This document shows positions 1 to 64,000 of a stretch of DNA of 64,000 nt, in pieces (within the stretch, counting starts at the first letter, position 1; every line of letters begins with the position of its first letter). The stretch is taken from NCBI GenBank assembly GCA_019744775.1, contig JAIETZ010000004.1, forward strand, positions 558,001-622,000. The letters are read 5' to 3'. The notes beneath the pieces were generated by a model. That model saw only the letters and a program-made list of their open reading frames with translations. It was not told where the DNA came from and made no database searches. Source of the DNA: Candidatus Obscuribacterales bacterium (GTDB lineage: Bacteria > Cyanobacteriota > Vampirovibrionia > Obscuribacterales > Obscuribacteraceae). Position numbers and translations under genes: made by a program.

Positions 1-53
1 CTTAATGGATACAGTTGACTCCTGGCTGAAATCCCACCTACAGAATCGACTAA

Positions 54-785
54 GTGGAAAATCTCCAACTAACAATTAACGCCTCTCTCGTTGCCGTCTT
101 AGCCGGAGCAATTGCTTCAGTTAGTGGATTCGGAATCGGCAGTCTTTTAACTCCTGTAGTTTCCCTGGGGGCAGGCACGAAACTAGCTGTTGCTATCGTG
201 GCAATTCCACATTTTGTCGCCACCGCGCTCCGCTGCTTTATGCTAAGGAAAGACATTGACCGAAAAGTGCTCGTGTCTTTTGGCATTACAAGCGCTCTAG
301 GTGGTTTGTCCGGAGCCCTCATGCACAACTATTTGCAAACGACAACGCTTACATTTGTTTTTGCCTGCATTTTGATATTTGCCGGGCTGATGGGATTAAC
401 AAATTGGCTGAACTTGCTTTATTTAAAAGGCTGGTCTTCTTTTTTAGCAGGTGGTTTATCTGGGTTTCTCGGAGGAGTGGTTGGCAATCAAGGCGGAATT
501 AGATCAGCGGCACTGTTTGGTTTCGACTTAAGTCCGCGAGTATTCGTGGCTACAGCCACGGCAATTGGAGTAGCTGTCGATTTGGCCAGACTACCTGTGT
601 ATTTAGTTGCCGAATACAAGGAAATAACTACTTACTGGCTTCTCACACTAATACTTTGTGTCGCCGTCACTATAGGAACACTTGCCGGCACAGTCATTTT
701 AAAACGAATGAACGAGACGCTATTTAAGCGCGTTGTGTCCGCGGCAATTCTTGCTCTAGGGATTTTTCTTCTAATTAAGACTTAG
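54..785 (+). CDS. TSUP (TauE/SafE) family membrane permease
   Basis: A 243-residue, very hydrophobic protein with about eight membrane segments. The N-terminal helix carries a small-residue motif (SGFGIGSLLTP), repeated in related form in the second half (FLGGVVGNQGGIRSA). Two such Gly-rich halves are typical of the TSUP (TauE/SafE, PF01925) family, inner-membrane carriers of small sulfur compounds or organic anions. The start is GTG at 54 with no clear ribosome site. Only 53 bases lie upstream in the window, so promoter and partners may be missing. The 3' end overlaps the converging cysteine desulfurase gene by 11 bp. The substrate cannot be deduced. A sulfur link with that neighbour is tempting, but the two genes are not co-transcribed. 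Confidence 0.8.
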   Translation: MENLQLTINASLVAVLAGAIASVSGFGIGSLLTPVVSLGAGTKLAVAIVAIPHFVATALRCFMLRKDIDRKVLVSFGITSALGGLSGALMHNYLQTTTLTFVFACILIFAGLMGLTNWLNLLYLKGWSSFLAGGLSGFLGGVVGNQGGIRSAALFGFDLSPRVFVATATAIGVAVDLARLPVYLVAEYKEITTYWLLTLILCVAVTIGTLAGTVILKRMNETLFKRVVSAAILALGIFLLIKT

Positions 786-1950
786 ACTGTGCTGCCGGTT
801 GCTTGCGCAAGGATTTAAATACATTCACCAAAATATCGGCTGCGCGATTGATTTCATCTTCACTGTTGAAACGTCCTGCAGAAATTCGGGCTGAGCCTAA
901 AGCATATTCTCTAGGCAAACCTATAGCTTTCAGCACCGATGAAGGTTCGATAACACCAGAGTGACAAGCAGATCCTGACGATAGACAAATTCCTTGCAAA
1001 TCGGAGCGTAGAATAATGGCTTCGCCTTCGGCACCTTGCACGCCGACGCTTACGTGTCCTGGTACGCGTTTTTCCGGATCGGTTGGGCCTGTTATACGAA
1101 CGCCATCGACTGCCAACAAACTATCCGTCAAAGTCTTTTGAGCCTTACGTAATTGCTTGTAAGACTCTTTGAGTTCTTTGTGTGCCAATTCAGCTGCCAC
1201 ACCAATACCGACAATGCTGGCCAGATTTTGCGTGCCCGGGAATAATCCCTTTTCTTGTCCGGCACCAAAAACGACAGGCATCAAGTTGACGCCTGTGCGC
1301 ACATACAAAATACCGATACCTTTTGGCGCGTAGAATTTGTGCCCAGAAAGCGACAAAGTGGAAATAGGCACATTGCCCATATTCATTTCAAGTTTGCCTG
1401 CAGTCTGCACGGCGTCAGTATGGAAATAGATTCCTTTCTCTTGCGCAAATGCGGCAATTTCTTCAATGGGTTCGAGGGTGCCTATCTCGTTATTGGCCCA
1501 CATGATAGAGATAATGCTGGTTTCTTTCGTGACAGCCTTTTTGAATTCAGCAAGGTCAATGAATCCCTGCGCATCAACAGGCAAATATGTTACTTTCCAA
1601 CCTTGTGATTCAAGATGTTTGGCAGGACCAATTACACTTGGATGCTCAATAGCTGTTGTTATCAGATGACGACCTTGGTCATTGGCTTCAGCAAATCTTG
1701 CTCTACCGATAAGCGCAACATTATTGCTATAAGTGCCACACGGTGAAAAGTAAATTTCCTCAGGCAAGCAATGCAAAAGCTTGGCTACGTTTTGACGTGC
1801 CTTCTCGATACCCTCTTTAGCCAGACGCCCCTGCAAATGCAAAGAAGAGGCATTGCCGAAGCTATCTGACAAAAAAGGCAACATTGCTTCAACAACTTCC
1901 GGTCTAACCTTTGTTGTCGCGCTGTTATCGAGGTATATTGAAGAGGACAT
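775..1950 (-). CDS. Cysteine desulfurase (NifS/IscS family)
   Basis: A 391-residue PLP enzyme that removes sulfur from cysteine as an enzyme persulfide for Fe-S cluster, thiamine or tRNA thiolation pathways. Visible signatures are the N-terminal LDNSATTK, the cofactor Asp/Gln region HTDAVQTAGK, the Schiff-base lysine in SLSGHKFYAPKG, and the active-site cysteine loop SSGSACHSG. I chose the ATG at 1950 because it is preceded by AGGAGCT and begins the family-typical MSSSIYLDNSATT. The frame stays open upstream to about 2586, but only as an antisense shadow of the repeat gene at 2069. No scaffold (IscU/SufE) gene is adjacent, so the sulfur acceptor is unknown. Confidence 0.92.
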   Translation of the reverse strand: MSSSIYLDNSATTKVRPEVVEAMLPFLSDSFGNASSLHLQGRLAKEGIEKARQNVAKLLHCLPEEIYFSPCGTYSNNVALIGRARFAEANDQGRHLITTAIEHPSVIGPAKHLESQGWKVTYLPVDAQGFIDLAEFKKAVTKETSIISIMWANNEIGTLEPIEEIAAFAQEKGIYFHTDAVQTAGKLEMNMGNVPISTLSLSGHKFYAPKGIGILYVRTGVNLMPVVFGAGQEKGLFPGTQNLASIVGIGVAAELAHKELKESYKQLRKAQKTLTDSLLAVDGVRITGPTDPEKRVPGHVSVGVQGAEGEAIILRSDLQGICLSSGSACHSGVIEPSSVLKAIGLPREYALGSARISAGRFNSEDEINRAADILVNVFKSLRKQPAAQSKS

Positions 1951-2068
1951 TTTGAGCTCCTGGCGATTTGCCCCGGCAAAACCAAACTTAAGCATGTTAG
2001 CATGCAGAGCCCAACTTCTTGATATCGTTTCGGATTCCAATTTCATAATGTGAACAAGGGAGATAATT

Positions 2069-2566
2069 ATGCAGACCAAGCATTTACTAGCAGTTCTTAC
2101 GGCAACCGTCCTCGGTATGGGTCCAGCTCTAGCTGACAACAAGGTTGTCGACGGCACCAAGAAATTGGGTTCCGACATTAAGTCCGGCACTGTAAAAGCC
2201 GGAGACGCCGTGGTCAAGGGCGGTAAGGCTGTCGGCAAAGGTACCGGCGATGTCGTGAAAAAGACCGCTGATGGTACAGGCAAAGCTGCCAAGGCTTTGG
2301 GCGATGGCACCGGCGACGTTGTGAAAAAGACCGCTGAAGGCACAGGCAAAGGCGCCAAAGCTTTGGGCGATGGCACCGGCAAAGTCGTTAAGGGCACTGC
2401 TGATGCTACAGGTAAAGCAATCAAAGGCACAGCTGACGCCACAGTGGACGGCACCAAGAAAGGCGTTGAAGCTGTCGGCAAAGGCACCAAAGCCACTGTC
2501 GATGCTTTGGGCAAAGGCGCCAAGAAAACAGGTGAAGTGTTCGGCATCGGTAAGAAGCACGAGTAA
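2069..2566 (+). CDS. Secreted Lys/Gly-rich protein with 22-residue tandem repeats
   Basis: A 165-residue protein with a clear signal peptide (MQTKHLLAVL..., cleavage near ALA-DN), then an almost cysteine- and aromatic-free region rich in Gly, Lys, Thr, Ala and Asp. Residues 58-123 are three tandem 22-residue units of pattern GTGDVVKKTADGTGKAAKAL. Each looks like two 11-mers, reminiscent of LEA-type or apolipoprotein-like amphipathic repeats. The ATG at 2069 follows AAGGGAG. A strong terminator follows at 2597. No catalytic residues are visible. It could be an extracytoplasmic, intrinsically disordered protective or envelope-associated protein, but that is inference. I do not recognise a named family. 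Confidence 0.75.
   Translation: MQTKHLLAVLTATVLGMGPALADNKVVDGTKKLGSDIKSGTVKAGDAVVKGGKAVGKGTGDVVKKTADGTGKAAKALGDGTGDVVKKTAEGTGKGAKALGDGTGKVVKGTADATGKAIKGTADATVDGTKKGVEAVGKGTKATVDALGKGAKKTGEVFGIGKKHE
2240..2437 (+). repeat. Three 66-bp in-frame tandem repeats
   Basis: Units 2240-2305, 2306-2371 and 2372-2437 each encode 22 residues starting GTG(D/K)VVK. The first two are nearly identical in DNA, sharing the GTGAAAAAGACCGCTGA core; the third has diverged. The arrangement implies tandem duplication within the gene and could vary in copy number between strains. Confidence 0.8.
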
Positions 2567-2596
2567 GTAACGGCGCATAAAGCCACATACTGAAAG

Positions 2597-2624
2597 AAAA
2601 GCCGGGTCGATCGACCCGGCTTTT
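2597..2624. terminator. Bidirectional intrinsic terminator
   Basis: A perfect palindrome: GCCGGGTCGA followed directly by TCGACCCGGC, flanked by AAAA on the left and TTTT on the right. It can end transcripts of both the plus-strand repeat gene and the converging minus-strand VapC-like gene, whose stop codon lies at its right edge. Confidence 0.88.
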
Positions 2625-3006
2625 ATCGTATCAATTTTATTTTGCACCGAAGATTGAGCTTTGCCCAAGCTTTATCCGAAGTTAGAACAACACAACCAAG
2701 CTTCTGCGCCAGAGCTAAACAAGCACGGTCACCGAGCGATAAGCCAACGCCCTTAGTAGAATCAACCAATTCCGCGGTGGCATAAGCCATATCATCGTCG
2801 AAGGCAACTGTCCGCAATCCCAAATTGGAAACCGTAGCAACTGCGAAGTTCGGAGGCATGCCATGCTTTATCAACTGCGCAATCACTTCAGAAACATTCA
2901 CCGCACTCATCACTGAATACTCAAGCTGTTTTTCCACCAGCAGAGCACCTGGCTCCTCATTCAATAATGCGAGCAATGCCGAGGCATCGAGTACAACGTC
3001 AGTCAT
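2623..3006 (-). CDS. PIN-domain toxin (VapC-like ribonuclease)
   Basis: A PIN-domain protein of 127 residues. The acidic metal-binding positions of VapC-type endoribonucleases are present: the Asp in VVLDASALLALL, the Glu in NVSEVIAQL, the Asp in LGDRACLAL, and the Asp-like tail VLTSDKAW. Such toxins cleave tRNA or rRNA when freed from the antitoxin. The ATG at 3006 overlaps the upstream antitoxin stop (ATGACTGA), a coupling typical of toxin-antitoxin operons. A GTG at 3018 directly after GGCGGA is an alternative that would add four residues. All catalytic acids appear intact, so the toxin is probably active. Confidence 0.85.
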   Translation of the reverse strand: MTDVVLDASALLALLNEEPGALLVEKQLEYSVMSAVNVSEVIAQLIKHGMPPNFAVATVSNLGLRTVAFDDDMAYATAELVDSTKGVGLSLGDRACLALAQKLGCVVLTSDKAWAKLNLRCKIKLIR

Positions 3007-3247
3007 TTTCTGCTTCACTCCGCCTGTCGCGGATCAAACTAGTGGACAAACTCACGTTGGTCTTGATATATTTTTTCACCAACTTACGACTCTGCTTTAG
3101 CGCAGACTTTAAGCTGCCAATTCGCAGCTCATCATCCTGAATACGTAGAAGTACTTCGTCACCTGGTCTAAGATCCAATTCTTTTCTCAGAACTGCCGGA
3201 ATCAACAGTCTGCCATTTTCGGTAATTTTTGCCCTAAAGTCTTGCAT
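2999..3247 (-). CDS. AbrB/MazE-type antitoxin (VapB-like)
   Basis: An 82-residue protein beginning with a swapped-hairpin AbrB-type DNA-binding domain (AKITENGRLLIPAVLRKELD, then LRPGDEVLLRI), followed by a basic helical tail (residues about 50-82) that would wrap the toxin. It is the upstream partner of the PIN toxin and would bind its own promoter. The ATG at 3247 follows an excellent GAGGAG site. The pair is a VapBC-type type II module with an AbrB-class antitoxin. Confidence 0.85.
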   Translation of the reverse strand: MQDFRAKITENGRLLIPAVLRKELDLRPGDEVLLRIQDDELRIGSLKSALKQSRKLVKKYIKTNVSLSTSLIRDRRSEAEND

Positions 3248-3272
3248 CTGTCAAACTCCTCATCTTATGACA

Positions 3273-3281
3273 AGTATATCA
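3273..3281 (-). promoter_or_regulatory. Extended -10 promoter of the vapBC-like pair
   Basis: On the minus strand TGATATACT matches an extended -10 (TGnTATAnT-like) about 25 bases upstream of the antitoxin ATG. No good -35 is visible. Two TGTCA direct repeats flank it and could be antitoxin operator half-sites. Confidence 0.4.
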
Positions 3282-3306
3282 TTTCCTGACAGATCGGCAC
3301 ATCTTC

Positions 3307-3777
3307 TCAGTCTTGCTCCCAAAGTCGGTATTCGGCGACTTGCTTTCCAGATGGATCCATCTTTAGGCATAAATACCATGGGTCGAGAGTTTCCCATGGA
3401 GTGGTTTCACCTATACAGTAATTCATGCTATTACTGTCGTAGTAGCCGCCTTTTGCCCAACTTGTGGCATACCTGTCACCAAGCAAGTCAACAACTTGTT
3501 CTCGAGTCATGCCTTCTAATTTGTGGCGCAATTCCAAATCTTTCACCATACGAAGACGTTCGCAGTGAAGGCTGGAGCCACACTGGTGCTCCGCCTGAAG
3601 CCAGTCCCCGCGATCAAATTCTCTGGCCGCAAGATCATGAAACCAGAAAAAAGACGCAGCATCAACAGTTCTATAGCCGACAAAAACAATTGCCAGAAAC
3701 CAAACTGGCGAGGTAGCTAAAAGGACCAAGAGTGCGCCAACCTCAACCTCACCGTTAAATTTACTAAGAACAGTCAT
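3307..3777 (-). CDS. Membrane-anchored protein of unknown function
   Basis: A 156-residue protein with one strong N-terminal membrane segment (about residues 14-36, LLVLLATSPVWFLAIVFV). Its extracytoplasmic domain has the helix-strand pattern LEGMTREQVVDLLG... followed by W-rich strands ending KQVAEYRL. The 'MTREQVVDLLG' helix resembles the BamE/SmpA-type small outer-membrane assembly fold, but similarity is limited to this pattern. There is no clear ribosome site at the ATG. It stands alone between the toxin-antitoxin pair and a secreted-protein gene. Confidence 0.6.
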   Translation of the reverse strand: MTVLSKFNGEVEVGALLVLLATSPVWFLAIVFVGYRTVDAASFFWFHDLAAREFDRGDWLQAEHQCGSSLHCERLRMVKDLELRHKLEGMTREQVVDLLGDRYATSWAKGGYYDSNSMNYCIGETTPWETLDPWYLCLKMDPSGKQVAEYRLWEQD

Positions 3778-3807
3778 TGGAATTTCGTGCTTTATACCGA
3801 ATAGATT

Positions 3808-4572
3808 CTAAAAAGTCTTCGCGCTCTGCTTGCGGTCATTCTGCACAATACGCAACATGTGTTTGCGCACAGAGTCAACACCGCAAAGATCGTCGCGTAA
3901 GGCACCGGCCAGTCGAGCAATGTATTGATTATCGTAATTAGGTCCGGCCATTGCTGTCTGCAATTGTCCGTAATCGGTTTGGATTTGTTTGCAGCTGTCT
4001 TTCATCACATCCATCTGAGCGGAAATAGGTGTGCCACCTTGTTCCGGTAATACGAGCGCTGCTGCGTCATTTTTGAGAAGCGGCATTAACTGTGTTAGTT
4101 GATTGGAATAATAATCCATCCACTTCTTGCGTGCAGGCAATGGTTGACCAGTGCGCATGCCTTCCATTGATACAGGCTGCATAGGATAAAAATAGTCTGA
4201 CTGCAAAGTTGGATCCATAAATGTCTCATCCATATCTACAGGCGTTGGCATATCGTAGACTTGAATGCGCTGCACTTCGTGAGTGATTTGCGAAAGCACA
4301 TGCTTTATCTTGCCGATGGTGTCACGAATTTCCGTTAGTCCTTGTTCCGACTCGGAAATCACAGGGGGAATTCCAGGTTGCACGGCGGTTAGTACTTGCT
4401 GATCAACAACGCGAGTCGGAACGTTAATTGACACTGGTGTCGATACATTTGTTGAGCTGTAATCTGCTGAAAGGTTTGATTGAGCTTGCGAAAATTGCTC
4501 CTGCGCGTTTGCACTTATGGACAAAGTTGAAGCACAAAAAAGAAGTGCCAAAAATCTATTGCTGCTGTTCAC
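3808..4572 (-). CDS. Secreted protein, paralogue of the gene at 20841
   Basis: A 254-residue protein with a signal peptide (FLALLFCASTLSISANA) and a Ser/Thr/Gln-rich linker. A helical domain follows with a conserved LPARKKWMDYY...QLTQLMPLL stretch and a later GPNYDNQYIARLAG. The same pattern (LPPRAKWVKLYMWQFSQVVPML and GPTYVNLDIGKQL) occurs in the secreted protein at 20841-21473, so the two define a small family. I prefer the GTG at 4572, preceded by AGGTGGA with good spacing and giving a classical signal peptide; a GTG at 4584 is possible. No domain is recognised. The helical nature suggests binding or structure rather than catalysis. Confidence 0.7.
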   Translation of the reverse strand: MNSSNRFLALLFCASTLSISANAQEQFSQAQSNLSADYSSTNVSTPVSINVPTRVVDQQVLTAVQPGIPPVISESEQGLTEIRDTIGKIKHVLSQITHEVQRIQVYDMPTPVDMDETFMDPTLQSDYFYPMQPVSMEGMRTGQPLPARKKWMDYYSNQLTQLMPLLKNDAAALVLPEQGGTPISAQMDVMKDSCKQIQTDYGQLQTAMAGPNYDNQYIARLAGALRDDLCGVDSVRKHMLRIVQNDRKQSAKTF

Positions 4573-4648
4573 TGTTAATTCCACCTGACAACCAATGTGT
4601 TTAGGCCGCTATTATCGCTTTGAAGCTGTTTCCAAGCCTTTGATTGAG

Positions 4649-5686
4649 TTAATGCAGCTTGACGATCAGGTTGTGAAAGACGACAGCGTACAGCAAATAG
4701 GCAAATAGACCGGCACAAGGTATGGTCAAAAACCAGGCAGCAAATACATCTTTGAACACCAGCCAACGTACAGCCTTGAAGCGCTGCGAACTGCCAACTC
4801 CCACTACGGCGGAGGAAATCACCTGAGATGTAGCGACAGGTCCTCCAATAAGTGACGCCGTCAGTATCACAGACTCGGAGGCAACCTCTACGACAAAGCC
4901 GTGCAAGGGGCGCAACTTAAAAATATCGTAGCCCACTCTTTTAACAATCCCTGGGGCAAGCATAATAACGCCGAAAGCCATGGCAATGCCTGTGATTATT
5001 CGTGCCCATAAGGGCACCAGTCCGCTATGGCTGATACCACAAGACTGCAATGACAGAACAATTACGGCCATCGCTTTTTGTGTGTCGTTAGCTCCGTGCG
5101 CAAAAGCCAATATCGGTACGGTAATCCATTGCAGAAGACGAAGAACTTTATTCATGGCAGGAGTTGCGCTGACAAGCAACAATGCGGCAATTCGCAACAG
5201 CAGGTAGCCGGCTGCAATTCCAATTAGCGGAGAAATGAATAGACTCAGTAGCACTCTGGTGACACCAGTTGAGTGAATTATGTCGTTCACGTATCCTGTG
5301 TTGACATATTTAAATCCGTGAGCAGCAGCGACCATAGAACCGATTAATCCACCTACCAAAGCATGTGTGGAACTTGATGGAACGCGCAAAAGCCGCGTTG
5401 TGTAATTCCACAAAACTGCTGCGCACAATGCTGATATTAAAACCGGAATAAAATCGGGGCGTTTGGGCCACGTGGTTAAGTCATGCACAGCACCCACTAC
5501 AGATGAACCGCCAAGAAGCGCGCCGAGAAATTCAAATGTCGCTACAAGCAACATCGCTTGCAATTCAGTCATGGCTCCGCAAGCAATTGGGGCAGCCGTA
5601 ACAGAACTGCCATCCTGAAAGCCGTTTGTAAATGTATAAACAAGAGCGAGAAGAACAACGATGAGAACGAGAAAGGTAATCAACAT
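4649..5686 (-). CDS. pit: Low-affinity inorganic phosphate transporter (Pit family)
   Basis: A 345-residue polytopic membrane protein of the PiT/Pho4 family (PF01384), which moves metal-phosphate complexes using cation gradients. Family marks are the N-terminal GFQDGSSVTAAPIACGAM, the central SSSTHALVGGLIG, and the second-half AHGANDTQKAMAVI, the duplicated signature. Length fits the short bacterial PitA type. It starts 10 bases after the DUF47 gene, forming a two-gene operon. The N-terminal signature reads FQDGS where the family usually has NDxAN, a minor divergence. Confidence 0.9.
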   Translation of the reverse strand: MLITFLVLIVVLLALVYTFTNGFQDGSSVTAAPIACGAMTELQAMLLVATFEFLGALLGGSSVVGAVHDLTTWPKRPDFIPVLISALCAAVLWNYTTRLLRVPSSSTHALVGGLIGSMVAAAHGFKYVNTGYVNDIIHSTGVTRVLLSLFISPLIGIAAGYLLLRIAALLLVSATPAMNKVLRLLQWITVPILAFAHGANDTQKAMAVIVLSLQSCGISHSGLVPLWARIITGIAMAFGVIMLAPGIVKRVGYDIFKLRPLHGFVVEVASESVILTASLIGGPVATSQVISSAVVGVGSSQRFKAVRWLVFKDVFAAWFLTIPCAGLFAYLLYAVVFHNLIVKLH

Positions 5687-5696
5687 TAAGACCTAC

Positions 5697-6329
5697 CTAA
5701 CCATTCTTCACGATCACATGAATGAGTTTTTCTCCAAGCTTATCTATGCGTTCGGCAGTTTGCAGCATATTACGGTAGACTTCGTAGGTCTTTAAAATTG
5801 TTTTCAAATCGTCAACTGCAAACAGTTCATGCGTTGCCTGACGATAGACTTTAGTAAACCGGTTTTCCGATTTGCGCGCAAGAAAAGCTTGATTGCCTGC
5901 TTCTTTCGGATTTGATTTCAGAGAGGCAAAAGCGTTGTGTATACAGCGCGTTCCTTCCAATAAGATAATGGAGAATTGCTCAAGCAGCTCATTTTTCGGA
6001 TGCACATCCATAGCTTCCATTTCGCGAACGATGGATTTGGCTCCATTTATTACTTCATCGATTTTCACAGATAAGTCAAAAATATCCTCGCGGTCAAACG
6101 GAGTTATAAATGTTTGTCCAAGTTTGATTTGCAGATCCAGTTTCAGCGCATCAGCCTGTCGTTCGATCTGCGGAACTTTCTCTCGATGTTCTTCATCGGC
6201 GGTTTCAATCCAAGCTTCCAGCTCTTGCATGCCCTCAAGAGTCTTGGCGGCATGCTGTGTAAGCAAGTCGTAAAAATCAACCGGCTTCTTGTGAAAACGC
6301 GACAGGAATGTCAGTTTTATCTGACGCAT
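5697..6329 (-). CDS. PhoU-like DUF47 Pit accessory protein
   Basis: A 210-residue all-helical protein of the DUF47/PhoU-like family (PF01865), commonly encoded just upstream of Pit transporters and thought to modulate them. It has the repeated acidic helices typical of PhoU folds (IERQADALKLDLQIKLGQTFITPFDREDIF, abbreviated here by its ends). The ITPFDREDI segment is a family hallmark. The ATG at 6329 follows AGAGGAAA. The downstream pit gene is 10 bases away. No PhoR/PhoB genes are nearby. Confidence 0.88.
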   Translation of the reverse strand: MRQIKLTFLSRFHKKPVDFYDLLTQHAAKTLEGMQELEAWIETADEEHREKVPQIERQADALKLDLQIKLGQTFITPFDREDIFDLSVKIDEVINGAKSIVREMEAMDVHPKNELLEQFSIILLEGTRCIHNAFASLKSNPKEAGNQAFLARKSENRFTKVYRQATHELFAVDDLKTILKTYEVYRNMLQTAERIDKLGEKLIHVIVKNG

Positions 6330-6391
6330 GGATATGGTTTCCTCTGACCCTTTCCTTCCCGGACAGCTTTGGAGAAAAACCCTTGATAACC

Positions 6392-7312
6392 TTAGTGTGT
6401 TAGCCCTTCAACAATGAAATTGGTTGCCAGAGCCTGTCTTAGCGCTATGCCAATTTGCGGTGCTGGATCAGGCAAACTATCGGTAAAAACAAAGGCGGCA
6501 TTGTTATCGAAGTGCCCAATCATGTGCATCACCTTGCCGCGACCGAAAGGAAAGGTGAAAGCTAATATGCCGTTTCGGTCTGGATCTTCTTGAGCCAATT
6601 CATTGCTCACCGCTATTACTCTGACGGCAGAAGGCTTAGTAATACGAATAGTATGTGCAGCATCATCTAACTTCCAACCGGCAATAGTCACTGTGTTTGC
6701 TACCAGAGAAGTCTGTTTATCAATCAAACGAGCATCAACAACAGGCGTGCGCGAACGCCCGCGATTCCACTCAGCGTAGCCGGGAAACACTTTCTGCAAG
6801 CAACCATCCAACGCCCAGTCGGTGGTTAGTAAATAACCGCCGCCTATTACAAAGTCACGAATTTTCTGATACGACTCATGCGGCACTTCACCTGCGCAAT
6901 TAATTACCAACACACGCACACCGGATAAATTCAATTCTTTCAGTTTGCCACGGCGAATACTTGTGTGATTGATATTCAATGATCGAAGCGTGCGTGCTGC
7001 ATCATCCCATTCACCTTTCACTTCTATGACACTTGTAGGCGGAAAAGTGCCGGCAGATGCGAAAAAGTGTGGATGAGTACGCGAAATCCAGGCACGAAAT
7101 ACTTCTGGTGGCGCGTGTCCCGATTGCGGTTTTATGTAAGTAGTACCAACATCTATAACGCTGTCCGAGGCTTTAATTGGTTGTTTTAAATCAACAAATG
7201 TTTTTACGTTGCCTTGAATAGGCGTGTAGGAGGAGTCCAGCGCTGAGGCAGCAACAGTAAACTGGAAAAGTCCGGCGAGGAACAAACCAAATATCGCATT
7301 TTTCACACTCAA
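6392..7312 (-). CDS. Secreted ThuA/glutamine-amidotransferase-like domain protein
   Basis: A 306-residue protein with a signal peptide (AIFGLFLAGLFQFTVAASA). Its central region has the look of a class I glutamine-amidotransferase or ThuA-like flavodoxin fold: VRVLVINCAGEVP, IGGGYLLTTDWALDG, and a late GRGKVMHMIGHFDN. A catalytic Cys-His pair is not clearly identifiable, so it may be a non-enzymatic GATase-like sensor, as in large envelope proteins with a DUF4159/DUF4350-type domain. The TTG at 7312 is six bases from AAAGG. It lies between the acyltransferase and phosphate genes on the same strand. Confidence 0.6.
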   Translation of the reverse strand: MSVKNAIFGLFLAGLFQFTVAASALDSSYTPIQGNVKTFVDLKQPIKASDSVIDVGTTYIKPQSGHAPPEVFRAWISRTHPHFFASAGTFPPTSVIEVKGEWDDAARTLRSLNINHTSIRRGKLKELNLSGVRVLVINCAGEVPHESYQKIRDFVIGGGYLLTTDWALDGCLQKVFPGYAEWNRGRSRTPVVDARLIDKQTSLVANTVTIAGWKLDDAAHTIRITKPSAVRVIAVSNELAQEDPDRNGILAFTFPFGRGKVMHMIGHFDNNAAFVFTDSLPDPAPQIGIALRQALATNFIVEGLTH

Positions 7313-7377
7313 ACATGACCTTTCTTTAAAAGAGCATCTTTAAAGACAAGACAGGAGCGAAATACAAATGTTCCCGC

Positions 7378-8148
7378 CTATGCTTTTACAAGGTTCTTAG
7401 ACTCTTTATTCTTGCGCGCTCTTATTTCCGCCAGGTTAGTCTTCATCAGCTCACGGACGTGTTCACGAAGGGCACCAGGCTGGTTTTGAAAATCTGCTGG
7501 ATAAACAGGCGGCATAATTTTGACATAGATGTCAACGTTAAAGTTAACCGTCTTGCCACGCTTGGAAATGATGTCTTTGGCGCCATCTATAACCATCGGC
7601 AGGATGGGGATATTGAATTCGCAAGCTAGCTTGAAAGCACCGTCTCTAAAGGGCAAAAGTTCGCCATCTTCCGAGCGCGTGCCTTCCGGGAAAATAAACA
7701 TGGACACGCCACGGGCAAGCCACATGCGCGATGCTTCCATTGTTTCGCGAATGCTTTTCTTGTCACCACGCTGCACGCAGACATATTGGTTTAAGCCCAT
7801 ATTCCAGCCGAAAAATGGAATCTTCAGGACTTCGCTTTTGGAAATCCACTTAAACGGCTTAAACAAGCCATAAACGACTGGAATGTCTGCTGTCGATTGG
7901 TGATTGCCGACATAAATACAGGTCTTCAATCCCTTGAGATGCTCCCTGCCTTCCCAGTGACAGCGCCAAAAGGGATTGATGTAGATGTAGTGGTAAGCCC
8001 ACAAACAAGAGATGTAGTGAATAAGCTTGCGGTTCTTATCAAAAGGAAACGTAAAGGCGCGCACAAGCACTTCCAGGTAATAGAAAAATGCTCCGGCAAT
8101 GAAGAAGTAAGCGAAATATAGCCACGAAAAAATATGAACCACGGCCAC
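7378..8148 (-). CDS. plsC: 1-acyl-sn-glycerol-3-phosphate acyltransferase
   Basis: A 256-residue membrane-associated acyltransferase of the PlsC family, converting lysophosphatidate to phosphatidate. The catalytic NHxxxxD motif is NHQSTADIP, and the substrate-binding FPEGTRS follows about 70 residues later. The N-terminus has a hydrophobic anchor (IFSWLYFAYFFIAGAFFYYL). Start is GTG at 8148; a GTG at 8142 has better spacing from AAGGA and is possible. A -10 box lies 50 bases upstream. No other lipid gene is adjacent. Confidence 0.9.
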   Translation of the reverse strand: MAVVHIFSWLYFAYFFIAGAFFYYLEVLVRAFTFPFDKNRKLIHYISCLWAYHYIYINPFWRCHWEGREHLKGLKTCIYVGNHQSTADIPVVYGLFKPFKWISKSEVLKIPFFGWNMGLNQYVCVQRGDKKSIRETMEASRMWLARGVSMFIFPEGTRSEDGELLPFRDGAFKLACEFNIPILPMVIDGAKDIISKRGKTVNFNVDIYVKIMPPVYPADFQNQPGALREHVRELMKTNLAEIRARKNKESKNLVKA

Positions 8149-8196
8149 TATCCTTTGTAAAAGCGGTGTAAAAGCCGCAAGAAAGGCTCCTGGCTA

Positions 8197-8227
8197 ATTA
8201 TAGCGAGAAATAGAAAGGGAGCCTCAA
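8197..8227 (-). promoter_or_regulatory. Promoter of plsC
   Basis: On the minus strand a perfect TATAAT (8202-8197) lies 19 bases after TTGAGG (8227-8222), about 48 bases upstream of the plsC start. Spacing is longer than ideal. The -35 overlaps the terminator hairpin at 8217-8240. Confidence 0.45.
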
Positions 8228-8240
8228 ATGCGAGGCTCCC
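8217..8240 (-). terminator. Hairpin terminator after the small ORF
   Basis: Perfect 9-bp arms GGGAGCCTC and GAGGCTCCC with a 6-base loop. Read on the minus strand the stem is followed by TTTCTATTTCT, giving a moderate U-tract. It would end transcripts from the 8271-8369 small ORF or from the oxidase unit upstream. Confidence 0.6.
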
Positions 8241-8270
8241 TGATAAGGAGTTTATGAGTTGCTTACTTAT

Positions 8271-8369
8271 TTAACTTCTTGAGGCTCTGTACGAATCCCA
8301 AGCGGAGCCTCCGTTGTCTGGTACTACGGCGTTCCATAGATTTTTAAATAAGCTCGAAAGCATTCTCAT
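8271..8369 (-). CDS. Candidate 32-residue small protein
   Basis: A small frame reading MRMLSSLFKNLWNAVV, then PDNGGSAWDSYRASRS, ending in TAA. The ATG at 8369 has a good ribosome site (AGAAGGAAGA, about six bases away), and a hairpin terminator begins 30 bases after the stop. The N-terminal half is a plausible amphipathic helix with Lys/Arg and bulky hydrophobics (LSSLFKNLWNAV); the C-terminal half is polar. It is well placed to be translated, either alone or at the end of the 9984-8496 transcript. No known small protein is recognised, and conservation cannot be judged from one genome. Confidence 0.45.
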   Translation of the reverse strand: MRMLSSLFKNLWNAVVPDNGGSAWDSYRASRS

Positions 8370-8495
8370 TAGGTTCTTCCTTCTATTTTCATTGGAGTTG
8401 GAGTTGGTCATAGATGGTAAATCGGTCCTCACACTTAATACATTCCCGAAACTGTTAGCAAGCTTCGCTTGACATTGAAATATTTTTGGATTTAA

Positions 8496-8888
8496 TCAAG
8501 GCAGCGTCTTCATAGCAACCTCTTTCTCCTTAAGACTGACGGAAGCCTTGGAAAAAGGTTCCTCATAGCCATATTTAAAAGCGTTGCCCACGCCATGGAC
8601 TGTGCCAAGAATGCTGCCACTTACCAGCCCATAAGGCACAGTCATGAAATAAATCAACAATCGCGTTTGCGAAATAACAGGGTCTTGAAAAACCTCGAAA
8701 TCAGATTCGAGCGTACCTGTCATGCGTTTTGTTTCCGAGAAAATATCACGAGCAATTTTAATGGGGACTCCGACAGTGACACCATATGCAACACCAGCCA
8801 CTCCCAAAACTTTCGGCTTAGCAAATGATGCCTGGGGAAGCAAAAATGCAATCAACAACAAAGCGGCAACAACTGCTTTATTTTCCAA
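8496..8888 (-). CDS. Small secreted protein coupled to the hydroxyacid oxidase
   Basis: A 130-residue protein with a signal peptide (VVAALLLIAFLLPQASFA, cleavage before KP). Two Gly-rich hydrophobic stretches (VLGVAGVAYGVTVGVPI and YFMTVPYGLVSGSILGTVHG) could associate with membrane. Longer N-terminal readings run into the oxidase gene and are not real. The start is TTG at 8888, six bases after a perfect AAGGAGG. It overlaps the last codons of the oxidase gene by 11 bp, so the two are translationally coupled. Function is unknown. Similar short 'exported, GSxLG' proteins occur in envelope contexts, but I cannot name a family. Confidence 0.7.
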   Translation of the reverse strand: MENKAVVAALLLIAFLLPQASFAKPKVLGVAGVAYGVTVGVPIKIARDIFSETKRMTGTLESDFEVFQDPVISQTRLLIYFMTVPYGLVSGSILGTVHGVGNAFKYGYEEPFSKASVSLKEKEVAMKTLP

Positions 8889-9984
8889 GGGAAACCTCCT
8901 TAACAGCAACTCTTTCACCAATAAGATCAAGACTAATTTCATTGACCGAGGCACAGCCGCATAAGGCCATTGCCTGATCAATTTCTGCACGCAAAATATC
9001 CAGCACTTGCGCCACACCATCACCGCCGCCATTGACCAATCCCCAGAGTATAGGACGGCCTACCAAAACTGCTTTGGCACCCAATGCGATTGCTTTCACG
9101 ACATCTGTGCCTCGTCTGATACCGCCATCCACCAAAAGTTCAGCGCGACCATCGACAGCTTCAGCAACTTCTTGCAAAACTTCTATTGTTGCAGGAGCAG
9201 TGTCGAGCTGGCGACCGCCGTGGTTGGAGACAACTATTCCTGAAACACCACTTTCCACAGCGGCCTTAGCATCATCACCTCTGACAATTCCCTTAAGCAA
9301 GATAGGCAATTTGGTAATTGATTTTAGCCACTCAATGTCTTTCCAACTAACACTGGGATCAAACAAAGCTGAGGCATAAGTTGTGAGCCCCGATTGATCA
9401 GCTGGTTTGGGCATGGAAGCGAATTCACTTGTACCGAAATTGCCCATCTGCAAACCCTTGGGCAAGGCAAATCGATTGCGCACATCTCGTTCGCGCCTGC
9501 CGGAAACAGGCAAATCAACTGTGACAACAAGCGCGGCACAACCGGCTTTTTCAGCTCGTTCAACTAGAGACTTTGTCACTGAGCGATCTTTGTAGATATA
9601 GAGTTGAAACCAAACTGGACCGGATGCCGCCTGCATAATCTGTTCAATAGAAAAATTAGAGAGAGTGGAGGCAATCATGATGGTACCGGCGCCACCGACT
9701 GCCCTGACTGTTGCCAATTCACCTTCCGGATGAGCCATTGCCTGGAAAGCCATGGGAGCGACAATAACAGGCATAGACAGGGTGTGTCCTAATACTTTGG
9801 TCGAAAGGTAGCGCTCGCTTACATCGACAAGAACTCTATAACGCAAGCAAATTTTGTCGTAGGCAGCGCGATTTTCGCGCAGAGTAATCTCATCGTGAGC
9901 GCCGCTTGAATAATAGTCCCAAACAGGTGTCGGCAGCTTTTTGTGCGCCTTCTCTTCAAAGTCAAATAGGTTAATTAAATGCAT
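8878..9984 (-). CDS. FMN-dependent alpha-hydroxy-acid oxidase/dehydrogenase
   Basis: A 368-residue TIM-barrel flavoprotein of the L-lactate/glycolate oxidase family (PF01070), oxidising L-2-hydroxy acids to 2-oxo acids. Signatures are WFQLYIYKDR, VVTVDLPVSGRRERD, the active-site SNHGGRQLD (His base and Arg), LLVDGGIRRGTDV and LVGRPILWG. The start at 9984 (MHLINLFDFEEKA) gives the family-typical N-terminus; frames extending to 10185 are spurious. No ribosome site precedes it, and a TATACT box ends only about 10 bases upstream, so the mRNA may be nearly leaderless. It is divergent from the ring-opening operon. Lactate versus glycolate specificity cannot be told by eye. Confidence 0.9.
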   Translation of the reverse strand: MHLINLFDFEEKAHKKLPTPVWDYYSSGAHDEITLRENRAAYDKICLRYRVLVDVSERYLSTKVLGHTLSMPVIVAPMAFQAMAHPEGELATVRAVGGAGTIMIASTLSNFSIEQIMQAASGPVWFQLYIYKDRSVTKSLVERAEKAGCAALVVTVDLPVSGRRERDVRNRFALPKGLQMGNFGTSEFASMPKPADQSGLTTYASALFDPSVSWKDIEWLKSITKLPILLKGIVRGDDAKAAVESGVSGIVVSNHGGRQLDTAPATIEVLQEVAEAVDGRAELLVDGGIRRGTDVVKAIALGAKAVLVGRPILWGLVNGGGDGVAQVLDILRAEIDQAMALCGCASVNEISLDLIGERVAVKEVSLGK

Positions 9985-10035
9985 AGGGACATAAGTATAA
10001 ACCGTAAGTTTCCCACTGAGCCCGTAGATTCCCCC

Positions 10036-10064
10036 TTGATAGCTAGGGACTTCTCTTTTATATT
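10036..10064 (+). promoter_or_regulatory. Sigma70-type promoter of the 10-18.6 kb operon
   Basis: TTGATA (10036-10041) and TATATT (10059-10064) with an ideal 17-base spacer. The start site should be near 10071, giving a leader of about 67 bases before the ATG at 10138. No other strong promoter was noticed before 18647. Confidence 0.7.
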
Positions 10065-10137
10065 GCGCGCAGGGGCAAGCTATTTTGATCCATATACACG
10101 AGCCACGACCATCCCCTCGACCAAGGAATCCCCCAAA

Positions 10138-11928
10138 ATGTCCAACCCCCTTACCGGTGCTCACATAGAAGCGCACGATCGCCAAGCTTCTAAACTTAAC
10201 AACGACGAAACGTCGAAAAAAATGGGTCTTGAGGTAATCGGCTCAACGGCCAACGCGTTTGTCGGCGCGCTAGTTGACTCTGCCTTACAGACTCCTGTTA
10301 ACGGACTTATTCAACTTTTCAACCCACAAGAAGCCCATGCAGTGAAGCTTGTGGAGAACAAACAACAAGCCCTGGGAAGCGCCGAATGGTACGGTCAACT
10401 TGTCGGTTCCGGCGCCGGCTCGCTCTTAAACTTCGTCGGTTTGAGCAAACTATTAAAAGGCTCAAGCGAATCCATAAAATTCCTTGGAGCGCCTGCAACC
10501 AGCAAATTCTGGCGACCATTAGCCAATACTGTTTCACTTGTCGAAAAATCTCCATTTGCCCAAAAGCCCTTGCTTACGGCAGCAACTACTGGTGCCTTTT
10601 ATGGTGGCATTCTGACACCGGTTGATCCGCAGGGTGAAAACATGGTTGCGGCTAGATTGAAAAATGCGGGTGTAGGCGCCGCTTCTGTTGCAGCGATGAT
10701 CCTGCCCAACCAGATTAGATTGAGCACCAATGCAATAAAAGCCGGTGATGCAGGAAGCAAGGTCCATGAAGCTATTGCGCTGGCCATGGGCGGACCTCTG
10801 GCTGGGCTTGTACACGCACAAGGTCGCGCGCTTTGCGAGGGCAAATTTGCGCCTGATATGAATAGTCGAGAATTCAAAGAGTCCGTTGTTGGCTACAGCA
10901 TTCTTGGTGCAGGTTATGCAGGCTACCGAAGCACAGGCAGAGCTGCAAAAGCGCCTGAAGTCGAAGAGTACGAATCAGCAGACAAACTTAGAGCGACACG
11001 CCGTCCGGAAAGAACCAATCCGCCTAAAACACGTGACGAACATGCAGCAATGGTTCGTGAGTGGAAACAATTCGTTGAACTTTGTGATAAGACGGTGAGC
11101 ACCGATATCGATAATTCACCTATTACCGATCTTTCCAAGATTGATTTGAAGGTGCAGCATCAACGAGGACTGAAGCAGCTAGAATCCGATCCGGCTAATA
11201 TTCACAATGTCGATTCCTACCAAAAGCATTTTGACTACATGTACAAGCTGCTTAGCAAGGCTATACGTCATGACAAAGAGCTCGTTGCCGCAGCAAACGA
11301 AGCAACACAAAGAGCAATTGACGAATGGAATGCCGCGCATCCGGACTTGCCGGCGCAGCCAGGCGATTTAGTTATTCCAAACTCAACCTATCAACCTCAG
11401 TTTCCAGCGACGTTTGAACAAGTGCAGCAAAAGGCAACTACTCCGGCAATAAGCGATCAATGGAATCCATTTGAGAGTCAACTGCCTGCTCCTACATACG
11501 ATGGGCAATCAATGAATGTGCAACAAACAAAGCCGATTACAGAGCCATTGGCTACAGATTTGGTACCAAAAGCCACCGGACTGACAAATTCCCAGCTTGG
11601 ACGGAAAGCATTCAACATGAATCAGTCCATGGCTCAAGCGAAGCGTGCCAATGTAAACACACCAGCAAGTATGCAGGGCAAGCAAAAAGATCTAGCCGAA
11701 ACCATGCACTCAAAGAAAAACTCTGACGATCCAAACAAAGTGCGTGGTTTAAGCTTTAGAAACACAACTTTCGAGAAAAAAGGCTATACTGCCGAACAAA
11801 CCAATAAGAAAGCTATGGTCAACGGCATAACCGGAGCAAGCAAACATACCTCAGAAGGTATAGGCAGCGCGGAAGAACTTCATCAAAAGAGCAAGTTTAA
11901 GCAATGGAACGGCAAGGAAGAACCATAA
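10138..11928 (+). CDS. Large protein of unknown function, first gene of the operon
   Basis: A 596-residue protein without a recognised domain. Residues about 28-260 are rich in Gly, Ala and Ser with alternating hydrophobic helices (AFVGALVDSALQTPVNGLIQ; GSGAGSLLNFVGLSKLL; AMGGPLAGLVHAQG), suggesting membrane association or a glycine-zipper bundle. The middle is charged and helical (RRPERTNPPKTRDEH...), and the last 200 residues are Gln/Asn/Pro-rich and probably disordered. There is no signal peptide. The ATG at 10138 follows AAGGA. An upstream in-frame ATG at 9979 would run through the promoter and overlap the oxidase start, so it is rejected. It precedes the reductase gene by 19 bases. Confidence 0.7.
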   Translation: MSNPLTGAHIEAHDRQASKLNNDETSKKMGLEVIGSTANAFVGALVDSALQTPVNGLIQLFNPQEAHAVKLVENKQQALGSAEWYGQLVGSGAGSLLNFVGLSKLLKGSSESIKFLGAPATSKFWRPLANTVSLVEKSPFAQKPLLTAATTGAFYGGILTPVDPQGENMVAARLKNAGVGAASVAAMILPNQIRLSTNAIKAGDAGSKVHEAIALAMGGPLAGLVHAQGRALCEGKFAPDMNSREFKESVVGYSILGAGYAGYRSTGRAAKAPEVEEYESADKLRATRRPERTNPPKTRDEHAAMVREWKQFVELCDKTVSTDIDNSPITDLSKIDLKVQHQRGLKQLESDPANIHNVDSYQKHFDYMYKLLSKAIRHDKELVAAANEATQRAIDEWNAAHPDLPAQPGDLVIPNSTYQPQFPATFEQVQQKATTPAISDQWNPFESQLPAPTYDGQSMNVQQTKPITEPLATDLVPKATGLTNSQLGRKAFNMNQSMAQAKRANVNTPASMQGKQKDLAETMHSKKNSDDPNKVRGLSFRNTTFEKKGYTAEQTNKKAMVNGITGASKHTSEGIGSAEELHQKSKFKQWNGKEEP

Positions 11929-11947
11929 CCTCTAGACAAGGCGCAAC

Positions 11948-12898
11948 GTGCTAAAAAATTTGGTAATTGGTGCAGGCAGCATGGGTCTCATACTGCAGTA
12001 TCTGATTCAAGAATCAGAAGAATCCCACTTACTGGCGCGCGATTCATCCTGCGCAGCTTTGCTGGACAAACCACTTGAAGTAACAGGTGCTGTCGAAGGC
12101 AGTCTAAACATCCAGTGTTATTCATGGTCAAAATTTCCCCAACTTTCTGACGACGCAGCGATATTTGTTGCCACCAAAGCGCATGAAATACCTGTGGTTT
12201 TGCAAAACTTGGCACCACATATAAAATCATCCAACAAAATAGTTTTGATGCAAAATGGATTAGGCATTTACGAAATGGCCAAACAAATTTTGCCGGACAA
12301 TTCTCTTTTTAGACTGCTTTGTTATATTGGCGTCCGCAAAGTTTCACCTTGTCACATTCACGTTGCCGGAATTCACAAGTATGAGTTTGCCGGCGAGCAG
12401 GTTCACGCAGATTTCTTGAACAAATGGCAAAAGGTACTGCTCGATAAAGGCATCGATACCACGGTCAATTTCAATCCACTGAAATCAGAATGGCAAAAGG
12501 CATTGTGGAATTTATCCATCAATGGACTGTGCTCGATTGTCGACGAACCAAATGGCGCAATTGCCGACAGTCCGGAATTGAACAATTTGGCTCGGCAAGT
12601 CGTATTAGAAGCCGTGGAAATTGCCCAACTGGAAGGAATTCACCTGACAACCGAGCATTTAGAGGATGTATTTAAATCTCTTGAAAGGACACGAGAAAAC
12701 ATCAATGCTACACTCCAAGATCTGAGGGCAGGACGCCACCCCGAGCTGGAATTTCTCAATGGGGCCGTTGCCAAAATTGCTGCCAAGCACGGGCGCCGCG
12801 CGCCACTCAACGAAGCAATTTTCAACCTGGTGACCTTCCTGGAAAAGGCAGAAAAGCGTAAGGAGATTGAAGATGGTCGAAGTGGCACCAAAGGCTGA
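11948..12898 (+). CDS. 2-dehydropantoate 2-reductase (ketopantoate reductase) family
   Basis: A 316-residue NADPH-dependent reductase of the PanE/ApbA family. The Rossmann motif GAGSMG is at residues 8-13, followed by VATKAHEIPVVLQNLAP and MQNGLG. The catalytic lysine is probably in KSEWQKALWNLSING, and the C-terminal helical domain has the family's ELEFLNGAVAKIAAKHG ending. The start is GTG at 11948. It may make D-pantoate for coenzyme A. In this operon it could instead reduce a 2-oxo or semialdehyde intermediate, as other beta-hydroxyacid dehydrogenases do. It overlaps the next gene by 26 bp. I leave panE unassigned because of the context. Confidence 0.85.
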   Translation: MLKNLVIGAGSMGLILQYLIQESEESHLLARDSSCAALLDKPLEVTGAVEGSLNIQCYSWSKFPQLSDDAAIFVATKAHEIPVVLQNLAPHIKSSNKIVLMQNGLGIYEMAKQILPDNSLFRLLCYIGVRKVSPCHIHVAGIHKYEFAGEQVHADFLNKWQKVLLDKGIDTTVNFNPLKSEWQKALWNLSINGLCSIVDEPNGAIADSPELNNLARQVVLEAVEIAQLEGIHLTTEHLEDVFKSLERTRENINATLQDLRAGRHPELEFLNGAVAKIAAKHGRRAPLNEAIFNLVTFLEKAEKRKEIEDGRSGTKG

Positions 12899-13451
12899 TG
12901 TTATTGAAGTACCGATCATTCAAGCGACACCGGAAAATACTAAGGACTTTGGTCTTTTCATAGGCACTGAAGTACCGAATGCCGGTCTGACTATCCCCTT
13001 CTACAAGGGTTCTGTCGAAGAGGGTTTCAATATCCCATTTGAATGTCAAGGGAGCGCTGTCATCCGCACGGCACGTATAAGCAAGCGCTCAGGCGATGTA
13101 ATTTGGCTCGAGCGTCATGTGGAAATGACTCAGCTTTTTATTGGTTTAGGTGATCAACCTTTTGCTATGGTGCTTGGCAAACCCAACCACGAACAGAAGG
13201 GTGAAGTACCGGAACTGAAAGAAGTGAAGTGTTTTGTTTTTCCAGCAGGTCACGGCATCATGCTCTGGAAAGGCACATGGCACGATTTCCCGCTCTGCGT
13301 AAAAGAACCTGTTACTTGCATGACGGCCAATTCGCCTGCCGTTGTTGAAGCTCTAGCTTCAATGAAGACAGCGTCGGAAATGAATCACGGCGATGTGTAC
13401 AAGATTGATATTAAGGCTCGCACTGGTAAAACTCTGCACGTAAGTTTGTAA
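12873..13451 (+). CDS. Ureidoglycolate lyase-like (AllA family) protein
   Basis: A 192-residue beta-rich cupin-like protein with the AllA-family features ERHVEMTQLFIGLG, FAMVLG, and FVFPAGHGIMLWKGTWHDFPL near the C-terminus. Ureidoglycolate lyase (PF04115) splits ureidoglycolate into glyoxylate and urea in allantoin breakdown, and relatives act on similar ureido acids. The ATG at 12873 is seven bases after AAGGAG; an in-frame TTG at 12867 is less likely. No allantoinase or allantoate hydrolase gene is nearby, so the substrate may instead be a ureido acid produced downstream of the ring-opening amidohydrolase encoded next. Confidence 0.75.
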   Translation: MVEVAPKADVIEVPIIQATPENTKDFGLFIGTEVPNAGLTIPFYKGSVEEGFNIPFECQGSAVIRTARISKRSGDVIWLERHVEMTQLFIGLGDQPFAMVLGKPNHEQKGEVPELKEVKCFVFPAGHGIMLWKGTWHDFPLCVKEPVTCMTANSPAVVEALASMKTASEMNHGDVYKIDIKARTGKTLHVSL

Positions 13452-13472
13452 ACTGAAAGCGAAGGTTTTGTC

Positions 13473-14570
13473 ATGCAAGTCAAAGCAATAAAGATTGCAA
13501 CCAGCAATCCTGCCGATGTAAGCCAACTTACAAAGTACATGGATGACGGGACAATTAATCCCGCCGATGTAATTTGCATCATCGGTAAGACCGAAGGCAA
13601 CGGTGGTCGCAATGACTTCACCCGCGACTTAGCAATGTCGGCGTTTGAATCATTGTTTTCAGCAAGACTGGGCATTTCTCGGCAAGAAGTTGTCGACCGT
13701 ATAATCTTTTCGCTTTCAGGCGGCTGCGAGGGTGTTGTTAGTCCGCACATTGTTGTATTTTGCAAATCCGGGGAAACATTGAAGGACAAGCGTACAGAAA
13801 AACGCTTGGCTGTCGGAATTGGTTTTACGCGTGCTTTTGCGCCCAATGAAATTGGCCGTATGGCACAAGTCGAAGAAACCGCACGTGTGATAATGCAAAT
13901 CGTCAGTGATTTGAAAGTCGAATCCAATAGTGACGTGCATCTCATTCAAATGAAAGGCGCTATTCCTAAATTCACTTACGAGGAAGAACTAGACGCAGCT
14001 AAAGCCGGCAAACCAATCCGTTCGGACATGGTCTTTTCTCGCGGGGCTTCGGCGCTGGGAGCAGCACTTGCCCTCGGCGAAGTGAAACCAACGGAATTAA
14101 ATGACGATGTCATTTGCAATGACTGGAATCTATATTCGACCACGGCTTCATGCTCGGCTAAACCTGGACTTGAACGTACGGAGATTATGGTTTTGGCCAA
14201 CAGTCCCTATTGGGATGGCGATCTTATGATCGAGCACGGCATTTTGAAAGACATGCTCGATACAAAATCGGTAATTGATGTTTTAGCAAAACTAAAAATA
14301 GACTGCAATCTGCAACTCACACCAAAACAAGCTGAAAAAATTGTTGGCGTGTTTGCCAAATCAGAAGCAGATCCACGCGGCACCATTCACGGCAGACGCG
14401 CGACAATGCTAACCGATGATGACATAAGCGACACCAGATATTCTCGCTGCGTATTGGGTGCTGTTTTGTCCAGTGTCCTTTACGATCCGACTGTATACAT
14501 AAGCACGCGTGCCGAACATCACGGTCCATGCGGCGGCGGAACATTGGCAATAATCGCTAAACAAGAGTAA
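13473..14570 (+). CDS. Ring-opening amidohydrolase (cyanuric acid amidohydrolase/barbiturase family)
   Basis: A 365-residue protein of the AtzD/TrzD/barbiturase family (PF09663), which hydrolyses cyclic imides such as cyanuric acid or barbituric acid. Family members are threefold internal repeats, each giving a Lys-Ser pair. All three are visible: K39 (IIGKTEGNG) with S82 (SLSGGCEGVVSPH), K161 (IQMKGAI) with S226 (TTASCSAKPG), and K296 (FAKSEAD) with S344 (VYISTRAEHHGPCGGG). The metal-binding Glu/Gly loop at the C-terminus is also present. Third-repeat residues after the serine are TR, where I recall GG in cyanuric acid enzymes. Barbiturase, or a new ring substrate, is therefore as likely as cyanuric acid. 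It lies 21 bases after the AllA-like gene. Confidence 0.88.
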   Translation: MQVKAIKIATSNPADVSQLTKYMDDGTINPADVICIIGKTEGNGGRNDFTRDLAMSAFESLFSARLGISRQEVVDRIIFSLSGGCEGVVSPHIVVFCKSGETLKDKRTEKRLAVGIGFTRAFAPNEIGRMAQVEETARVIMQIVSDLKVESNSDVHLIQMKGAIPKFTYEEELDAAKAGKPIRSDMVFSRGASALGAALALGEVKPTELNDDVICNDWNLYSTTASCSAKPGLERTEIMVLANSPYWDGDLMIEHGILKDMLDTKSVIDVLAKLKIDCNLQLTPKQAEKIVGVFAKSEADPRGTIHGRRATMLTDDDISDTRYSRCVLGAVLSSVLYDPTVYISTRAEHHGPCGGGTLAIIAKQE

Positions 14571-14576
14571 AAATCT

Positions 14577-17183
14577 ATGACAATGCAATTGAACAAAGCG
14601 CACGTTAAGTCTGAGACAAAAACATCTACAGTCAAATTATCCAACGGTGCCGAACTCTTCATGGCTGAAAGTGGGCAAGGAGATGAGCTGGTTGTTTTCT
14701 TGCATGCAGTAGGCGGAGATAGCAGATCTTGGGCAACACAAATGTCGTCCCTTGCATCGCTTGGCTATAAGTGCCTCGCTGTTGATTTCCGTGGTCACGG
14801 AAAATCAAAGTTTCCCGGTCAAGACACCTACAAGGAAGTTACCGTAAAGTCCTTTGCTCAAGATGTTATTGCTCTTATTGAACAATTGGGATATGCGAAG
14901 GCACACTTCGTTGGATTATCAATGGGTGGCGTTGTTGCCTTAAATGTCTTCCAAGAGAAAAAAGCTATAGTTCAATCTTTGACATTGGCCAATACCTGGT
15001 CATTCAATCCGCAGGCATCCGACAAAGTTGCCTTCATGAAAGATCGCTTGTCGAAAATGAGTCTCAAAGAAAGCGCGGCTGAACTTATACCGGCACTTTT
15101 TGCCAAAGGCACAGACAAAGAAATAGTTGCGCAAGCAGTGGAAATTGAGGGCACAAAAGACAAGGATGTCTTTCTCGCCTCCTGGATTTCAATGTTTGCC
15201 GATGACTACAGGGACGTTGTATCAAATATTGATGTCCCCGTTTTATTAATTGGTGGCAGTGAAGATCAAATAACACCAACAGATCCTCTCTTGACCGAAA
15301 TCCACAGATTATTGCCGGCGTCTCAGCTTGTGAATATTGAGGGAGCCGGACATTTTTCCAATCTCGATAAACCCAATGAATTTGAGAGCCTTTTGTCTGC
15401 CCACCTGAGACGTGCACGCATGTCACAGCGCCAACAAATAAGTCCTTTGAAGACACAAAAGATAGAAGCTGGTACGGTTGCCCACGCACTGATGGGACTT
15501 TTGAATAAGCGCGGCATCAGATATTTCTTTTCCAATTCGGGCACGGACTTTACACCAATCATTGACGCCCTTGCTTGCTACAGCGACGACCCGGATTTCG
15601 AATTAGAGGAAATAGTTGCACCGCACGAAAATACCGCCATTGCCATGGCACACGGATATTTTCTTCTCTCAGGCAAACCTCAAGCAGTGATGGCACACGT
15701 CAATGTCGGTACAGCGAACATGGGATTGGGAATTATCAATGCCAATAGAAGCCATATTCCCATGCTTGTCCTGGCAGGTAAGAGCCCCTGGTATGAACAG
15801 CCTTCAAACGGCGTCCAAGAAATAGAAGGATGTCGCACTAATTTTGTGCAATGGGGTCAGGATACTTTTGACCAAGCAGCCTACTTCCGTGAATTCACCA
15901 AATGGGACTACGAACTGAAAGGTTCTTTCAATCTAGAATCTGTTGTCGATAGAGCGCTTGCTATAAGCAAGAGTCAGCCGGCCGGTCCTGTTTATTTGAC
16001 ATTGCCCAAAGAAGCACTTTGTGAGCAGATCGAATCATTCACCTATTCAGAAACACCACGTCAAAGCCCTGCTGCTGCCAGCGCACCTGTGCAAAGTGCA
16101 ATCGATGCTGCCGCCAAAGCAATCGCTTCAGCCAAGAAACCTCTTATCGTCACTGCCGAACTGGGTCGCTATCAAGGTGGTGTGGAAGCACTTTCGAATC
16201 TGGCTATGAAACTAGGAATTGGCGTTGTTGAGTTCGGCAAGCACAACTTCTTCAACTTACCCACGGATCATCCCATGCATCTGGGATTCGATCCTGCACC
16301 TTATATTGCAGAAGCTGATTTAATTATTTGTATCGAAAGTCATGTTCCCTGGATTCCGGCCATCACCAAGGTGAAGGAGCCTCTCGAAAGAGGCAAACCA
16401 ATAATCCAAATTGGCGTCGATCCTTTAGCCGGCAAGCTACCAATGCGCAGCTTCCCTGCAGATATTTGCTTAGCAGGCAATCCAACTGAGACCTTAAGGC
16501 GAATTTGCGAAGCATTGGACGCACGCCAGGACAAGTCACGTTTTGCCGCCATTGAATCCGAACACAAGAAAGTATTTGAGACAGCGAAGAAAGAAGCGGC
16601 GAAAGATGCCTCTTTGCCAAAAATCAGTAAGCGCTATATCTCATACTGCTTAGGAGAAATTGCTGACGACAAGACTGTAATTTTCAACGAGTACAACTTG
16701 GAACCAACACTGGTACCTAGACACCTATCCGACAGTTGGTTCGAGAATTCAATCGCCAGCGGACTTGGCTGGTCGTTGGGAGCTGCGCTTGGAGCTCAAT
16801 TGGCAGCGCCTGATCTGACGATGGTAGCCACACTAGGCGACGGCAGCTACTTATTCAACACACCGCTTTCAGCGCACTATGTGGCAGCAGCTTACAAGTT
16901 GCCCATTGTTATAGTCGTGTTTAACGACAGCGCCTGGTCCACAATTAAAAAGTCCTATTTAGGGACAACCAAAAATGGCTGGGCTGAGAAGAAAAACAGC
17001 TTCGCTTTATGCAACCTGGAAGTAGACATCTCATTTGAGAAATTAGCCGAAGCTACAGGCGGTATTGGGCTTACTGTCGACAAGCCGGCTGAATTACCTG
17101 CTACTCTGAGAAAAGCAATAGATATTTCGCGTAAAGATCGCAAGCACGTACTGGTAAATGTAGTCTGTGAAAGAGATACGTAA
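14577..17183 (+). CDS. Alpha/beta-hydrolase fused to a ThDP-dependent enzyme
   Basis: An 868-residue bifunctional protein. Residues 1-285 are an alpha/beta-hydrolase with nucleophile S115 (GLSMGG), acid D230 (GGSEDQITP) and H259 (GAGHFSN). Residues about 296-868 are a full acetolactate synthase-type thiamine diphosphate enzyme: catalytic Glu E351 (APHENTAIAMAHGY), central domain, then the ThDP/Mg motif GDGS (754-757) with its Asn near 783 (VVFNDSAW). Such enzymes decarboxylate or ligate 2-oxo acids, for example glyoxylate carboligase or benzoylformate decarboxylase. The frame is continuous across the junction near base 15440, with no frameshift. It starts six bases after the amidohydrolase stop. 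It could hydrolyse an ester or amide product and pass on a 2-oxo acid. Confidence 0.88.
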   Translation: MTMQLNKAHVKSETKTSTVKLSNGAELFMAESGQGDELVVFLHAVGGDSRSWATQMSSLASLGYKCLAVDFRGHGKSKFPGQDTYKEVTVKSFAQDVIALIEQLGYAKAHFVGLSMGGVVALNVFQEKKAIVQSLTLANTWSFNPQASDKVAFMKDRLSKMSLKESAAELIPALFAKGTDKEIVAQAVEIEGTKDKDVFLASWISMFADDYRDVVSNIDVPVLLIGGSEDQITPTDPLLTEIHRLLPASQLVNIEGAGHFSNLDKPNEFESLLSAHLRRARMSQRQQISPLKTQKIEAGTVAHALMGLLNKRGIRYFFSNSGTDFTPIIDALACYSDDPDFELEEIVAPHENTAIAMAHGYFLLSGKPQAVMAHVNVGTANMGLGIINANRSHIPMLVLAGKSPWYEQPSNGVQEIEGCRTNFVQWGQDTFDQAAYFREFTKWDYELKGSFNLESVVDRALAISKSQPAGPVYLTLPKEALCEQIESFTYSETPRQSPAAASAPVQSAIDAAAKAIASAKKPLIVTAELGRYQGGVEALSNLAMKLGIGVVEFGKHNFFNLPTDHPMHLGFDPAPYIAEADLIICIESHVPWIPAITKVKEPLERGKPIIQIGVDPLAGKLPMRSFPADICLAGNPTETLRRICEALDARQDKSRFAAIESEHKKVFETAKKEAAKDASLPKISKRYISYCLGEIADDKTVIFNEYNLEPTLVPRHLSDSWFENSIASGLGWSLGAALGAQLAAPDLTMVATLGDGSYLFNTPLSAHYVAAAYKLPIVIVVFNDSAWSTIKKSYLGTTKNGWAEKKNSFALCNLEVDISFEKLAEATGGIGLTVDKPAELPATLRKAIDISRKDRKHVLVNVVCERDT

Positions 17184-17197
17184 AATCGCAAGCTAAC

Positions 17198-17911
17198 ATG
17201 ACGAAATCAGACAACAAAAAAAATCTCAAGTACGTCGAAGCTTTTTACGGAGCCAACGGGCAATCTTACGGCGAACCAGCCGACTACACATGGCACCAGT
17301 TTATTCTCACCAAGGAACTTCAAGATAAAGAAGATAGCCTCGGGAAAGAGCACCCGGAGTTATCCGACACCCTGCACAAATTGGCATTAACCTATTTTGC
17401 CCAAGGTGAATTTGGACAGGCAGAAGATCACTGGCAGCGCGCTCACAAACTGCAAGAGACCAATTCAGCCAAAGACGATCCCCTGCTATTGGAGACTAAA
17501 AGATGTCTGGCAATTCTCATTTACTTCCCACTTAAGAAAGATGGGGAAGCCGAGATGATGCTCAAGGAAATTGGCGAGCGTAACAAGATATTTCTGGCAG
17601 AGACATTAAATGACCTGTCGGCTATTTATGTCCAACAGAAGGAATTCGCCAAAGCGGTCAAATTTTATGGTCAGGCGCTGGAAATATGGCAAACCGAGCT
17701 GGGAGCTGAACATATCGCCATACCGGATATGCTCGACAACCTGGCGTCCCTGCATTATCACCAGGGCGACCTGGCTCAGGCGCAAAGCTTATCCAAAAAA
17801 GCTCTTGACCTGGCTCAAAAAGTTCTTGGCGCCGATCACCCCGGAACCACTAAAATAAACAGTAACTATGCGATTATGAATAAGACCGGATTCGCTGGAG
17901 GGACAAATTAA
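17198..17911 (+). CDS. TPR (kinesin-light-chain type) protein
   Basis: A 237-residue protein made mainly of tetratricopeptide repeats of the kinesin-light-chain pattern. Units begin near HPELSDTLHKLALTYFAQGE, LAETLNDLSAIYVQQKE and IPDMLDNLASLHYHQGD. The N-terminus is polar, with no signal peptide. TPRs mediate protein contacts, and none of the residues suggest catalysis. It follows the fusion gene by 14 bases and precedes the methyltransferase by one base, so it belongs to the same operon. Its partner is unknown. Confidence 0.75.
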   Translation: MTKSDNKKNLKYVEAFYGANGQSYGEPADYTWHQFILTKELQDKEDSLGKEHPELSDTLHKLALTYFAQGEFGQAEDHWQRAHKLQETNSAKDDPLLLETKRCLAILIYFPLKKDGEAEMMLKEIGERNKIFLAETLNDLSAIYVQQKEFAKAVKFYGQALEIWQTELGAEHIAIPDMLDNLASLHYHQGDLAQAQSLSKKALDLAQKVLGADHPGTTKINSNYAIMNKTGFAGGTN

Positions 17912-17912
17912 T

Positions 17913-18647
17913 ATGCTCGGATGCTTGTCTAGAATAGCCTTATCAGTAGTTTTGCTTACTCAACTGCTGGGCTCTCAGTCGCTGGCTGCCGACAAAACAA
18001 AGCCCCTAGCCAATCGTGCACCGGTAGAGACAGCTAAGGACGATGCCGCTGCTGAGAAAGAGTGGAATAAGTGGCTGGAAACCTTTGAAAATACAACCCG
18101 GGAAATCTATAACCAGCGCGTTAATATCATCAAGGCGCTTCAGCTAAAACCTGGAATGAGTGTTGGCGACATTGGTTCTGGAACAGGCTTTTACACATTT
18201 TTGATCGCCAAAGAAGTAGCTCCCAATGGACGGGTTTATGCCGTAGACATTAACAAAGCCTTTCTCAAGCACATAGACGAAAAAGCACAGGCTCAGGGCA
18301 TGAAAGAAATGCGCACAGTGCTTTGTACTAAGAAGTCGGTAAATCTCCCAGCTAACTCAATTGATTTAGCATTCGTTTGTGATACCTATCATTACCTCGA
18401 ATATCCAAGTCACACGCTCATTTCCATCAACAAAGCTTTGCGTAAAGATGGCAAATTGGTCGTCATCGATCTCGATCGTAGACCGGACAAAAGTTCTGAA
18501 TGGGTGATGAAAAATGTACGAACCGGCAAAAAAGAGTTTATCGCGGAGATAGAAGCAGCCGGCTTTCGTAAGGTCAAAGAAGAAGACTTCTTGAAAGAGA
18601 ACTTCATGGCCACATTCGTTAAAGACCCAACAAAGAAAAAGAAGTAA
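17913..18647 (+). CDS. Exported SAM-dependent methyltransferase-like protein
   Basis: A 244-residue protein with an apparent signal peptide (IALSVVLLTQLLGSQSLA, cleavage before AD). A class I methyltransferase domain follows: SAM-binding VGDIGSGTGFYTFLIAKE (about residues 88-105), VYAVDINKAFLKHI, then the motif IDLAFVCDTYHYLEY. The C-terminus has KLVVIDLDRRPDKSSEW. Exported methyltransferase domains are odd because SAM is cytosolic; it may be membrane-anchored facing inward, or a non-enzymatic fold. It is the last gene of the operon and converges on the YdeP-like gene four bases away. Substrate is unknown. Confidence 0.75.
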   Translation: MLGCLSRIALSVVLLTQLLGSQSLAADKTKPLANRAPVETAKDDAAAEKEWNKWLETFENTTREIYNQRVNIIKALQLKPGMSVGDIGSGTGFYTFLIAKEVAPNGRVYAVDINKAFLKHIDEKAQAQGMKEMRTVLCTKKSVNLPANSIDLAFVCDTYHYLEYPSHTLISINKALRKDGKLVVIDLDRRPDKSSEWVMKNVRTGKKEFIAEIEAAGFRKVKEEDFLKENFMATFVKDPTKKKK

Positions 18648-18651
18648 ATCT

Positions 18652-20841
18652 CTAAACGACTATTCGTACAGGAGCACTCTTGAAGTTGGGTGTTCGTGAT
18701 CGCTTGTCGATATTAGCCTTGATGAGAACATTTGCTTCAGGATAGAACATGGCAACAGTGCCTGATCTTATTTGTCCAACAACTACTTCGATGTTGTCCA
18801 TTTCACCAGCCTCGCCTACGACTTTTATACGCTGGCCATCTTCAATATTTAGTTTCTCTGCGTCTTCTTTCGACATCAATATGCAATAACGGTGCGGCAT
18901 ACCGCGGTAGATATCGTACTCTTCGTAGACAACCGTATTGAACTGTCCTTCGGACCGTAAGGTGATAAGACGAAATTCGTCTTTGCCTTTTACTTTCGGC
19001 AAAGGAGTTTCATGCATAATTGCCTTACCATTTACCGTGTTGAACTGTGGTGTGTGAAAGAGTCTACCAGCGACAGTGAATTCTTTCTTTGTTGAATCCA
19101 TCGTGGCAATTTCTTGCCAGCCTGGAACAACTTCGGCAATCAACTTTCTAATTTCGCTATGCGAGACAAAGCGCGACCAATCAACGGGATGTTTGTCCAA
19201 TACACGGCTTGCCAGATCGCAGATTACTTGCGATTCGGCGCGCATCATGCCTTTTACATTCGGCTGTCCACCCTCGGACATGCGAACATAATTGAACATT
19301 GATTCTTGGGTTGTCGGTTGCGGTTCTTCATCGCGAGCCAACACAGGTAGAATTAGTGTTGTCTTGCCGCGTCCATGAAAGTGACCTGGATTCAACTTAG
19401 TTGAAAGATAAACAGTCGTGCCAATGTTCTGCATGGACTTAGTCGCCCAAGAAAGATTCGGATTTGATCCCCACAAATTACCGCCCAGGCAAATCAAAGT
19501 GGAAAGCTCTCCACGCTCAGCGGCTTCAATCATGCCATGAGTGTCATAGCCCACCGAATCAGGTGTCTTCATATTGTAGGCACGTTCCAACGCCTGCCGC
19601 ATGCCTTCTTGCAGACCCGGTGTAAATCCAACTGAACCGACACCTTGCACATTTGAATGTCCGCGCAAAGGCAAAAGTCCGGCACCAGGGCGACCAACTT
19701 GTCCACATGCCAAAGCCAAATTACACAGAGCAAGAACATTATCCACGCCTGATTCGTGATGCGTTAGTCCCATTGCCCAGGCAAACATGGCTGATTTTGC
19801 TTGCGACAGCATTGAAGCGGTCTTTTCAATATATCTCTTTTCCACACCACTGCCATCAACAATTTCTTGCCAGGTCGTTGCGCGCGCCTGATTGAGAACA
19901 GTTTCAGATCCTTGTGTGTATTCGGCAAGATATTCTCTATTTACACAACCGCTTTCATCCAATGCCTTTAGAACACCGACCAGATAATGCACATCGCCAC
20001 CGGCGTGTGGTTGAACATACAGACTGGCAATTTCTGAACCCAATAGAAATGATCGTACTTGCGAAGGGACATGGAATTTCTTGAGTCCTGTTTCGACAAT
20101 GGGATTCACAACAACAATATGACCGCCGCGCTTACGCAAGTCCGACAATTGCGTCATGATACGCGGATGGTTGGAAGCTGGGTTGGAGCCGATAATCATA
20201 ATGAAGTCAGCTTTGCTCACATCATCGAGACTAACTGTGGCCGTGCCTGTTCCAAAAGACATCTTTAATGCCACGCCGGAGGCTTGATGACAATAGAAAG
20301 AACAGTTCATTACGTGGTTGGTACCATAAGCACGCGCGAATGATTGCAAAAGGAAAGCTGCTTCGTTAGATGATCTGCCTGAGGCATAAAATGCTGTTTC
20401 GTTCGGCTTACTTTGTTTCAATGCTTGAGCAGCAATAGACATTGCCGTATCCCAATGCACCGGTTTGAAATGAGTAGCGCCTGGCTCAAGCAAAACAGGA
20501 TAAATTAAACGTCCGGCATCCTCTGCTTGTTTGGGCGTGAGATTTTCCAGGTAGTGAATATCGTGTTTGTCAAAATAATCGGCATCAATTGCACCGATCA
20601 TATCTGCGGCTTGCGCCTGCAGGCTCTTCTTGCAGACTTCAGGAAAATGTCCAGACTCATTTACCATACCGCCAAGTTGTCCGCCCATACCGACAGCACA
20701 AGTCTTACACGCATTGCGTGAGGTCATGCGTTTCCAGAGACGCCAGGGTCCAACTTGAATGGCTTTTTCGATACTGTATGCGACTGCCTGCCAGCCACCG
20801 CCGGCTTTTATCTTGCGAGGAGTCTTAACTACTTGAGTCAT
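18652..20841 (-). CDS. YdeP/FdhF-like molybdopterin oxidoreductase
   Basis: A 729-residue molybdopterin-guanine-dinucleotide enzyme of the formate dehydrogenase-like FdhF/YdeP group. The N-terminus has NACKTCAVGMGGQLGGM and a third Cys in EVCKKS. The molybdopterin regions include CSFYCHQASGVAL, SNPASNHPRIM and LPLRGHSNVQGVGSVG; the C-terminal domain IKVVGEAGEMDNIEVVVGQI binds cofactor. YdeP proteins lack a selenocysteine or typical formate active site and have an unclear, acid-resistance-linked role. The ATG at 20841 overlaps the upstream stop (TAATG); the TTG at 20868 is not needed. No FdhD or molybdenum-cofactor gene is in the window. Confidence 0.85.
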   Translation of the reverse strand: MTQVVKTPRKIKAGGGWQAVAYSIEKAIQVGPWRLWKRMTSRNACKTCAVGMGGQLGGMVNESGHFPEVCKKSLQAQAADMIGAIDADYFDKHDIHYLENLTPKQAEDAGRLIYPVLLEPGATHFKPVHWDTAMSIAAQALKQSKPNETAFYASGRSSNEAAFLLQSFARAYGTNHVMNCSFYCHQASGVALKMSFGTGTATVSLDDVSKADFIMIIGSNPASNHPRIMTQLSDLRKRGGHIVVVNPIVETGLKKFHVPSQVRSFLLGSEIASLYVQPHAGGDVHYLVGVLKALDESGCVNREYLAEYTQGSETVLNQARATTWQEIVDGSGVEKRYIEKTASMLSQAKSAMFAWAMGLTHHESGVDNVLALCNLALACGQVGRPGAGLLPLRGHSNVQGVGSVGFTPGLQEGMRQALERAYNMKTPDSVGYDTHGMIEAAERGELSTLICLGGNLWGSNPNLSWATKSMQNIGTTVYLSTKLNPGHFHGRGKTTLILPVLARDEEPQPTTQESMFNYVRMSEGGQPNVKGMMRAESQVICDLASRVLDKHPVDWSRFVSHSEIRKLIAEVVPGWQEIATMDSTKKEFTVAGRLFHTPQFNTVNGKAIMHETPLPKVKGKDEFRLITLRSEGQFNTVVYEEYDIYRGMPHRYCILMSKEDAEKLNIEDGQRIKVVGEAGEMDNIEVVVGQIRSGTVAMFYPEANVLIKANIDKRSRTPNFKSAPVRIVV

Positions 20842-21473
20842 TAGCTTTTTTGGTTGGCCAAACGCCAAGCGTCCTTTTGAAGTTCTTTCAATTTCTTCAA
20901 ATCATCATAGATTGGCAAAAGCTGCTTGCCGATATCCAAATTTACGTAGGTCGGTCCTTGAGTAACTGGAATTAATTTTTGATAGTGCGCGGTAATGTCA
21001 TTGCTAAGCGCTTTCATTTGGCGCCACTTCGGGGCAAGCAAAGTCTTTTTGTCAGCGGGAATTTGCGTCGCATCAATCTCAGCGGCCAACATAGGCACAA
21101 CTTGACTGAATTGCCACATGTACAACTTAACCCATTTTGCACGCGGCGGCAAAAGCGGACCAACATTCATACCACCAGTCGGCATTGGTATGGCAGGCAC
21201 CACAATCGGACCAATAACATCAGGCTCTGCAACGGTTACATATTGCTGGCGTTCTATTTCGTTGATCATGTCGGTTGTTACACGATTCAATTCGTTGGTT
21301 ACCTGATGCATGGCATGCAAGGCTGTCGAAACCGTCAAGGTAGAAGTCGCAACTTGTCCTGATAAAGCCGGCTTCGAACTGACCGCCTTTTGAGTCTTGC
21401 TAGGGACATCTGCGGCAAAAGCACTTGTCTGTGCCAATAGTAAAGCTGCCAATGCAACGCGAAACTTAGTCAT
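20841..21473 (-). CDS. Secreted protein, paralogue of the gene at 3808
   Basis: A 210-residue protein with a signal peptide (VALAALLLAQTSAFA, before AD), a Ser/Thr/Lys-rich linker, and a helical domain. It shares the motif LPPRAKWVKLYMWQFSQVVPML and a GPTYVN...LLPIYDDLKKLKELQ tail with the 3808-4572 product. The stop codon overlaps the YdeP-like ATG (TAATG), a strong sign of translational coupling, so it may assist or precede export or folding in the same process. The ribosome site is AAGAGGT. There are no cysteines and no metal motifs, so it is probably a structural or binding protein. The family is unnamed. Confidence 0.7.
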   Translation of the reverse strand: MTKFRVALAALLLAQTSAFAADVPSKTQKAVSSKPALSGQVATSTLTVSTALHAMHQVTNELNRVTTDMINEIERQQYVTVAEPDVIGPIVVPAIPMPTGGMNVGPLLPPRAKWVKLYMWQFSQVVPMLAAEIDATQIPADKKTLLAPKWRQMKALSNDITAHYQKLIPVTQGPTYVNLDIGKQLLPIYDDLKKLKELQKDAWRLANQKS

Positions 21474-21557
21474 GCTATACCTCTTGAGTCACTCGCCGAA
21501 AGCAAATATATGACTGCTAATTATGTCACATCGGTGTTTCCAAGAAGCGTTTTGTAC

Positions 21558-22970
21558 TTAGTGGGGAATACCAAAAACAAAGTAAATGAGGCACATGACG
21601 CCTAAAACAATGGCTCCCGGGTGAAGCTCCTTAGCGCGTCCAGTCAGTATCTTGAGTGCCGGGTAGAGCACTAGTCCGGCAGTCAGACCATTGGCAATAT
21701 TGTAAGTAAACAACATCATCGCAATTGTCATAAACGCAGGCACAGTCTCGGTCAAATCATCGAGATCAACATTACGCACAGAGGACAGCATAAGCACCCC
21801 TACTGCCATCAACGCCGGGCAATACGCGTAGCGCAGGTGCTGCAACGGCTCAATAATCGGCAAGAAAAATAATGACAAGGCAAATAGAAGTGCAATCACT
21901 AAAGCGGCAAGTCCGGTGCGAGCACCTTCTTTTATCCCTGCTGCAGACTCAATGTAAGCACCAGATGTCGACGAACCGAGAAGCGCTGAAAAAATGCAAG
22001 AACAGGCATCGACTGTCATTGGTTTTTCAATTTCCGGAAAATTACCTTTTTCATCCAGCATTTTTCCAGCGGAACCTACACCAACTAGCGTTCCCAAAGT
22101 GTCAAGAAAACCCATAAGAAACAAAGTCAAAAGTATCGGCATAAAGCTGAGCTTTAAAACACCGGCAATATCCAACTTGAGAAAAATAGGACTTAAATCG
22201 TAATCCTGCGCAAGAGCCGTCAACGACAAAACTCCCCACTTTTCAGGGATGTATCCTTGCCCACACGCATAACCTAACAAAGCAGTAACAACAATTCCGA
22301 TTAGAATTGCTCCGTGCACGCGGCGGCTAAGCAACGTAGTCATCAACAAAAATCCAAAGATTGCCAAAAGTACTTGCGGATCATGAAGATTACCAATTTT
22401 CAAAGGAGCATCAGGTGCTTTCAACAAACCTGCTGCATCGACTGCCATGGTGGCTGAAGGCATTCCGGTGACAAAACTAGTTACAAGTCCTGTTTCATAC
22501 ATGCCGACTAAAGTAAGAAACAAACCGATGCCGACAGCAAAACTTGCTTTCATGCTTGTTGATATGGAATTAGCGAGCCAGGATCTCAATCCAACCAAGG
22601 ACATTGTCAAAAACATCAGTCCGCCAATAAAGACGGCGCCAAGTCGCAATTGCCAACCAATACCCAAAGCGGCCATACCAAAGGCAATGAAAGCATTTTC
22701 TCCCATGTAGGGAGCAACAGCTATTGGTCTATTGGCGTAAATCCCCATTAGAAAGCAGCCGAAAACAGCAGTGAGAATTGTCGCTACCGTACTTGCTCCC
22801 ACAGGGATACCGGCAAAGCTCAAGATTGCCGGATTCACCACTATGATGTAGGCCATAGTGACAAATGTTGTCACTCCGCCAAGTATTTCCGTTTGTACAT
22901 CGCTTCCCCGTTCGCTGATTTTAAAAAAGCGATCGAGAAAACTAGTTGAGGACGCCTTTACTTCAGCCAT
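21558..22970 (-). CDS. NCS2-family purine permease (AzgA/GhxP-like)
   Basis: A 470-residue polytopic permease of the AzgA branch of the NCS2 family (guanine/hypoxanthine/adenine transport by proton symport). The N-terminus has the family block LDRFFKISERGSDVQTEIL, then GGVTTFVTMAYIIVVNP and AIGLALN-type helices represented by APYMGENAFIAFG. The central DTLGTLVGVGSAGKMLDEKG motif and SSTSGAYIESAAGI carry substrate-binding acids. The start overlaps the M1 aminopeptidase stop by 13 bp. Together with purA and the ring-opening operon it points to nucleobase salvage or use, but is not linked to them transcriptionally. Confidence 0.9.
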   Translation of the reverse strand: MAEVKASSTSFLDRFFKISERGSDVQTEILGGVTTFVTMAYIIVVNPAILSFAGIPVGASTVATILTAVFGCFLMGIYANRPIAVAPYMGENAFIAFGMAALGIGWQLRLGAVFIGGLMFLTMSLVGLRSWLANSISTSMKASFAVGIGLFLTLVGMYETGLVTSFVTGMPSATMAVDAAGLLKAPDAPLKIGNLHDPQVLLAIFGFLLMTTLLSRRVHGAILIGIVVTALLGYACGQGYIPEKWGVLSLTALAQDYDLSPIFLKLDIAGVLKLSFMPILLTLFLMGFLDTLGTLVGVGSAGKMLDEKGNFPEIEKPMTVDACSCIFSALLGSSTSGAYIESAAGIKEGARTGLAALVIALLFALSLFFLPIIEPLQHLRYAYCPALMAVGVLMLSSVRNVDLDDLTETVPAFMTIAMMLFTYNIANGLTAGLVLYPALKILTGRAKELHPGAIVLGVMCLIYFVFGIPH

Positions 22971-25648
22971 TGCTTGTCTCTCATATAGTTATTGATGTAC
23001 GCACCATTCTTTTCACGGAAGCGCACAGACAAATGCACATCCTCCAACGTGCGAGCAACAGCAGATTCAATTGTCGGATTTTTATGTGCGGCAAAGAAAA
23101 GACGCAAATCTTTTTCATCAATTGCAGTATCCAACGACCGGCAACCACCGGCAATATGATCAAGAGCCATAGGTGGGCACTTGCTTACAATTTCAGGCCA
23201 ATGCAATTTGATATAGGACCAAGCAAGACGCTTGGCGCTGTCGTTAGAGAGCATCGTAGACCAGAGGCGCGGTCTATCTTGTGTATGGACTTGGTTTGAA
23301 TTTGTCAGCACAAGAGTCTTCTGAATCAACTCCGGTTTCTGGAAAAGACCAAGTGTCATCAAGCACATCTCTTCTGACTCTGGAGTTTTGGCCGTTTGCC
23401 AGAGCTTCTTCACTTGTTCATATTCAGCAAGCGAACCGTTATACGAAACAATCTTCAAGACTACTCTAACCAGATTTGGAGCAATACTTGTTCTATCTGC
23501 TCTGTACTTCGCAAAAAGCGCTTTAGCTTCGGCAATTGTTGGTTGATGTTGTCCATATGTGCCCAGTGCTACTAAAACACTGGCGCGAGCATCTTGAACA
23601 AGATCAGATTCTCCTGCTTGCGCCTGCCAACCAAGTCTATCCTTCTGAGGCAATAGCAAATTTTGTACATATTGCTGATAGCTGGGACGTACTTGCGGCG
23701 TAATGTAGTTTCGCAAATATGAAATGCGCGATACCAATTGAGGAATAACAAACGGATCATTCTCGTTTTTGCACAAGAGCGTCAAACGCAACGCATCGGA
23801 CACAGGCTGTCTTAATGACAGTGTCAACGCTGAAGAGTCACTCAGCAAACAGTAGCGCTCATTAGCCGTCAATTCCGTATACAAGGCCGGTTCGACCTTC
23901 TTCAATAGTTCAGAACTGTAAGACACGCGAAAGAAGCCTTGCGCATCGGCATTCACAAATACAGGAGCATTACTGCTTGGACAAGCTACATCCTTCTGCA
24001 TTTGATCAAGCATTTCCATGGAAGTCTTGCCTTCGCTCTGAAGCCACTTGAGGGCAATAGGAACCATCCACTTAGTGACCGGTACTTGCACCGTCGTATC
24101 TGTTAGATAACGCTGTTGGCTCAAGTGAAGATCTTTGCCATTGTTTGCGCTAGAAGCCGAAATCAACGGATAACCTGGTTGATAGATCCAAGTGTGCATC
24201 ATTTCCGGAATAGGCTTAGAAGAAGTTGTGGCAATTGCCCACCAGAGGTCTTCTGTTGTGGCTGTTCTAAAAGCATGGGTCTTCATATAAAGATGAACGC
24301 CACGCTGAAAAACATCAGGACCAACGTAACGCTCAAGCATACGCAGAACGGCAGAGCCTTTTACGTAAGTAATGTCATCAAACATTTCGAGTGCCTGCTC
24401 AGGACTCTTTACGTTTGCATGTATGGCTCGCGTCGACTTCAAAGCATCCGTCCACAGAGCATTACGACCAAATCCATCCCAGAGACGCCAGTCAGGACGC
24501 AAGTAATCCACTGCCTTGGTACCGAACCAAGAAGCAAATGCTTCATTTAGCCAAATATCATCCCACCAGCTTGTTGTAACTAAATCACCAAACCACTGGT
24601 GAGCCATTTCATGTGCGATGACCTCAGCTACAACTTGCTTGCCTTGAGTTGATGCGGTTTTTTCATCAACTAACAGAACACTTTCCTTGAAAGTAATGGC
24701 GCCAAGGTTTTCCATTGCTCCCGGACCAAAATCCGGAACAGCAATTAGATCCAACTTTTGTGCTGGGTAAGCAACTCCAAAGTACTTGTTCATGTAGGGC
24801 AAAAGCTTTGCCGCTATATCCAAGGCATAAGCGCCCATTGCCTCTTTGCCTTTTATAGCCCAGATACGAATAGGAGTATCATCGACTGTTTTTACCTCGG
24901 TAGAAGCAAAATTGCCTACAACAAGAGCAACGAGATAAGAAGATATCTTTGGAGTTTTGGCAAAAATAATAGTCTTTTTGTGTTTTACCTGGTCAACTTC
25001 TTCTTTGAAAATCGGGCTGTTTGAAATTGCCGTGAGATTTTGATCGATTATCGCAGTTATGTCATAAGTAGCCTTGAGAGCAGGCTCGTCAAAACAAGGA
25101 AACATTCGACGGGCATCGGTTGGTTCCATTTGCGTACAAGCAACTGACTGCTTAACGCCTTTGTCGTCCTTGTACGAAGCCAGGAAAAACCCTCTCAACT
25201 TGTCGTCGAATTTTCCATTGAAAGACAAATCAAGTTCATATGTTCCAGGCACAAGAATTTCAGCAGCAACCAATTTGACTTGCTCTGCAGCCGGCAAAGA
25301 AGTTATACGAACCGCTATAGGCTTTATCTCTCTTCCTTTGCGATGCTCGTGAAACTCTTTAGACTTGCGAATAATGGTGGCACTTTTGATATTTAGACCA
25401 GCCGAATTGAGGATAATTTCGCGCCTGGAATCAAGCACATGAATCTGAATCGTTTCAGAGCCTGAAAAAACTCCACCAACCAAATCAGGTTCAACAGTTA
25501 ACTTGTAGTTATTCGGCACCACACTTTTTGACAGTCTTGTCGTTTGCGCAGGCGCTGGTGTTACAGCTTGTGCACTATCTGCACCGACAACGACCAGAGA
25601 CGCAACACTTATGACTATGGTCAGCGCAGTTGCGATTGCTTTGTACAT
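22958..25648 (-). CDS. M1-family metallo-aminopeptidase
   Basis: An 896-residue zinc aminopeptidase of the PepN/ERAP group. The exopeptidase motif GAMENLG, the zinc motif HEMAHQWFGD with its third ligand in NEAFASWFG, and the C-terminal ERAP1-like helical domain are all present. A signal peptide (ATALTIVISVASLVVVGADSAQA) puts it in the periplasm or outside. The start is ATG at 25648 behind AAGGAGAG. Its stop overlaps the NCS2 permease ATG, so the two form one unit. Periplasmic aminopeptidases feed peptide-derived amino acids to the cell. Confidence 0.93.
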   Translation of the reverse strand: MYKAIATALTIVISVASLVVVGADSAQAVTPAPAQTTRLSKSVVPNNYKLTVEPDLVGGVFSGSETIQIHVLDSRREIILNSAGLNIKSATIIRKSKEFHEHRKGREIKPIAVRITSLPAAEQVKLVAAEILVPGTYELDLSFNGKFDDKLRGFFLASYKDDKGVKQSVACTQMEPTDARRMFPCFDEPALKATYDITAIIDQNLTAISNSPIFKEEVDQVKHKKTIIFAKTPKISSYLVALVVGNFASTEVKTVDDTPIRIWAIKGKEAMGAYALDIAAKLLPYMNKYFGVAYPAQKLDLIAVPDFGPGAMENLGAITFKESVLLVDEKTASTQGKQVVAEVIAHEMAHQWFGDLVTTSWWDDIWLNEAFASWFGTKAVDYLRPDWRLWDGFGRNALWTDALKSTRAIHANVKSPEQALEMFDDITYVKGSAVLRMLERYVGPDVFQRGVHLYMKTHAFRTATTEDLWWAIATTSSKPIPEMMHTWIYQPGYPLISASSANNGKDLHLSQQRYLTDTTVQVPVTKWMVPIALKWLQSEGKTSMEMLDQMQKDVACPSSNAPVFVNADAQGFFRVSYSSELLKKVEPALYTELTANERYCLLSDSSALTLSLRQPVSDALRLTLLCKNENDPFVIPQLVSRISYLRNYITPQVRPSYQQYVQNLLLPQKDRLGWQAQAGESDLVQDARASVLVALGTYGQHQPTIAEAKALFAKYRADRTSIAPNLVRVVLKIVSYNGSLAEYEQVKKLWQTAKTPESEEMCLMTLGLFQKPELIQKTLVLTNSNQVHTQDRPRLWSTMLSNDSAKRLAWSYIKLHWPEIVSKCPPMALDHIAGGCRSLDTAIDEKDLRLFFAAHKNPTIESAVARTLEDVHLSVRFREKNGAYINNYMRDKQWLK

Positions 25649-25722
25649 GCCAAGACTCTCCTTACAAGTGCGTCTCACTAGAGACCGCCGAAGGTGAATA
25701 TTCTACTATGCGGTATGCTTTG

Positions 25723-25766
25723 TACGTGCATTGCATGCGCCCGCAAACCCATTCAATGCGCCCCCA
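25723..25766. repeat. Degenerate copies of the 22-bp palindromic element
   Basis: TACGTGCATTGCATGCGCCC (25723-25742) matches the element at 39864 except for the left arm. Ten bases on, ATTCAATGCGCCCCCA is like its opposite half. Both sit between the divergent starts of the aminopeptidase and hydrolase genes. Confidence 0.5.
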
Positions 25767-25782
25767 CATTTCATACAGGTTC

Positions 25783-26769
25783 ATGAGCTCGGTTGCAAAA
25801 GGCACATGTCATGTCAAAAGCATTGAGGCGTTAAGCCTCTATGATGCCGAGCGTGGCAAAGAGATTCAGGCACGTATTTACTACCCGGAAGAAGGTAGTA
25901 ATTTTCCGGCTATTGTCTTTTCCCATGGCGCCGGCGCTTCCCGCAACGAATACCTGGCTTTAACTCACGCATGGGCAAGTCATGGCTTTGTTGTCATTCA
26001 ACCGACGCATGAAGACTCGCTTTTACTCAAGGAGAGTCTTGGTCAAACGACAAATTTGCCGGCCATTATCGCCGCAGCCAGAACCGACTATAAAGGATGG
26101 ATAAGTCGCTGCCGGGATCTATCCTTTTCAATAGACTCCCTCGCGCAGCTTAATGCAGAGCATCCACTTCTCAAAGGAAAAATTGACGCATCCAATATAG
26201 GAATAGCCGGGCACTCCTATGGCGCCTACACAGCGATGCTGTTAACCGGCGCCGAACTAACACCTATCGAAGACTATCCATTCGGTAGCTTAGTTGATAA
26301 ACGCATCAATTCCGCCTTGATATTGTCACCGCCCGGTAGCGGTCAACAAGGTTTGACCAAAGAGTCGTTTAAGTCTCTTAGACTTCCCTCTATGTTCATG
26401 ACCGGCTCGCGAGACAAGGGACTAAGCGGACAGCCGGCTGAATGGCGAACGGAACCGTTTAATTTATGTGTTCCCGGAGACAAATATTTGGTTTTTATAG
26501 AAGGCGCGACTCACTTTACCTTCGCAGCCGGGAGAGCGACTTTGGTAACAAGCACTCCCGGACATAGTGCAACCACATCAGGTGGCACTCACTATCCGCC
26601 TCGACTGGTAAGCAAGTTTGATCAAAGAGCCATTTTAGGTCACATCAAGCATGCGAGCTGTGCCTTTTGGGCAGCTTACCTTCAAAAAGATCCCGCTGCC
26701 AAAGCTTATCTTGTATCAAACAAGCTTTTCGAAGAAAGCCACCAACTGGCCACAATCAAGTCCCGATAA
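25783..26769 (+). CDS. Alpha/beta-hydrolase (PAF-acetylhydrolase/dienelactone-hydrolase-like)
   Basis: A hydrolase of about 328 residues. The nucleophile elbow is GHSYG (IAGHSYGAYTAML), the oxyanion region FSHGAGASRNEY, and the His is in GATHFTFAAG. The arrangement resembles predicted dienelactone-hydrolase/PAF-acetylhydrolase-like proteins. I chose the ATG at 25783; earlier in-frame ATGs run through repeat-like sequence. There is no signal peptide. It is divergent from the aminopeptidase. Substrate is unknown. Confidence 0.78.
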   Translation: MSSVAKGTCHVKSIEALSLYDAERGKEIQARIYYPEEGSNFPAIVFSHGAGASRNEYLALTHAWASHGFVVIQPTHEDSLLLKESLGQTTNLPAIIAAARTDYKGWISRCRDLSFSIDSLAQLNAEHPLLKGKIDASNIGIAGHSYGAYTAMLLTGAELTPIEDYPFGSLVDKRINSALILSPPGSGQQGLTKESFKSLRLPSMFMTGSRDKGLSGQPAEWRTEPFNLCVPGDKYLVFIEGATHFTFAAGRATLVTSTPGHSATTSGGTHYPPRLVSKFDQRAILGHIKHASCAFWAAYLQKDPAAKAYLVSNKLFEESHQLATIKSR

Positions 26770-26940
26770 GGGTTCCAAGCTGAAAACAGCTAGATTAATT
26801 CCTCACTTTTTACCAAAACCCGCTAACTAAGCGGTATAGCGGATTCTTGGCAGCAGTGTTAAGATATATGAAGAGAGCTAAATACTCTTAAACAGTGAAT
26901 CCCATACAAGGTAGCCCTCTTAAAAAGGGCAACAAAGTAA

Positions 26941-27147
26941 ATGAAAAACATCGACCTCATTGCCACAGTTCTCTTGGTAGTAGCCGGGCTCAACATGGGT
27001 ATGGTTACCTTCTTTAACTACGATATGCTCGCGCAGCTCGTAGGAACAAGCGGAACCATGCATCAGGTCCTCGCTGGCGCAGTAGGGTTATCAGCACTCT
27101 ATTACGTCGTCAACTGGGCCAAGGCCAAATTCTGCAAGAGCAGCTAG
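26941..27147 (+). CDS. DUF378 small membrane protein
   Basis: A 68-residue protein with two membrane segments (VLLVVAGLNMGMVTFF and VLAGAVGLSALYYVVNWA), matching the DUF378 family, whose members begin IDxIATxLLVVGGLNWG-like. The function of DUF378 is unknown. A hairpin GCCCTCTTAAAAAGGGC just upstream overlaps the ribosome-site region. It stands alone between hydrolase and CorA genes. Confidence 0.85.
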   Translation: MKNIDLIATVLLVVAGLNMGMVTFFNYDMLAQLVGTSGTMHQVLAGAVGLSALYYVVNWAKAKFCKSS

Positions 27148-27180
27148 TGAACGAATAACAATCGAGAAAAGGTAGGCAAT

Positions 27181-27201
27181 GGTGCTGCCTAAAGCAGCAC
27201 C
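27181..27201 (+). terminator. Hairpin after the DUF378 gene
   Basis: GGTGCTGC, loop CTAAA, GCAGCACC: a perfect 8-bp stem 33 bases after the DUF378 stop. It has no U-run, so it is only a possible terminator or RNA-stabilising stem. Confidence 0.4.
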
Positions 27202-27273
27202 GGAGCTGGTAGCCATTTGCCTCGTCCTGTGTCAGAATCATTGACACGAGATTTCTCATAGGACGATATTCTC

Positions 27274-28434
27274 ATGGGTAAAAGGCACCGAGTTTCACAC
27301 AAACTCAACTCGGATTTGGAAGGGCGCATAGAACCGGGTGCTCCACCTGGAACGCTAACGCAAGATCCTCACGCTGTAAAAACCAAAATTGATGTCATCG
27401 CTTACGGACCAGATCAGTTCTTAGAGCAAGAACTTGACGATCTATCGATTATCGCCAATCTATTAAACAATTACCCGGTTGTCTGGATTAATGTTGACGG
27501 ACTGTCTGCCATTGACAAGATTCAAGAAATTGCCCACATGTTTCAACTGCATCCACTAGCAGTAGAAGACGTGGTTAATTGCCAGCAACGACCTAAAGTT
27601 GAAATTTATGGCAAGAGCCAATTCATCGTTACAAGAATGATTAGCCTAAATGCTCATTTGCAAATCGAACAACTGAGCATGTTCCTTGGCAAGAACTACA
27701 TCATAAGCTTTCAGGAAATTCCAGGCGATTGCCTAAACCCTTTGCGCGATAGGTTGCGCAAAGGATATGGGCATATGCGCAGCCAGGGCACGGATCAACT
27801 AGCTTACGGAATTTTGGATGCAGTCGTTGATGGTTATTTTCCAGTGCTTGAAACTTACGGCGAACGCTTGGAAGATCTCGAAGACGAGATATTAAGCAAT
27901 CCCAGCCGGCACACCATTAATCTAATGCACGATCTCAAACGCAACTTATTGCTCATTCGTCGAGCGGTTTGGCCAATGCGCGAAACAATAAATGAACTAA
28001 TTCGCGATGAATCTCCACTAATTACCAACGACACGCGCGTGTACCTACGCGACACCTACGATCACGTAGTCCGGGTGATGGACTTTATCGAAACCTATAG
28101 AGAACTTTGCTCCGACTTAATGGATGTCTATTTGTCCAGCGTAAGTAATCGCACAAACGAAGTAATGAAGGTATTAACCATCATTGCAACTATTTTCATT
28201 CCCCCTACCTTTATCGCCGGTATTTATGGAATGAACTTTCATACCGAAACTTCACCATGGAATATGCCGGAGTTGAGCTGGTATTTCGGTTATCCATTTT
28301 CACTACTTTTGATGTTTTTAGTTACCGTCGCCATGCTGACTTATCTGGTTAAACGCGGCTGGCTGGGACAAGCAATTAAAGCACCAATGGAAGAAGCGAA
28401 AGAAAAAGACATTCACCCGGAACATAGCACGTGA
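27274..28434 (+). CDS. corA: CorA-family divalent cation (Mg/Co) transporter
   Basis: A 386-residue member of the CorA family, homopentameric Mg2+/Co2+ channels. The long soluble N-terminal domain ends in two C-terminal membrane helices. The GMN signature is present (FIAGIYGMNFHTE), followed by the outer loop and the second helix. It begins with a charged N-terminus (MGKRHRVSHKLNS). The ribosome site is AGGA at nine-base spacing. GrpB follows eight bases later. Confidence 0.92.
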   Translation: MGKRHRVSHKLNSDLEGRIEPGAPPGTLTQDPHAVKTKIDVIAYGPDQFLEQELDDLSIIANLLNNYPVVWINVDGLSAIDKIQEIAHMFQLHPLAVEDVVNCQQRPKVEIYGKSQFIVTRMISLNAHLQIEQLSMFLGKNYIISFQEIPGDCLNPLRDRLRKGYGHMRSQGTDQLAYGILDAVVDGYFPVLETYGERLEDLEDEILSNPSRHTINLMHDLKRNLLLIRRAVWPMRETINELIRDESPLITNDTRVYLRDTYDHVVRVMDFIETYRELCSDLMDVYLSSVSNRTNEVMKVLTIIATIFIPPTFIAGIYGMNFHTETSPWNMPELSWYFGYPFSLLLMFLVTVAMLTYLVKRGWLGQAIKAPMEEAKEKDIHPEHST

Positions 28435-28441
28435 CCAAAGC

Positions 28442-28957
28442 ATGATCACAGATAAAGATCCTATTGTGGTTGAAAAATATAATTCAGAATGGCCACGACA
28501 ATACGAATCCGAGGCGACGCTGCTCAAACAAGCGCTCGGCGGCACAATCGTCGACATTCAGCACATAGGTAGCACCGCTGTTCCCGGACTTTCCGCCAAT
28601 CCTATTATTGACATTCAAATAGCCGTCAGCAGCTCGACTAATGCCAAAGACTATGGCGAAAAACTTACCGCCCTTGGCTATGAAAGGGCATATGATGAAC
28701 AAAACTCTGCGAACTTTTTTTGTAAAGGCTCTCTCAACGCACATACACATCATTTGTACATAGTCGAGACCGGCAGCGACGAAGAAACAAGAAGGATAGT
28801 GCTAAGAGACTACCTACGCGCAAATGAGCGCGGCGCGAAAGAATATGAAACACTAAAAATTGCTATGGCAGAGAAATTCAAAGAAGATCGCAGTGCTTAC
28901 GTAGATGCCAAAACTGCATTCATTACACTAGCTCTCTGCATGTTTATCAAACAATAG
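28442..28957 (+). CDS. GrpB-family (UPF0157) nucleotidyltransferase-like protein
   Basis: A 171-residue protein of the GrpB/UPF0157 family, a nucleotidyltransferase fold. The family core includes VEKYNSEWPRQYE, the HIGSTAVPGLSANPIIDIQIAV motif with its acidic pair, and HHLYIVETGS. Its start lies eight bases beyond corA, implying co-transcription. Cellular function is unclear. It converges on the next gene with no gap (28957/28958). Confidence 0.85.
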   Translation: MITDKDPIVVEKYNSEWPRQYESEATLLKQALGGTIVDIQHIGSTAVPGLSANPIIDIQIAVSSSTNAKDYGEKLTALGYERAYDEQNSANFFCKGSLNAHTHHLYIVETGSDEETRRIVLRDYLRANERGAKEYETLKIAMAEKFKEDRSAYVDAKTAFITLALCMFIKQ

Positions 28958-30064
28958 TTAGTCAGGCACAAATTCGTCCAATTGCTTGGCTTCTGCTTCA
29001 CGCCCCATAAATCTCAGAACTTTGGCATAGTCTTCTAGAAACCTGCGCACTTGCGGGTAAAACTTAAACTTGAATCTGTTTATTAATTGAAACATATAAG
29101 AATAGTAGCGCTCAAGGTAAGCCGCCTTGCGTTTGTTAAGCGGCGTCTGCACCGAGAGCAATTCTTGCAGAAGACAAAATTCGTCATAGGCAATATCTCG
29201 CGGGCTTGAAGCATCACCGGCAAACGAAGTTGACTGAGGGCGCTTTTCAGCAGTTACGCGCTTTAAGAGATCATAGCCATTTTCCAAATGGTTACTTGTA
29301 ACCACAAACGATGTACCCGGCGCCTTGAAACGCATAGAGTAGATCTTGCCTAACATGCCAGGATCCGGATCCGCATCGGCAATTGTCTCGTCTACTTCCT
29401 GCAATACATCCCACTGAATTTTCCTATCATTGAATTCAACGCCTTCATCACTGACTTTGAAATGCCCCCAGGACCCTTTCCATTCTCTTGGCTCAGTTTT
29501 CAATTTCTCTATAAGACGAGACTCTCCTGTAAGTGGATTAATATCGAAGTTGCACCGAGCGGGTATTTTCGAAAACATTGATGCGGTAACAAGAAAGAAT
29601 CGTTTCGCAACGGCTAAGTCGAGCTTGAAATTAGCATTATTCCTGTCCCGCACAATAAGAACTTTTGCTTGCGGTTCATCCACCTGAGCAATTTCGTCCC
29701 ATGAGAATTCAACTGGTCGTTTACCCACAGAACAGAACACCACACCCCAATCATTAAGGACTAATGCCGATTTTTCTCCTACTTGCTCAATCACTTGCAA
29801 TTTTGTTTTGCCTGGAGCGCTTAAGTGTCTGTTCGCGATTGATTGTGCTTTTCGCGAGGATATTTCACCAAAGGCCAAACTACACGCCAGAAAAATCATC
29901 AAAAACAATGCAACAGGGACAATCAGCACAAGCATGAAAGGCAGAAGCAAGCCAACAAGCAGGCACGAAAAGAGCATGGCAAACATGCCACCGAGAATAA
30001 GATTTTTCAACGAGACTTCAGCAACCGTCTCATAGTGCAAATAATCGGTTAAATTGATGTCCAT
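28958..30064 (-). CDS. Two-helix membrane protein of unknown function
   Basis: A 368-residue protein with two adjacent membrane segments at residues about 21-66 (LILGGMFAMLFSCLLVGLLL; FMLVLIVPVALFLMIFLACS) followed by a large soluble domain. It has PH-domain-like strands repeated around VLIVRDRNNANFKLDLAVAK and a C-terminal Arg/Lys-rich helix region (ERYYSYMFQLINRFKFKFYP). No catalytic motif is recognised. It starts eight bases downstream of the secreted-protein stop on the same strand, so both may be co-transcribed. Confidence 0.6.
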   Translation of the reverse strand: MDINLTDYLHYETVAEVSLKNLILGGMFAMLFSCLLVGLLLPFMLVLIVPVALFLMIFLACSLAFGEISSRKAQSIANRHLSAPGKTKLQVIEQVGEKSALVLNDWGVVFCSVGKRPVEFSWDEIAQVDEPQAKVLIVRDRNNANFKLDLAVAKRFFLVTASMFSKIPARCNFDINPLTGESRLIEKLKTEPREWKGSWGHFKVSDEGVEFNDRKIQWDVLQEVDETIADADPDPGMLGKIYSMRFKAPGTSFVVTSNHLENGYDLLKRVTAEKRPQSTSFAGDASSPRDIAYDEFCLLQELLSVQTPLNKRKAAYLERYYSYMFQLINRFKFKFYPQVRRFLEDYAKVLRFMGREAEAKQLDEFVPD

Positions 30065-30071
30065 ATCACTC

Positions 30072-30818
30072 TTACTGAAGATATTGCCACTTCATTGCGG
30101 GACTGAGTTTATAGAATTTACCGGCCGTGAGAATAACAGAGCCTGCTCTAAAGCTATCTTTGGGATCTGCACTGCAACCAGAGCACCAACTACCGTCCGG
30201 ACGAAAGCGGTACTCAACACCGCTAATCTTGACGTAAGTTTCACCGGCAACAGGAAAGCCATTTTTCCTTTTACCGCCAATAACAGCACTGGCACCTGCT
30301 CCATGCAACTGTTGAGAAATTTGCGCTGCAAGAGCCTTAGGTACCGGTATCTCATCTTGCCGCGGTGGACCCGGCACTTCTGCCTCCAGAATCTGAGCCC
30401 TGTCAGGAATTGGCACAGGAACTGAAACACCCATAATTGGTGCATTTTTATCACCAGACTCCCAATCATGACCGCCAAATTTAAATGTTGCAGGAGGAGC
30501 CTTAGGATCAGGCTGAGCAATTTGAGCATCAGCATAAGCAGAAGTCGAGCTGCTGTCTATCGTTACTTGTGCAGGATAGTGTCCTGTAGAGGTGCTAGGC
30601 TGAGAGCGACGAGGCACACTCGATGGACTATCTGTAACTTCATCCACGGTATCAACGGTTGCGTCAACAGCTTCTTTAGTAATATGTCCAGCCCCACGCA
30701 CTGTTTCTTCAACGGCATCTCTCAAGCCGCGAAAAAAGCCTTGAGCAAAAGCCGATTGAGAATTTGCCTGAAATATCAGACATATTAACGCCAATAATGC
30801 CAGATTTTTTTGCGCCAT
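30072..30818 (-). CDS. Secreted protein of unknown function
   Basis: A 248-residue protein with a signal peptide (LALLALICLIFQANSQSAFA). The proline/serine-rich linker (about residues 65-120) is followed by a compact C-terminal domain with CxxC in SWCSGCSADPKDS, which could bind metal or form a disulfide. No known domain is recognised. It is upstream of the membrane protein on the minus strand. Confidence 0.6.
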   Translation of the reverse strand: MAQKNLALLALICLIFQANSQSAFAQGFFRGLRDAVEETVRGAGHITKEAVDATVDTVDEVTDSPSSVPRRSQPSTSTGHYPAQVTIDSSSTSAYADAQIAQPDPKAPPATFKFGGHDWESGDKNAPIMGVSVPVPIPDRAQILEAEVPGPPRQDEIPVPKALAAQISQQLHGAGASAVIGGKRKNGFPVAGETYVKISGVEYRFRPDGSWCSGCSADPKDSFRAGSVILTAGKFYKLSPAMKWQYLQ

Positions 30819-30844
30819 TTTTATAGTCTAGCAAATTCTGTCGT

Positions 30845-33800
30845 TCAAGCGACCACAAAGCGCGCAGAGCTACCGCTGCGTCCAGGGATGACTTCCAGGC
30901 GTGCGTCTATTCGTTCCTTTAGTTCAGGAACATGGGAAATAATACCGACAAGTCTGCCACCTTGTTGAAGGTCTATTAGAGCTCGCAGCGCCAGATCAAG
31001 AGATTCAGGATCAAGACTGCCAAAGCCTTCATCAACAAATATGGTTTCTAGATAAACACCACCGGCATAAGACTGAACAACATCGGCTAATCCCAACGCC
31101 ATGGAAAGAGAAGCGATGAAACTTTCTCCACCGGAAAGTGTAGCTACTGGTCTAGTTGTGCCGGTATACGTGTCGTACACTTCTAAATCCAGTCCGCCGG
31201 CAGTTCGTTTGTCCGCACGTGTAGTCATTCGCTGCAACTGATAGCGACCTTTACTCATGATTCGCAAACGCTGCGACGAGGCAATTAGGACATCATCCAG
31301 CAAAGCGCCCAAAACAAATCTTTGGAAAGTAACACCAAAGGCATTGCGACCTGACGCTACTTCGGCCAAGCGGCCAACAATGCCGTAACGAGATTCAAGT
31401 GTTTCAATTTCCTTCAAGACTCTTGATAGTTCATTCAACCAGACCTGAATTTGTTTCAGCTGTTCGCTCAATGACGCTTCTTCACGCACGGCTTTTTCTG
31501 TTTCATCTTTTGCGGCTAGGTAGTTAGCTTCAAAGATTTGAATATCAGGACGCTGCAAATTGGCTGCGGACGCCTGTGCTCTCTTAAGACGATCTACGGC
31601 TGCTGCTAAATCCGTTTGATATTTTGTCGTCTCACTATCTAGACGTGCAATGTCTTCAGAAGATCTCCTAGCTGCTTTGAATTCTTGCAAGTTCTGGAAA
31701 CCTGCTTCTTTCATAGCGGACAAGAACTCTTGTTTTTGTACCTGCAGTCGGCTGTCAGCCAATACCTGAGATTCTTTGGATTTCTCCAAAGTTGCCTTTG
31801 CCGCCACATAAAACTCGGATGCTCGCTTAGCGCTATCCTGAGCTTTATCAAAATTAGCTTTCAGATTTTCGCAACGTAATTGTGCCTCATGCTTGGCGTT
31901 TTGAACTGCCTGAGCATCTGCATATTCATCAGGTATTTGGCTTTGACGCTCCGCTAGAACGGCGCGTGCTTTTTCAAAGGCTGCTTTGCTTTCAAGAAGT
32001 AGAGCATCAAGATTGGCAAATTCTGTTTGCTCCTTTTCGAGATCTGCCTTCAGCTTAACCAACTGAGATTGCGTTTGTACTAGTCGAGATTCAGAAGAAG
32101 ATGCAGACTCGTAAGCTTGTTTTGCTGACTCGAGCTTTTCGACAAGCTGCTGCAAATTGGTGAAGCCCAGGTCTCCCAGGCGTTTATTTAAAGAATCCTT
32201 TTCCGCTTCCAATTTCGCAACGACTGCGGATTGCTTTTGATAGTCCGCTGAAACTTCACTAAAAGTGCCTTCCAATTGTTTAATTTCTTCGCGTTTTGCC
32301 TTGAGTGAAGACTCAGACAAATTACCTGCTGCCTTAGCAGGATGAGGGTGTTCGATAGAACCACACACAAGGCAAGGCGAGCCATCAATTAACTTCAAAG
32401 CAAGCACTGCTGCTTGTCCATTGGTAAATTCGTCTTCGAGAGTTACCAATTCACCCCTTGCTTGCTCAAGACGACTGGTCACAGCCGTCAAACACGAATG
32501 GGATTCATCGACATCTTGCTTCTTGGTTTTATACTCCGCCTGAAGTTGTTCGATTCTCTTCTGGTCGGCGTACGACTGCTCGAGATTTTTGAAACTGACT
32601 TTTAAAGCGTCAACTTTGACTACTTCAACTTGAAGTCCTAAAACTTGCTGTTGCAGGTTGTCGACCTCGACTTGTAATTCCGATTGCCGTCTTTTACTTA
32701 CCTGGCGCTTTTCATCTGCCTGCTTATACTGTTTTTCTGTCGTCAGCGCGTTTTGCTTGGCCGATTCCAGGTCCTTGGCTTTGGACACTAGCTCAGTTAG
32801 AAAAACAAGCTTTTTGGCCGCCTCATCGCGCTCGCCCTGTTTAGCACTTTCTTTTTCTAGAACCTGGCGCTGTTCTTGAGCACTCCTTTCTGCAACAGTT
32901 GCTAATTCTTCTGCCTGCAGCAGTTGGAACTTGGCTTGCTCTAGTTCCTCTGCGCGTTGCTTCAACGTTGTCTCAGCCGAGGTCAATGTCTGGGCGCGAC
33001 GAGCTTGCGTCAGTTCTGTTTGTTTATCCGTGAATGACTGCTTCTGTTCGTTTAGAAGAGCAAATGCAGTCGCGGCTTGCGCCACCTCATCGAGCTTCTG
33101 AAGTGTTTCCCTCGCCTCAATCAGTAATTTTTGAGTTTTACTTTCGTTAGACTTGCATTCAGCTACTCTTGTTTGGATTTGCTCGGCTAGAAGCATCGTT
33201 GATTGCTTCTTTTCCTCTACTTGTTCGAGACAGGTTGCCCCGGCTTGTTCAAGTATCAATTCCTGACGAGCCTTTTTATCCTTAATCTGGTCACCAACAC
33301 CACTAGCCTTTTCCTTTAGGGCTTCTTCAATGCGACGATATATCTCGGTCTTAAACAAAGCTTCCAGAATTGCTTCTCGCTCATTGGAATTTGCCATGAT
33401 CAGCTGGCGAAACTTACCTTGTGGCAGAAGCACCACCTGACGAAATTGATTGCTCTTAAAACCAAGAAGCTGCTCTATTCTCTCAGTGACATCGCTCGGC
33501 TTAGAGGCAAGCACAACAGGTTGTGCACTTAATTTCCACAAGGTAGCCTGACCTTTAGTTGTGACTGTGGCATTGCCTCGACGCGCGGCTCGTTCTTGCT
33601 CAGGACTTCTTGTTACCCTATATCTGTCTTGACCGAGCATGAATTCAAAAGTCACTTCGGTCTGAATACTCTGCTCAGCGTGATCACTGCGCATTTGCTT
33701 GCTCTTGCGCTCTTCACCACTAGAATCCCCGAACAACGCAAAGCAAATTGCATCGAGAATACTAGTCTTGCCCGCCCCTGTTGGTCCATGAATCAAAAAG

Positions 33801-33889
33801 AAATTGCGCCCTTTGAGATTTGCAAAGTCCAGCGTCTCTTCACCAGCGTAAGGACCAAAGGCTTTCATGGTGAGGCGAATTGGCTTCAT
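30845..33889 (-). CDS. sbcC: SbcC exonuclease subunit (SMC-like ATPase)
   Basis: A 1014-residue SMC-like ATPase of the SbcCD nuclease complex, which opens hairpin and protein-blocked DNA ends. Walker A is HGPTGAGKTSILDA near the N-terminus. A long coiled-coil arm follows, with the zinc-hook CLVC at its tip (SPCLVCGSIEHPHP). The C-terminal ABC signature is TLSGGESFIASLSMALG, and Walker B is IFVDEGFGSLDPES. The length is typical. Its ATG overlaps the sbcD stop (ATGA), so sbcD and sbcC form one operon in the usual order. Confidence 0.95.
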   Translation of the reverse strand: MKPIRLTMKAFGPYAGEETLDFANLKGRNFFLIHGPTGAGKTSILDAICFALFGDSSGEERKSKQMRSDHAEQSIQTEVTFEFMLGQDRYRVTRSPEQERAARRGNATVTTKGQATLWKLSAQPVVLASKPSDVTERIEQLLGFKSNQFRQVVLLPQGKFRQLIMANSNEREAILEALFKTEIYRRIEEALKEKASGVGDQIKDKKARQELILEQAGATCLEQVEEKKQSTMLLAEQIQTRVAECKSNESKTQKLLIEARETLQKLDEVAQAATAFALLNEQKQSFTDKQTELTQARRAQTLTSAETTLKQRAEELEQAKFQLLQAEELATVAERSAQEQRQVLEKESAKQGERDEAAKKLVFLTELVSKAKDLESAKQNALTTEKQYKQADEKRQVSKRRQSELQVEVDNLQQQVLGLQVEVVKVDALKVSFKNLEQSYADQKRIEQLQAEYKTKKQDVDESHSCLTAVTSRLEQARGELVTLEDEFTNGQAAVLALKLIDGSPCLVCGSIEHPHPAKAAGNLSESSLKAKREEIKQLEGTFSEVSADYQKQSAVVAKLEAEKDSLNKRLGDLGFTNLQQLVEKLESAKQAYESASSSESRLVQTQSQLVKLKADLEKEQTEFANLDALLLESKAAFEKARAVLAERQSQIPDEYADAQAVQNAKHEAQLRCENLKANFDKAQDSAKRASEFYVAAKATLEKSKESQVLADSRLQVQKQEFLSAMKEAGFQNLQEFKAARRSSEDIARLDSETTKYQTDLAAAVDRLKRAQASAANLQRPDIQIFEANYLAAKDETEKAVREEASLSEQLKQIQVWLNELSRVLKEIETLESRYGIVGRLAEVASGRNAFGVTFQRFVLGALLDDVLIASSQRLRIMSKGRYQLQRMTTRADKRTAGGLDLEVYDTYTGTTRPVATLSGGESFIASLSMALGLADVVQSYAGGVYLETIFVDEGFGSLDPESLDLALRALIDLQQGGRLVGIISHVPELKERIDARLEVIPGRSGSSARFVVA

Positions 33890-35037
33890 GCAATTACCTC
33901 ACGATCGCTGCCCATCATTTCTTGTACGACAGACTTATAGGCATTTTGTTCATCCTCTGATAAGTCTTCAGTTGTTACCTGAGAGAAGAAGGAAGCAAAC
34001 AACTGAGCGTCGTCAATCTTGCGATGATCAGCTTGATTGCCCACCACCTTTCCATCTATCGTGAGCATTGGGCGTTCGATATGCAGAACATTGGGATAAA
34101 CTTCACGCAGCTTGCCCATCGCATCCAGAATTGCCTGCTTATCGTTAAGAGTAACCATCAGATAGTCGTTCTTACCGCTATCCGATTTTGCCTTCGCAAT
34201 TATTTCAGAAAGCTCTCCTTCAACACGGCGAACATCTCGACGCGGCAAAAGACTCACCTTCTCAAGCTTAACTTCGCCTCTGTCATCCATCTCGACTATG
34301 TTAATTACTTTCTTGTGCTCGGCTTCCGAGAACGAGTACTTCATCAATGAACCAGAATATTGGACATGGTCAAAGCCGGCTTTTTGCGGCCTGTGCAAAT
34401 GACCTAAAGCTACATAGTTGAAATCGGAAAACAGCGAAGCATCAACCATACCCGTGCCACCCACTGAAAGTGGTCTTTCTGATTCTGATTCTTCGCCGCC
34501 AGCTACAAAGGCGTGCGTCATGAGAATTGATCTTCTTCCAGCAGGGTGATGCTTTTTCGTTTCATCTACCAGCAGTTTAAAAATGCCGTTGTGATCTTGC
34601 ACTTCTTGGTCAAAAACCTGACGAACAACTGGTGGTTCTGCATAAGGCAAGCAATACAAATTCAACGCGCCGTATTTGTCTTCCAGTTGAACTGGTTCAA
34701 TTCCCTGGCTTAGAGGACCAAAGACATGCAGTCCCCTTTCAGCCATCACACGCGAACCAAAACCAAGACGCTCAGGACTATCGTGATTACCAGCAATCAT
34801 TACGACAGGCACTTTGAGTTTCAGGGTAATCGACGACAAAACTTCATCAAGTAATGCCACAGCTTCAGGCGGCGGTACAGCTCTGTCATAAATGTCACCA
34901 GCAATTAGAACTGCATCGGGCTTTGTATCAGCAACCAAATCCACAAACTGACGCAAGGCATGCTCCTGATCATCTGTCAGGTGCACGCCGTGGAAAATCC
35001 GACCGAGATGCCAATCGGAAGTGTGGATAAGGCGCAT
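33886..35037 (-). CDS. sbcD: SbcD exonuclease subunit (Mre11-like)
   Basis: A 383-residue metallo-phosphoesterase, the nuclease partner of SbcC. All five phosphoesterase motifs are visible: HTSDWHLGR, VLIAGDIYDRAV, IAGNHDSPERL, the later LMTHAF, and ALGHLHRPQ. The ATG at 35037 is downstream of a hairpin (35048-35078) that includes the purine-rich ribosome-site region. Confidence 0.95.
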   Translation of the reverse strand: MRLIHTSDWHLGRIFHGVHLTDDQEHALRQFVDLVADTKPDAVLIAGDIYDRAVPPPEAVALLDEVLSSITLKLKVPVVMIAGNHDSPERLGFGSRVMAERGLHVFGPLSQGIEPVQLEDKYGALNLYCLPYAEPPVVRQVFDQEVQDHNGIFKLLVDETKKHHPAGRRSILMTHAFVAGGEESESERPLSVGGTGMVDASLFSDFNYVALGHLHRPQKAGFDHVQYSGSLMKYSFSEAEHKKVINIVEMDDRGEVKLEKVSLLPRRDVRRVEGELSEIIAKAKSDSGKNDYLMVTLNDKQAILDAMGKLREVYPNVLHIERPMLTIDGKVVGNQADHRKIDDAQLFASFFSQVTTEDLSEDEQNAYKSVVQEMMGSDREVIA

Positions 35038-35047
35038 AAAACAACTT

Positions 35048-35078
35048 GCCTCCCTGGTAGAAAAGATACCAGAGAGGC
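35048..35078 (-). promoter_or_regulatory. Stable hairpin upstream of sbcD
   Basis: Positions 35048-35059 pair with 35067-35078 at 11 of 12 positions, with the 7-base loop GAAAAGA. On the minus strand the GGGAGGC inside the stem is the only good ribosome-binding sequence before the sbcD ATG, so the stem could hide it. It may also end FKBP transcripts, but a U-run is lacking. Confidence 0.4.
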
Positions 35079-35106
35079 TCGTTGATTTATTGAAGCAATT
35101 GTTAGG

Positions 35107-35574
35107 TTAATTACGAACGCCCAACAACTCAACGTCGAAGATTAATGTTGAGTTTGGAGGAATCGCGCCCGGTACGCCTCTGTCACCATAAGCGAGACTT
35201 GGCGGAATTATTAGCTTGCGCTTACTGCCGACATGCATGCTGCCGACACCTTCATCCCATCCTTTGATGACTTGTCCAGCACCCAGGCGGAATTCAAATG
35301 GCTGACCGCGGTCGACAGAGCTATCAAACTTCTGCCCATCTCTTAACCAACCCGTGTAGTGCACTACGACGGTTTGTCCGCGGCGTGGTTGCTCGCCTTT
35401 ACCGACTACTAGGTCTTGATACTGAAGTCCTGATTGAGTGGTTGTAGCACCCTGGGGGACTTGGCTTATTTGTTCGTTCAAGTTATTTGGCCTCGCGAAA
35501 GTTGCAGCAGTTCCGGAAATTAGTCCGAGCGCTACGGCAATAGTTACAAAAGTTGTAAGTGGACGATTTTTCAT
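35107..35574 (-). CDS. FKBP-type peptidyl-prolyl isomerase, exported
   Basis: A 155-residue exported isomerase. The N-terminus is a signal sequence ([19 protein letters not shown]). The domain is [63 protein letters not shown] and [14 protein letters not shown]-like strands, here [17 protein letters not shown] chose ATG at 35574 (MKNRPLTTF...), since upstream frames overlap the divergent response-regulator start at 35633. Confidence 0.9.
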
Positions 35575-35632
35575 GGTTGACTTGCTCGCATTAGTTACGA
35601 TACTGGGTTCATTATAGCGAAAGGCTTGAAGC

Positions 35633-36223
35633 ATGATCCGACTAATGGTTGTTGACGACCATGAACCAACTCGCCAAGCGGCGGTAAAAGAAATTGCCCT
35701 GGAAGGGACAGTTGAAGTCATTGCTCAAGCTGAGACCTCGGACGAGGCTTACAAAGTTGCTCAACAACAATTGCCGGATGTCGTACTTCTAGACCTTCAT
35801 TTACCCGGGCTTGTGCAAGTCCCCGACCTAATCAAGAGGTTGGTTGCGCTCAAGAATTGTAAAGTGATCATGTTTGCCAGCGAAGGCAAAGCTGCCGAAG
35901 TGCAGGATCTTTTAGATTGCGGCGCGGTTGGCTATGTTTTAAAAACAGATCAGCCTGCGCTTATTCGTATGGCAATTATTATGGCGATGCGTGGATCAAA
36001 AACAGTAATTTCGCCATCGTTGCCACGGCATATAACGCACTTAACTCACGAGGAACGAGCCATACTTAGGCATCTAACTCTTCATAGTGGATTGAAGAAG
36101 GCTGCTCAGAGAATTGGTATAACGCAAGAAGCTTTGGATGAAGCGATCAATCATCTACTTGGAAAAATTGAGTTAGAAGATCCAGAACAACTGGTTAAGT
36201 GGGCGAAGAAGCACGGGTTTTAA
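35633..36223 (+). CDS. Response regulator, REC plus HTH-like C-terminus
   Basis: A 196-residue protein. The receiver domain has the acidic pair VVDDHE (residues 7-9), the phospho-acceptor D54 in [10 protein letters not shown] and the Lys in VLKTDQ. The C-terminal domain ([28 protein letters not shown]) resembles the LuxR-type helix-turn-helix but has diverged. No histidine kinase gene is adjacent, so the partner is elsewhere. It is divergent from the FKBP gene. Confidence 0.85.
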
Positions 36224-36226
36224 ATT

Positions 36227-37342
36227 TCAATAGGCATTTAACGTCAAATCCACATCGCGAATCCAAGCAAGGATGCCGCCTTCAAGATTTCTGACGTGGG
36301 CAAAGTTGTGTTGAGTGAGAAGTTCGGCTGCTTTGGCTGAGCGTGCTCCACTTTTGCAGTAGACAACAATGTCAGCTTGCTTATCCAACTCATTGAGACG
36401 ATTTTGAAGCTCTGCTATTGGAATGTTGATTGAATTTTCCAGTCGGCAGATAGCTACTTCTTCAGGTGTTCTCACATCAAGCAAGACAAGCTTGTCGCCT
36501 GACTTGATTTGACTATGGAGATCACTGGCACTAACGGTGTTGGTGCTACAGGTAACAACAATATCTTGAAGCTTAGTAATTGTCGGATTGCTGCCACAGA
36601 TTTTGCAGTCTGGATCTCTGGGCACCCGCAATTTGTCGAACTTCATTGAAAGGGCATCGTACAAGAGCAAACTTCCCCTTAGAGTTTCGCCTTTGTTCAA
36701 AACAATTTTCAAGGCTTCGGTTGCTTGAACGCATCCGATTAAACCAGCCATTACTCCTAAGACACCACCCTCTGCGCAATTCGGCACAGCATCTTGTGGT
36801 GGGGGCGTCGGAAAGATACATCTATAGCAAGGACCGCCATCGTGAACGAATACACTAGCTTGTCCTTCGAAACGATAAATTGATCCGTATACATTTGGTT
36901 TATTGGTTAGCACACAGGCATCATTGACTAAATATCTAGTTGCAAAATTATCTGTGCCGTCGATAATTACGTCATATTGATTGAAAAGTTCGATAGCATT
37001 TTCACTCGACAGTTTGAAATCGTGCTCGACCAATTCAATTTCCGGATTTAATTGCTGCGCATGTTCAGACGCTCGCTTAACTTTTGATTCTCCGACATCA
37101 GAGTTACGATAAATGATTTGTCTTTGTAAATTTGATAAGTCAACTTTGTCAAAATCAACAATGCCAATTTTGCCAACTCCAGCTGCTGCCAAATACAGAA
37201 TCACTGGTGAGCCAAGTCCACCGGCACCCACTACAAGAATACGAGCCGATTTAAACCGTTCTTGTCCCTCGGTACCAAGTTCCGGCAAGAGCAAATGTCT
37301 GCTATATCGAAGTAATTCAGATTTACTCAATGAATCCGCCAC
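36227..37342 (-). CDS. E1-like adenylyltransferase with C-terminal rhodanese (MoeZ type)
   Basis: A 371-residue two-domain protein. Residues 1-255 are an E1/ThiF/MoeB adenylation domain: GAGGLGSPVILYLAAAG (ATP), DFDKVDLSNLQRQI, and two CxxC zinc pairs (PCYRC and DCKIC). Residues about 265-371 are a rhodanese with active-site Cys in YCKSGARSAK. This arrangement activates the C-terminal Gly of a ubiquitin-like sulfur carrier and sulfurates it. It begins one base after the small MoaD/ThiS gene, its obvious partner. Confidence 0.92.
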   Translation of the reverse strand: MADSLSKSELLRYSRHLLLPELGTEGQERFKSARILVVGAGGLGSPVILYLAAAGVGKIGIVDFDKVDLSNLQRQIIYRNSDVGESKVKRASEHAQQLNPEIELVEHDFKLSSENAIELFNQYDVIIDGTDNFATRYLVNDACVLTNKPNVYGSIYRFEGQASVFVHDGGPCYRCIFPTPPPQDAVPNCAEGGVLGVMAGLIGCVQATEALKIVLNKGETLRGSLLLYDALSMKFDKLRVPRDPDCKICGSNPTITKLQDIVVTCSTNTVSASDLHSQIKSGDKLVLLDVRTPEEVAICRLENSINIPIAELQNRLNELDKQADIVVYCKSGARSAKAAELLTQHNFAHVRNLEGGILAWIRDVDLTLNAY

Positions 37343-37343
37343 A

Positions 37344-37604
37344 TCAACCTCCGCTTAACGCGCAAATTATATGGATTTCTTCACTGCCCTTAAGAGCAGT
37401 ATTTATTGATTTGATTTGCTCTCTGTTCACATAGAGCTTTATGTGCTCTCGAATTCCACCTTGTTCATCGATCATACGAAAGCGAATACCTGGATATGTT
37501 TTATCCAGGTTCGACAATGCATTGTCCACTGATGAACCGTCAGCTTGGACTTCGCTTTTATTGCCCGTATAAGACCGAAGGGGACTTGGAATATGTACGA
37601 GCAT
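37344..37604 (-). CDS. MoaD/ThiS-type ubiquitin-like sulfur carrier
   Basis: An 86-residue beta-grasp protein ending in Gly-Gly (ICALSGG), the tail required for adenylation and thiocarboxylation or conjugation. Family features are IPSPLRSYTGN, the NALSNLDKTYPGIR helix, LYVN and SINTALKGSEEIHII. GAGGA is upstream, and the gene is two bases after the propeller gene. MoaD2-like carriers feed molybdopterin, cysteine or thioamide pathways. No moaE or thiG is adjacent. Confidence 0.9.
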   Translation of the reverse strand: MLVHIPSPLRSYTGNKSEVQADGSSVDNALSNLDKTYPGIRFRMIDEQGGIREHIKLYVNREQIKSINTALKGSEEIHIICALSGG

Positions 37605-37606
37605 TT

Positions 37607-38725
37607 TTAGTCCTCGTACTCCAAAACGCGAACACAGTAAATCTCCGGCAAATAACTAACCAAGCATTTCCAAGATTCGCCCTCGTCAATACTTGCCCAG
37701 ACTTCACCCTGGCTGGTGCCAAAATAAAGTCCAATTGTTGAAGCATTATCGTTAGTCATTGCCTGTCTTTTAACTGTGAAGAAAGCGTTCTTCGCCGGCA
37801 GTCCTTTATCTAAACGCTGCCATGATTCTCCAGCATCTCGAGTTCTATAAACTGACGGCTTACCATCAGGACTTGTACGGGGCCAGACTTCAGTCCCATC
37901 CATCGGAAATACCCAAGCTGTTTCCGGGTCGTGCGGATGGACAACCATTGGAAATCCAATGTCGCCAATTTCTTTCGGCATATTTTTACCAATGCGAATC
38001 CATTCATTGGATGGTCTATCAATACGGTAAATTCCACAGTGATTTTGTTGATAAAGACGATCGTGCTTGGCCGGATGCAAAACCACGCAATGAGGATCGT
38101 GCCCAAACTCGGCATTTGGATCAGGCATGAAGTCCGCCTGAATCCCTCTATTTAAAGGCTGCCATTTCTTGCCTTGGTCAGTCGTTTCAAAAACCCCGCC
38201 GACGGACACACATGCGTACATGTGATCTTTATTGCTCGGATTTATGTTTATCGAGTGAAGCATTTGCCCGCCTGGTGTTGCACCTTGAGCAAACCAGTCT
38301 GCATATTTTGGATTGTCGTTAAACCCTTCAAGCGGAGTCCAGTTGGCTCCACGATCATCGCTTACAAAAATACCTGGTGGTGACGTACCGGCATACCAAC
38401 GTTCCGGTTCATCGTTATGCCCTGGCGAAATCCAAAATACGTTGTCGACTACTTTTCCATCTTCGCCAGCTTTGGCAAACGCCGGTGGTTTGGTTGACTC
38501 TGTCCAATTAGCACCACGATCTGCTGAATGATAAACAGTCGGACCCAGATGTCCGGTCTTAGCGGCCATCACCATTCTATTTTTGTCTCGGCTATCCGGT
38601 GCAACGTGATAAATGATATGTCCCAAAAATTGCGGTCCGGAGAAATTCCACTTTTCTCTTCGTTCGTCACTAGAAAGAACAAATAGTCCTTTTCTTGTAC
38701 CGACAAAAACCGATATCTTAGCCAT
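37607..38725 (-). CDS. BNR/sialidase-like beta-propeller protein
   Basis: A 372-residue cytosolic protein (no signal peptide) of the WD40/YVTN/BNR-like class. Repeated SxDxGxxW boxes are visible: SADRGANW, SDDRGANW, TTDQGKKW, TRDAGESW and SIDEGESW. The ATG at 38725 is six bases from AGGAG. Annotators often call it exo-alpha-sialidase, but the sialidase Arg triad is not evident and the N-terminus is cytosolic. It begins the tight unit with the ubiquitin-like carrier and E1-like genes. Confidence 0.85.
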   Translation of the reverse strand: MAKISVFVGTRKGLFVLSSDERREKWNFSGPQFLGHIIYHVAPDSRDKNRMVMAAKTGHLGPTVYHSADRGANWTESTKPPAFAKAGEDGKVVDNVFWISPGHNDEPERWYAGTSPPGIFVSDDRGANWTPLEGFNDNPKYADWFAQGATPGGQMLHSININPSNKDHMYACVSVGGVFETTDQGKKWQPLNRGIQADFMPDPNAEFGHDPHCVVLHPAKHDRLYQQNHCGIYRIDRPSNEWIRIGKNMPKEIGDIGFPMVVHPHDPETAWVFPMDGTEVWPRTSPDGKPSVYRTRDAGESWQRLDKGLPAKNAFFTVKRQAMTNDNASTIGLYFGTSQGEVWASIDEGESWKCLVSYLPEIYCVRVLEYED

Positions 38726-38749
38726 CAGCAACTCCTAACGACAACCAAT

Positions 38750-39346
38750 TTACTTTACAGTGACACCAATCATATTGCCGGCCAAATTTAGCCCAATCAA
38801 TAAGCCGCCCAAAATGACGGCAATTAGTTCCTTGCCGGTAAATGTCTGACGAACAATTAGTTCTGGTGACTCAACCGATCGCCAATAATTATTTAGCCAC
38901 GATTGCACGAAGGCTAAAGGAACACCGGCAGCGAAACACAACATGTATAAAATTCCAGGCAACCTTTGCAGAAAAAGTATTCCAATAAGTAACCCCATTA
39001 CCAAACCGGATGCAATAAGGGGGTGTTGTTTTGAATACGATTTTTCGGAAGGGTTAAGTTCAGCAATACTCTTCACCTGCGCAACTGCAAAATAGATATT
39101 CAAGAACGGTACGAATAATCCCATCGTGCGCAACAAAGGACTAATGTCAAAAAATGGCTCCAAACTCGGATTATTTTGACGCTCGTTAATTGCCTCAGCC
39201 TTTAGATCGCGCCAGTTTTTAAAAAACCAATAAATAGGATAAGCGCCGCACGTCAGGATGGACAAAACTACGACATGCCAAAGAGGCTGTTGCCGTGATA
39301 GCGCCGGCTCAACAACCGTACTTTCTTGCTCAATCTCTAAAGACAC
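38750..39346 (-). CDS. DUF4234-like membrane protein
   Basis: A 198-residue membrane protein with about four helices. The N-terminal motif LSILTCGAYPIYWFFKNWRDL resembles the DUF4234 domain (a cytosolic N-terminus then a helix-YWFF-helix). Further segments are GLFVPFLNIYFAVAQV, LIASGLVMGLLIGILFLQ and VILGGLLIGLNLAGN. Start is GTG at 39346. Function is unknown. It is divergent from ssb, with the ssb promoter between. Confidence 0.65.
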   Translation of the reverse strand: MSLEIEQESTVVEPALSRQQPLWHVVVLSILTCGAYPIYWFFKNWRDLKAEAINERQNNPSLEPFFDISPLLRTMGLFVPFLNIYFAVAQVKSIAELNPSEKSYSKQHPLIASGLVMGLLIGILFLQRLPGILYMLCFAAGVPLAFVQSWLNNYWRSVESPELIVRQTFTGKELIAVILGGLLIGLNLAGNMIGVTVK

Positions 39347-39378
39347 TTACAACCGCCCTCTTTATGAGGCAACTAATC

Positions 39379-39407
39379 TTGATTACAAAGCGATAGCCAC
39401 TTATGAT
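39379..39407 (+). promoter_or_regulatory. Promoter of ssb
   Basis: TTGATT (39379-39384), spacer of 17 bases, TATGAT (39402-39407). The predicted start near 39414 leaves a leader of about 75 bases before the ssb ATG. Confidence 0.7.
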
Positions 39408-39489
39408 ATCAGTTACATAGATTACCTATTTGGAACTCAGTAGTTTTTCACTGCCGAGCGCCGAGCGAATATCTTGAGGACTTAAAACC

Positions 39490-39843
39490 ATGGTCAATTC
39501 ACTAACCCTTATCGGCCGCGCCGGGCGTGACCCGGAAATGCGCTACTTTGAATCAGGTCGCGTCAAAACTTCTTTCAGCTTGGCAGTCAACAGACCCACC
39601 AAGGAAAAAGAAACCGACTGGTTTGACATCGAGCTTTGGGGTCGCCAAGCAGAAGTTGCTGGTGAATATGTCCGCAAAGGAAGCTTAATCGCTATCGAAG
39701 GACGTCTCGATTTCAATCGCTGGACAGGCGATGATGGCGTCAAGCACGTCAAACCAATCGTCAACGCCAACAACCTACGCCTACTTGGCTCCAAGAAAGA
39801 CAGCGATGGCGGCGGCTCCATGTCCAACGAACAATTCTCGTAG
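39490..39843 (+). CDS. ssb: Single-stranded DNA-binding protein, short form
   Basis: A 117-residue OB-fold protein of the SSB family: MVNSLTLIGRAGRDPEMRY, SFSLAVNRP, DWFDIELWGRQAEVAGEYVRKGS, and the IEGRL...W strand. The usual acidic tip ending DIPF, through which SSB recruits repair proteins, is missing; the chain stops at MSNEQFS after a short Gly/Ser tail. It may be a specialised paralogue, with the main SSB elsewhere. The ribosome site is GAGGA. Confidence 0.92.
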   Translation: MVNSLTLIGRAGRDPEMRYFESGRVKTSFSLAVNRPTKEKETDWFDIELWGRQAEVAGEYVRKGSLIAIEGRLDFNRWTGDDGVKHVKPIVNANNLRLLGSKKDSDGGGSMSNEQFS

Positions 39844-39863
39844 CCGGATTTAGGAACGTATTG

Positions 39864-39885
39864 TAGGGGCGCATTGCATGCGCCC
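39864..39885 (+). repeat. 22-bp palindromic element, copy A
   Basis: TAGGGGCGCATTGCATGCGCCC contains perfect 8-base arms GGGCGCAT and ATGCGCCC around TGC. The identical 22-mer occurs inverted at 42935-42956 and degenerate copies lie at 25723-25766. It sits between the ssb stop and its terminator. Confidence 0.85.
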
Positions 39886-39902
39886 GATGGTCTTAAAGGG
39901 GA

Positions 39903-39931
39903 GGGAGGCAGATTTGTGTCTGCCTCCCTTT
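39903..39931 (+). terminator. Intrinsic terminator of ssb
   Basis: Perfect 10-bp arms GGGAGGCAGA and TCTGCCTCCC with a 6-base loop, followed by a T-rich TTTGGGTTT. It also lies before the converging gene at 39963-40289. Confidence 0.85.
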
Positions 39932-39962
39932 GGGTTTGCGTCAGGAAAAACTTTGTAGAGAC

Positions 39963-40289
39963 CTAGTATCGACGCATGCTATTTAGCGCGCGAGAGATTT
40001 CCCACCGTATCTGGCGAATTTCGTTATTGAGTCTCATTCTTTCTCTGAACGATACTCCGCGTACTCTTAGTCGAATCTCCAATTGAGACAGCTTGCGCTG
40101 CAATTTATCGACAAGCGCTTGTTGTCTGCGGTTATAACGTTCGTTTGGATTGTTCCAAATACCATTCGTGCGATATGTTGGCTGCCCGGAAAGCGATGTG
40201 CTGTTGAAGGGTGTGTATTGCGAATATTGCGCCTGAGCAGGCATTGCCATGCCAATCATAGCCACCGCTAATAATGCAATTTTCTTCAT
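39963..40289 (-). CDS. Small secreted Arg-rich helical protein
   Basis: A 108-residue protein with a signal peptide (IALLAVAMIGMAMPAQA) and a Gln/Tyr/Asn-rich segment. A strongly basic helix follows (NRRQQALVDKLQRKLSQLEIRLR, continuing to the end), probably a coiled coil. There are no cysteines. A GGGAG ribosome site precedes the ATG. Function is unknown. Confidence 0.6.
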   Translation of the reverse strand: MKKIALLAVAMIGMAMPAQAQYSQYTPFNSTSLSGQPTYRTNGIWNNPNERYNRRQQALVDKLQRKLSQLEIRLRVRGVSFRERMRLNNEIRQIRWEISRALNSMRRY

Positions 40290-40446
40290 ATCGTTTCTCC
40301 CTATGAACGTCTCACAAGTTAGTAGAAGTTGGCCACGCCAGAATGTTCCCCGACCTATTAAGTTCTCCTAAATTTGAACAGAATATGAATTTCTCACGAA
40401 CAATCTATATATGATCAACGGATACGAATCCGGCAGGAGACAACCC

Positions 40447-42054
40447 GTGAACATTGGGGTTCTTGATTACCTAATCATTGGCATCTACTTTGTCTTTGTT
40501 TTAGGGATAGGCTACGCCCTGAAAAAACAGATGGTCCACAGTGAGGACTTCTTTTTATCAGGACGCTCCATTCCAAGCTGGATTACCGGACTTGCTTTTA
40601 TTTCAGCCAACTTAGGCGCCATTGAAGTAATGGGTATGGCGGCAAACGGCGCCGAATACGGAATCATGACCACCCACTTCTATTGGGTAGGTGCTATTCC
40701 GGCAATGGTTTTCCTTGCCGTATTTATGATGCCTTTTTACTACGGTTCGCGCATTCGCAGTGTGCCTGAATATTTGAAGCTTCGCTTTAATGAACCGACA
40801 CGCGCTTTCAACGCACTTTCGTTTGCCGTCATGACTGTATTCATGTCTGGTATCAACATGTACGCGATGGCACTTGTATTCAAACTACTTTTGAATTGGT
40901 CGATGACTGCATCAATTCTTGTCTCCGCCGCCGTTGTTCTTGCCTATACAATTCTTGGCGGTCTAACTTCATCTATCTACAACGAAGTCTTGCAATTCTT
41001 CCTCGTCCTTTTCGGACTTCTTCCTCTGCCGTTAATTGCTTTGGCAAACATTGGCGGATGGGACGCCATGATGCAAAAGCTCCCACCCGGCTTTGGTCAC
41101 ATGTGGGCACAGACGGCTACTGCCAATAACCCAATGGGTGTCGACTGGATAGGTATTGTTTCGGGACTTGGCTTTGTATTGTCTTTCGGCTACTGGTGTA
41201 CGGACTTCCTTGTAATTCAGAGAGCTTTTGCTGCGAAAAACCTGAACGCGGCTCAGCGCACGCCACTAATTGCCGCATTTCCAAAAATCTTTTTCCCAGC
41301 AATCACTATCTTGCCAGGCATGCTGGCATTGCTTGTGATACCACAATTGGGCAGCAATACAACAAACTATTCCTACAACATGACCATGCCTTTGCTTCTG
41401 GCAAAGTACTATCCATCAGGAATGTTGGGTATCGGGCTTACAGCCATGCTCGCTAGCTTCATGTCCGGAATGGCCGGCAACATCACCGCCTTCAACACCG
41501 TGTGGACTTACGATATTTATCAGAGCTACATTGCACCAAACAAAAGCGATGACCACTATCTTTGGATCGGTCGGGCGGCCACTGCCATAGGCATTGTAGT
41601 GAGCGTTCTCACAGCCTATTTAGTCATGGGCTTCCCCAGCATCATGGACTACATGCAGATGATTTTCTCCTTCTTCAATGCACCTTTATTCGCCACATTC
41701 CTTTTAGGCATGTTCTGGAAACGAGCGACTCCGTGGGCGGCATTCTGGGGCTTAGTTGCCGGAACAACCGGAGCTATCATCCACTGGTACATTACTTACA
41801 TCGGACTACATACTTATCCATCTGTTATGGCAGGCAACTTCTGGCGTTCAACCTATGCCTGGCTAATTTGCTTCATCATCACTATCGTCTTGTCTTTCTT
41901 CACCAAACCGAAGCCTCTAGATCAATTAAAGGGCTTAGTTTGGGGTGTAACTGATGCAGTTATTGCTGAACCACTGCCCTGGTACAAACAACCCAAAATA
42001 CTTGCCGCAATAGTGCTAACTGCCACCATTGCCCTCAACATCTACTTCTTCTAA
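40447..42054 (+). CDS. Sodium:solute symporter (SSS family)
   Basis: A 535-residue symporter with about 13-14 helices. It has the SSS-family blocks LGIGYALKKQM, HSEDFFLSGRSIPSWITGLAF, AYTILGGLTSSIYNEVLQFF and SFMSGMAGNITAFNTVW. The GTG at 40447 follows a very good AGGAGA, whereas the ATG at 40411 has none, so I use GTG. The following 65-residue membrane protein is ten bases away and may be a subunit. Substrate is unknown; sugar, proline and nucleoside carriers share the family. Confidence 0.88.
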   Translation: MNIGVLDYLIIGIYFVFVLGIGYALKKQMVHSEDFFLSGRSIPSWITGLAFISANLGAIEVMGMAANGAEYGIMTTHFYWVGAIPAMVFLAVFMMPFYYGSRIRSVPEYLKLRFNEPTRAFNALSFAVMTVFMSGINMYAMALVFKLLLNWSMTASILVSAAVVLAYTILGGLTSSIYNEVLQFFLVLFGLLPLPLIALANIGGWDAMMQKLPPGFGHMWAQTATANNPMGVDWIGIVSGLGFVLSFGYWCTDFLVIQRAFAAKNLNAAQRTPLIAAFPKIFFPAITILPGMLALLVIPQLGSNTTNYSYNMTMPLLLAKYYPSGMLGIGLTAMLASFMSGMAGNITAFNTVWTYDIYQSYIAPNKSDDHYLWIGRAATAIGIVVSVLTAYLVMGFPSIMDYMQMIFSFFNAPLFATFLLGMFWKRATPWAAFWGLVAGTTGAIIHWYITYIGLHTYPSVMAGNFWRSTYAWLICFIITIVLSFFTKPKPLDQLKGLVWGVTDAVIAEPLPWYKQPKILAAIVLTATIALNIYFF

Positions 42055-42064
42055 GGAGCCAACA

Positions 42065-42262
42065 ATGCTGGATCTACGGTTAATAATTGGCGCCATCTTC
42101 ATCATCTTTGGCACGCTGTTGGTCATATTCGGCTATGCGAGTCCGACAACCACTGAAATCGGCGCGAGCTCCATCAACCTGAACATCACGTGGGGCTCAG
42201 TCATGGGTCTATTCGGAATTGTGATGTGCATGCTTGCGAAAATCAAACCAGATACACAATAG
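42065..42262 (+). CDS. Small membrane protein with the symporter
   Basis: A 65-residue protein with two membrane segments (LIIGAIFIIFGTLLVIFGYA; SVMGLFGIVMCMLA) joined by a short periplasmic loop. An AAGGAGC site lies six bases from the ATG at 42065; the longer in-frame reading from 42029 would overlap the symporter. It is in one transcript with the SSS gene. Small accessory membrane proteins are known for some symporters, but I do not recognise this one. Confidence 0.7.
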   Translation: MLDLRLIIGAIFIIFGTLLVIFGYASPTTTEIGASSINLNITWGSVMGLFGIVMCMLAKIKPDTQ

Positions 42263-42272
42263 GTTGAACTAC

Positions 42273-42551
42273 TCACGAAGTACCCGTTTTCTTTGCAAGC
42301 AACTTATCAATTTTGTTTTCGATTACGTCCAATTGAGTTTTGCTCCGCGTACCTTTTGTCTCTTGAGCTACGCGCTCGCTTACCCATTGTCGAATCATTG
42401 GACCAAGAGGTAGTTTCCGCTCTTTAGCCAGATCAAGAACCGCCGCCATCAACTCGGGCTCAACGCGAAATTCTATCTTGCCACGATCCAAAATTCGCTG
42501 CCGCGCTTCTTGTTCGATCTTCTTCATTTTTGCGAGGCTTTCCGGTCTCAT
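42273..42551 (-). CDS. RHH-type antitoxin (BrnA-like)
   Basis: A 92-residue protein. Its N-terminal helix-rich region leads to a ribbon-helix-helix-like core (IEFRVEPELMAAVLDLAKERKLPLGPMIRQWV). The C-terminus is a helical tail (QLDVIENKIDKLLAKK). The ATG at 42551 overlaps the toxin stop (ATGA). In BrnT/BrnA-type modules the toxin is encoded first, as here, so it is probably the antitoxin. Confidence 0.7.
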   Translation of the reverse strand: MRPESLAKMKKIEQEARQRILDRGKIEFRVEPELMAAVLDLAKERKLPLGPMIRQWVSERVAQETKGTRSKTQLDVIENKIDKLLAKKTGTS

Positions 42552-42799
42552 AGTCCTACCTGCTTTCTGGAATACACTCCAGCTTCTTGCCCGTGAAAAA
42601 TCCAGTCATCGTGTCCTTCTGGATATAGCTCAACTCCTATTTCCCATAGGTTGCCCCCGTCCTTGTCCCAACCTACATACATCACCTGCTCATGGCCCGG
42701 TTCACTATCATGCAATTGGTACCACAATCCATAATTCAGAACATGGTCTGCAATCTTCTCAGTACACCCATGATCATAGAAGCTCTTTCTATATTTCAT
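42548..42799 (-). CDS. BrnT-like toxin
   Basis: An 83-residue protein with a compact alpha/beta arrangement: helix (EKIADHVLNYGLWYQL), then strands MYVGWDKDGGNLWEIGVEL and DDWIFHGQEAG. This MxVGxDxxGxLxEIGV...DWIFHA-like pattern is found in small RelE/BrnT-fold toxins next to RHH antitoxins. The gene precedes the antitoxin with a 4-bp overlap. It has no known catalytic His-Lys set that I can point to, so the activity is uncertain. Confidence 0.6.
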   Translation of the reverse strand: MKYRKSFYDHGCTEKIADHVLNYGLWYQLHDSEPGHEQVMYVGWDKDGGNLWEIGVELYPEGHDDWIFHGQEAGVYSRKQVGL

Positions 42800-42934
42800 C
42801 TTACCATTCCGTCCGACGAATGTCTGACAACTCCGGCGAGTCGACAGGAAAATTTAATCCCCGCTTGACGCCTATAACTATAAGACGAAAAAAGGGGGTA
42901 AAAAGTTCAAGCCAAGTGATTAAATCAGCGACAA

Positions 42935-42956
42935 GGGCGCATGCAATGCGCCCCTA
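42935..42956 (-). repeat. 22-bp palindromic element, copy B
   Basis: This is the exact 22-mer of copy A read on the minus strand. Its TAG (42956-42954) is the stop codon of the NCS1 permease, so the element forms the gene's 3' end. Copies A and B lie in inverted orientation around 3.1 kb. Confidence 0.85.
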
Positions 42957-44438
42957 CGAAGACAATGAGCTGCGCTTTCTCATCAATAGAAAGTAAAGGA
43001 CGCCAGCGCTAAAGAGTCCGACAAACCAACTGTAATCATAGAATATGCGCAAGGTGAGCACAATTGCGCCGACCCAGGCAAGTGCGCAGCCCGCAATTGT
43101 TGCTAATACCGCTTTCCAATTCCAGCCGTTGGTGTACCAGTAAGAGCCTTGTGTCAAATATAAATCAGGTAGATCTAAATGCTTTTTGCGAATTATCCAA
43201 TAGTCGACGATCATCACGCCGGCAATTGCACCAAGTCCACCTGAATAGCCCAGCAACCAGGAGAAAATGTACGCATTGGGGTCAGCAATTAATTGCCAGG
43301 GCTGCATCAGCAAAGCCAAAATGCCAGTAATAACGGCGCCCTTCTTAAAGGAGATTGAGCGTGGAAAGATATTTGATAAATCATTAGCAGGTGATACCAA
43401 ATTGGCGGCCACATTTACAGATAGCGTCGCGAGCATGATAGTAAACATGGCGATTGCCACAACGGCTGGCTGCGAAAACTGACCAACAAGAGTGACCGGA
43501 TCCCAAAGCTCTGTCAATTTCATATGCGGGTAGAGAATCATACCAACGCTTGTGGACACAATGCCCATGGCAGTAAACGCGGTCATGGATAGTGGCAATG
43601 CTGCAGCTTGTCCAATTAACTGATCTTTTTGACTCTTACTAAAGCGTGTGAAGTCAGGCATGTTCAACGATAGTGTTGACCACGAGCCGATCATTGCAGT
43701 AAGAGACGGAATGAAAACCGGTAGGAAACTTGCAACAGTTAAGTATTTGCCCTTCTCAGAAATCAAGGAACCCAATCCACCGGCTTGCCAAACCAGGCAG
43801 CCGACCATCAGTGCAGCCAATGAAAAGACAAGAGGTGCTGCCAGGCTTTCAAATTTCTTTAGAAACTCCATGCCACCAAATATGACTAATATGTTGAGTG
43901 CCCAAAACACAATAAACGAAAGCCATTCAGTCGGTGAATGTCCAGCAATTGGTGCGCCCATTAGAGTTGGCCATGATGGAATGAGAGCTTTCATTAGCGT
44001 GAATAATGCCTGCCCACCAATCCAGGCATTAATGCCAAACCAACCACAGGCGACAATAGCGCGCATCAATGCCGGTAGGTTGGAACCTCTTATTCCATAG
44101 GATGCACGCACAAATACCGGAAAAGGGATGCCATACTTTGCGCCTGGATGAGAGTTAAGAACAATTGGAATGAGAACGATGCAATTGCCGATTAAAACCG
44201 TCAACAATGCTTGCCACCAATTCATTCCATTCGCAATCAATCCTGCTGCCATCATATAAGTTGGGATATTGCAGGCCATGCCCGCCCACAGGGCAGCGAA
44301 ATTTGTCCATGTCCACTTGCGTCTTTCAAATGGAATTGGCGCTAAGTCCTTATTGAAGACGGCACTTTGTGCAATAAGTGAGTCATCAGCTATATCAAAG
44401 CGACCATCGTCGCAGACTACATTTTTACTTATTTGCAT
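42954..44438 (-). CDS. NCS1-family (cytosine/purine/uracil/thiamine/allantoin) permease
   Basis: A 494-residue, 12-helix permease of the NCS1 family. Motifs include RKWTWTNFAALWAGMACN, the helix-3 region GIPFPVFVRASYGIRGSNLP, SAGLMGAIW-type replaced by WFGINAWIGGQALF, and LNMPDFTRFSKSQKDQ. NCS1 carriers bring in uracil, cytosine, allantoin, hydantoins or thiamine with Na+ or H+. The ATG overlaps the yqeK stop by 14 bp, placing it last in the alr-nadD-yqeK operon. Its stop codon is inside palindromic element B, so its tail may have been shaped by that element. Confidence 0.9.
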   Translation of the reverse strand: MQISKNVVCDDGRFDIADDSLIAQSAVFNKDLAPIPFERRKWTWTNFAALWAGMACNIPTYMMAAGLIANGMNWWQALLTVLIGNCIVLIPIVLNSHPGAKYGIPFPVFVRASYGIRGSNLPALMRAIVACGWFGINAWIGGQALFTLMKALIPSWPTLMGAPIAGHSPTEWLSFIVFWALNILVIFGGMEFLKKFESLAAPLVFSLAALMVGCLVWQAGGLGSLISEKGKYLTVASFLPVFIPSLTAMIGSWSTLSLNMPDFTRFSKSQKDQLIGQAAALPLSMTAFTAMGIVSTSVGMILYPHMKLTELWDPVTLVGQFSQPAVVAIAMFTIMLATLSVNVAANLVSPANDLSNIFPRSISFKKGAVITGILALLMQPWQLIADPNAYIFSWLLGYSGGLGAIAGVMIVDYWIIRKKHLDLPDLYLTQGSYWYTNGWNWKAVLATIAGCALAWVGAIVLTLRIFYDYSWFVGLFSAGVLYFLLMRKRSSLSS

Positions 44439-45045
44439 TTCGGACTAAGTCCAAGAAGTAATTGCGGCAGTCGACTGTACGTGGATGAATGACTGCTTTA
44501 TCAGAGATGAGCATCTGCAGTCCCAGATCCAATGCAACAAGCATTGCCTTGTTCAAATTGACTTTTCCGTCAAGATCCAAGGCATCCAGAATTGGTTTGC
44601 GATAATTGTCCGGGCGGCTTTCCTCCAGACAGTCTGCCAGAAATGTAACTTTGGAAAGATCAGACATTGGGACATTTCCAAGCGTGTGCTCAGTTATTGC
44701 ATCCAAGACGTCTTTATTTGTAAGTCCCAACTCCTCACGACAGACGTAAGCAGCGACAGGTCCATGTATAAGACGTCCTTGTTGTCTATCGACAGGATGC
44801 AATTCCATACCAAATTTGTCGGCCATTGCTACCAGTTCTTTATCTTTGACGTGCTTGCAAGCATCATGTAGCCAGCCGGATAACTCTGCCAAAAACGGAT
44901 CAACGCCACAAGCACTGGCTATCCGTTTTGCAAATTTGGCCACGCCTTCGATATGGGCAAAGCGTTTTTCAGATACGCGCGGTTCAACATACTGGCGAGC
45001 AGCCATAAGTGTAAGTGACTCGGGAATTCCTTCGTATTTCGGCAT
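44425..45045 (-). CDS. yqeK: YqeK-type HD-domain nucleotide phosphohydrolase
   Basis: A 206-residue HD-domain protein of the YqeK group, which hydrolyses diadenosine tetraphosphate. The HD core is seen in RFAHIEGVAKFAKRIA, SGWLHDACKHV, GRLIHGPVAAYVC and ITEHTLGN. In Firmicutes it follows nadD in nadD-yqeK-rsfS, the same order as here, but rsfS is replaced by an NCS1 permease. It starts six bases from the nadD stop. Confidence 0.88.
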   Translation of the reverse strand: MPKYEGIPESLTLMAARQYVEPRVSEKRFAHIEGVAKFAKRIASACGVDPFLAELSGWLHDACKHVKDKELVAMADKFGMELHPVDRQQGRLIHGPVAAYVCREELGLTNKDVLDAITEHTLGNVPMSDLSKVTFLADCLEESRPDNYRKPILDALDLDGKVNLNKAMLVALDLGLQMLISDKAVIHPRTVDCRNYFLDLVRNANK

Positions 45046-45051
45046 CTAAGT

Positions 45052-45696
45052 TTAAACCGCAGTTGTTTCTGCTTTGCTGTCAGTTAGCTTGTAATATCCA
45101 TGAGCGTGCAAAATATCATAGACAGCAGGGGGCACCATGTAGCGCACGGTCTTGCCATTGTGTACGCGCGCCCGAATTTGCGAACTCGAGACTTGCACTA
45201 AGGGACAGCGAATAAGTTCAATTTCTGCAGGCGCGACTATTTTTCTGCCAGGTCCGCCATTAGCTAATTCTTCTACCAAATGAGAGTAAGACTCAACACG
45301 CGGAGCAACAAGAATTCGACAGGTCTCAAAAATTTCGTTAGCTTTATGCCACAGTTTCAATTGGGCAATGTTGTCGCCACCGACAATGAGATTTAGTCTG
45401 ATATCCGGTCCATACATCTTGCGCACAGCATCCAGCGTATCAATCATGTATGACGGACCTGGTCTATCAAGTTCTATGCGAGAAGCTTCGAATTTGTCAT
45501 TGCCGGCAACTGCCGCTTTAACCATTTCATAGCGCTCTTCGGCATCTAAATCAACATCCTTGCGATGCGGCGGGCGGGCGCAGGTTATGAACAAGACTTT
45601 GTCCAATTGAAAATGTTCACGGGCAAACTCAGCGATGAGCAAATGCCCCCAGTGAATGGGGTTGAATGTGCCGCCAAATACGCCTATCTCTTTCAT
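45052..45696 (-). CDS. nadD: Nicotinate-nucleotide adenylyltransferase
   Basis: A 214-residue NaMN adenylyltransferase of NAD synthesis. Motifs are GVFGGTFNPIHWGHLLIAEFA (the nucleotidyltransferase HxGH is HWGH), FITCARPPHRKD, and SSSQIRARVHNGKTVRYMVP with ISSTxIR-like SSSQIR. Its ATG overlaps the alr stop by 4 bp (ATGA), so the two are translationally coupled. Confidence 0.93.
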   Translation of the reverse strand: MKEIGVFGGTFNPIHWGHLLIAEFAREHFQLDKVLFITCARPPHRKDVDLDAEERYEMVKAAVAGNDKFEASRIELDRPGPSYMIDTLDAVRKMYGPDIRLNLIVGGDNIAQLKLWHKANEIFETCRILVAPRVESYSHLVEELANGGPGRKIVAPAEIELIRCPLVQVSSSQIRARVHNGKTVRYMVPPAVYDILHAHGYYKLTDSKAETTAV

Positions 45697-46850
45697 TTAG
45701 ATTGCCACTTTTGACGAGTGTACATACGCGGTAGCCTGATTCTCAACTGAGACGCCAGTTCATAAGTTATGGTATCCAACTTGTTAGCCCAGTCAGCCAA
45801 GTAGAGGCGTCTTTCAGAACCGTCTTCTGAACCAATGAGAGTTATAACATCACCAACGCAAACTTGATCAACATCCGTCACATCAAAAAGCATTTGATCC
45901 ATACTTATCAGTCCGACCTGCTTTACTTGCCGACCAAAGAGCAATCCATTTATTTGATTGGACAGCTTTCTTTCAATGCCGTCGGCATAACCAATAGGAA
46001 GTGAAGCCAACTTAGTTTTGCGCTTGGCCGTCCAGGTAAATCCATAACCGATTGATTCGCCGGCTTCAATTTCTTTCAATTGATTTATTCGTCCACGAAC
46101 GGACATTGCCGGACGAACAACATCAGAGACTTTTTTTGCTTCCAATCCGTAAATGTATAGGCCGACACGCACAAGATCGTAGTGCGTCTCCGGGTGCAGC
46201 CTGGCAGCTTCACCGGAGGCCAGATGAACAATCTCGGGCAATTTTTCACAAGCAATTAGTTCGGATATTACTGCTTGAAATAACTTATTTTGTCTTTCGG
46301 TGGAACTAGGGTCGGCAGCTTCGGCTAAATGACTGTAGAGTCCAATTAGGTTCAACTCGTCGTACTTGGAGATAGTTTCAACAGCTGTCTTCACTTCGCT
46401 GGCAGCCAATCCCAAACGATGCATTCCAGTGTCAACTTTCAAATGAATACCGGCTTTTTTTCCTAAAGCTTTTGCCTCTGCAGCTATTTCAGCAATTTGT
46501 GAGACAGAACTAACAGTCAATGAAAGCCCTGATTCAAGCGCTGTTCTTATCGCCCAAACAGGACATGGACCCAATACCAAAACCGGAACTTTGGCTCCGG
46601 CTGCCAACAATTGGCAACCCTCATCAACCGAAGCAACACCAAATGCGTCCACACCGGAGGCCTGCAAAACTGGAGTCAATTCCAGAGCGCCATGCCCGTA
46701 AGCATCGCCTTTTACAACGGCCATTAACTGCGTGCCGGATTTGAGCCAGCTCTTTATTTGGCTCAAGTTGTATTCAATTGCATTGAGGTCAATTTCGACC
46801 CAGGCATCGCGCCGAACCGAAATCTGGCTTGGCTGTGAAGATGTCAGCAT
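45693..46850 (-). CDS. alr: Alanine racemase
   Basis: A 385-residue PLP racemase giving D-Ala for peptidoglycan. The PLP lysine is in MAVVKGDAYGHG, with LKVDTGMHRLG, SLPIGYADGIERKLS and ISMDQMLFDVT as further family blocks (catalytic Tyr in IGYADG context). The ATG at 46850 is preferred over a TTG at 46856. It heads a minus-strand operon with nadD, yqeK and the permease, divergent from HU. Confidence 0.93.
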   Translation of the reverse strand: MLTSSQPSQISVRRDAWVEIDLNAIEYNLSQIKSWLKSGTQLMAVVKGDAYGHGALELTPVLQASGVDAFGVASVDEGCQLLAAGAKVPVLVLGPCPVWAIRTALESGLSLTVSSVSQIAEIAAEAKALGKKAGIHLKVDTGMHRLGLAASEVKTAVETISKYDELNLIGLYSHLAEAADPSSTERQNKLFQAVISELIACEKLPEIVHLASGEAARLHPETHYDLVRVGLYIYGLEAKKVSDVVRPAMSVRGRINQLKEIEAGESIGYGFTWTAKRKTKLASLPIGYADGIERKLSNQINGLLFGRQVKQVGLISMDQMLFDVTDVDQVCVGDVITLIGSEDGSERRLYLADWANKLDTITYELASQLRIRLPRMYTRQKWQSK

Positions 46851-46886
46851 TAGCAATTTCTCGAAATCGGAAAATCAATTCCAGGC

Positions 46887-46914
46887 TTGTCCTAACAGGA
46901 GTTTATGCTAGCAT
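46887..46914 (+). promoter_or_regulatory. Promoter of the HU gene
   Basis: TTGTCC (46887-46892), 16-base spacer, then TAGCAT (46909-46914) with an upstream TG (extended -10). The start would be near 46921, giving a leader of about 147 bases that begins right before three hairpins. Confidence 0.5.
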
Positions 46915-46923
46915 TGCAGGCAG

Positions 46924-47011
46924 CCATATCACTTGAGATTTCTAGCAGATATGGACTATCTGGTGTAAAAACAGGCACCAGGAGTTAAATACCGTTTAAG
47001 CACAAACGGTA
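46924..47011 (+). promoter_or_regulatory. Three consecutive hairpins in the HU leader
   Basis: Stem 1: CCATATC (46924-46930) with GATATGG (46948-46954). Stem 2: CTGGTG (46960-46965) with CACCAG (46976-46981). Stem 3: TACCGTTT (46990-46997) with AAACGGTA (47004-47011). All are perfect. They lie between divergent genes, so no upstream transcript needs terminating, and they precede the HU ribosome site by about 40 bases. Confidence 0.55.
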
Positions 47012-47067
47012 GATGGCATCCAGCAGCAGGCATCCCGAGACTAAAATTTCCTAGGAGTATTTGAGCC

Positions 47068-47349
47068 TTGAATAAAGCCGAATTAGTCGACATCGTAGCC
47101 AAAGAAGCCGAGACGACCAAAAAAGACGCCGAACAGGTGATCAATAAGATGATGGATACCATCGTCAGAGAAGTTTCCCGCGGTGAGAAAGTCACCTTGG
47201 TAGGCTTCGGTACATTTGAATTGCGCCAGCGTAAAGCACGCACCGGTCGCAATCCAAAAACCAACGAACCGTTGCACATTCCAGCTAAGCGCGTACCAGG
47301 ATTTCGCGTAGGCAAAGAATTCAGCGAAGCTGTAAATAAGAAGAAATAG
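47068..47349 (+). CDS. hup: HU/IHF-family nucleoid DNA-binding protein
   Basis: A 93-residue histone-like protein. It has the HU core MNKAELVDIVAKEAETTKKDAEQV (helical), the GEKVTLVGFGTFELRQRKARTGRNP block, and the DNA-intercalating proline in NPKTNEPLHIPAKRVPGFRVGK. The start is TTG at 47068, ten bases after AGGAG. It is adjacent to a Gfo/Idh gene with 13 bases between. Confidence 0.95.
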   Translation: MNKAELVDIVAKEAETTKKDAEQVINKMMDTIVREVSRGEKVTLVGFGTFELRQRKARTGRNPKTNEPLHIPAKRVPGFRVGKEFSEAVNKKK

Positions 47350-47362
47350 CGGAGTCACGAAC

Positions 47363-48349
47363 TTGGAACCACCAAAAGTTGCGGTAATCGGTTGCGGAAA
47401 CTGGGGTAAAAACCTAGTCCGCAATTTTCACCAGCAAGGCGCACTTGCCACAGTCTGTGATGCGGATGCAAAACGACTTGAAATGGTGCGTCGCGAGCAT
47501 CCTGGTATCACTGTCACACAAAATTTTGACAGTGTACTAGCTGACAAAAACGTCAGTGCAATCGTGGTGGCAACACCATCCGATAGTCACTTTCCAATTG
47601 CCAGGCAAGCACTTTTGGCAGGCAAGCATGTGTACGTGGAAAAACCACTTGCACGCGATGTATCCCACGCAAGAGAACTGGATGATTTAGCAACAAAGAA
47701 CAACCTTATTCTCATGGTTGGACACCTGTTGCTTTACCATCCTGCAGTTAATTGCTTAAAGCAACTAATTGCCTCTGGTGAATTGGGTGATTTGCGTTTT
47801 GTTCGCTCGGACAGAATGAATTTCAATACTTCTAGGCGCGACTGGTCGGTTTTGTGGGATTTAGCGCCGCACGATATTTCCATGATGAGTTACTTGCTTG
47901 ATTGTGAGAACACGGAAGTTCAACGTGTGGGCGGTTGGGATACACAAAGCGATGACATTGTTGATGTTGCTTATCTCGATTTAGCATTTCCATTCAATGG
48001 AAAAATTATTCCTGGTCAAATTCGCAATTCGTGGATCGATCCACAAAAGCTTGTGCGTTTGACAGTAAACGGAACACTTAAGACTGCCGTTTTGAATGAT
48101 GCTCAAGTAGAAAACAAACTCTCACTGCACAGTCAGACGCCGGAAGGTCGCATGATTGTCGAGTATCCTTCGTATCCCGATATCGAACCCTTGCATTTGG
48201 AGTGCGAGCACTTCCTCAAGTGTTTGATGACCGGTGAGCGCCCACGTACAGATGCGAACAACGCATATCAAGTTGTGCGCATCCTTGCTGATGTGGAAAA
48301 ACGCTTAACTAAGCGTCCTTCGCAAAAGCAGCCGGCGGCCATTACATAA
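47363..48349 (+). CDS. Gfo/Idh/MocA-family NAD(P)-dependent oxidoreductase
   Basis: A 328-residue dehydrogenase. Its Rossmann N-terminus has VAVIGCGNWGKNLVRNF, then the family EKPLA (VYVEKPLARDV) with catalytic Lys, and WSVLWDLAPHDISMM with His. Members act on sugars and nucleotide-sugars, including UDP-GlcNAc-uronate-type 3-dehydrogenases. Start is TTG at 47363 behind GGAG. Substrate unknown; no sugar-pathway gene is adjacent. Confidence 0.88.
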   Translation: MEPPKVAVIGCGNWGKNLVRNFHQQGALATVCDADAKRLEMVRREHPGITVTQNFDSVLADKNVSAIVVATPSDSHFPIARQALLAGKHVYVEKPLARDVSHARELDDLATKNNLILMVGHLLLYHPAVNCLKQLIASGELGDLRFVRSDRMNFNTSRRDWSVLWDLAPHDISMMSYLLDCENTEVQRVGGWDTQSDDIVDVAYLDLAFPFNGKIIPGQIRNSWIDPQKLVRLTVNGTLKTAVLNDAQVENKLSLHSQTPEGRMIVEYPSYPDIEPLHLECEHFLKCLMTGERPRTDANNAYQVVRILADVEKRLTKRPSQKQPAAIT

Positions 48350-48402
48350 TCGAATCATTTCGATTTTGTTGAGGTTGTGGTGTAGTCCGCACCTATTGGC
48401 GC

Positions 48403-48408
48403 TATAAT
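48403..48408 (+). promoter_or_regulatory. -10 box of the tRNA-Gly gene
   Basis: A perfect TATAAT lies 21 bases before the mature tRNA 5' end. The -35 (TGTAGT region) is weak. Confidence 0.5.
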
Positions 48409-48429
48409 CTGAACTGCAATCTGCCAGAT

Positions 48430-48504
48430 GCGGGAGTAATTCAGTGGTAGAATGTCTCCTTGCCAAGGAGAATGTCGCGAGTTCGAGCCTCGTCTCCCGC
48501 TCCA
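48430..48504 (+). tRNA. tRNA-Gly (GCC)
   Basis: A 75-base cloverleaf. The acceptor stem GCGGGAG pairs with CTCCCGC, followed by discriminator T and encoded CCA. The D arm contains AATTCAGTGGTAGAAT. The anticodon stem TCTCC/GGAGA encloses TTGCCAA (anticodon GCC, 48462-48464), and the T arm has GTTCGAG. The minus-strand frames over it are artefacts. Confidence 0.97.
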
Positions 48505-48525
48505 TTTTTTATCCGACACATAGAA

Positions 48526-48552
48526 CATAGGTCGTCTTTGACCTGTGTTTTT
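48526..48552 (+). terminator. Terminator after tRNA-Gly
   Basis: CATAGGTC and GACCTGTG pair (8 bp with one G-U) around GTCTTT, followed directly by TTTTT. Confidence 0.75.
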
Positions 48553-48642
48553 CGGCTTTTTTGAAGCTAGCCTGCAATTGGCTGGGTTGGCGCCCCAGTC
48601 AAGAGATTCGGGCACAGCTTCTCTTTATATGAAAAAATTCTC

Positions 48643-48651
48643 TGCTATATT
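48643..48651 (+). promoter_or_regulatory. Extended -10 promoter for the gene at 48697
   Basis: TGCTATATT is an extended -10. The upstream half is A-rich without a clear -35. The leader would be about 39 bases and include GGAGG. Confidence 0.45.
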
Positions 48652-48696
48652 AACTAATGGAAGTTCGGGGTTTGGGCTTGGCGCGGAGGCGCAAAA

Positions 48697-49167
48697 ATGA
48701 CTGAAGAGAAGAAAGCCGAAGAAGTAAAAACCGGCTCTGCGGATACAGTCAAGATGTCTGCCGATCAAATCATTAAGCGCAGATCGCGCTGGCAGAGTAG
48801 TTTAGCGGCTTTGCGCTATATAGACGGCATTACTAAAGACCACGAAGTAAAACTCCGCGACACAGACAGAGCGACCAGCTTGGCGCTATTAGTAGTCTGC
48901 GTGTTCGCATGTATTTCCATGTTTGTTCCGCAGCTTTCTTCGCACCGCATCCCCTTGGTCGGTGCTGCCGACGTACTTTTGGGATTGACCCTTTTAACCC
49001 ACGTTGCCAATAGATTTGGAATTTTAACCACCCTGACGCCCAGACAAGCAGTGCTGGTCTGGCAGTTGATGATGGGCTCCAGTCTCATCGGTGTTTTCAT
49101 GGCCATCAATCTTGGCATCGTCATTTGCCTAGTCATCGCAAAGACACAGATCGTAATTCCCAGGTAA
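48697..49167 (+). CDS. Three-helix membrane protein of unknown function
   Basis: A 156-residue protein with a polar N-terminus (about 68 residues, rich in Lys/Glu) and three membrane segments (ATSLALLVVCVFACISMFV; LVGAADVLLGLTLLTHVA; MMGSSLIGVFMAINLGIVICLVI). GGAGG is seven bases from the ATG. No homologue is recognised. It precedes the tig leader on the same strand. Confidence 0.65.
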   Translation: MTEEKKAEEVKTGSADTVKMSADQIIKRRSRWQSSLAALRYIDGITKDHEVKLRDTDRATSLALLVVCVFACISMFVPQLSSHRIPLVGAADVLLGLTLLTHVANRFGILTTLTPRQAVLVWQLMMGSSLIGVFMAINLGIVICLVIAKTQIVIPR

Positions 49168-49193
49168 TAATGGGGCATTGAGCCCTCTTGGCG

Positions 49194-49202
49194 TGCTAAA
49201 AT
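49194..49202 (+). promoter_or_regulatory. Possible promoter upstream of tig
   Basis: TGCTAAAAT is an extended -10; no good -35. It would give a leader of about 120 bases that carries the hairpin and terminator at 49236-49305. Confidence 0.4.
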
Positions 49203-49235
49203 TGCCGGATTGAAGTCGCGGCGATATCTTGTCTT

Positions 49236-49305
49236 GCTTAGGTCTTACCTGAGCAGCTCGAAAGCCTCACCGACAATAAGGTCGCTCTATGCGACCGCAG
49301 TTTTT
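49236..49305 (+). terminator. Hairpin plus intrinsic terminator in front of tig
   Basis: First stem: GCTTAGGT (49236-49243) with ACCTGAGC (49247-49254), perfect allowing a G-U. Then GGTCGC (49280-49285) with GCGACC (49291-49296), followed by GCAGTTTTT. The terminator ends 26 bases before the tig ATG, too near for another promoter. It is either the end of the preceding gene's transcript or an attenuator controlling tig. Confidence 0.6.
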
Positions 49306-49330
49306 GAACTCAGATAAAGGAAGTAGAAGA

Positions 49331-50647
49331 ATGAAGGTTAGCCTGGAAAAGAAGGGTCAAAATGTCGTTTCTTTGGCCGTTGAAATTGAAGCCGATCGCG
49401 CGCAGAAAGCCTACGATCAAGCTTGCCGCCAATTAAGTCAAAAGGTTAATATTCCTGGCTTCCGCAAAGGCAAGGCCCCCAAGAACGTCATCGAAAAGAC
49501 TTTGGGTCCGGACTACATTAAGCGCGAAACCCTAGAGCACTTAATTCCTCAACTCATCGGCAGCGCCATAACCGAGAAAGAACTCGATGTTATCACCGAG
49601 CCGGAAGTTGACAGCCTCAATTTTGAATTAGGTCAACCACTTTCTTTTACCGCCCAATTTGAAGTTCGCCCGGAAGTAACTCTGGGCAACTATAAGGGTG
49701 TTTCCGTTGAAGTTGGCGAAGCAACCATGAAGGACGAAGCATTAGAGACAGTACTCAAGCAACTAGCTGAGTCCAAGGCTACGCTTAAGGAAATTCCGGA
49801 CCGCAAAATCGCCATGGGCGACACTGTCATCATCGACTTTGAATGTCACTACGACGGCAAACCTATTGAAGGCGGCAAAGCCGAAGGCTTAATGCTCGAG
49901 ATGGGCGAAGGCAATTTCTTTGAAGGCTTCTGCGAGCAACTAGTTGGCGCCGAACCAAACAAAGAAAAAGATGTCAACGTCACCTTCCCGGAAAATTACC
50001 GCAACAAAGACCTCGCTGGAAAAGCAGCCATTTTCAAGGTGACAGTAAAAGGTCTTCGCGAAAAGACTTTGCCTGACATCAATGATGAATTGGCAAAAGC
50101 CATCGGCATGGAGTCACTCGACAAGCTCAAGGAAGCGATTAACGAGCGCCTTACCGCAGAAGTCAAAGAAGAAAATGACGCTCGCGCACAAAAGGCAGTT
50201 GTTGAAAAAGTTGTCGAAGGTGCCAAAGTAGACTTGCCGGACACAATGATTGAACGCGAGACAAACATGCTCGTGCAGCAGAATCGTCAAGCTCTTGAAC
50301 GCGCCGGTCAGTCATGGGAAGAGTTTGAAAAATCAGACGGCTTCAAAACCATGAAAGAGGAGAAAGACAAAGAAGCTCGCCAGCGCATTGCAACGAGCCT
50401 CGTTTTGGGTGCCATCGTGCGCGCCGAGAAATTAATCGTCGAAGACAAGGACCTATATCCACACTTCGCGGAACTAGCGCAGATGTACAACGTCCCATTA
50501 GAGAAGGTGGTCGGTAACGCTGAAATTCGCCGCAAGGTGATGGAAGAAACCTTGGCTTCCAAGGTTGTGGAGTTCCTGATGGACTCGGCGGAAATTAAAT
50601 ATGTTGCCGAGAAGGAGTCTGACAAGCAAAAAGTCTTGGCTAAGTAG
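49331..50647 (+). CDS. tig: Trigger factor (ribosome-associated chaperone)
   Basis: A 438-residue trigger factor. The N-terminal ribosome-binding domain has the signature GFRKGKAP (PGFRKGKAPKNV). The FKBP-like isomerase domain begins near DTVIIDFECHYDGKPIEGGKA, and the C-terminal helical chaperone domain follows. It binds nascent chains at the exit tunnel. I use ATG at 49331 (MKVSLEKKGQ), which gives the family N-terminus; an in-frame ATG at 49289 lies in the leader. Order tig-clpP-clpX is typical. Confidence 0.95.
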   Translation: MKVSLEKKGQNVVSLAVEIEADRAQKAYDQACRQLSQKVNIPGFRKGKAPKNVIEKTLGPDYIKRETLEHLIPQLIGSAITEKELDVITEPEVDSLNFELGQPLSFTAQFEVRPEVTLGNYKGVSVEVGEATMKDEALETVLKQLAESKATLKEIPDRKIAMGDTVIIDFECHYDGKPIEGGKAEGLMLEMGEGNFFEGFCEQLVGAEPNKEKDVNVTFPENYRNKDLAGKAAIFKVTVKGLREKTLPDINDELAKAIGMESLDKLKEAINERLTAEVKEENDARAQKAVVEKVVEGAKVDLPDTMIERETNMLVQQNRQALERAGQSWEEFEKSDGFKTMKEEKDKEARQRIATSLVLGAIVRAEKLIVEDKDLYPHFAELAQMYNVPLEKVVGNAEIRRKVMEETLASKVVEFLMDSAEIKYVAEKESDKQKVLAK

Positions 50648-50667
50648 TGCCTGTCACCAATATAATA

Positions 50668-50695
50668 TTGACAGAAACTTTTAAGGTAGTATTGT
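50668..50695 (+). promoter_or_regulatory. Promoter of clpP
   Basis: Perfect TTGACA (50668-50673), a 16-base spacer, then TATTGT (50690-50695). The -35 is half of an inverted repeat CTGTCA (50651) ... TGACAG, so regulation by a repressor is possible. Confidence 0.65.
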
Positions 50696-50752
50696 GGCCG
50701 TAGAGACGGCAATACCCTTTTCCAAATAGCTAAGCGCAAGAGGTAGTTCTAA

Positions 50753-51430
50753 ATGAGGCAATTTCAAACACCGTCCTATAAACAGTTGTACGAGATCTGG
50801 AGTGCATCCGGAATTGATCCGATGTCCTACTATCCGCCAACCGTTATCGAAACAACTGCTCGTGGTGAACGTGCCTTCGATATTTTCTCCCGCTTGTTGC
50901 GTGAGCGTATTGTTTTCCTCGGCACCCCGGTTGATGACACTGTTGCCAACTTAATAGTTGCGCAGTTGCTTCTCCTGGAAGGTGAAGATCCGGAAAAGGA
51001 CATTCGTTTATACATTAACTCCCCAGGTGGATCAGTTACTGCGGGCTTGGCAATTTATGACACCATGCAGCACATCCGCTCGGAAGTTTCCACAATCTGT
51101 CTCGGACAAGCTGCTTCAATGGGCGCATTCCTTTTAGCTGGTGGCACAAAAGGTAAGCGTCTTGCATTACCGCACTCCCGCATCCTTATTCACCAACCAT
51201 TAGGTGGTGCTCAAGGACAAGCGACAGATGTCGAGATTCAAGCTCGCGAAATTATCCGCATCAAGCGTCAGCTGAATGAGCTTATGGCTCATCACACCGG
51301 TCAATCCGTAAAACAGATTGAAAAGGATACTGATCGCGATAACATCATGACCGCCCAAGAAGCCAAAGAATATGGTTTAGTGGACGATGTAATTCTCAAA
51401 CTTGACCAACCAAATTTGGCTGCTGTCTAG
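50753..51430 (+). CDS. clpP: ATP-dependent Clp protease proteolytic subunit
   Basis: A 225-residue serine protease subunit. The catalytic triad is visible: Ser in [11 protein letters not shown], His in ILIHQPLGG, and Asp in [11 protein letters not shown]. The N-terminus has about 25 extra residues before the core begins at [10 protein letters not shown], longer than the average ClpP. It is likely processed. GAGGT precedes the ATG. clpX follows after 16 bases. Confidence 0.96.
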
Positions 51431-51446
51431 AAAGTAGGAGTCCTTA

Positions 51447-52739
51447 ATGGCTAAGCAATCAGATAATCGACTTAAGTGCTCGTTCTGTGGTAAGAGCCAG
51501 GACCAGGTCAAAAAGCTAATTGCTGGACCTGGTGTCTATATTTGCGATGAGTGCGTTGATCTTTGCAATGAAATCCTCGACGAGGAATTAATTGAGGGCA
51601 CACCGCATCCGGCGCCAACTGACAGCCCGGCACCACAACTGGTTGATGTGCCGAAGCCATTGGAGATAAAGGCATTTCTTGATCAACACATTGTCGGTCA
51701 GACAATGGCCAAGAAAATACTTTCCGTAGCGGTGTACAACCACTACAAGCGCATAAGTCACAACGCTGAATTATCTGATCAAGTTGAAATTCAAAAGTCC
51801 AACATTCTTTTGGTTGGACCAACTGGTTCCGGTAAAACACTTCTGGCACAAACACTAGCCAAACTTTTGGATGTGCCGTTTGCTGTTGCCGATGCCACCA
51901 CTTTGACAGAAGCAGGCTACGTTGGCGAAGACGTGGAAAATATTCTTCTGCGCCTTTATCAAGCGGCAGATTACGATATCAAGAAAGCCGAGCGCGGAAT
52001 TATCTACATCGATGAAATCGATAAGATTTCCCGCAAGTCGGAAAACACATCTATTACCAGAGATGTGTCCGGTGAAGGCGTACAGCAAGCGTTGCTTAAG
52101 ATGATCGAAGGCACGGTCGCTAACGTTCCGCCACAAGGTGGTCGTAAGCACCCGCACCAAGAATTCATCCAAATCAACACCGCCAACATTCTATTTATAT
52201 GTGGTGGAGCATTCGTCGGTCTGGATAAGATTGTCGAATCACGTGTCTCTACCAACCGCAATATAGGATTTGGTTCAACAGCTCCGGCAACAGCTCGCGA
52301 GCGCGAAGAGCGCGCCAGCAAAATTCTCAAGGATCTCATTCCAGACGATCTCTTGAAGTTTGGTTTGATTCCGGAATTTGTCGGACGTATGCCTGTTGTA
52401 GCAGTGCTTGAAGCGCTTGATGTAGAAGCTCTCGTACGCATCCTAATTGAGCCGAAAAATGCCATCCTCAAGCAATATCAGCAGCTATTGGCCCTTGATG
52501 GTGTTGAACTTAAGTTCGACGACGCAGCAAGTAAAGCACTTGCTGAAGAAGCCATCAAGCGTAAGACAGGCGCTCGTGCCTTGCGTGCCATTGTTGAAGA
52601 GATCATGCTCGATATAATGTATGAAGTACCTTCACGCAATGATATTAAGTGCATTGAAATCACCAAAGAACTGGTTGAGAAACGCTCATCGGCCGAACTC
52701 CTGGAGCTTAAGCCTAAGTTGAAAGGCGAAATAGCTTAG
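51447..52739 (+). CDS. clpX: ClpX ATPase subunit
   Basis: A 430-residue unfoldase. The N-terminal zinc-binding domain has two CxxC pairs (CSFCGKSQ and CDECVDLC). Walker A is [16 protein letters not shown] and Walker B is [10 protein letters not shown]. The pore loop GYVGEDV and the [22 protein letters not shown]-like region are intact (here [20 protein letters not shown]). The ClpP-docking IGF loop is present as NIGFG. The ribosome site is AGGAG. Confidence 0.97.
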
Positions 52740-52754
52740 TCCTAAGTCAAAACT

Positions 52755-55154
52755 ATGCCTGATATAAACGAACAGACATTTCCTTTGATACCACTGAGAG
52801 ATGTGGTTGTTTTCCCGCAAATGGTGACACCATTATTTGTCTCCAGGCAGAAGTCTATTGCTGGTTTGGAACAGGCACTGATGCGCGATGACAGGCTTAT
52901 TGTGCTTGTCGCACAAAAAGATCCAGAGTGCGAAGAGCCGCAAGAAAAAGATCTCTATACTGTAGGCACTCTTGCCGAAGTTATGCAAATGCTCAAGTTA
53001 CCTGACGGCACCGTAAAAGTGCTGGTTGAAGGTTCTTGCCGCGTGCAATTGAACAAGCTTACTGTCGGCGAGACTAATCTTGAAGCTAAGGTCAGCGAAC
53101 AAAAGGAAATTGACAGCGAAGATCAACTGACAAAGACACTTATTCGAGTATCCGTAAATAAGTTTGAGCAATACGTCAAAGCCACGAAAAAAATAAATCC
53201 CGAGTCGCTTTTAGCAGTCTCTGGAATAGGACAACCAGGTCGCCTGGCAGACATTATCGCCACCTACTTGAGCCTTGATGTCGCTGAAAGACAAAAATGC
53301 TTGGAGATGGTTGACGCCACCGAGCGTCTTGAATACATAAGCCAATTGCTTTCACGAGAATTGGAATTAGCTCAACTCGAGCAGCAAATTCACGATCGCG
53401 TGCGCTTCAATTTGGAAAAAACCCAGAGAGAATACTTCTTGCGCGAAAAGCTCAAAATAATTCAAGATGAGTTGAGCAATGAAGGCGGCGAACTAAACGA
53501 GATAGCCGAATACAAACAAAAGATTGCCAGCGCACAGATGCCAGCCCAGGCCGAAGAAAAAGCCAATAAGGAATTAGGCCGCCTGGAAAAAATGATGCCG
53601 CAAACTGCCGAAGCATCGGTAATTCGCACATATCTCGACACGCTTGTCAGCTTGCCCTGGTCTAAGTCATCGGCTGATGTCCTGGATTTAAAACGTGCGG
53701 AAAAAATCCTCGATGAAGATCATTCCGGACTGGAAAAGGTCAAAGAGAGAATTCTTGAATATTTGGCTGTTCGTAAATTGTCCAACAAACCACAAAGCAC
53801 AATTCTTTGCTTGGTAGGTCCGCCGGGTGTGGGCAAAACAAGTCTTGTTAAGTCAATAGCTCGCGCTATGAATAGAGAATTCTCTCGCATAAGCCTTGGC
53901 GGCATAAGCGACGAAGCGGAAATTCGCGGACATAGACGCACTTATATCGGTGCCATGCCGGGCAGAATTTTGCAGGCTATTAAACATGCCGACACAAAAA
54001 ACCCTGTAATTCTTCTCGATGAAATCGAAAAGATGACGCGTTCTTATATGGGTGATCCGACAGCTGCCATGCTGGAAGTTTTAGATCCGGATCAAAACGA
54101 CACATTTACCGATCATTATCTGGATGCGCCATTTAGCCTGCGCGAAGTAATTTTCGTAGCCACTGCAAACGCTTTGGATTATGTGCCGAGACCTCTTTTA
54201 GACAGACTGGAAGTTATTCGCTTGTCCGGTTATACAGAAGAAGAAAAGGTACAAATTGCCGAGCAGCACATTATTCCTAAGACGCTGGAGAAGCACGGAC
54301 TAGCAGGTAAGCAATTGAAGTTTGCTACTCCGGCCATTCGCAAAATCGTCCAAGAATACACGCGCGAAGCAGGCGTTCGCAACTTAGAACGGGCCATTGC
54401 GACAATCTGCCGCAAAGTGGCCACAGAGATAGTAAAACGCAAAGAATCTTCTGTGCGCATCATTCCGCAAAACGTTAGCAAGTACTTGGGCGCCGCTAAA
54501 ATCCTGAGAGACAAGGAGACACCCGGCCCACAAGTGGGAATAGTAAATGGTCTTGCCTGGACGGAAACCGGTGGTGAAACACTGTCAATTGAAGTAAACA
54601 CGATGCCCGGCAAAGGCAAATTGCAATTAACAGGACAATTGGGCGATGTAATGAAAGAGTCTGCCCAGGCTGCTTTCAGTTATATTCGTAGTCACGCAGA
54701 CAGATTAGGCATTGACGACAATTTCCAAGACAACCTGGATATTCACATCCACATTCCAGAAGGTGCAATTCCTAAAGACGGACCGTCTGCCGGTATCGCC
54801 ATTGCCCTGGCACTTATTTCTGCAATTACAAAACAACCAGTTAGAGCAAGTCTGGCTATGACCGGCGAAATCACCTTGCGTGGTCGAGTGCTGGCAATAG
54901 GCGGACTTAAAGAAAAGGTCCTGGCTGCAGTTAGACAAGGCATTAAGACAGTGCTTTTCCCGGCAAGCAACACAAAAGACCTGGAAGATATCCCTGACTA
55001 TGTAACCGACAAGATTGAACTTATTCCAGTATCGCATCTAGATGAAGTTCTATCTGTTGCCTTTCGCAAGAGCAACACGAAGAGTAAAAAGAGCAAGTCA
55101 CGCGCCAATGTCCGCTCAAGCTCACGACGATTAGCGTCTAATTCCCAACACTAA
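52755..55154 (+). CDS. lon: Lon ATP-dependent protease
   Basis: A 799-residue LonA protease. The N-terminal substrate domain begins [20 protein letters not shown]. Walker A is [16 protein letters not shown] and Walker [11 protein letters not shown]. The catalytic Ser-Lys dyad is in [17 protein letters not shown] and the Lys in [12 protein letters not shown]. The basic Ser-rich tail ([17 protein letters not shown]) is unusual and may bind nucleic acid. Its stop overlaps the converging TadE-like gene by 4 bp. It closes the tig-clpP-clpX-lon run. Confidence 0.96.
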
Positions 55155-55630
55155 GGGATTGTGGCGGTATTTGGTTTAACGTAGGTAATTGGAAATTCCT
55201 GCTGAGCAACAAATTCCATCGGCTGAGTAGTCTGAGGAATAAACGGTATTGGCACGGGCATTGTTAATTGGACATGCGTCTTAACTCTGACGGTACCTTG
55301 ATACGGTCCGCCAAATGGTCCAGGATCAGCAATTGAAGCAGGATTTGTGGTTACATCGCTCGCACTAACGGTTGGTCCTTTTATATAACCCTGCGTGCGG
55401 TTAGTAGCCTGCGCTACACCGCTGGCACGCTGGTAGGCTTCTGTCGGCGGTCCGGCGGCGGCTGCACGAGCAGCGTCTCTGCAAGCAGCGTCGTTGACCT
55501 GCATGGCAGCAATGAGAAATGCCAAATCAACCAAGCCCAAGATAATCGGCACAAGAATAATCAATCCGGCACACAGCTCAATCATTGACTGTCCGGCTTT
55601 TCTAGACCTGTTTATGAGACGCATACTCAA
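55151..55630 (-). CDS. TadE-like pseudopilin-type protein (first copy)
   Basis: A 159-residue protein with an N-terminal [27 protein letters not shown] helix typical of TadE/TadF-like proteins, where the Glu after the Gly/Ser run is conserved in type IV pilins. The remainder is a small domain rich in Pro and Thr. I start it at TTG 55630 behind AGGA; ATG at 55624 also fits. No tad ATPase or secretin gene is in the window. Confidence 0.75.
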
Positions 55631-55664
55631 GCTATAAGTCCTACAGAACCTAGTTATTAATGTA

Positions 55665-55689
55665 CCCGTCAGGTGTCATACCTAACGGG
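55665..55689. other. Imperfect hairpin upstream of the TadE-like gene
   Basis: CCCGT, C, AGGT, loop GTCAT, ACCT, A, ACGGG: nine pairs with one mismatch. It lies 35 bases upstream of the minus-strand TadE-like start, so it may be in that gene's leader. No U-run. Confidence 0.35.
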
Positions 55690-55758
55690 CCTAAGGTGTC
55701 GGCGCCACCGAGATTAAATAGCCCCAGATGTCATTATCGACGCTGAAAGGCAAACCCT

Positions 55759-55764
55759 TATAAT
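55759..55764 (+). promoter_or_regulatory. -10 box of the di-haem cytochrome unit
   Basis: A perfect TATAAT about 50 bases before the ATG at 55814. The -35 is poor (TTATCG at 19 bases). Confidence 0.45.
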
Positions 55765-55813
55765 GAGAGGAACTTAACAGTCCTTCGTGCTTTACATCTG
55801 CAGGAGTCAGTCT

Positions 55814-57235
55814 ATGTTTGGTAAGGATAACGGTGGCGGAAATTCCGGCGAATCGGAAAACATACAAAGCCCTGCAAATGCACAGTCATCAACTAAGAAC
55901 GTCTGGCTACAGAGAGGAATTCTCGGTGCAATTTTGCTGGCAACAGGCATTTACTTATTCCAGCAGGTTTATGTATTTGCGCCAGACGAGGGTAATCTAG
56001 GCGGCCCGGTAAAGGGATTGACGCCCAACCAGCTCAGAAAGTTTTACGCAACCAGAGTAGTTTTCAAAAAAGAATTTACACCCGAAGAAGGACTAGGTCC
56101 TCTGTTTAACGGCAAAAGCTGTTTTGAATGTCACGGACAACCAACAGAACGAGTGGGCGGTGAAGGAAGAGACGTTGTTTCAACAGGTGTTGTAAGAATT
56201 GGCAGAAGAATTGCTCAACGACCCAAAGCAAAACAGCCTCTAAAAGATGTAATTACAGGTCTTGGTCAGGACGATGTGGACATTATGCTTTTCCAGGGCG
56301 GTCCGGCTCTGGAAAGAAAATCCATTACTTCCGAATTCGTCAACAAATATCCGCCTGATTGTCAGATTGAAATTGGTTCGGTTCCTTCAGGAGCAGAGCT
56401 TATTTCGCTTAGACATGCACCACCGCTTTTTGGATTTGGTTTGATTGAAGCTATTCCGGATCCCGATATCGTGCAGAACGTTTTCAAAGAATTGAAGACC
56501 AATCCGCAACTAGCCGGACGCGCGCTTTCGCAAATCGATCCTTTGACTTATCGCCCGCGTATCAGTCGTTTTGGTTGGAAAAATCAAAACTCGACTTTGC
56601 TTACTTTCACACAAGAAGCATTGAACGTGGAAATGGGAATAACCACTTTCTTTCAGGAAAACGAAAAATCAGCAACCGGTATTTCCAATTTTCCGAAGTG
56701 CATTTATAAGTACTTGCCCTCTGAGCCTAATGACAAAGGGCACGTGATGGCTCAGCTGGCCTATCACCAAGCGCTCTTGGCTCCACCTGATAGAGGACCG
56801 ATAACCGAAGAAGTAAAACGTGGTGAAAAGATATTTGAACAACTTCAGTGCGCGGTTTGCCATTTACCGGAAATGTCTACAGCTCCTATTGTTTATGTAG
56901 TTGATCCCGATAGTCCAGGGCCTGAGCTGAAGCATATGGAAATTCAGGCTCTGGAAAGCAAGCCGGTTAAAGCATTTTCCGATTTCCTTGTACACCAGAT
57001 GGGAGTTAAACTTGCCGATGGGCTGCCGCAAGGTGGAGCCCAAGGCGGCGAATGGCGCACAACTCCTTTGTGGGGTCTGCGATTCAAGAAATTCCTTCTC
57101 CATGACGGACGCACTTCGGATATAAACGAAGCCATTTTGGCGCACGGCGGACAAGCAGAGCAAGTGGTAAAAAACTACGAAGCTCTACCTGAAAAGGAAA
57201 AATCTGATCTGTTAGCATTTCTCAAATCCTTGTGA
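55814..57235 (+). CDS. DUF1111-type di-haem cytochrome c (putative peroxidase/oxidoreductase)
   Basis: A 473-residue membrane-anchored cytochrome. The N-terminal segment ILGAILLATGIYLFQQVYVF is a single anchor, with the rest outside. Two CxxCH haem sites are present: SCFECHG (about residue 100) and QCAVCHLP (about 350). The flanking blocks GFGLIEAIPDPD, RFGWKNQNST, LNVEMGITTFF and LHDGRTSDINEAILAHGG match the DUF1111/di-haem oxidoreductase (PF06537) family, whose substrate is unknown. ATG at 55814 follows AGGAG. Its TGA is in the GTGA upstream of the TPR gene. Confidence 0.88.
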   Translation: MFGKDNGGGNSGESENIQSPANAQSSTKNVWLQRGILGAILLATGIYLFQQVYVFAPDEGNLGGPVKGLTPNQLRKFYATRVVFKKEFTPEEGLGPLFNGKSCFECHGQPTERVGGEGRDVVSTGVVRIGRRIAQRPKAKQPLKDVITGLGQDDVDIMLFQGGPALERKSITSEFVNKYPPDCQIEIGSVPSGAELISLRHAPPLFGFGLIEAIPDPDIVQNVFKELKTNPQLAGRALSQIDPLTYRPRISRFGWKNQNSTLLTFTQEALNVEMGITTFFQENEKSATGISNFPKCIYKYLPSEPNDKGHVMAQLAYHQALLAPPDRGPITEEVKRGEKIFEQLQCAVCHLPEMSTAPIVYVVDPDSPGPELKHMEIQALESKPVKAFSDFLVHQMGVKLADGLPQGGAQGGEWRTTPLWGLRFKKFLLHDGRTSDINEAILAHGGQAEQVVKNYEALPEKEKSDLLAFLKSL

Positions 57236-57240
57236 GCAAC

Positions 57241-58368
57241 ATGAATCAACTGAAATACATTTGTTTGGCTGCATGTCTTAGTATCTCCTGCGTGCTACCG
57301 GCTCTCAGCGTCGATATAAATGAACAAGCAAAAAAACTTGTCGAGGCTGGCAAGCTACAAGAAGCTCTTGCTCTTGAACAGGATGTCGCTCGCAAAGAAC
57401 CTAACTCAGCGACACCTCACCTGGCAATGACAGCCATTTACCAGGCAATGGGTATGAGCAATAAGGCATTGGAAGAAGCTGAGCTGGCAGTGAAACTCAG
57501 CCCATCAAGCGGCAACGCTCACTACAATTTGGCAACTGTCTATTACAGCCGCAAGCAATTAGGTCCAGCTTTGGCTCAATACCAAAAGGCTGTCAGCTTG
57601 GGTAAGGGCGATGTGAATGCCCAGCGTGCGGTAGCACAGTGTCTTTTAGAGTCAGGTCGTATACCTGAAGCACTATCACGATTGGAATCTCTGAGCAAAA
57701 GATATCCTGCCGATAAGGACATTTGGCTGAATCTCGGTCGCGCCTACTTACTTTATGGAGACGCCACAGCAGCAGGAGCAGCTGCCGAGAAGGCAGTAGA
57801 CTTGGCACCGGATTTCTATCCGGCGCTCATACTAAAAGCTGACGTCAAATTGTCATCTGCGCAGTTCAGCGACGCGCGCGATCTGGCAATGAAGGCATTG
57901 TCTATCAATCCCCAGTATCCGGTTGCTTATCTGGTTTTAGGTCAATTGGCCAGCTACAACATCGATAAGCCAAATGAAGCTAAGACGGTTATTCTGCAAG
58001 CAAAGAAATTCGTCAAGAACGCGCCGGAAGTATTTTTCATACTAGGCGGCGGTTTTGCCCGCGTTGCCGCCACAAAAACTGTCGCACAAGATCCAAGACT
58101 CTCACGTCAATGGTGGGACGTTGCAGAACTTGCTCTAAAGACTGCAGCAGATCAGGCTCCTCATCAGTTAGAACCCAATATGCTTATCGCCAAACTTTTA
58201 CTAGATAAAAGACGTCCTGTCGAAGCGTTGCCCTACGCTGAGCGCGCTTATGCTATTGCTCCCGACAACAAGCAAGTGCAACAGGTCTACAAGGCAGCTT
58301 CTGTTGCCAGATACGACTTAATCGGAAATTTCATGAATTGGTGGCAAACAACTTTCCAAAAGCAGTAA
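57241..58368 (+). CDS. Secreted TPR protein
   Basis: A 375-residue protein with a signal peptide (YICLAACLSISCVLPALS) followed by eight to nine tetratricopeptide units, such as SNKALEEAELAVKLSPSSGNAHYNLATVYYSR and IWLNLGRAYLLYGDATAAGAAAEKAV, here given by their ends. A GTG at 57232 overlaps the cytochrome stop; I use the nearby ATG 57241. It is probably co-translated with the di-haem cytochrome and could help assemble or tether it. Confidence 0.75.
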   Translation: MNQLKYICLAACLSISCVLPALSVDINEQAKKLVEAGKLQEALALEQDVARKEPNSATPHLAMTAIYQAMGMSNKALEEAELAVKLSPSSGNAHYNLATVYYSRKQLGPALAQYQKAVSLGKGDVNAQRAVAQCLLESGRIPEALSRLESLSKRYPADKDIWLNLGRAYLLYGDATAAGAAAEKAVDLAPDFYPALILKADVKLSSAQFSDARDLAMKALSINPQYPVAYLVLGQLASYNIDKPNEAKTVILQAKKFVKNAPEVFFILGGGFARVAATKTVAQDPRLSRQWWDVAELALKTAADQAPHQLEPNMLIAKLLLDKRRPVEALPYAERAYAIAPDNKQVQQVYKAASVARYDLIGNFMNWWQTTFQKQ

Positions 58369-58385
58369 TTGCTCTAGTTAGTTGA

Positions 58386-58946
58386 CTAGTTTGTTAGTCC
58401 TTCGGGATGTTCAACATACGAAGTTGACTTAAAAGTCATTGGTGACGACACACCTATAATTGGAATTGGTCCTAGAGCTGTGAATGGGATCCACGGTGCA
58501 ATCTGGAATGTACACTCCGACTCGTATTCGTAGAAGAATTTACTGGTATCAACCGTGCCACTGAAAGCAGACTTGGTGCCACCTTGAACTGCCACCTGAT
58601 AAACAACAAGCTTCAAAGCACTGCTGTTTTTAGGCGTCAAATTACAAAAGTCGGCAAAACGCATGCTCGTAGGGCCACCAGGACAATCGCTACCATTTAG
58701 TACGCAATTGGCCGCTTTGTCGGCATTGGATTTCGCTGCCGTTAAGGAAATTGACGGTGCCGCTGCTCGAGCAGTGACGTTTGCCACAAGCCCTGCTGTC
58801 GCAAAAGCTGCCATATACGTCGTTAAATCAATGAGTCCAAATACGAAGATGAAAATGAGCGGTATTGTGGCGGCAAATTCCGCCATTTGTGCGCCACCAC
58901 GCTGACCACGCCGCCTTTTCGCCTTGAAATAATGAATTATCGGCAA
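58386..58946 (-). CDS. TadE-like pseudopilin-type protein (second copy)
   Basis: A 186-residue protein with a TadE-like N-terminal helix (GGAQMAEFAATIPLIFIFVFGLID), the conserved Glu following GxxxA. The C-terminal region has four cysteines which may form disulfides (NCVLNGSDCPGGPTS and later). Start is TTG at 58946, seven bases after GAGGG. It resembles the first copy in layout but not strongly in the rest. Both point away from the cytochrome genes. Confidence 0.75.
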   Translation of the reverse strand: MPIIHYFKAKRRRGQRGGAQMAEFAATIPLIFIFVFGLIDLTTYMAAFATAGLVANVTARAAAPSISLTAAKSNADKAANCVLNGSDCPGGPTSMRFADFCNLTPKNSSALKLVVYQVAVQGGTKSAFSGTVDTSKFFYEYESECTFQIAPWIPFTALGPIPIIGVSSPMTFKSTSYVEHPEGLTN

Positions 58947-59004
58947 GTTCGGACCCTCTTGAGCGACTACTCAATACTTATACCCAAAAGGAACTGGCGC
59001 TAGA

Positions 59005-60105
59005 TTAAGCCGGCTGGAGGACCTTACGGGGGAAAGTCTTCAAAAGGTTATACTGCGTGTCACGCTGAGCTGCATCATGACCGGCAGCGTGAATTGCTTC
59101 AATCATCTGCTTGAGACTTACATCGAAGTAAGTTCCAGCAGCAGAAACAACGTTTTCTTCCATCATAGTCCCGCCGAAATCATTTGCGCCGAAAGCAAAT
59201 GCTGCTTGTCCCAAGCCCAATCCCTGTGTGACCCAGGATGTCTGCACGTTAGGAATATTGTCGGCAACCAATCTACCGATAGCAACCATTCGCAGGTATT
59301 CAACTGCAGTTGTTTCGTGAGTCATTTTGCGGGCCATCGGCGTTCCGCCTGGCTGGAATGACCATGTGATAAAAGCTGTGAAACCATTTGTTTTATCTTG
59401 CAAATCACGCAGTTTGATCAAGTGCTCAATGCGCTCTTCAATTGTCTCCACAGTGCCATACATCATCGTTGCCGATGTCTTAAGACCCATTTTCTGAGCA
59501 CATTCCATTACTTCCAACCAGCGAGCAGCCGGCATCTTCAACGGGCTTATTGCGTCCTTAACACGCTCAACAAGAATTTCTGCACCACCACCGGGGATGG
59601 ATGACAAACCAGCAGCAATAAGTCTTTCGAGAGTTTTTTCCAATGACAGATTGCTCACACGCGTGATGTGATCAATTTCCGATGGTGACAAAGCATGCAA
59701 AGTCAGATTTGGAAAATCACGGCGAATGGTACCAAGCAATTCTTCGTAGTACTCAATGCCTAATTCCGGATTATGTCCACCTTGCAAAAGGAGTTGTGTG
59801 CCACCAAGAGCAATCAACTCTTTAATCTTTTCTTTGATTTGCTCGTAGGGAAGAACATAAGCCTTGTTGGAACCAGGTGCCGCATAGAAAGCGCAAAATT
59901 GGCAATAGGCATTACAAACATTGGTGTAATTGACATTGCGGTCAATAACAAAAGTAATCGGCTCATCGTCTTTGTGAAAGCGACGCTTCACTTCATTAGC
60001 AGCCCACGCTAAATCGAGCAAACTTGCTTCTCTGTAAATACGAGCCGCTTCAGCTACCGTTAAACGGCGCCCTGTAGCTGCTTCTTTCAGAAGAGTTGTA
60101 ACCAT
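59005..60105 (-). CDS. mqnC: Cyclic dehypoxanthine futalosine synthase (radical SAM)
   Basis: A 366-residue radical SAM enzyme of the futalosine menaquinone pathway, making cyclic dehypoxanthine futalosine. The CxxxCxxC cluster motif is CNAYCQFCAFY, following RNVNYTNV. MqnC features include GGTQLLLQGGHNPELGIEYYE, LHALSPSEIDHI and GLSSIPGGGAEIL. It differs from CofH/MqnE in these blocks. No other mqn gene is in the window. A good AAGGA precedes the ATG. It supports a menaquinone-dependent respiratory chain. Confidence 0.9.
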   Translation of the reverse strand: MVTTLLKEAATGRRLTVAEAARIYREASLLDLAWAANEVKRRFHKDDEPITFVIDRNVNYTNVCNAYCQFCAFYAAPGSNKAYVLPYEQIKEKIKELIALGGTQLLLQGGHNPELGIEYYEELLGTIRRDFPNLTLHALSPSEIDHITRVSNLSLEKTLERLIAAGLSSIPGGGAEILVERVKDAISPLKMPAARWLEVMECAQKMGLKTSATMMYGTVETIEERIEHLIKLRDLQDKTNGFTAFITWSFQPGGTPMARKMTHETTAVEYLRMVAIGRLVADNIPNVQTSWVTQGLGLGQAAFAFGANDFGGTMMEENVVSAAGTYFDVSLKQMIEAIHAAGHDAAQRDTQYNLLKTFPRKVLQPA

Positions 60106-60201
60106 GTTTATGTCCTTATTTGTCCTGACAAGATTGTAGCCTTGGAAAGCGTCTTAACCGGCAATCCTCATAAGCTTTTAAGTTAAGCTTTTAAATAACT
60201 T

Positions 60202-60220
60202 ATGCGTCAAGCTGACGTAT
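60202..60220. promoter_or_regulatory. Inverted repeat upstream of the DnaJ-family gene
   Basis: ATGCGTCA, AGC, TGACGTAT pair over eight positions (one G-U), 17 bases before the ATG at 60237. Upstream are two AAGCTTTTAA direct repeats (60171 on). It may be an operator or an RNA hairpin. Confidence 0.4.
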
Positions 60221-60236
60221 GTAGCAAAATATAACC

Positions 60237-61250
60237 ATGGTCAAATACAAAGATTACTATCAAACTCTTGGCGTCTCGCGCACCGCAACAGAGAAAGAAA
60301 TCAAGAGCGCCTATCGTAAGCTGGCGCGGCAATATCACCCGGATACTCATCAGGGCAAAGGCAAAGCCGAAGCTGAAGAGAAATTCAAAGAACTCACCGA
60401 AGCCTACGAAGTTCTGAAGGACGCTGAAAAGCGCAAGCGTTACGACATGCTGGGTGCCAACTGGAAAGCAGGCGCCGATTTTACACCTCCGCCTGACATG
60501 GGTGGGTTCACTTTCGATTTCGGTCGCATGGGCGGAATGGGTGGAATGGGAGGCATGGGCGGTGGCGCACAGTTTTCCGACTTCTTCGATATCCTTTTTG
60601 GACAAGCAATGGCCGGTCAAGCCGGACGTGCTCGTGGTGGCGCCGGTGGTACCACCGGTGGACCATTTGGATTCGGCGGCGCACAGGAAGCGGATTTTGG
60701 CACGCCGAGAAGGCAAAGCGCCGATCAAGAAGCCGACGTTGAATTGAGTATCGAAGAAATTGCCAGCGGCACGATGCGTAAAATTCAAATAACCGAACCT
60801 GGCGGCAAGACACGCACACTCGAAGTCAAAATACCAAAAGGAGTGCGCGCGGGCTCCAAAGTGAGAATGGCAGGCGAGGGCGGCATGGGATCGCAAGGTA
60901 AGCGCGGCGACCTTTACTTAAAAGTAAAAGTGAAACCACACCCATACTACAAACTCGAAGGTGACAACTTAATTACGGAAGTGCAAATAACCGCACCAAA
61001 AGCTGTTCTCGGCGGTGAAGCTCATGTAACAACACTGGATGGTTCGGTCACTGTAACAATTCCACCGTTTAGTCAAAGCGGCAAATTGTTGCGCCTTAAG
61101 GGCAAAGGACTTCCGCAACTAAAAACAGCAACAAGAGGCGACCATCTTATTCGCATTAAGGTGGCATTACCGACAGAATTAACAAGCGAAGAAAAAGAAC
61201 ATTGGCAGGCGCTCGATAAGCTTGGCGCAAAGAGTGCTGCTGGGGTTTAA
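60237..61250 (+). CDS. DnaJ-family cochaperone, CbpA/class B type
   Basis: A 337-residue J-protein. The J domain has [20 protein letters not shown] and HPD (QYHPDTHQ). A Gly/Met/Phe-rich linker follows ([11 protein letters not shown], about residues 98-115). The C-terminal substrate domains are present without the CxxCxGxG zinc finger, so it is class B (CbpA-like). It stimulates Hsp70 ATPase. No dnaK/grpE is nearby; it ends adjacent to the converging TPR gene. Confidence 0.92.
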
Positions 61251-62336
61251 TTAGCCGCCGGACCCACTGGAGCTAGGTCCAGCTTGACGCTGCCCATCAC
61301 CTTGCGGCACTTGCTGAATAGGTGCCTGGATTGCACTGTATTTAGCGGCGTTAGTAAATGCAGTAAGTGCTTGTGTAGTATCACCAAGCTTTTGCAATAC
61401 GACTGCTAAGTTGCGCTGAATTTCCGGATCTGTTGGCGCGGCTTTACGCGCTTCAATAAGTAGTTGACGTGATTCACGCAATTGACCCATGTATAGGTAA
61501 AGCCTGGCTAGACGAACGCGCACGGATGGATCTTCAGGGCGATCCTGACGCTCTCGAATTAATTGAAAGAGTGCTCGATCAAGGGATCCCCAAGTCTCTT
61601 TCATTTTTCTTACGTCTTTGGGTAATCCCATTACTTGTTGTTCGATTGAGTCAGCCAAAACATACTCGGCTAATCCCTCTCTGTATTGGTCAATGGATGC
61701 CAATGCTAGAGCCCTTTGTCGTCTAGCCTCAAAATTATTCGGATCAGATTTAAGCGCCGCGCCGAATTCGGCAACAGCCTCACTTACTCGTCCTGTTTTC
61801 AAATAAATATTTGCCAGATCAACTCTAGGTTTTGACCAGTCAGGATAAGCGTTAATGATCATGCTCAATTGCACTTCAGCAGGTTGGAACTGATTGTCTT
61901 CAATCAACTTGGAAGCTAGATTCAATCGCGCATATCTGCTATTGGGCGCTAGCGCAACTGATCTCTTTAAGAAACGAAAGCCTTCTTCCTTGTCAGAAAT
62001 CTCTGTAAGCACATTACCGACGCAAATCATCGCAATTGGATCTAGTGGTTTTGTCTTAGCCAAAGCGTGGGCTTTGGTTACAGCTAAATCCATTTTGCCT
62101 TCGGCCAACAAAATGCTTGGCTCCATTGTGTCGGCTTGTCGCAAAATTTCCGGCGAATCCAGCGTTGCAGATTTCGCTGACTTAGTTTCTCTTTCGTCTG
62201 AGAGTTTAGCTTCCGGCTGGGCAATCGTCATGTAAAAGGCAAGACACATCACAGCGCCAAAGACGACCTGCCAACTGACAGCACTCTTAAAAACGGAACC
62301 TAGTTGTAGCGACTCAGCTCTTGCCAAAGACACCAC
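61251..62336 (-). CDS. Membrane-anchored TPR protein
   Basis: A 361-residue protein with an N-terminal membrane helix (WQVVFGAVMCLAFYMTIA) and six to seven TPRs, for example AMICVGNVLTEISDKEEGF, SRYARLNLASKLIEDN and VRLARLYLYMGQLRESRQLL. The Gln/Gly/Ser tail is likely disordered. The GTG at 62336 overlaps the holB end; a TTG at 62327 has a better-spaced GGGAG. It may be co-transcribed with holB by chance. Confidence 0.72.
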   Translation of the reverse strand: MVSLARAESLQLGSVFKSAVSWQVVFGAVMCLAFYMTIAQPEAKLSDERETKSAKSATLDSPEILRQADTMEPSILLAEGKMDLAVTKAHALAKTKPLDPIAMICVGNVLTEISDKEEGFRFLKRSVALAPNSRYARLNLASKLIEDNQFQPAEVQLSMIINAYPDWSKPRVDLANIYLKTGRVSEAVAEFGAALKSDPNNFEARRQRALALASIDQYREGLAEYVLADSIEQQVMGLPKDVRKMKETWGSLDRALFQLIRERQDRPEDPSVRVRLARLYLYMGQLRESRQLLIEARKAAPTDPEIQRNLAVVLQKLGDTTQALTAFTNAAKYSAIQAPIQQVPQGDGQRQAGPSSSGSGG

Positions 62337-63285
62337 TCCCGAAACAGTCCTGACGAAGCTTTCTTAAGCATAGCGCAAAGTAGTCGGAAGCCGCCTTGGA
62401 TGATACGTAATGATCAAGTTGTTGTTTCGTTTTATCAGCAAGATCGAGCAAGCTTTTGAGATAGGAGGCATAGGCCGGCATTTTAATTGCAGCATCTTTG
62501 AAGGTTTCAATTTCCTTCGCCACTACCTGGTCAATAATGTCGGCCAGCGGCAGTTCCACTTCGTCGCTTATTGCCTGTGCCGACTTTGCCCAATTGAGCC
62601 CGGTCCAAACACGGCGGGATTTGGGATCATTAATCGGCAATGCGCCGATAAATTTTTGCATCTGTTGAGCTTGTTCGAGAGTCAGACTACCTAAAGCAGT
62701 GCCGCTATCCGGCTGATTCATTAAGTTAAGAACCTGACAGCGACTGACTATTGTCGGTAATACGTCCTCAAAATGATCTGCAAATAGCACAAATACCGTA
62801 CTAGCCGGTGGCTCTTCAATTGTCTTAAGCAGCGCATTGGCAGCTGGTCTGTGCAGAATTTCCTCAGACGCATCAGGAATAACAACCACTCTGAAGTAGT
62901 CGGACGTTTTGGTGAGCTCGGAAGCCAAAATCCTGGCCTTTTCTACAGCTATCTTGCCGGATTTAGTATCTTCGCCTGCAAGTTGAACAAAAGCCTGTGG
63001 ATGCTCATTTTTGAGTATCCATGAGCAGTTTTGACAAAGCTTGTGAGTATCTTCGCCGGATGTATCGAACAGACCATAGCGAAAGGCGCATGAGCCGAGC
63101 TTTTCCTTGTCATGCGCATGGCAATTCAGATAACAAGCAAGCTGCCTGCTTAACTGCCACTTATCCTCCCTGGCACGACCGCTCAGAAGATAGGCGTGTG
63201 CCAATTTCCCACGGCTCACGGCTGCCTTAAGGACAGTTGCCACGAGACGCTGACCATGCCAGAGTGACTGACTGAAAATTTCCAT
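62314..63285 (-). CDS. holB: DNA polymerase III delta-prime-like subunit
   Basis: A 323-residue clamp-loader subunit. The N-terminus (LWHGQRLVATVLKAAVSRGKLAHAYLLSG) is typical. A four-cysteine zinc module follows (LNCHAHDKEKLGSC ... LCQNCSW). The Walker-A-like loop is degenerate (GRAREDK), as expected for a non-hydrolysing delta-prime. SRC motif (VSRCQVLNL) and PAANALLKTIEEPP are clear. It is divergent from purA with a 226-base intergenic region. Confidence 0.88.
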   Translation of the reverse strand: MEIFSQSLWHGQRLVATVLKAAVSRGKLAHAYLLSGRAREDKWQLSRQLACYLNCHAHDKEKLGSCAFRYGLFDTSGEDTHKLCQNCSWILKNEHPQAFVQLAGEDTKSGKIAVEKARILASELTKTSDYFRVVVIPDASEEILHRPAANALLKTIEEPPASTVFVLFADHFEDVLPTIVSRCQVLNLMNQPDSGTALGSLTLEQAQQMQKFIGALPINDPKSRRVWTGLNWAKSAQAISDEVELPLADIIDQVVAKEIETFKDAAIKMPAYASYLKSLLDLADKTKQQLDHYVSSKAASDYFALCLRKLRQDCFGSGVFGKS

Positions 63286-63355
63286 GACCCAAGTGTACGA
63301 GCTGCAGGCTGCAAATTAAGTAAAAAAGCTTAATGCCCTGAAAAGCCCTATTCCT

Positions 63356-63384
63356 TTGACATCAACAGGTTCCTGACCTAGACT
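63356..63384 (+). promoter_or_regulatory. Promoter of purA
   Basis: Consensus TTGACA (63356-63361), 17-base spacer, TAGACT (63379-63384). The start should be near 63391, exactly the 5' end of the structured leader. Confidence 0.75.
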
Positions 63385-63390
63385 ATCTGA

Positions 63391-63482
63391 GGTCTAAAAA
63401 GACCAGTAATTTGATGCCCAGCGCACGGCTTTCAGCCGATATGCTGACAAAGGCAGGGATAAAAGCTGGTGTTTTTTAGACT
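63391..63482 (+). ncRNA. Structured 5' leader of purA (candidate riboswitch/attenuator)
   Basis: A 92-base element that starts at the predicted transcription start. The outer stem pairs 63391-63401 with 63472-63482 and, after one bulged G (63471), 63402-63406 with 63466-63470: 16 pairs in all. Inside, 63415-63418 pairs with 63452-63455, 63419-63422 with 63443-63446 and 63426-63430 with 63434-63438. An alternative fold forms GGTCT (63391-63395) with AGACC (63400-63404) and CCAGC (63418-63422) with GCTGG (63465-63469), followed by T's to 63477: a terminator-like form. There is no upstream gene on this strand to terminate. It does not resemble the purine or ZTP riboswitch consensus as far as I can recall. 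Confidence 0.55.
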
Positions 63483-63511
63483 GAAGAGAACTAAACACAG
63501 AGGCAACAGCT

Positions 63512-64000
63512 TTGGCAAACGTAATAGTCGTTGGCGCACAATTTGGTGACGAGGGTAAGGCTAAGGTCACGGACCTTCTTTCTCGGAACGCCGACATAGT
63601 AGTCCGTTATCAGGGTGGCGCAAATGCCGGTCACACCGTTGTTGTTGACGGCGACACATTTAAGTTCCACTTGATTCCTTCAGGAATTTTGTACAAAGGA
63701 AAGACCTGCGTTTTGGGACCAGGCATGGTCATTGATCCCAAAGCATTCGTCAAAGAAGTAAAAGGACTGACTGACCGGGGACTCGATGATTCCGGTTTGA
63801 AGGTGTCCAACACTGCTCATGTCACAATGCCTTATCACCTTGCCATTGACGCAGCCGATGAAGAGTCTCGCGGTGATCACAAGATCGGCACCACCAAGCG
63901 CGGCATTGGACCAACTTACGCCGACAAATGTGCTCGTTCGGGAATTCGCGTTGAAGACCTGCTCGACAAAGATATCTTGCGCAGCAAACTCGAATGGCTT
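63512..64000 (+). CDS. purA: Adenylosuccinate synthetase, N-terminal part (cut by window edge)
   Basis: The first 163 residues of PurA, joining IMP and aspartate with GTP in AMP synthesis. The signature [18 protein letters not shown] (P-loop-like GDEGKGK, here GDEGKAK) and catalytic His in NAGHTVV are present, followed by FHLIPSGIL, the GPGMVIDP region and [14 protein letters not shown]. The start is TTG at 63512, behind GAGG. The frame runs to the window end. The GDEGKGK motif usually has Gly where Ala is seen here. Confidence 0.93.

Follow-up and report, generated by a model that had tools for sequence, protein, structure and literature searches.

This study describes a conserved catabolic cassette, the core of which is a gene for an AllA-like lyase followed immediately by one for a Group IV ring-opening amidohydrolase of the Toblerone fold. 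The evidence supports an undescribed gene cluster that brings together this AtzD-family ring opener, the AllA-like lyase, a thiamine diphosphate (ThDP) enzyme and a PanE-like reductase. We tentatively propose that the lyase and the ring opener may act one after the other on a purine-derived cyclic ureide, within a uricase-independent route for nitrogen scavenging that is served by two downstream modules. If so, acidophilic lithotrophs, predatory myxobacteria and Obscuribacterales would harbour a means of opening the purine ring in addition to the known oxidative, clostridial and reductive routes, and the database name 'cyanuric acid amidohydrolase' would be corrected for these proteins. The fixed partner gene, the two alternative downstream modules and the purine setting provide a short list of testable substrates for Group IV.

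Background

Members of the AtzD/Bar family are told apart by the residue pair at positions 345-346, which is Gly-Gly in cyanuric acid hydrolases and Val-Ser/Ala in barbiturase. Peat 2013 used this pair to separate from the cyanurate groups a class without known function, Group IV, defined by the signature Thr345-Arg346 (PMC3758960). The literature that we searched yielded neither a function for Group IV nor a paper naming the AllA-like and AtzD-type families together. In later work by Peat (2017), class IV proteins reportedly could not be expressed and hence were not tested.

Gene content and extent of the cluster

The window, by which we mean the whole 64,000-nucleotide stretch of DNA analysed, derives from a Candidatus Obscuribacterales genome; the host is a soil or freshwater bacterium. 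Seven plus-strand open reading frames (ORFs) occupy positions 10138-18647 (Table 1) with intergenic gaps of 1-21 bp, and the PanE-like and AllA-like genes overlap by about 22 bp. The preliminary description had listed seven tightly spaced genes and given their families; the ORFs were recovered as described and the assignments were confirmed (ApbA/PanE, PF04115, PF09663, Abhydrolase plus TPP enzyme, TPR and methyltransferase, the first gene having no Pfam match). Two genes have alternative possible starts: the frame of the 596-residue protein is open from ATG 9979, and the AllA-like gene may begin at GTG 12876 or TTG 12867. A promoter had also been proposed at 10036-10064. As it is one of 13 sigma-70-like sites, a number at or below chance (15.5 +/- 3.7 in shuffles), it provides no evidence for an operon.

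Table 1. Positions of the cluster genes and of one divergent neighbour in the window
Feature	Position	Strand	Basis
FMN-dependent alpha-hydroxyacid dehydrogenase/oxidase; possible accessory, divergent from operon	8878-9984	-	PF01070, E 2e-141
Protein of 596 residues, first gene; genus-specific passenger	10138-11928	+	No Pfam match
PanE/ApbA-like NADPH reductase; frequent member	11948-12898	+	TIGR00745, 189 bits (cut-off 141)
Core gene; C-N lyase of the PF04115 superfamily, AllA-like without being an AllA orthologue	12876-13451	+	Pfam 40 bits; 36 homologous loci
Core gene; Group IV ring-opening amidohydrolase of the AtzD/Bar family (Toblerone fold)	13473-14570	+	PF09663, E 1e-123
Thr345-Arg346 codons, Group IV specificity signature	14505-14510	+	Alignment; PMC3758960
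Alpha/beta-hydrolase-ThDP fusion; core gene of the window-type cluster	14577-17183	+	NF006203, 585.7 bits (cut-off 456, ThDP part)
TPR protein; genus-specific neighbour	17198-17911	+	At this position only in L037 (75%)
Methyltransferase, apparently with a signal peptide; neighbour confined to the genus	17913-18647	+	At this position only in L037 (79%)

The idea of a seven-gene operon stands as regards the packing of the genes and falls as regards its extent: genes 1, 6 and 7 are shared within the same genus only, and the term therefore overstates the functional unit. Homologues of the 596-residue protein, which has no paralogue in its own genome, are confined to that genus (34% in L037, and a 96% fragment in L036). 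The conserved unit consists of four genes, encoding the AllA-like lyase, the AtzD-family ring opener, the alpha/beta-hydrolase-ThDP fusion and, often, the PanE-like reductase; outside it lie the genes for the 596-residue, TPR and methyltransferase proteins.

Distribution and co-occurrence

Co-occurrence of the four enzymes, which the preliminary description had named as the test of its proposal, was borne out, the AtzD-family, AllA-like, ThDP and PanE-like genes travelling together. Of 53 genomes from the order, the same eight encode both the lyase and the fusion, and the ring opener is present in those eight plus one; the figure for such agreement by chance, with shared ancestry ignored, is about 1e-8 to 1e-9. 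Outside that set, 36 lyase loci were located in Obscuribacterales, Myxococcota, Acidithiobacillus and Sulfobacillus-type bacteria. The ring opener lies directly downstream of the lyase in 34 of the 36, at a spacing of -4 to 39 bp where both gene ends are resolved. The pair has two kinds of neighbourhood, which exclude each other: 17 loci (the window type) include the ThDP fusion, and 14 include a molybdoenzyme of the xanthine dehydrogenase type. One genome (G323) holds a Group IV ring opener alone, and the lyase is therefore not always needed.

The lyase query had no match among viral sequences, plasmid matches to the ThDP enzyme belong to the general family and do not have the fusion, and the AllA-like genes of Novosphingobium adjoin other enzymes with no AtzD. 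FtsZ, MtnA-like and TPR proteins, kinases, ADYC proteins and Cas genes in or around the window-type core were set aside as unrelated.

The ring-opening amidohydrolase

Membership of the AtzD/Bar family is evident from a full-length PF09663 match, the Toblerone fold and the presence of Lys42, Lys162, Lys296, Ser85, Ser233 and Ser344. The predicted model superimposes on cyanuric acid hydrolases with a TM score of about 0.9, and the Ser-Lys residues and three substrate arginines of AtzD/TrzD and Bar are shared; where those enzymes have Gly-Gly and Val-Ser/Ala, respectively, the protein described here has Thr-Arg. Positions 195, 321, 325, 345 and 346 of the window copy are Arg, Thr, Arg, Thr and Arg, and all 35 linked ring openers, from both cluster types, display the Group IV pattern (Arg195, Met/Thr321, Arg325, Thr345, Arg346). 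These residues match neither the set of cyanuric acid hydrolases (Arg195, Thr321, Arg325, Gly345, Gly346) nor that of barbiturase (Asn195, His321, Lys325, Val345, Ser/Ala346). The cyanurate or barbiturate chemistry envisaged previously thus finds no match in the specificity residues; both identities were rejected on this signature and are retained as rival explanations. The linked ring openers form one clade with those of Acidithiobacillus and Sulfobacillus (support 100/100) and, given the same Thr345 and Arg346 in both cluster types, their substrate is probably shared.

That the protein is an ordinary cyanuric acid hydrolase, in a cluster that scavenges s-triazine nitrogen, is improbable. It exceeds the cut-off of the equivalog model NF052395 (383.8 against 360 bits), is 45% identical to solved cyanuric acid hydrolases and keeps all the catalytic Ser/Lys residues and the three substrate arginines. 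However, the A. caldus copy passes the same model (372.3 bits), which fails to separate Group IV; Gly345-Gly346 is replaced by Thr-Arg in every linked copy, the difference by which Peat 2013 distinguishes Group IV from the cyanurate groups (PMC3758960). Furthermore, no biuret or allophanate hydrolase was recognized in the window cluster or the annotated loci, and the upstream genes of Acidithiobacillus-type loci serve purines.

An alternative that we regard as unlikely is a barbiturase of the oxidative pyrimidine route, in which the molybdoenzyme would convert uracil to barbiturate and later enzymes would cleave ureidomalonate. Conversion of uracil or thymine to barbiturate followed by Bar hydrolysis is an established pathway (PMC3758960), and Thr345 resembles in shape the Val found at that position in barbiturase, but barbiturase residues Asn195, His321 and Lys325 are here Arg, Thr/Met and Arg. 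The co-located deaminases, moreover, act on adenosine and guanine, the molybdoenzyme is nearest to the PucD/XdhA models, although below their cut-offs, and the AllA-like protein would be left without a role.

Group IV also gains positively charged residues, namely Arg346 together with Arg183 and Lys230 (window numbering). These could indicate that the pair acts on carboxylated rings (orotate-like or hydantoin-carboxylate) held by Arg346 and not specifically derived from purines, and a PDB entry of the same fold, 5hy0, is titled 'orotic acid hydrolase'. This explanation is unlikely: 5hy0 is only about 30% identical, and no pyrimidine genes lie near the clusters.

The AllA-like lyase

The lyase matches PF04115 (40.3 against 23 bits) and resembles AllA in superfamily, predicted fold and the motifs LERH...Q and WH. 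The solved structures nearest to its AlphaFold model (pLDDT 89.5) are those of AllA (2bdr/1xsr/1yqc), at 15-19% identity. It differs from AllA in that low identity, in having WHDFP where AllA has WHHP and in being encoded without allantoin-pathway partners. Canonical AllA within an allantoin pathway was rejected, the best score against the ureidoglycolate lyase NCBIfam equivalogs being 29.4 bits (cut-off 230) and the tested hosts having no allantoinase above cut-off. Judged by its sequence, the lyase is remote from AllA and could catalyse another chemistry.

The ThDP fusion and the PanE-like reductase

The fusion comprises an N-terminal alpha/beta-hydrolase of about 290 residues and a C-terminal ThDP enzyme of about 577 residues that is NF006203/PRK08327-like and whose nearest solved structures are benzoylformate decarboxylases. 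In glyoxylate carboligase the cofactor-activating Glu is replaced by Val; in the ThDP enzyme described here, the sequence PHENTAIAMAHGYF keeps the Glu. The PanE-like gene lies within the cluster in five loci (L037, L038, L040, L045, L070) and beside AllA in two (L042, L043). Its genome contains no other full-length match to the PanE family, which makes a housekeeping role possible; the gene may simply serve coenzyme A synthesis.

Purine context and a proposed pathway

Directly upstream of the core, Acidithiobacillus-type loci encode a nucleobase permease, a guanine-deaminase-like protein, adenosine deaminase and xanthine-dehydrogenase-like subunits; these loci also encode AtzG, AtzE, HpxZ and gamma-glutamyltransferase. 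Of these, AtzE and HpxZ, downstream and next to AtzD, score above NCBI cut-offs in L053 and L013 and are absent from the window cluster. Only loci of the molybdoenzyme type show the purine context; those of the window type have no purine genes beside the core, and the molybdoenzyme had no match in the window-type genomes G341 and G295 (89-90% complete). In 13 host genomes, in which the controls were detected, we found no uricase, HIUase or OHCU decarboxylase and no allantoinase above cut-off; urate made there would thus have no known exit by way of these enzymes. A recombined allantoin-glyoxylate or oxidative-pyrimidine route, as first suggested, is not upheld, since the lyase scores 29 against 230 bits, no tested host has allantoinase above cut-off and the context, where informative, points to breakdown of purines and not of pyrimidines.

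Under the purine proposal, the substrate would be a cyclic ureide at the xanthine or urate level, candidate intermediates being 5-ureidobarbiturate (urate with its imidazole ring hydrolysed) or, after oxidation, alloxan-type rings. The lyase would use AllA-type chemistry to cleave a C-N bond whose nitrogen belongs to a ureido group, and the ring opener would use AtzD-type chemistry to hydrolyse the imide in a six-membered ring resembling barbiturate. Thr345 and Arg346 would recognize a substituent on position 5 of this ring, one that is absent from cyanurate and barbiturate. The resulting acylurea would be dismantled in the Acidithiobacillus type by AtzG/AtzE, HpxZ and an amidase of the gamma-glutamyltransferase type, the gene order there matching the proposed order of steps, and in the window type by the alpha/beta-hydrolase-ThDP 2-oxo-acid enzyme fusion, often with the PanE-like reductase. 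As a counterpoint, a purely hydrolytic urate route would not yield the 2-oxo acid that the presence of a ThDP enzyme suggests. It is possible, if doubtful, that the lyase attacks urate at its imidazole ring, which it opens to leave 5-ureidobarbiturate or an alloxan-type ring, and that the Group IV enzyme then opens the remaining pyrimidine ring, with downstream modules interchangeable across phyla; if true, this would give the orphan Group IV class a function.

Instead of feeding a nutrient pathway, the cassette might repair or detoxify oxidized nucleobases, such as damage products of the alloxan or hydantoin type. The distribution of the cassette is patchy, and window-type loci lie amid unrelated genes and have neither transport nor upstream purine genes. 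Yet Acidithiobacillus-type clusters resemble catabolic operons in possessing a permease, a regulator and amidases downstream, and we consider this explanation improbable as well.

The proposed purine route has several relatives. Acidithiobacillus-type clusters combine AtzD, AtzG, AtzE, HpxZ and gamma-glutamyltransferase, components of the atzDGEHF cyanurate operon of Pseudomonas sp. ADP and of Klebsiella hpxWXYZ; unlike these, they show no AtzF, add the AllA-like lyase and purine-to-urate genes, and have a Group IV AtzD. Clostridial xanthine amidohydrolase, whose gene is unassigned, converts xanthine to 4-ureido-5-imidazolecarboxylate (PMC3519856) and is alike in opening the pyrimidine ring of a purine hydrolytically; that route is clostridial and anaerobic. 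The reductive urate pathway of Escherichia coli (XdhD, YgfK, SsnA, HyuA) likewise needs no uricase, but none of its ring-cleavage enzymes, as described, belongs to the AllA or AtzD family (PMC12507026). The divergent FMN-dependent alpha-hydroxyacid dehydrogenase/oxidase has a homologue (61%) close to the cluster in L070/L032 and in none of the other loci.

Distribution of the gene pair

An alignment of the AllA-like lyase was scanned against 84,980 bacterial and archaeal genomes. It recovered 36 loci, in 34 of which an AtzD-family ring opener is encoded directly 3' of the lyase gene. These loci are of two kinds that are never mixed: one carries a ThDP enzyme (17 loci; Obscuribacterales, Nannocystis and other Myxococcota, and MAGs labelled Blastocatellia and others), the other a molybdoenzyme of the xanthine dehydrogenase family (14 loci; Acidithiobacillus, Sulfobacillus and Bacillota MAGs). 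The remaining five have neither, two of them being short contigs. A myxococcal MAG (L042), with PanE and gamma-glutamyltransferase genes divergent to the pair, has features of both kinds.

The AllA-like gene is present in eight of 53 genomes from the order, the fusion of alpha/beta-hydrolase and ThDP enzyme in the identical eight, and the AtzD gene in these plus one further genome. With genomes treated as independent, nesting like this would arise by chance with a probability of about 1e-8 to 1e-9, a figure inflated by shared ancestry. Carriers, recorded as Obscuribacterales/Melainabacteria, fall in several genera interleaved with non-carriers, and the fetched regions keep the order [PanE]-AllA-AtzD-hydrolase/ThDP. 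In the exception, G323, a Group IV AtzD gene is found and the AllA-like and ThDP genes are absent within about 9 kb. The cluster also appears in MAG records whose titles read Chloroflexi, Blastocatellia and Proteobacteria (L037, L038, L040); such titles are unreliable, because L037 and G342, a genome placed in the genus of the window, are one and the same stretch of contig.

The cluster in the window

In the window (host genome 4.1 Mb, 13 contigs) the pair lies among seven plus-strand ORFs separated by 1-21 bases, apart from one short overlap. Pfam and NCBIfam searches bore out the families named in the preliminary description: PanE/ApbA, PF04115, PF09663, alpha/beta-hydrolase plus ThDP enzyme, TPR and methyltransferase; gene 1 has no match in either. 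The cassette itself, conserved in several phyla and containing an orphan enzyme class, is real, and in this respect the finding is better than that description could have known. Its view of a seven-gene unit was too wide, because genes 1, 6 and 7 occur only within the same genus and are passengers. The promoter placed at 10036-10064 is not evidence (13 sigma-70-like sites in the stretch versus 15.5 +/- 3.7 in shuffles), and the analogy to pyrimidine and allantoin routes did not hold. The cassette is built from known families.

Coordinates of the cluster and of features noted beside it
Feature	Location	Coordinates	Remark
Seven-ORF cluster	Window	10138-18647	PF04115, AllA superfamily; PF09663, AtzD/TrzD
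FdhF/YdeP-type molybdopterin oxidoreductase	Window	18652-20868	Just past operon, opposite strand; same place kept in genus (L037, 83%)
Xan_ur_permease (PF00860) family nucleobase permease	Window	21558-22970	Just past operon, opposite strand; side observation
Hydrolase-ThDP frame	L047, Nannocystis exedens	13187-18424	Open for 1745 codons; ~900 residues precede hydrolase domain
Group IV AtzD	L075 (G323)	9156-10256	STRAEHHGP motif; neighbour a putative secreted 319-aa protein
Tandem AtzD-family genes	L033 (G005, same phylum)	2806-5360	First: catalytic residues lost (Lys42 to Gln, Ser85 to Ile); second: resembles normal cyanuric acid hydrolase

The Nannocystis frame, in which Pfam finds nothing ahead of the hydrolase domain, reflects a larger fusion or else a long open frame that is spurious, the DNA being GC-rich.

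The ring opener and the lyase

In alignment, the ring opener retains every Ser/Lys residue of the family and the three arginines. At two specificity positions it has Thr-Arg, versus Gly-Gly in cyanuric acid hydrolases; Thr-Arg occurs in 35 of 35 linked copies, which form one clade with full support, and is absent from the cyanuric acid hydrolases compared. With Arg195, Thr/Met321 and Arg325, this signature exactly matches Group IV of Peat 2013, then known from Acidithiobacillus and Sulfobacillus only and said to resemble neither known activity (PMC3758960). The equivalog match 'cyanuric acid amidohydrolase' is therefore not to be taken as function. In the Moorella enzyme, the segment with these residues belongs to the substrate-binding strand and metal loop (PMC6557486). 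The AlphaFold model (pLDDT 89) matches the family at a TM of about 0.9, and one PDB entry for a family member bears the title 'orotic acid hydrolase', so that rings beyond cyanurate and barbiturate have already been suspected for this fold.

The AllA-like protein is remote from AllA, scoring 29 bits where the cut-off for ureidoglycolate lyase is 230 bits. Its nearest solved fold by structural match is AllA, at 15-19% identity, with which it shares LERH...Q and WH, although WHDFP stands in place of WHHP. AllA-type chemistry, in which a ureido group would be released from the carbon that becomes a carbonyl, is thus plausible.

Purine setting and proposed mechanism

By gene content, the molybdoenzyme-kind loci are predicted purine clusters. 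Upstream of the core, L053 encodes a Transp_cyt_pur permease, a guanine-deaminase-like protein that falls short of its cut-off, an adenosine deaminase that exceeds its own, and the molybdoenzyme. The top NCBI models for this last enzyme are xanthine dehydrogenases, with scores below cut-off. Downstream of the core lie XdhC, AtzG, AtzE, HpxZ, gamma-glutamyltransferase and a LysR regulator; the Bacillota loci have a fumarylacetoacetate-hydrolase-family protein and a different amidase there. AtzE and HpxZ exceed NCBI cut-offs. HpxZ, named like HpxY after oxalurate, presumably forms one family with AtzH (DUF3225). In the cyanurate pathway, carboxybiuret and dicarboxyurea are the substrates of AtzE/AtzG and AtzH (PMC6219798). 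We reasonably infer that the AtzG/AtzE/HpxZ/gamma-glutamyltransferase module may dismantle an acylurea.

Uricase (PF01014), OHCU decarboxylase (PF09349) and HIU hydrolase (PF00576) were all without a match in 13 host genomes, namely seven Obscuribacterales, two Nannocystis, one Sulfobacillus and three of the Acidithiobacillus type; no allantoinase (TIGR03178) exceeded the cut-off, and controls were positive. Judged by these four families, urate appears to have no known exit in these hosts.

Gene order, families, signature and this absence of known alternatives are established; substrate, direction and order of steps we infer. If the Acidithiobacillus-type order (xanthine dehydrogenase, lyase, ring opener, AtzGE, HpxZ, amidase) is taken as the sequence of reactions, the route would begin with xanthine to urate, after which the imidazole side of urate would be released hydrolytically to give 5-ureidobarbiturate. 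Alternatively, urate would yield alloxan and urea, after an oxidation left unaccounted for. By either route, the barbiturate-like ring would then be opened, Thr345/Arg346 contacting the position-5 substituent; the product would lose its terminal nitrogen, be decarboxylated and have its amide hydrolysed. For clusters of the window's type, cleavage of the acylurea would fall to the alpha/beta-hydrolase, and the ThDP enzyme would have a 2-oxo acid as its substrate, a step more easily reconciled with the alloxan variant than with the purely hydrolytic one. Ureidobarbiturate and alloxan chemistry is general knowledge; a literature search by these names returned nothing useful.

Related genes in other settings

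Two Novosphingobium plasmids (L011, L012) carry a distant AllA-like gene (~34%) without AtzD, in L011 adjoining an FAD-linked oxidase, a methyltransferase and a luciferase-like monooxygenase; perhaps these belong to another ureide pathway, not yet known. On Klebsiella and Aminobacter plasmids (L009, L014), a cyanurate-type AtzD accompanies FdrA, a DUF1116 protein and carbamate kinase; L014 has the Gly-Gly signature and L009 the same 45.7% match. This context suggests that these conjugative plasmids may couple ring opening with transcarbamylase chemistry. Many clinical plasmids (L010 and others from Enterobacteriaceae) carry an AtzD-family gene; that of L010 bears the signature of cyanuric acid hydrolases and adjoins a nucleobase:cation symporter gene.
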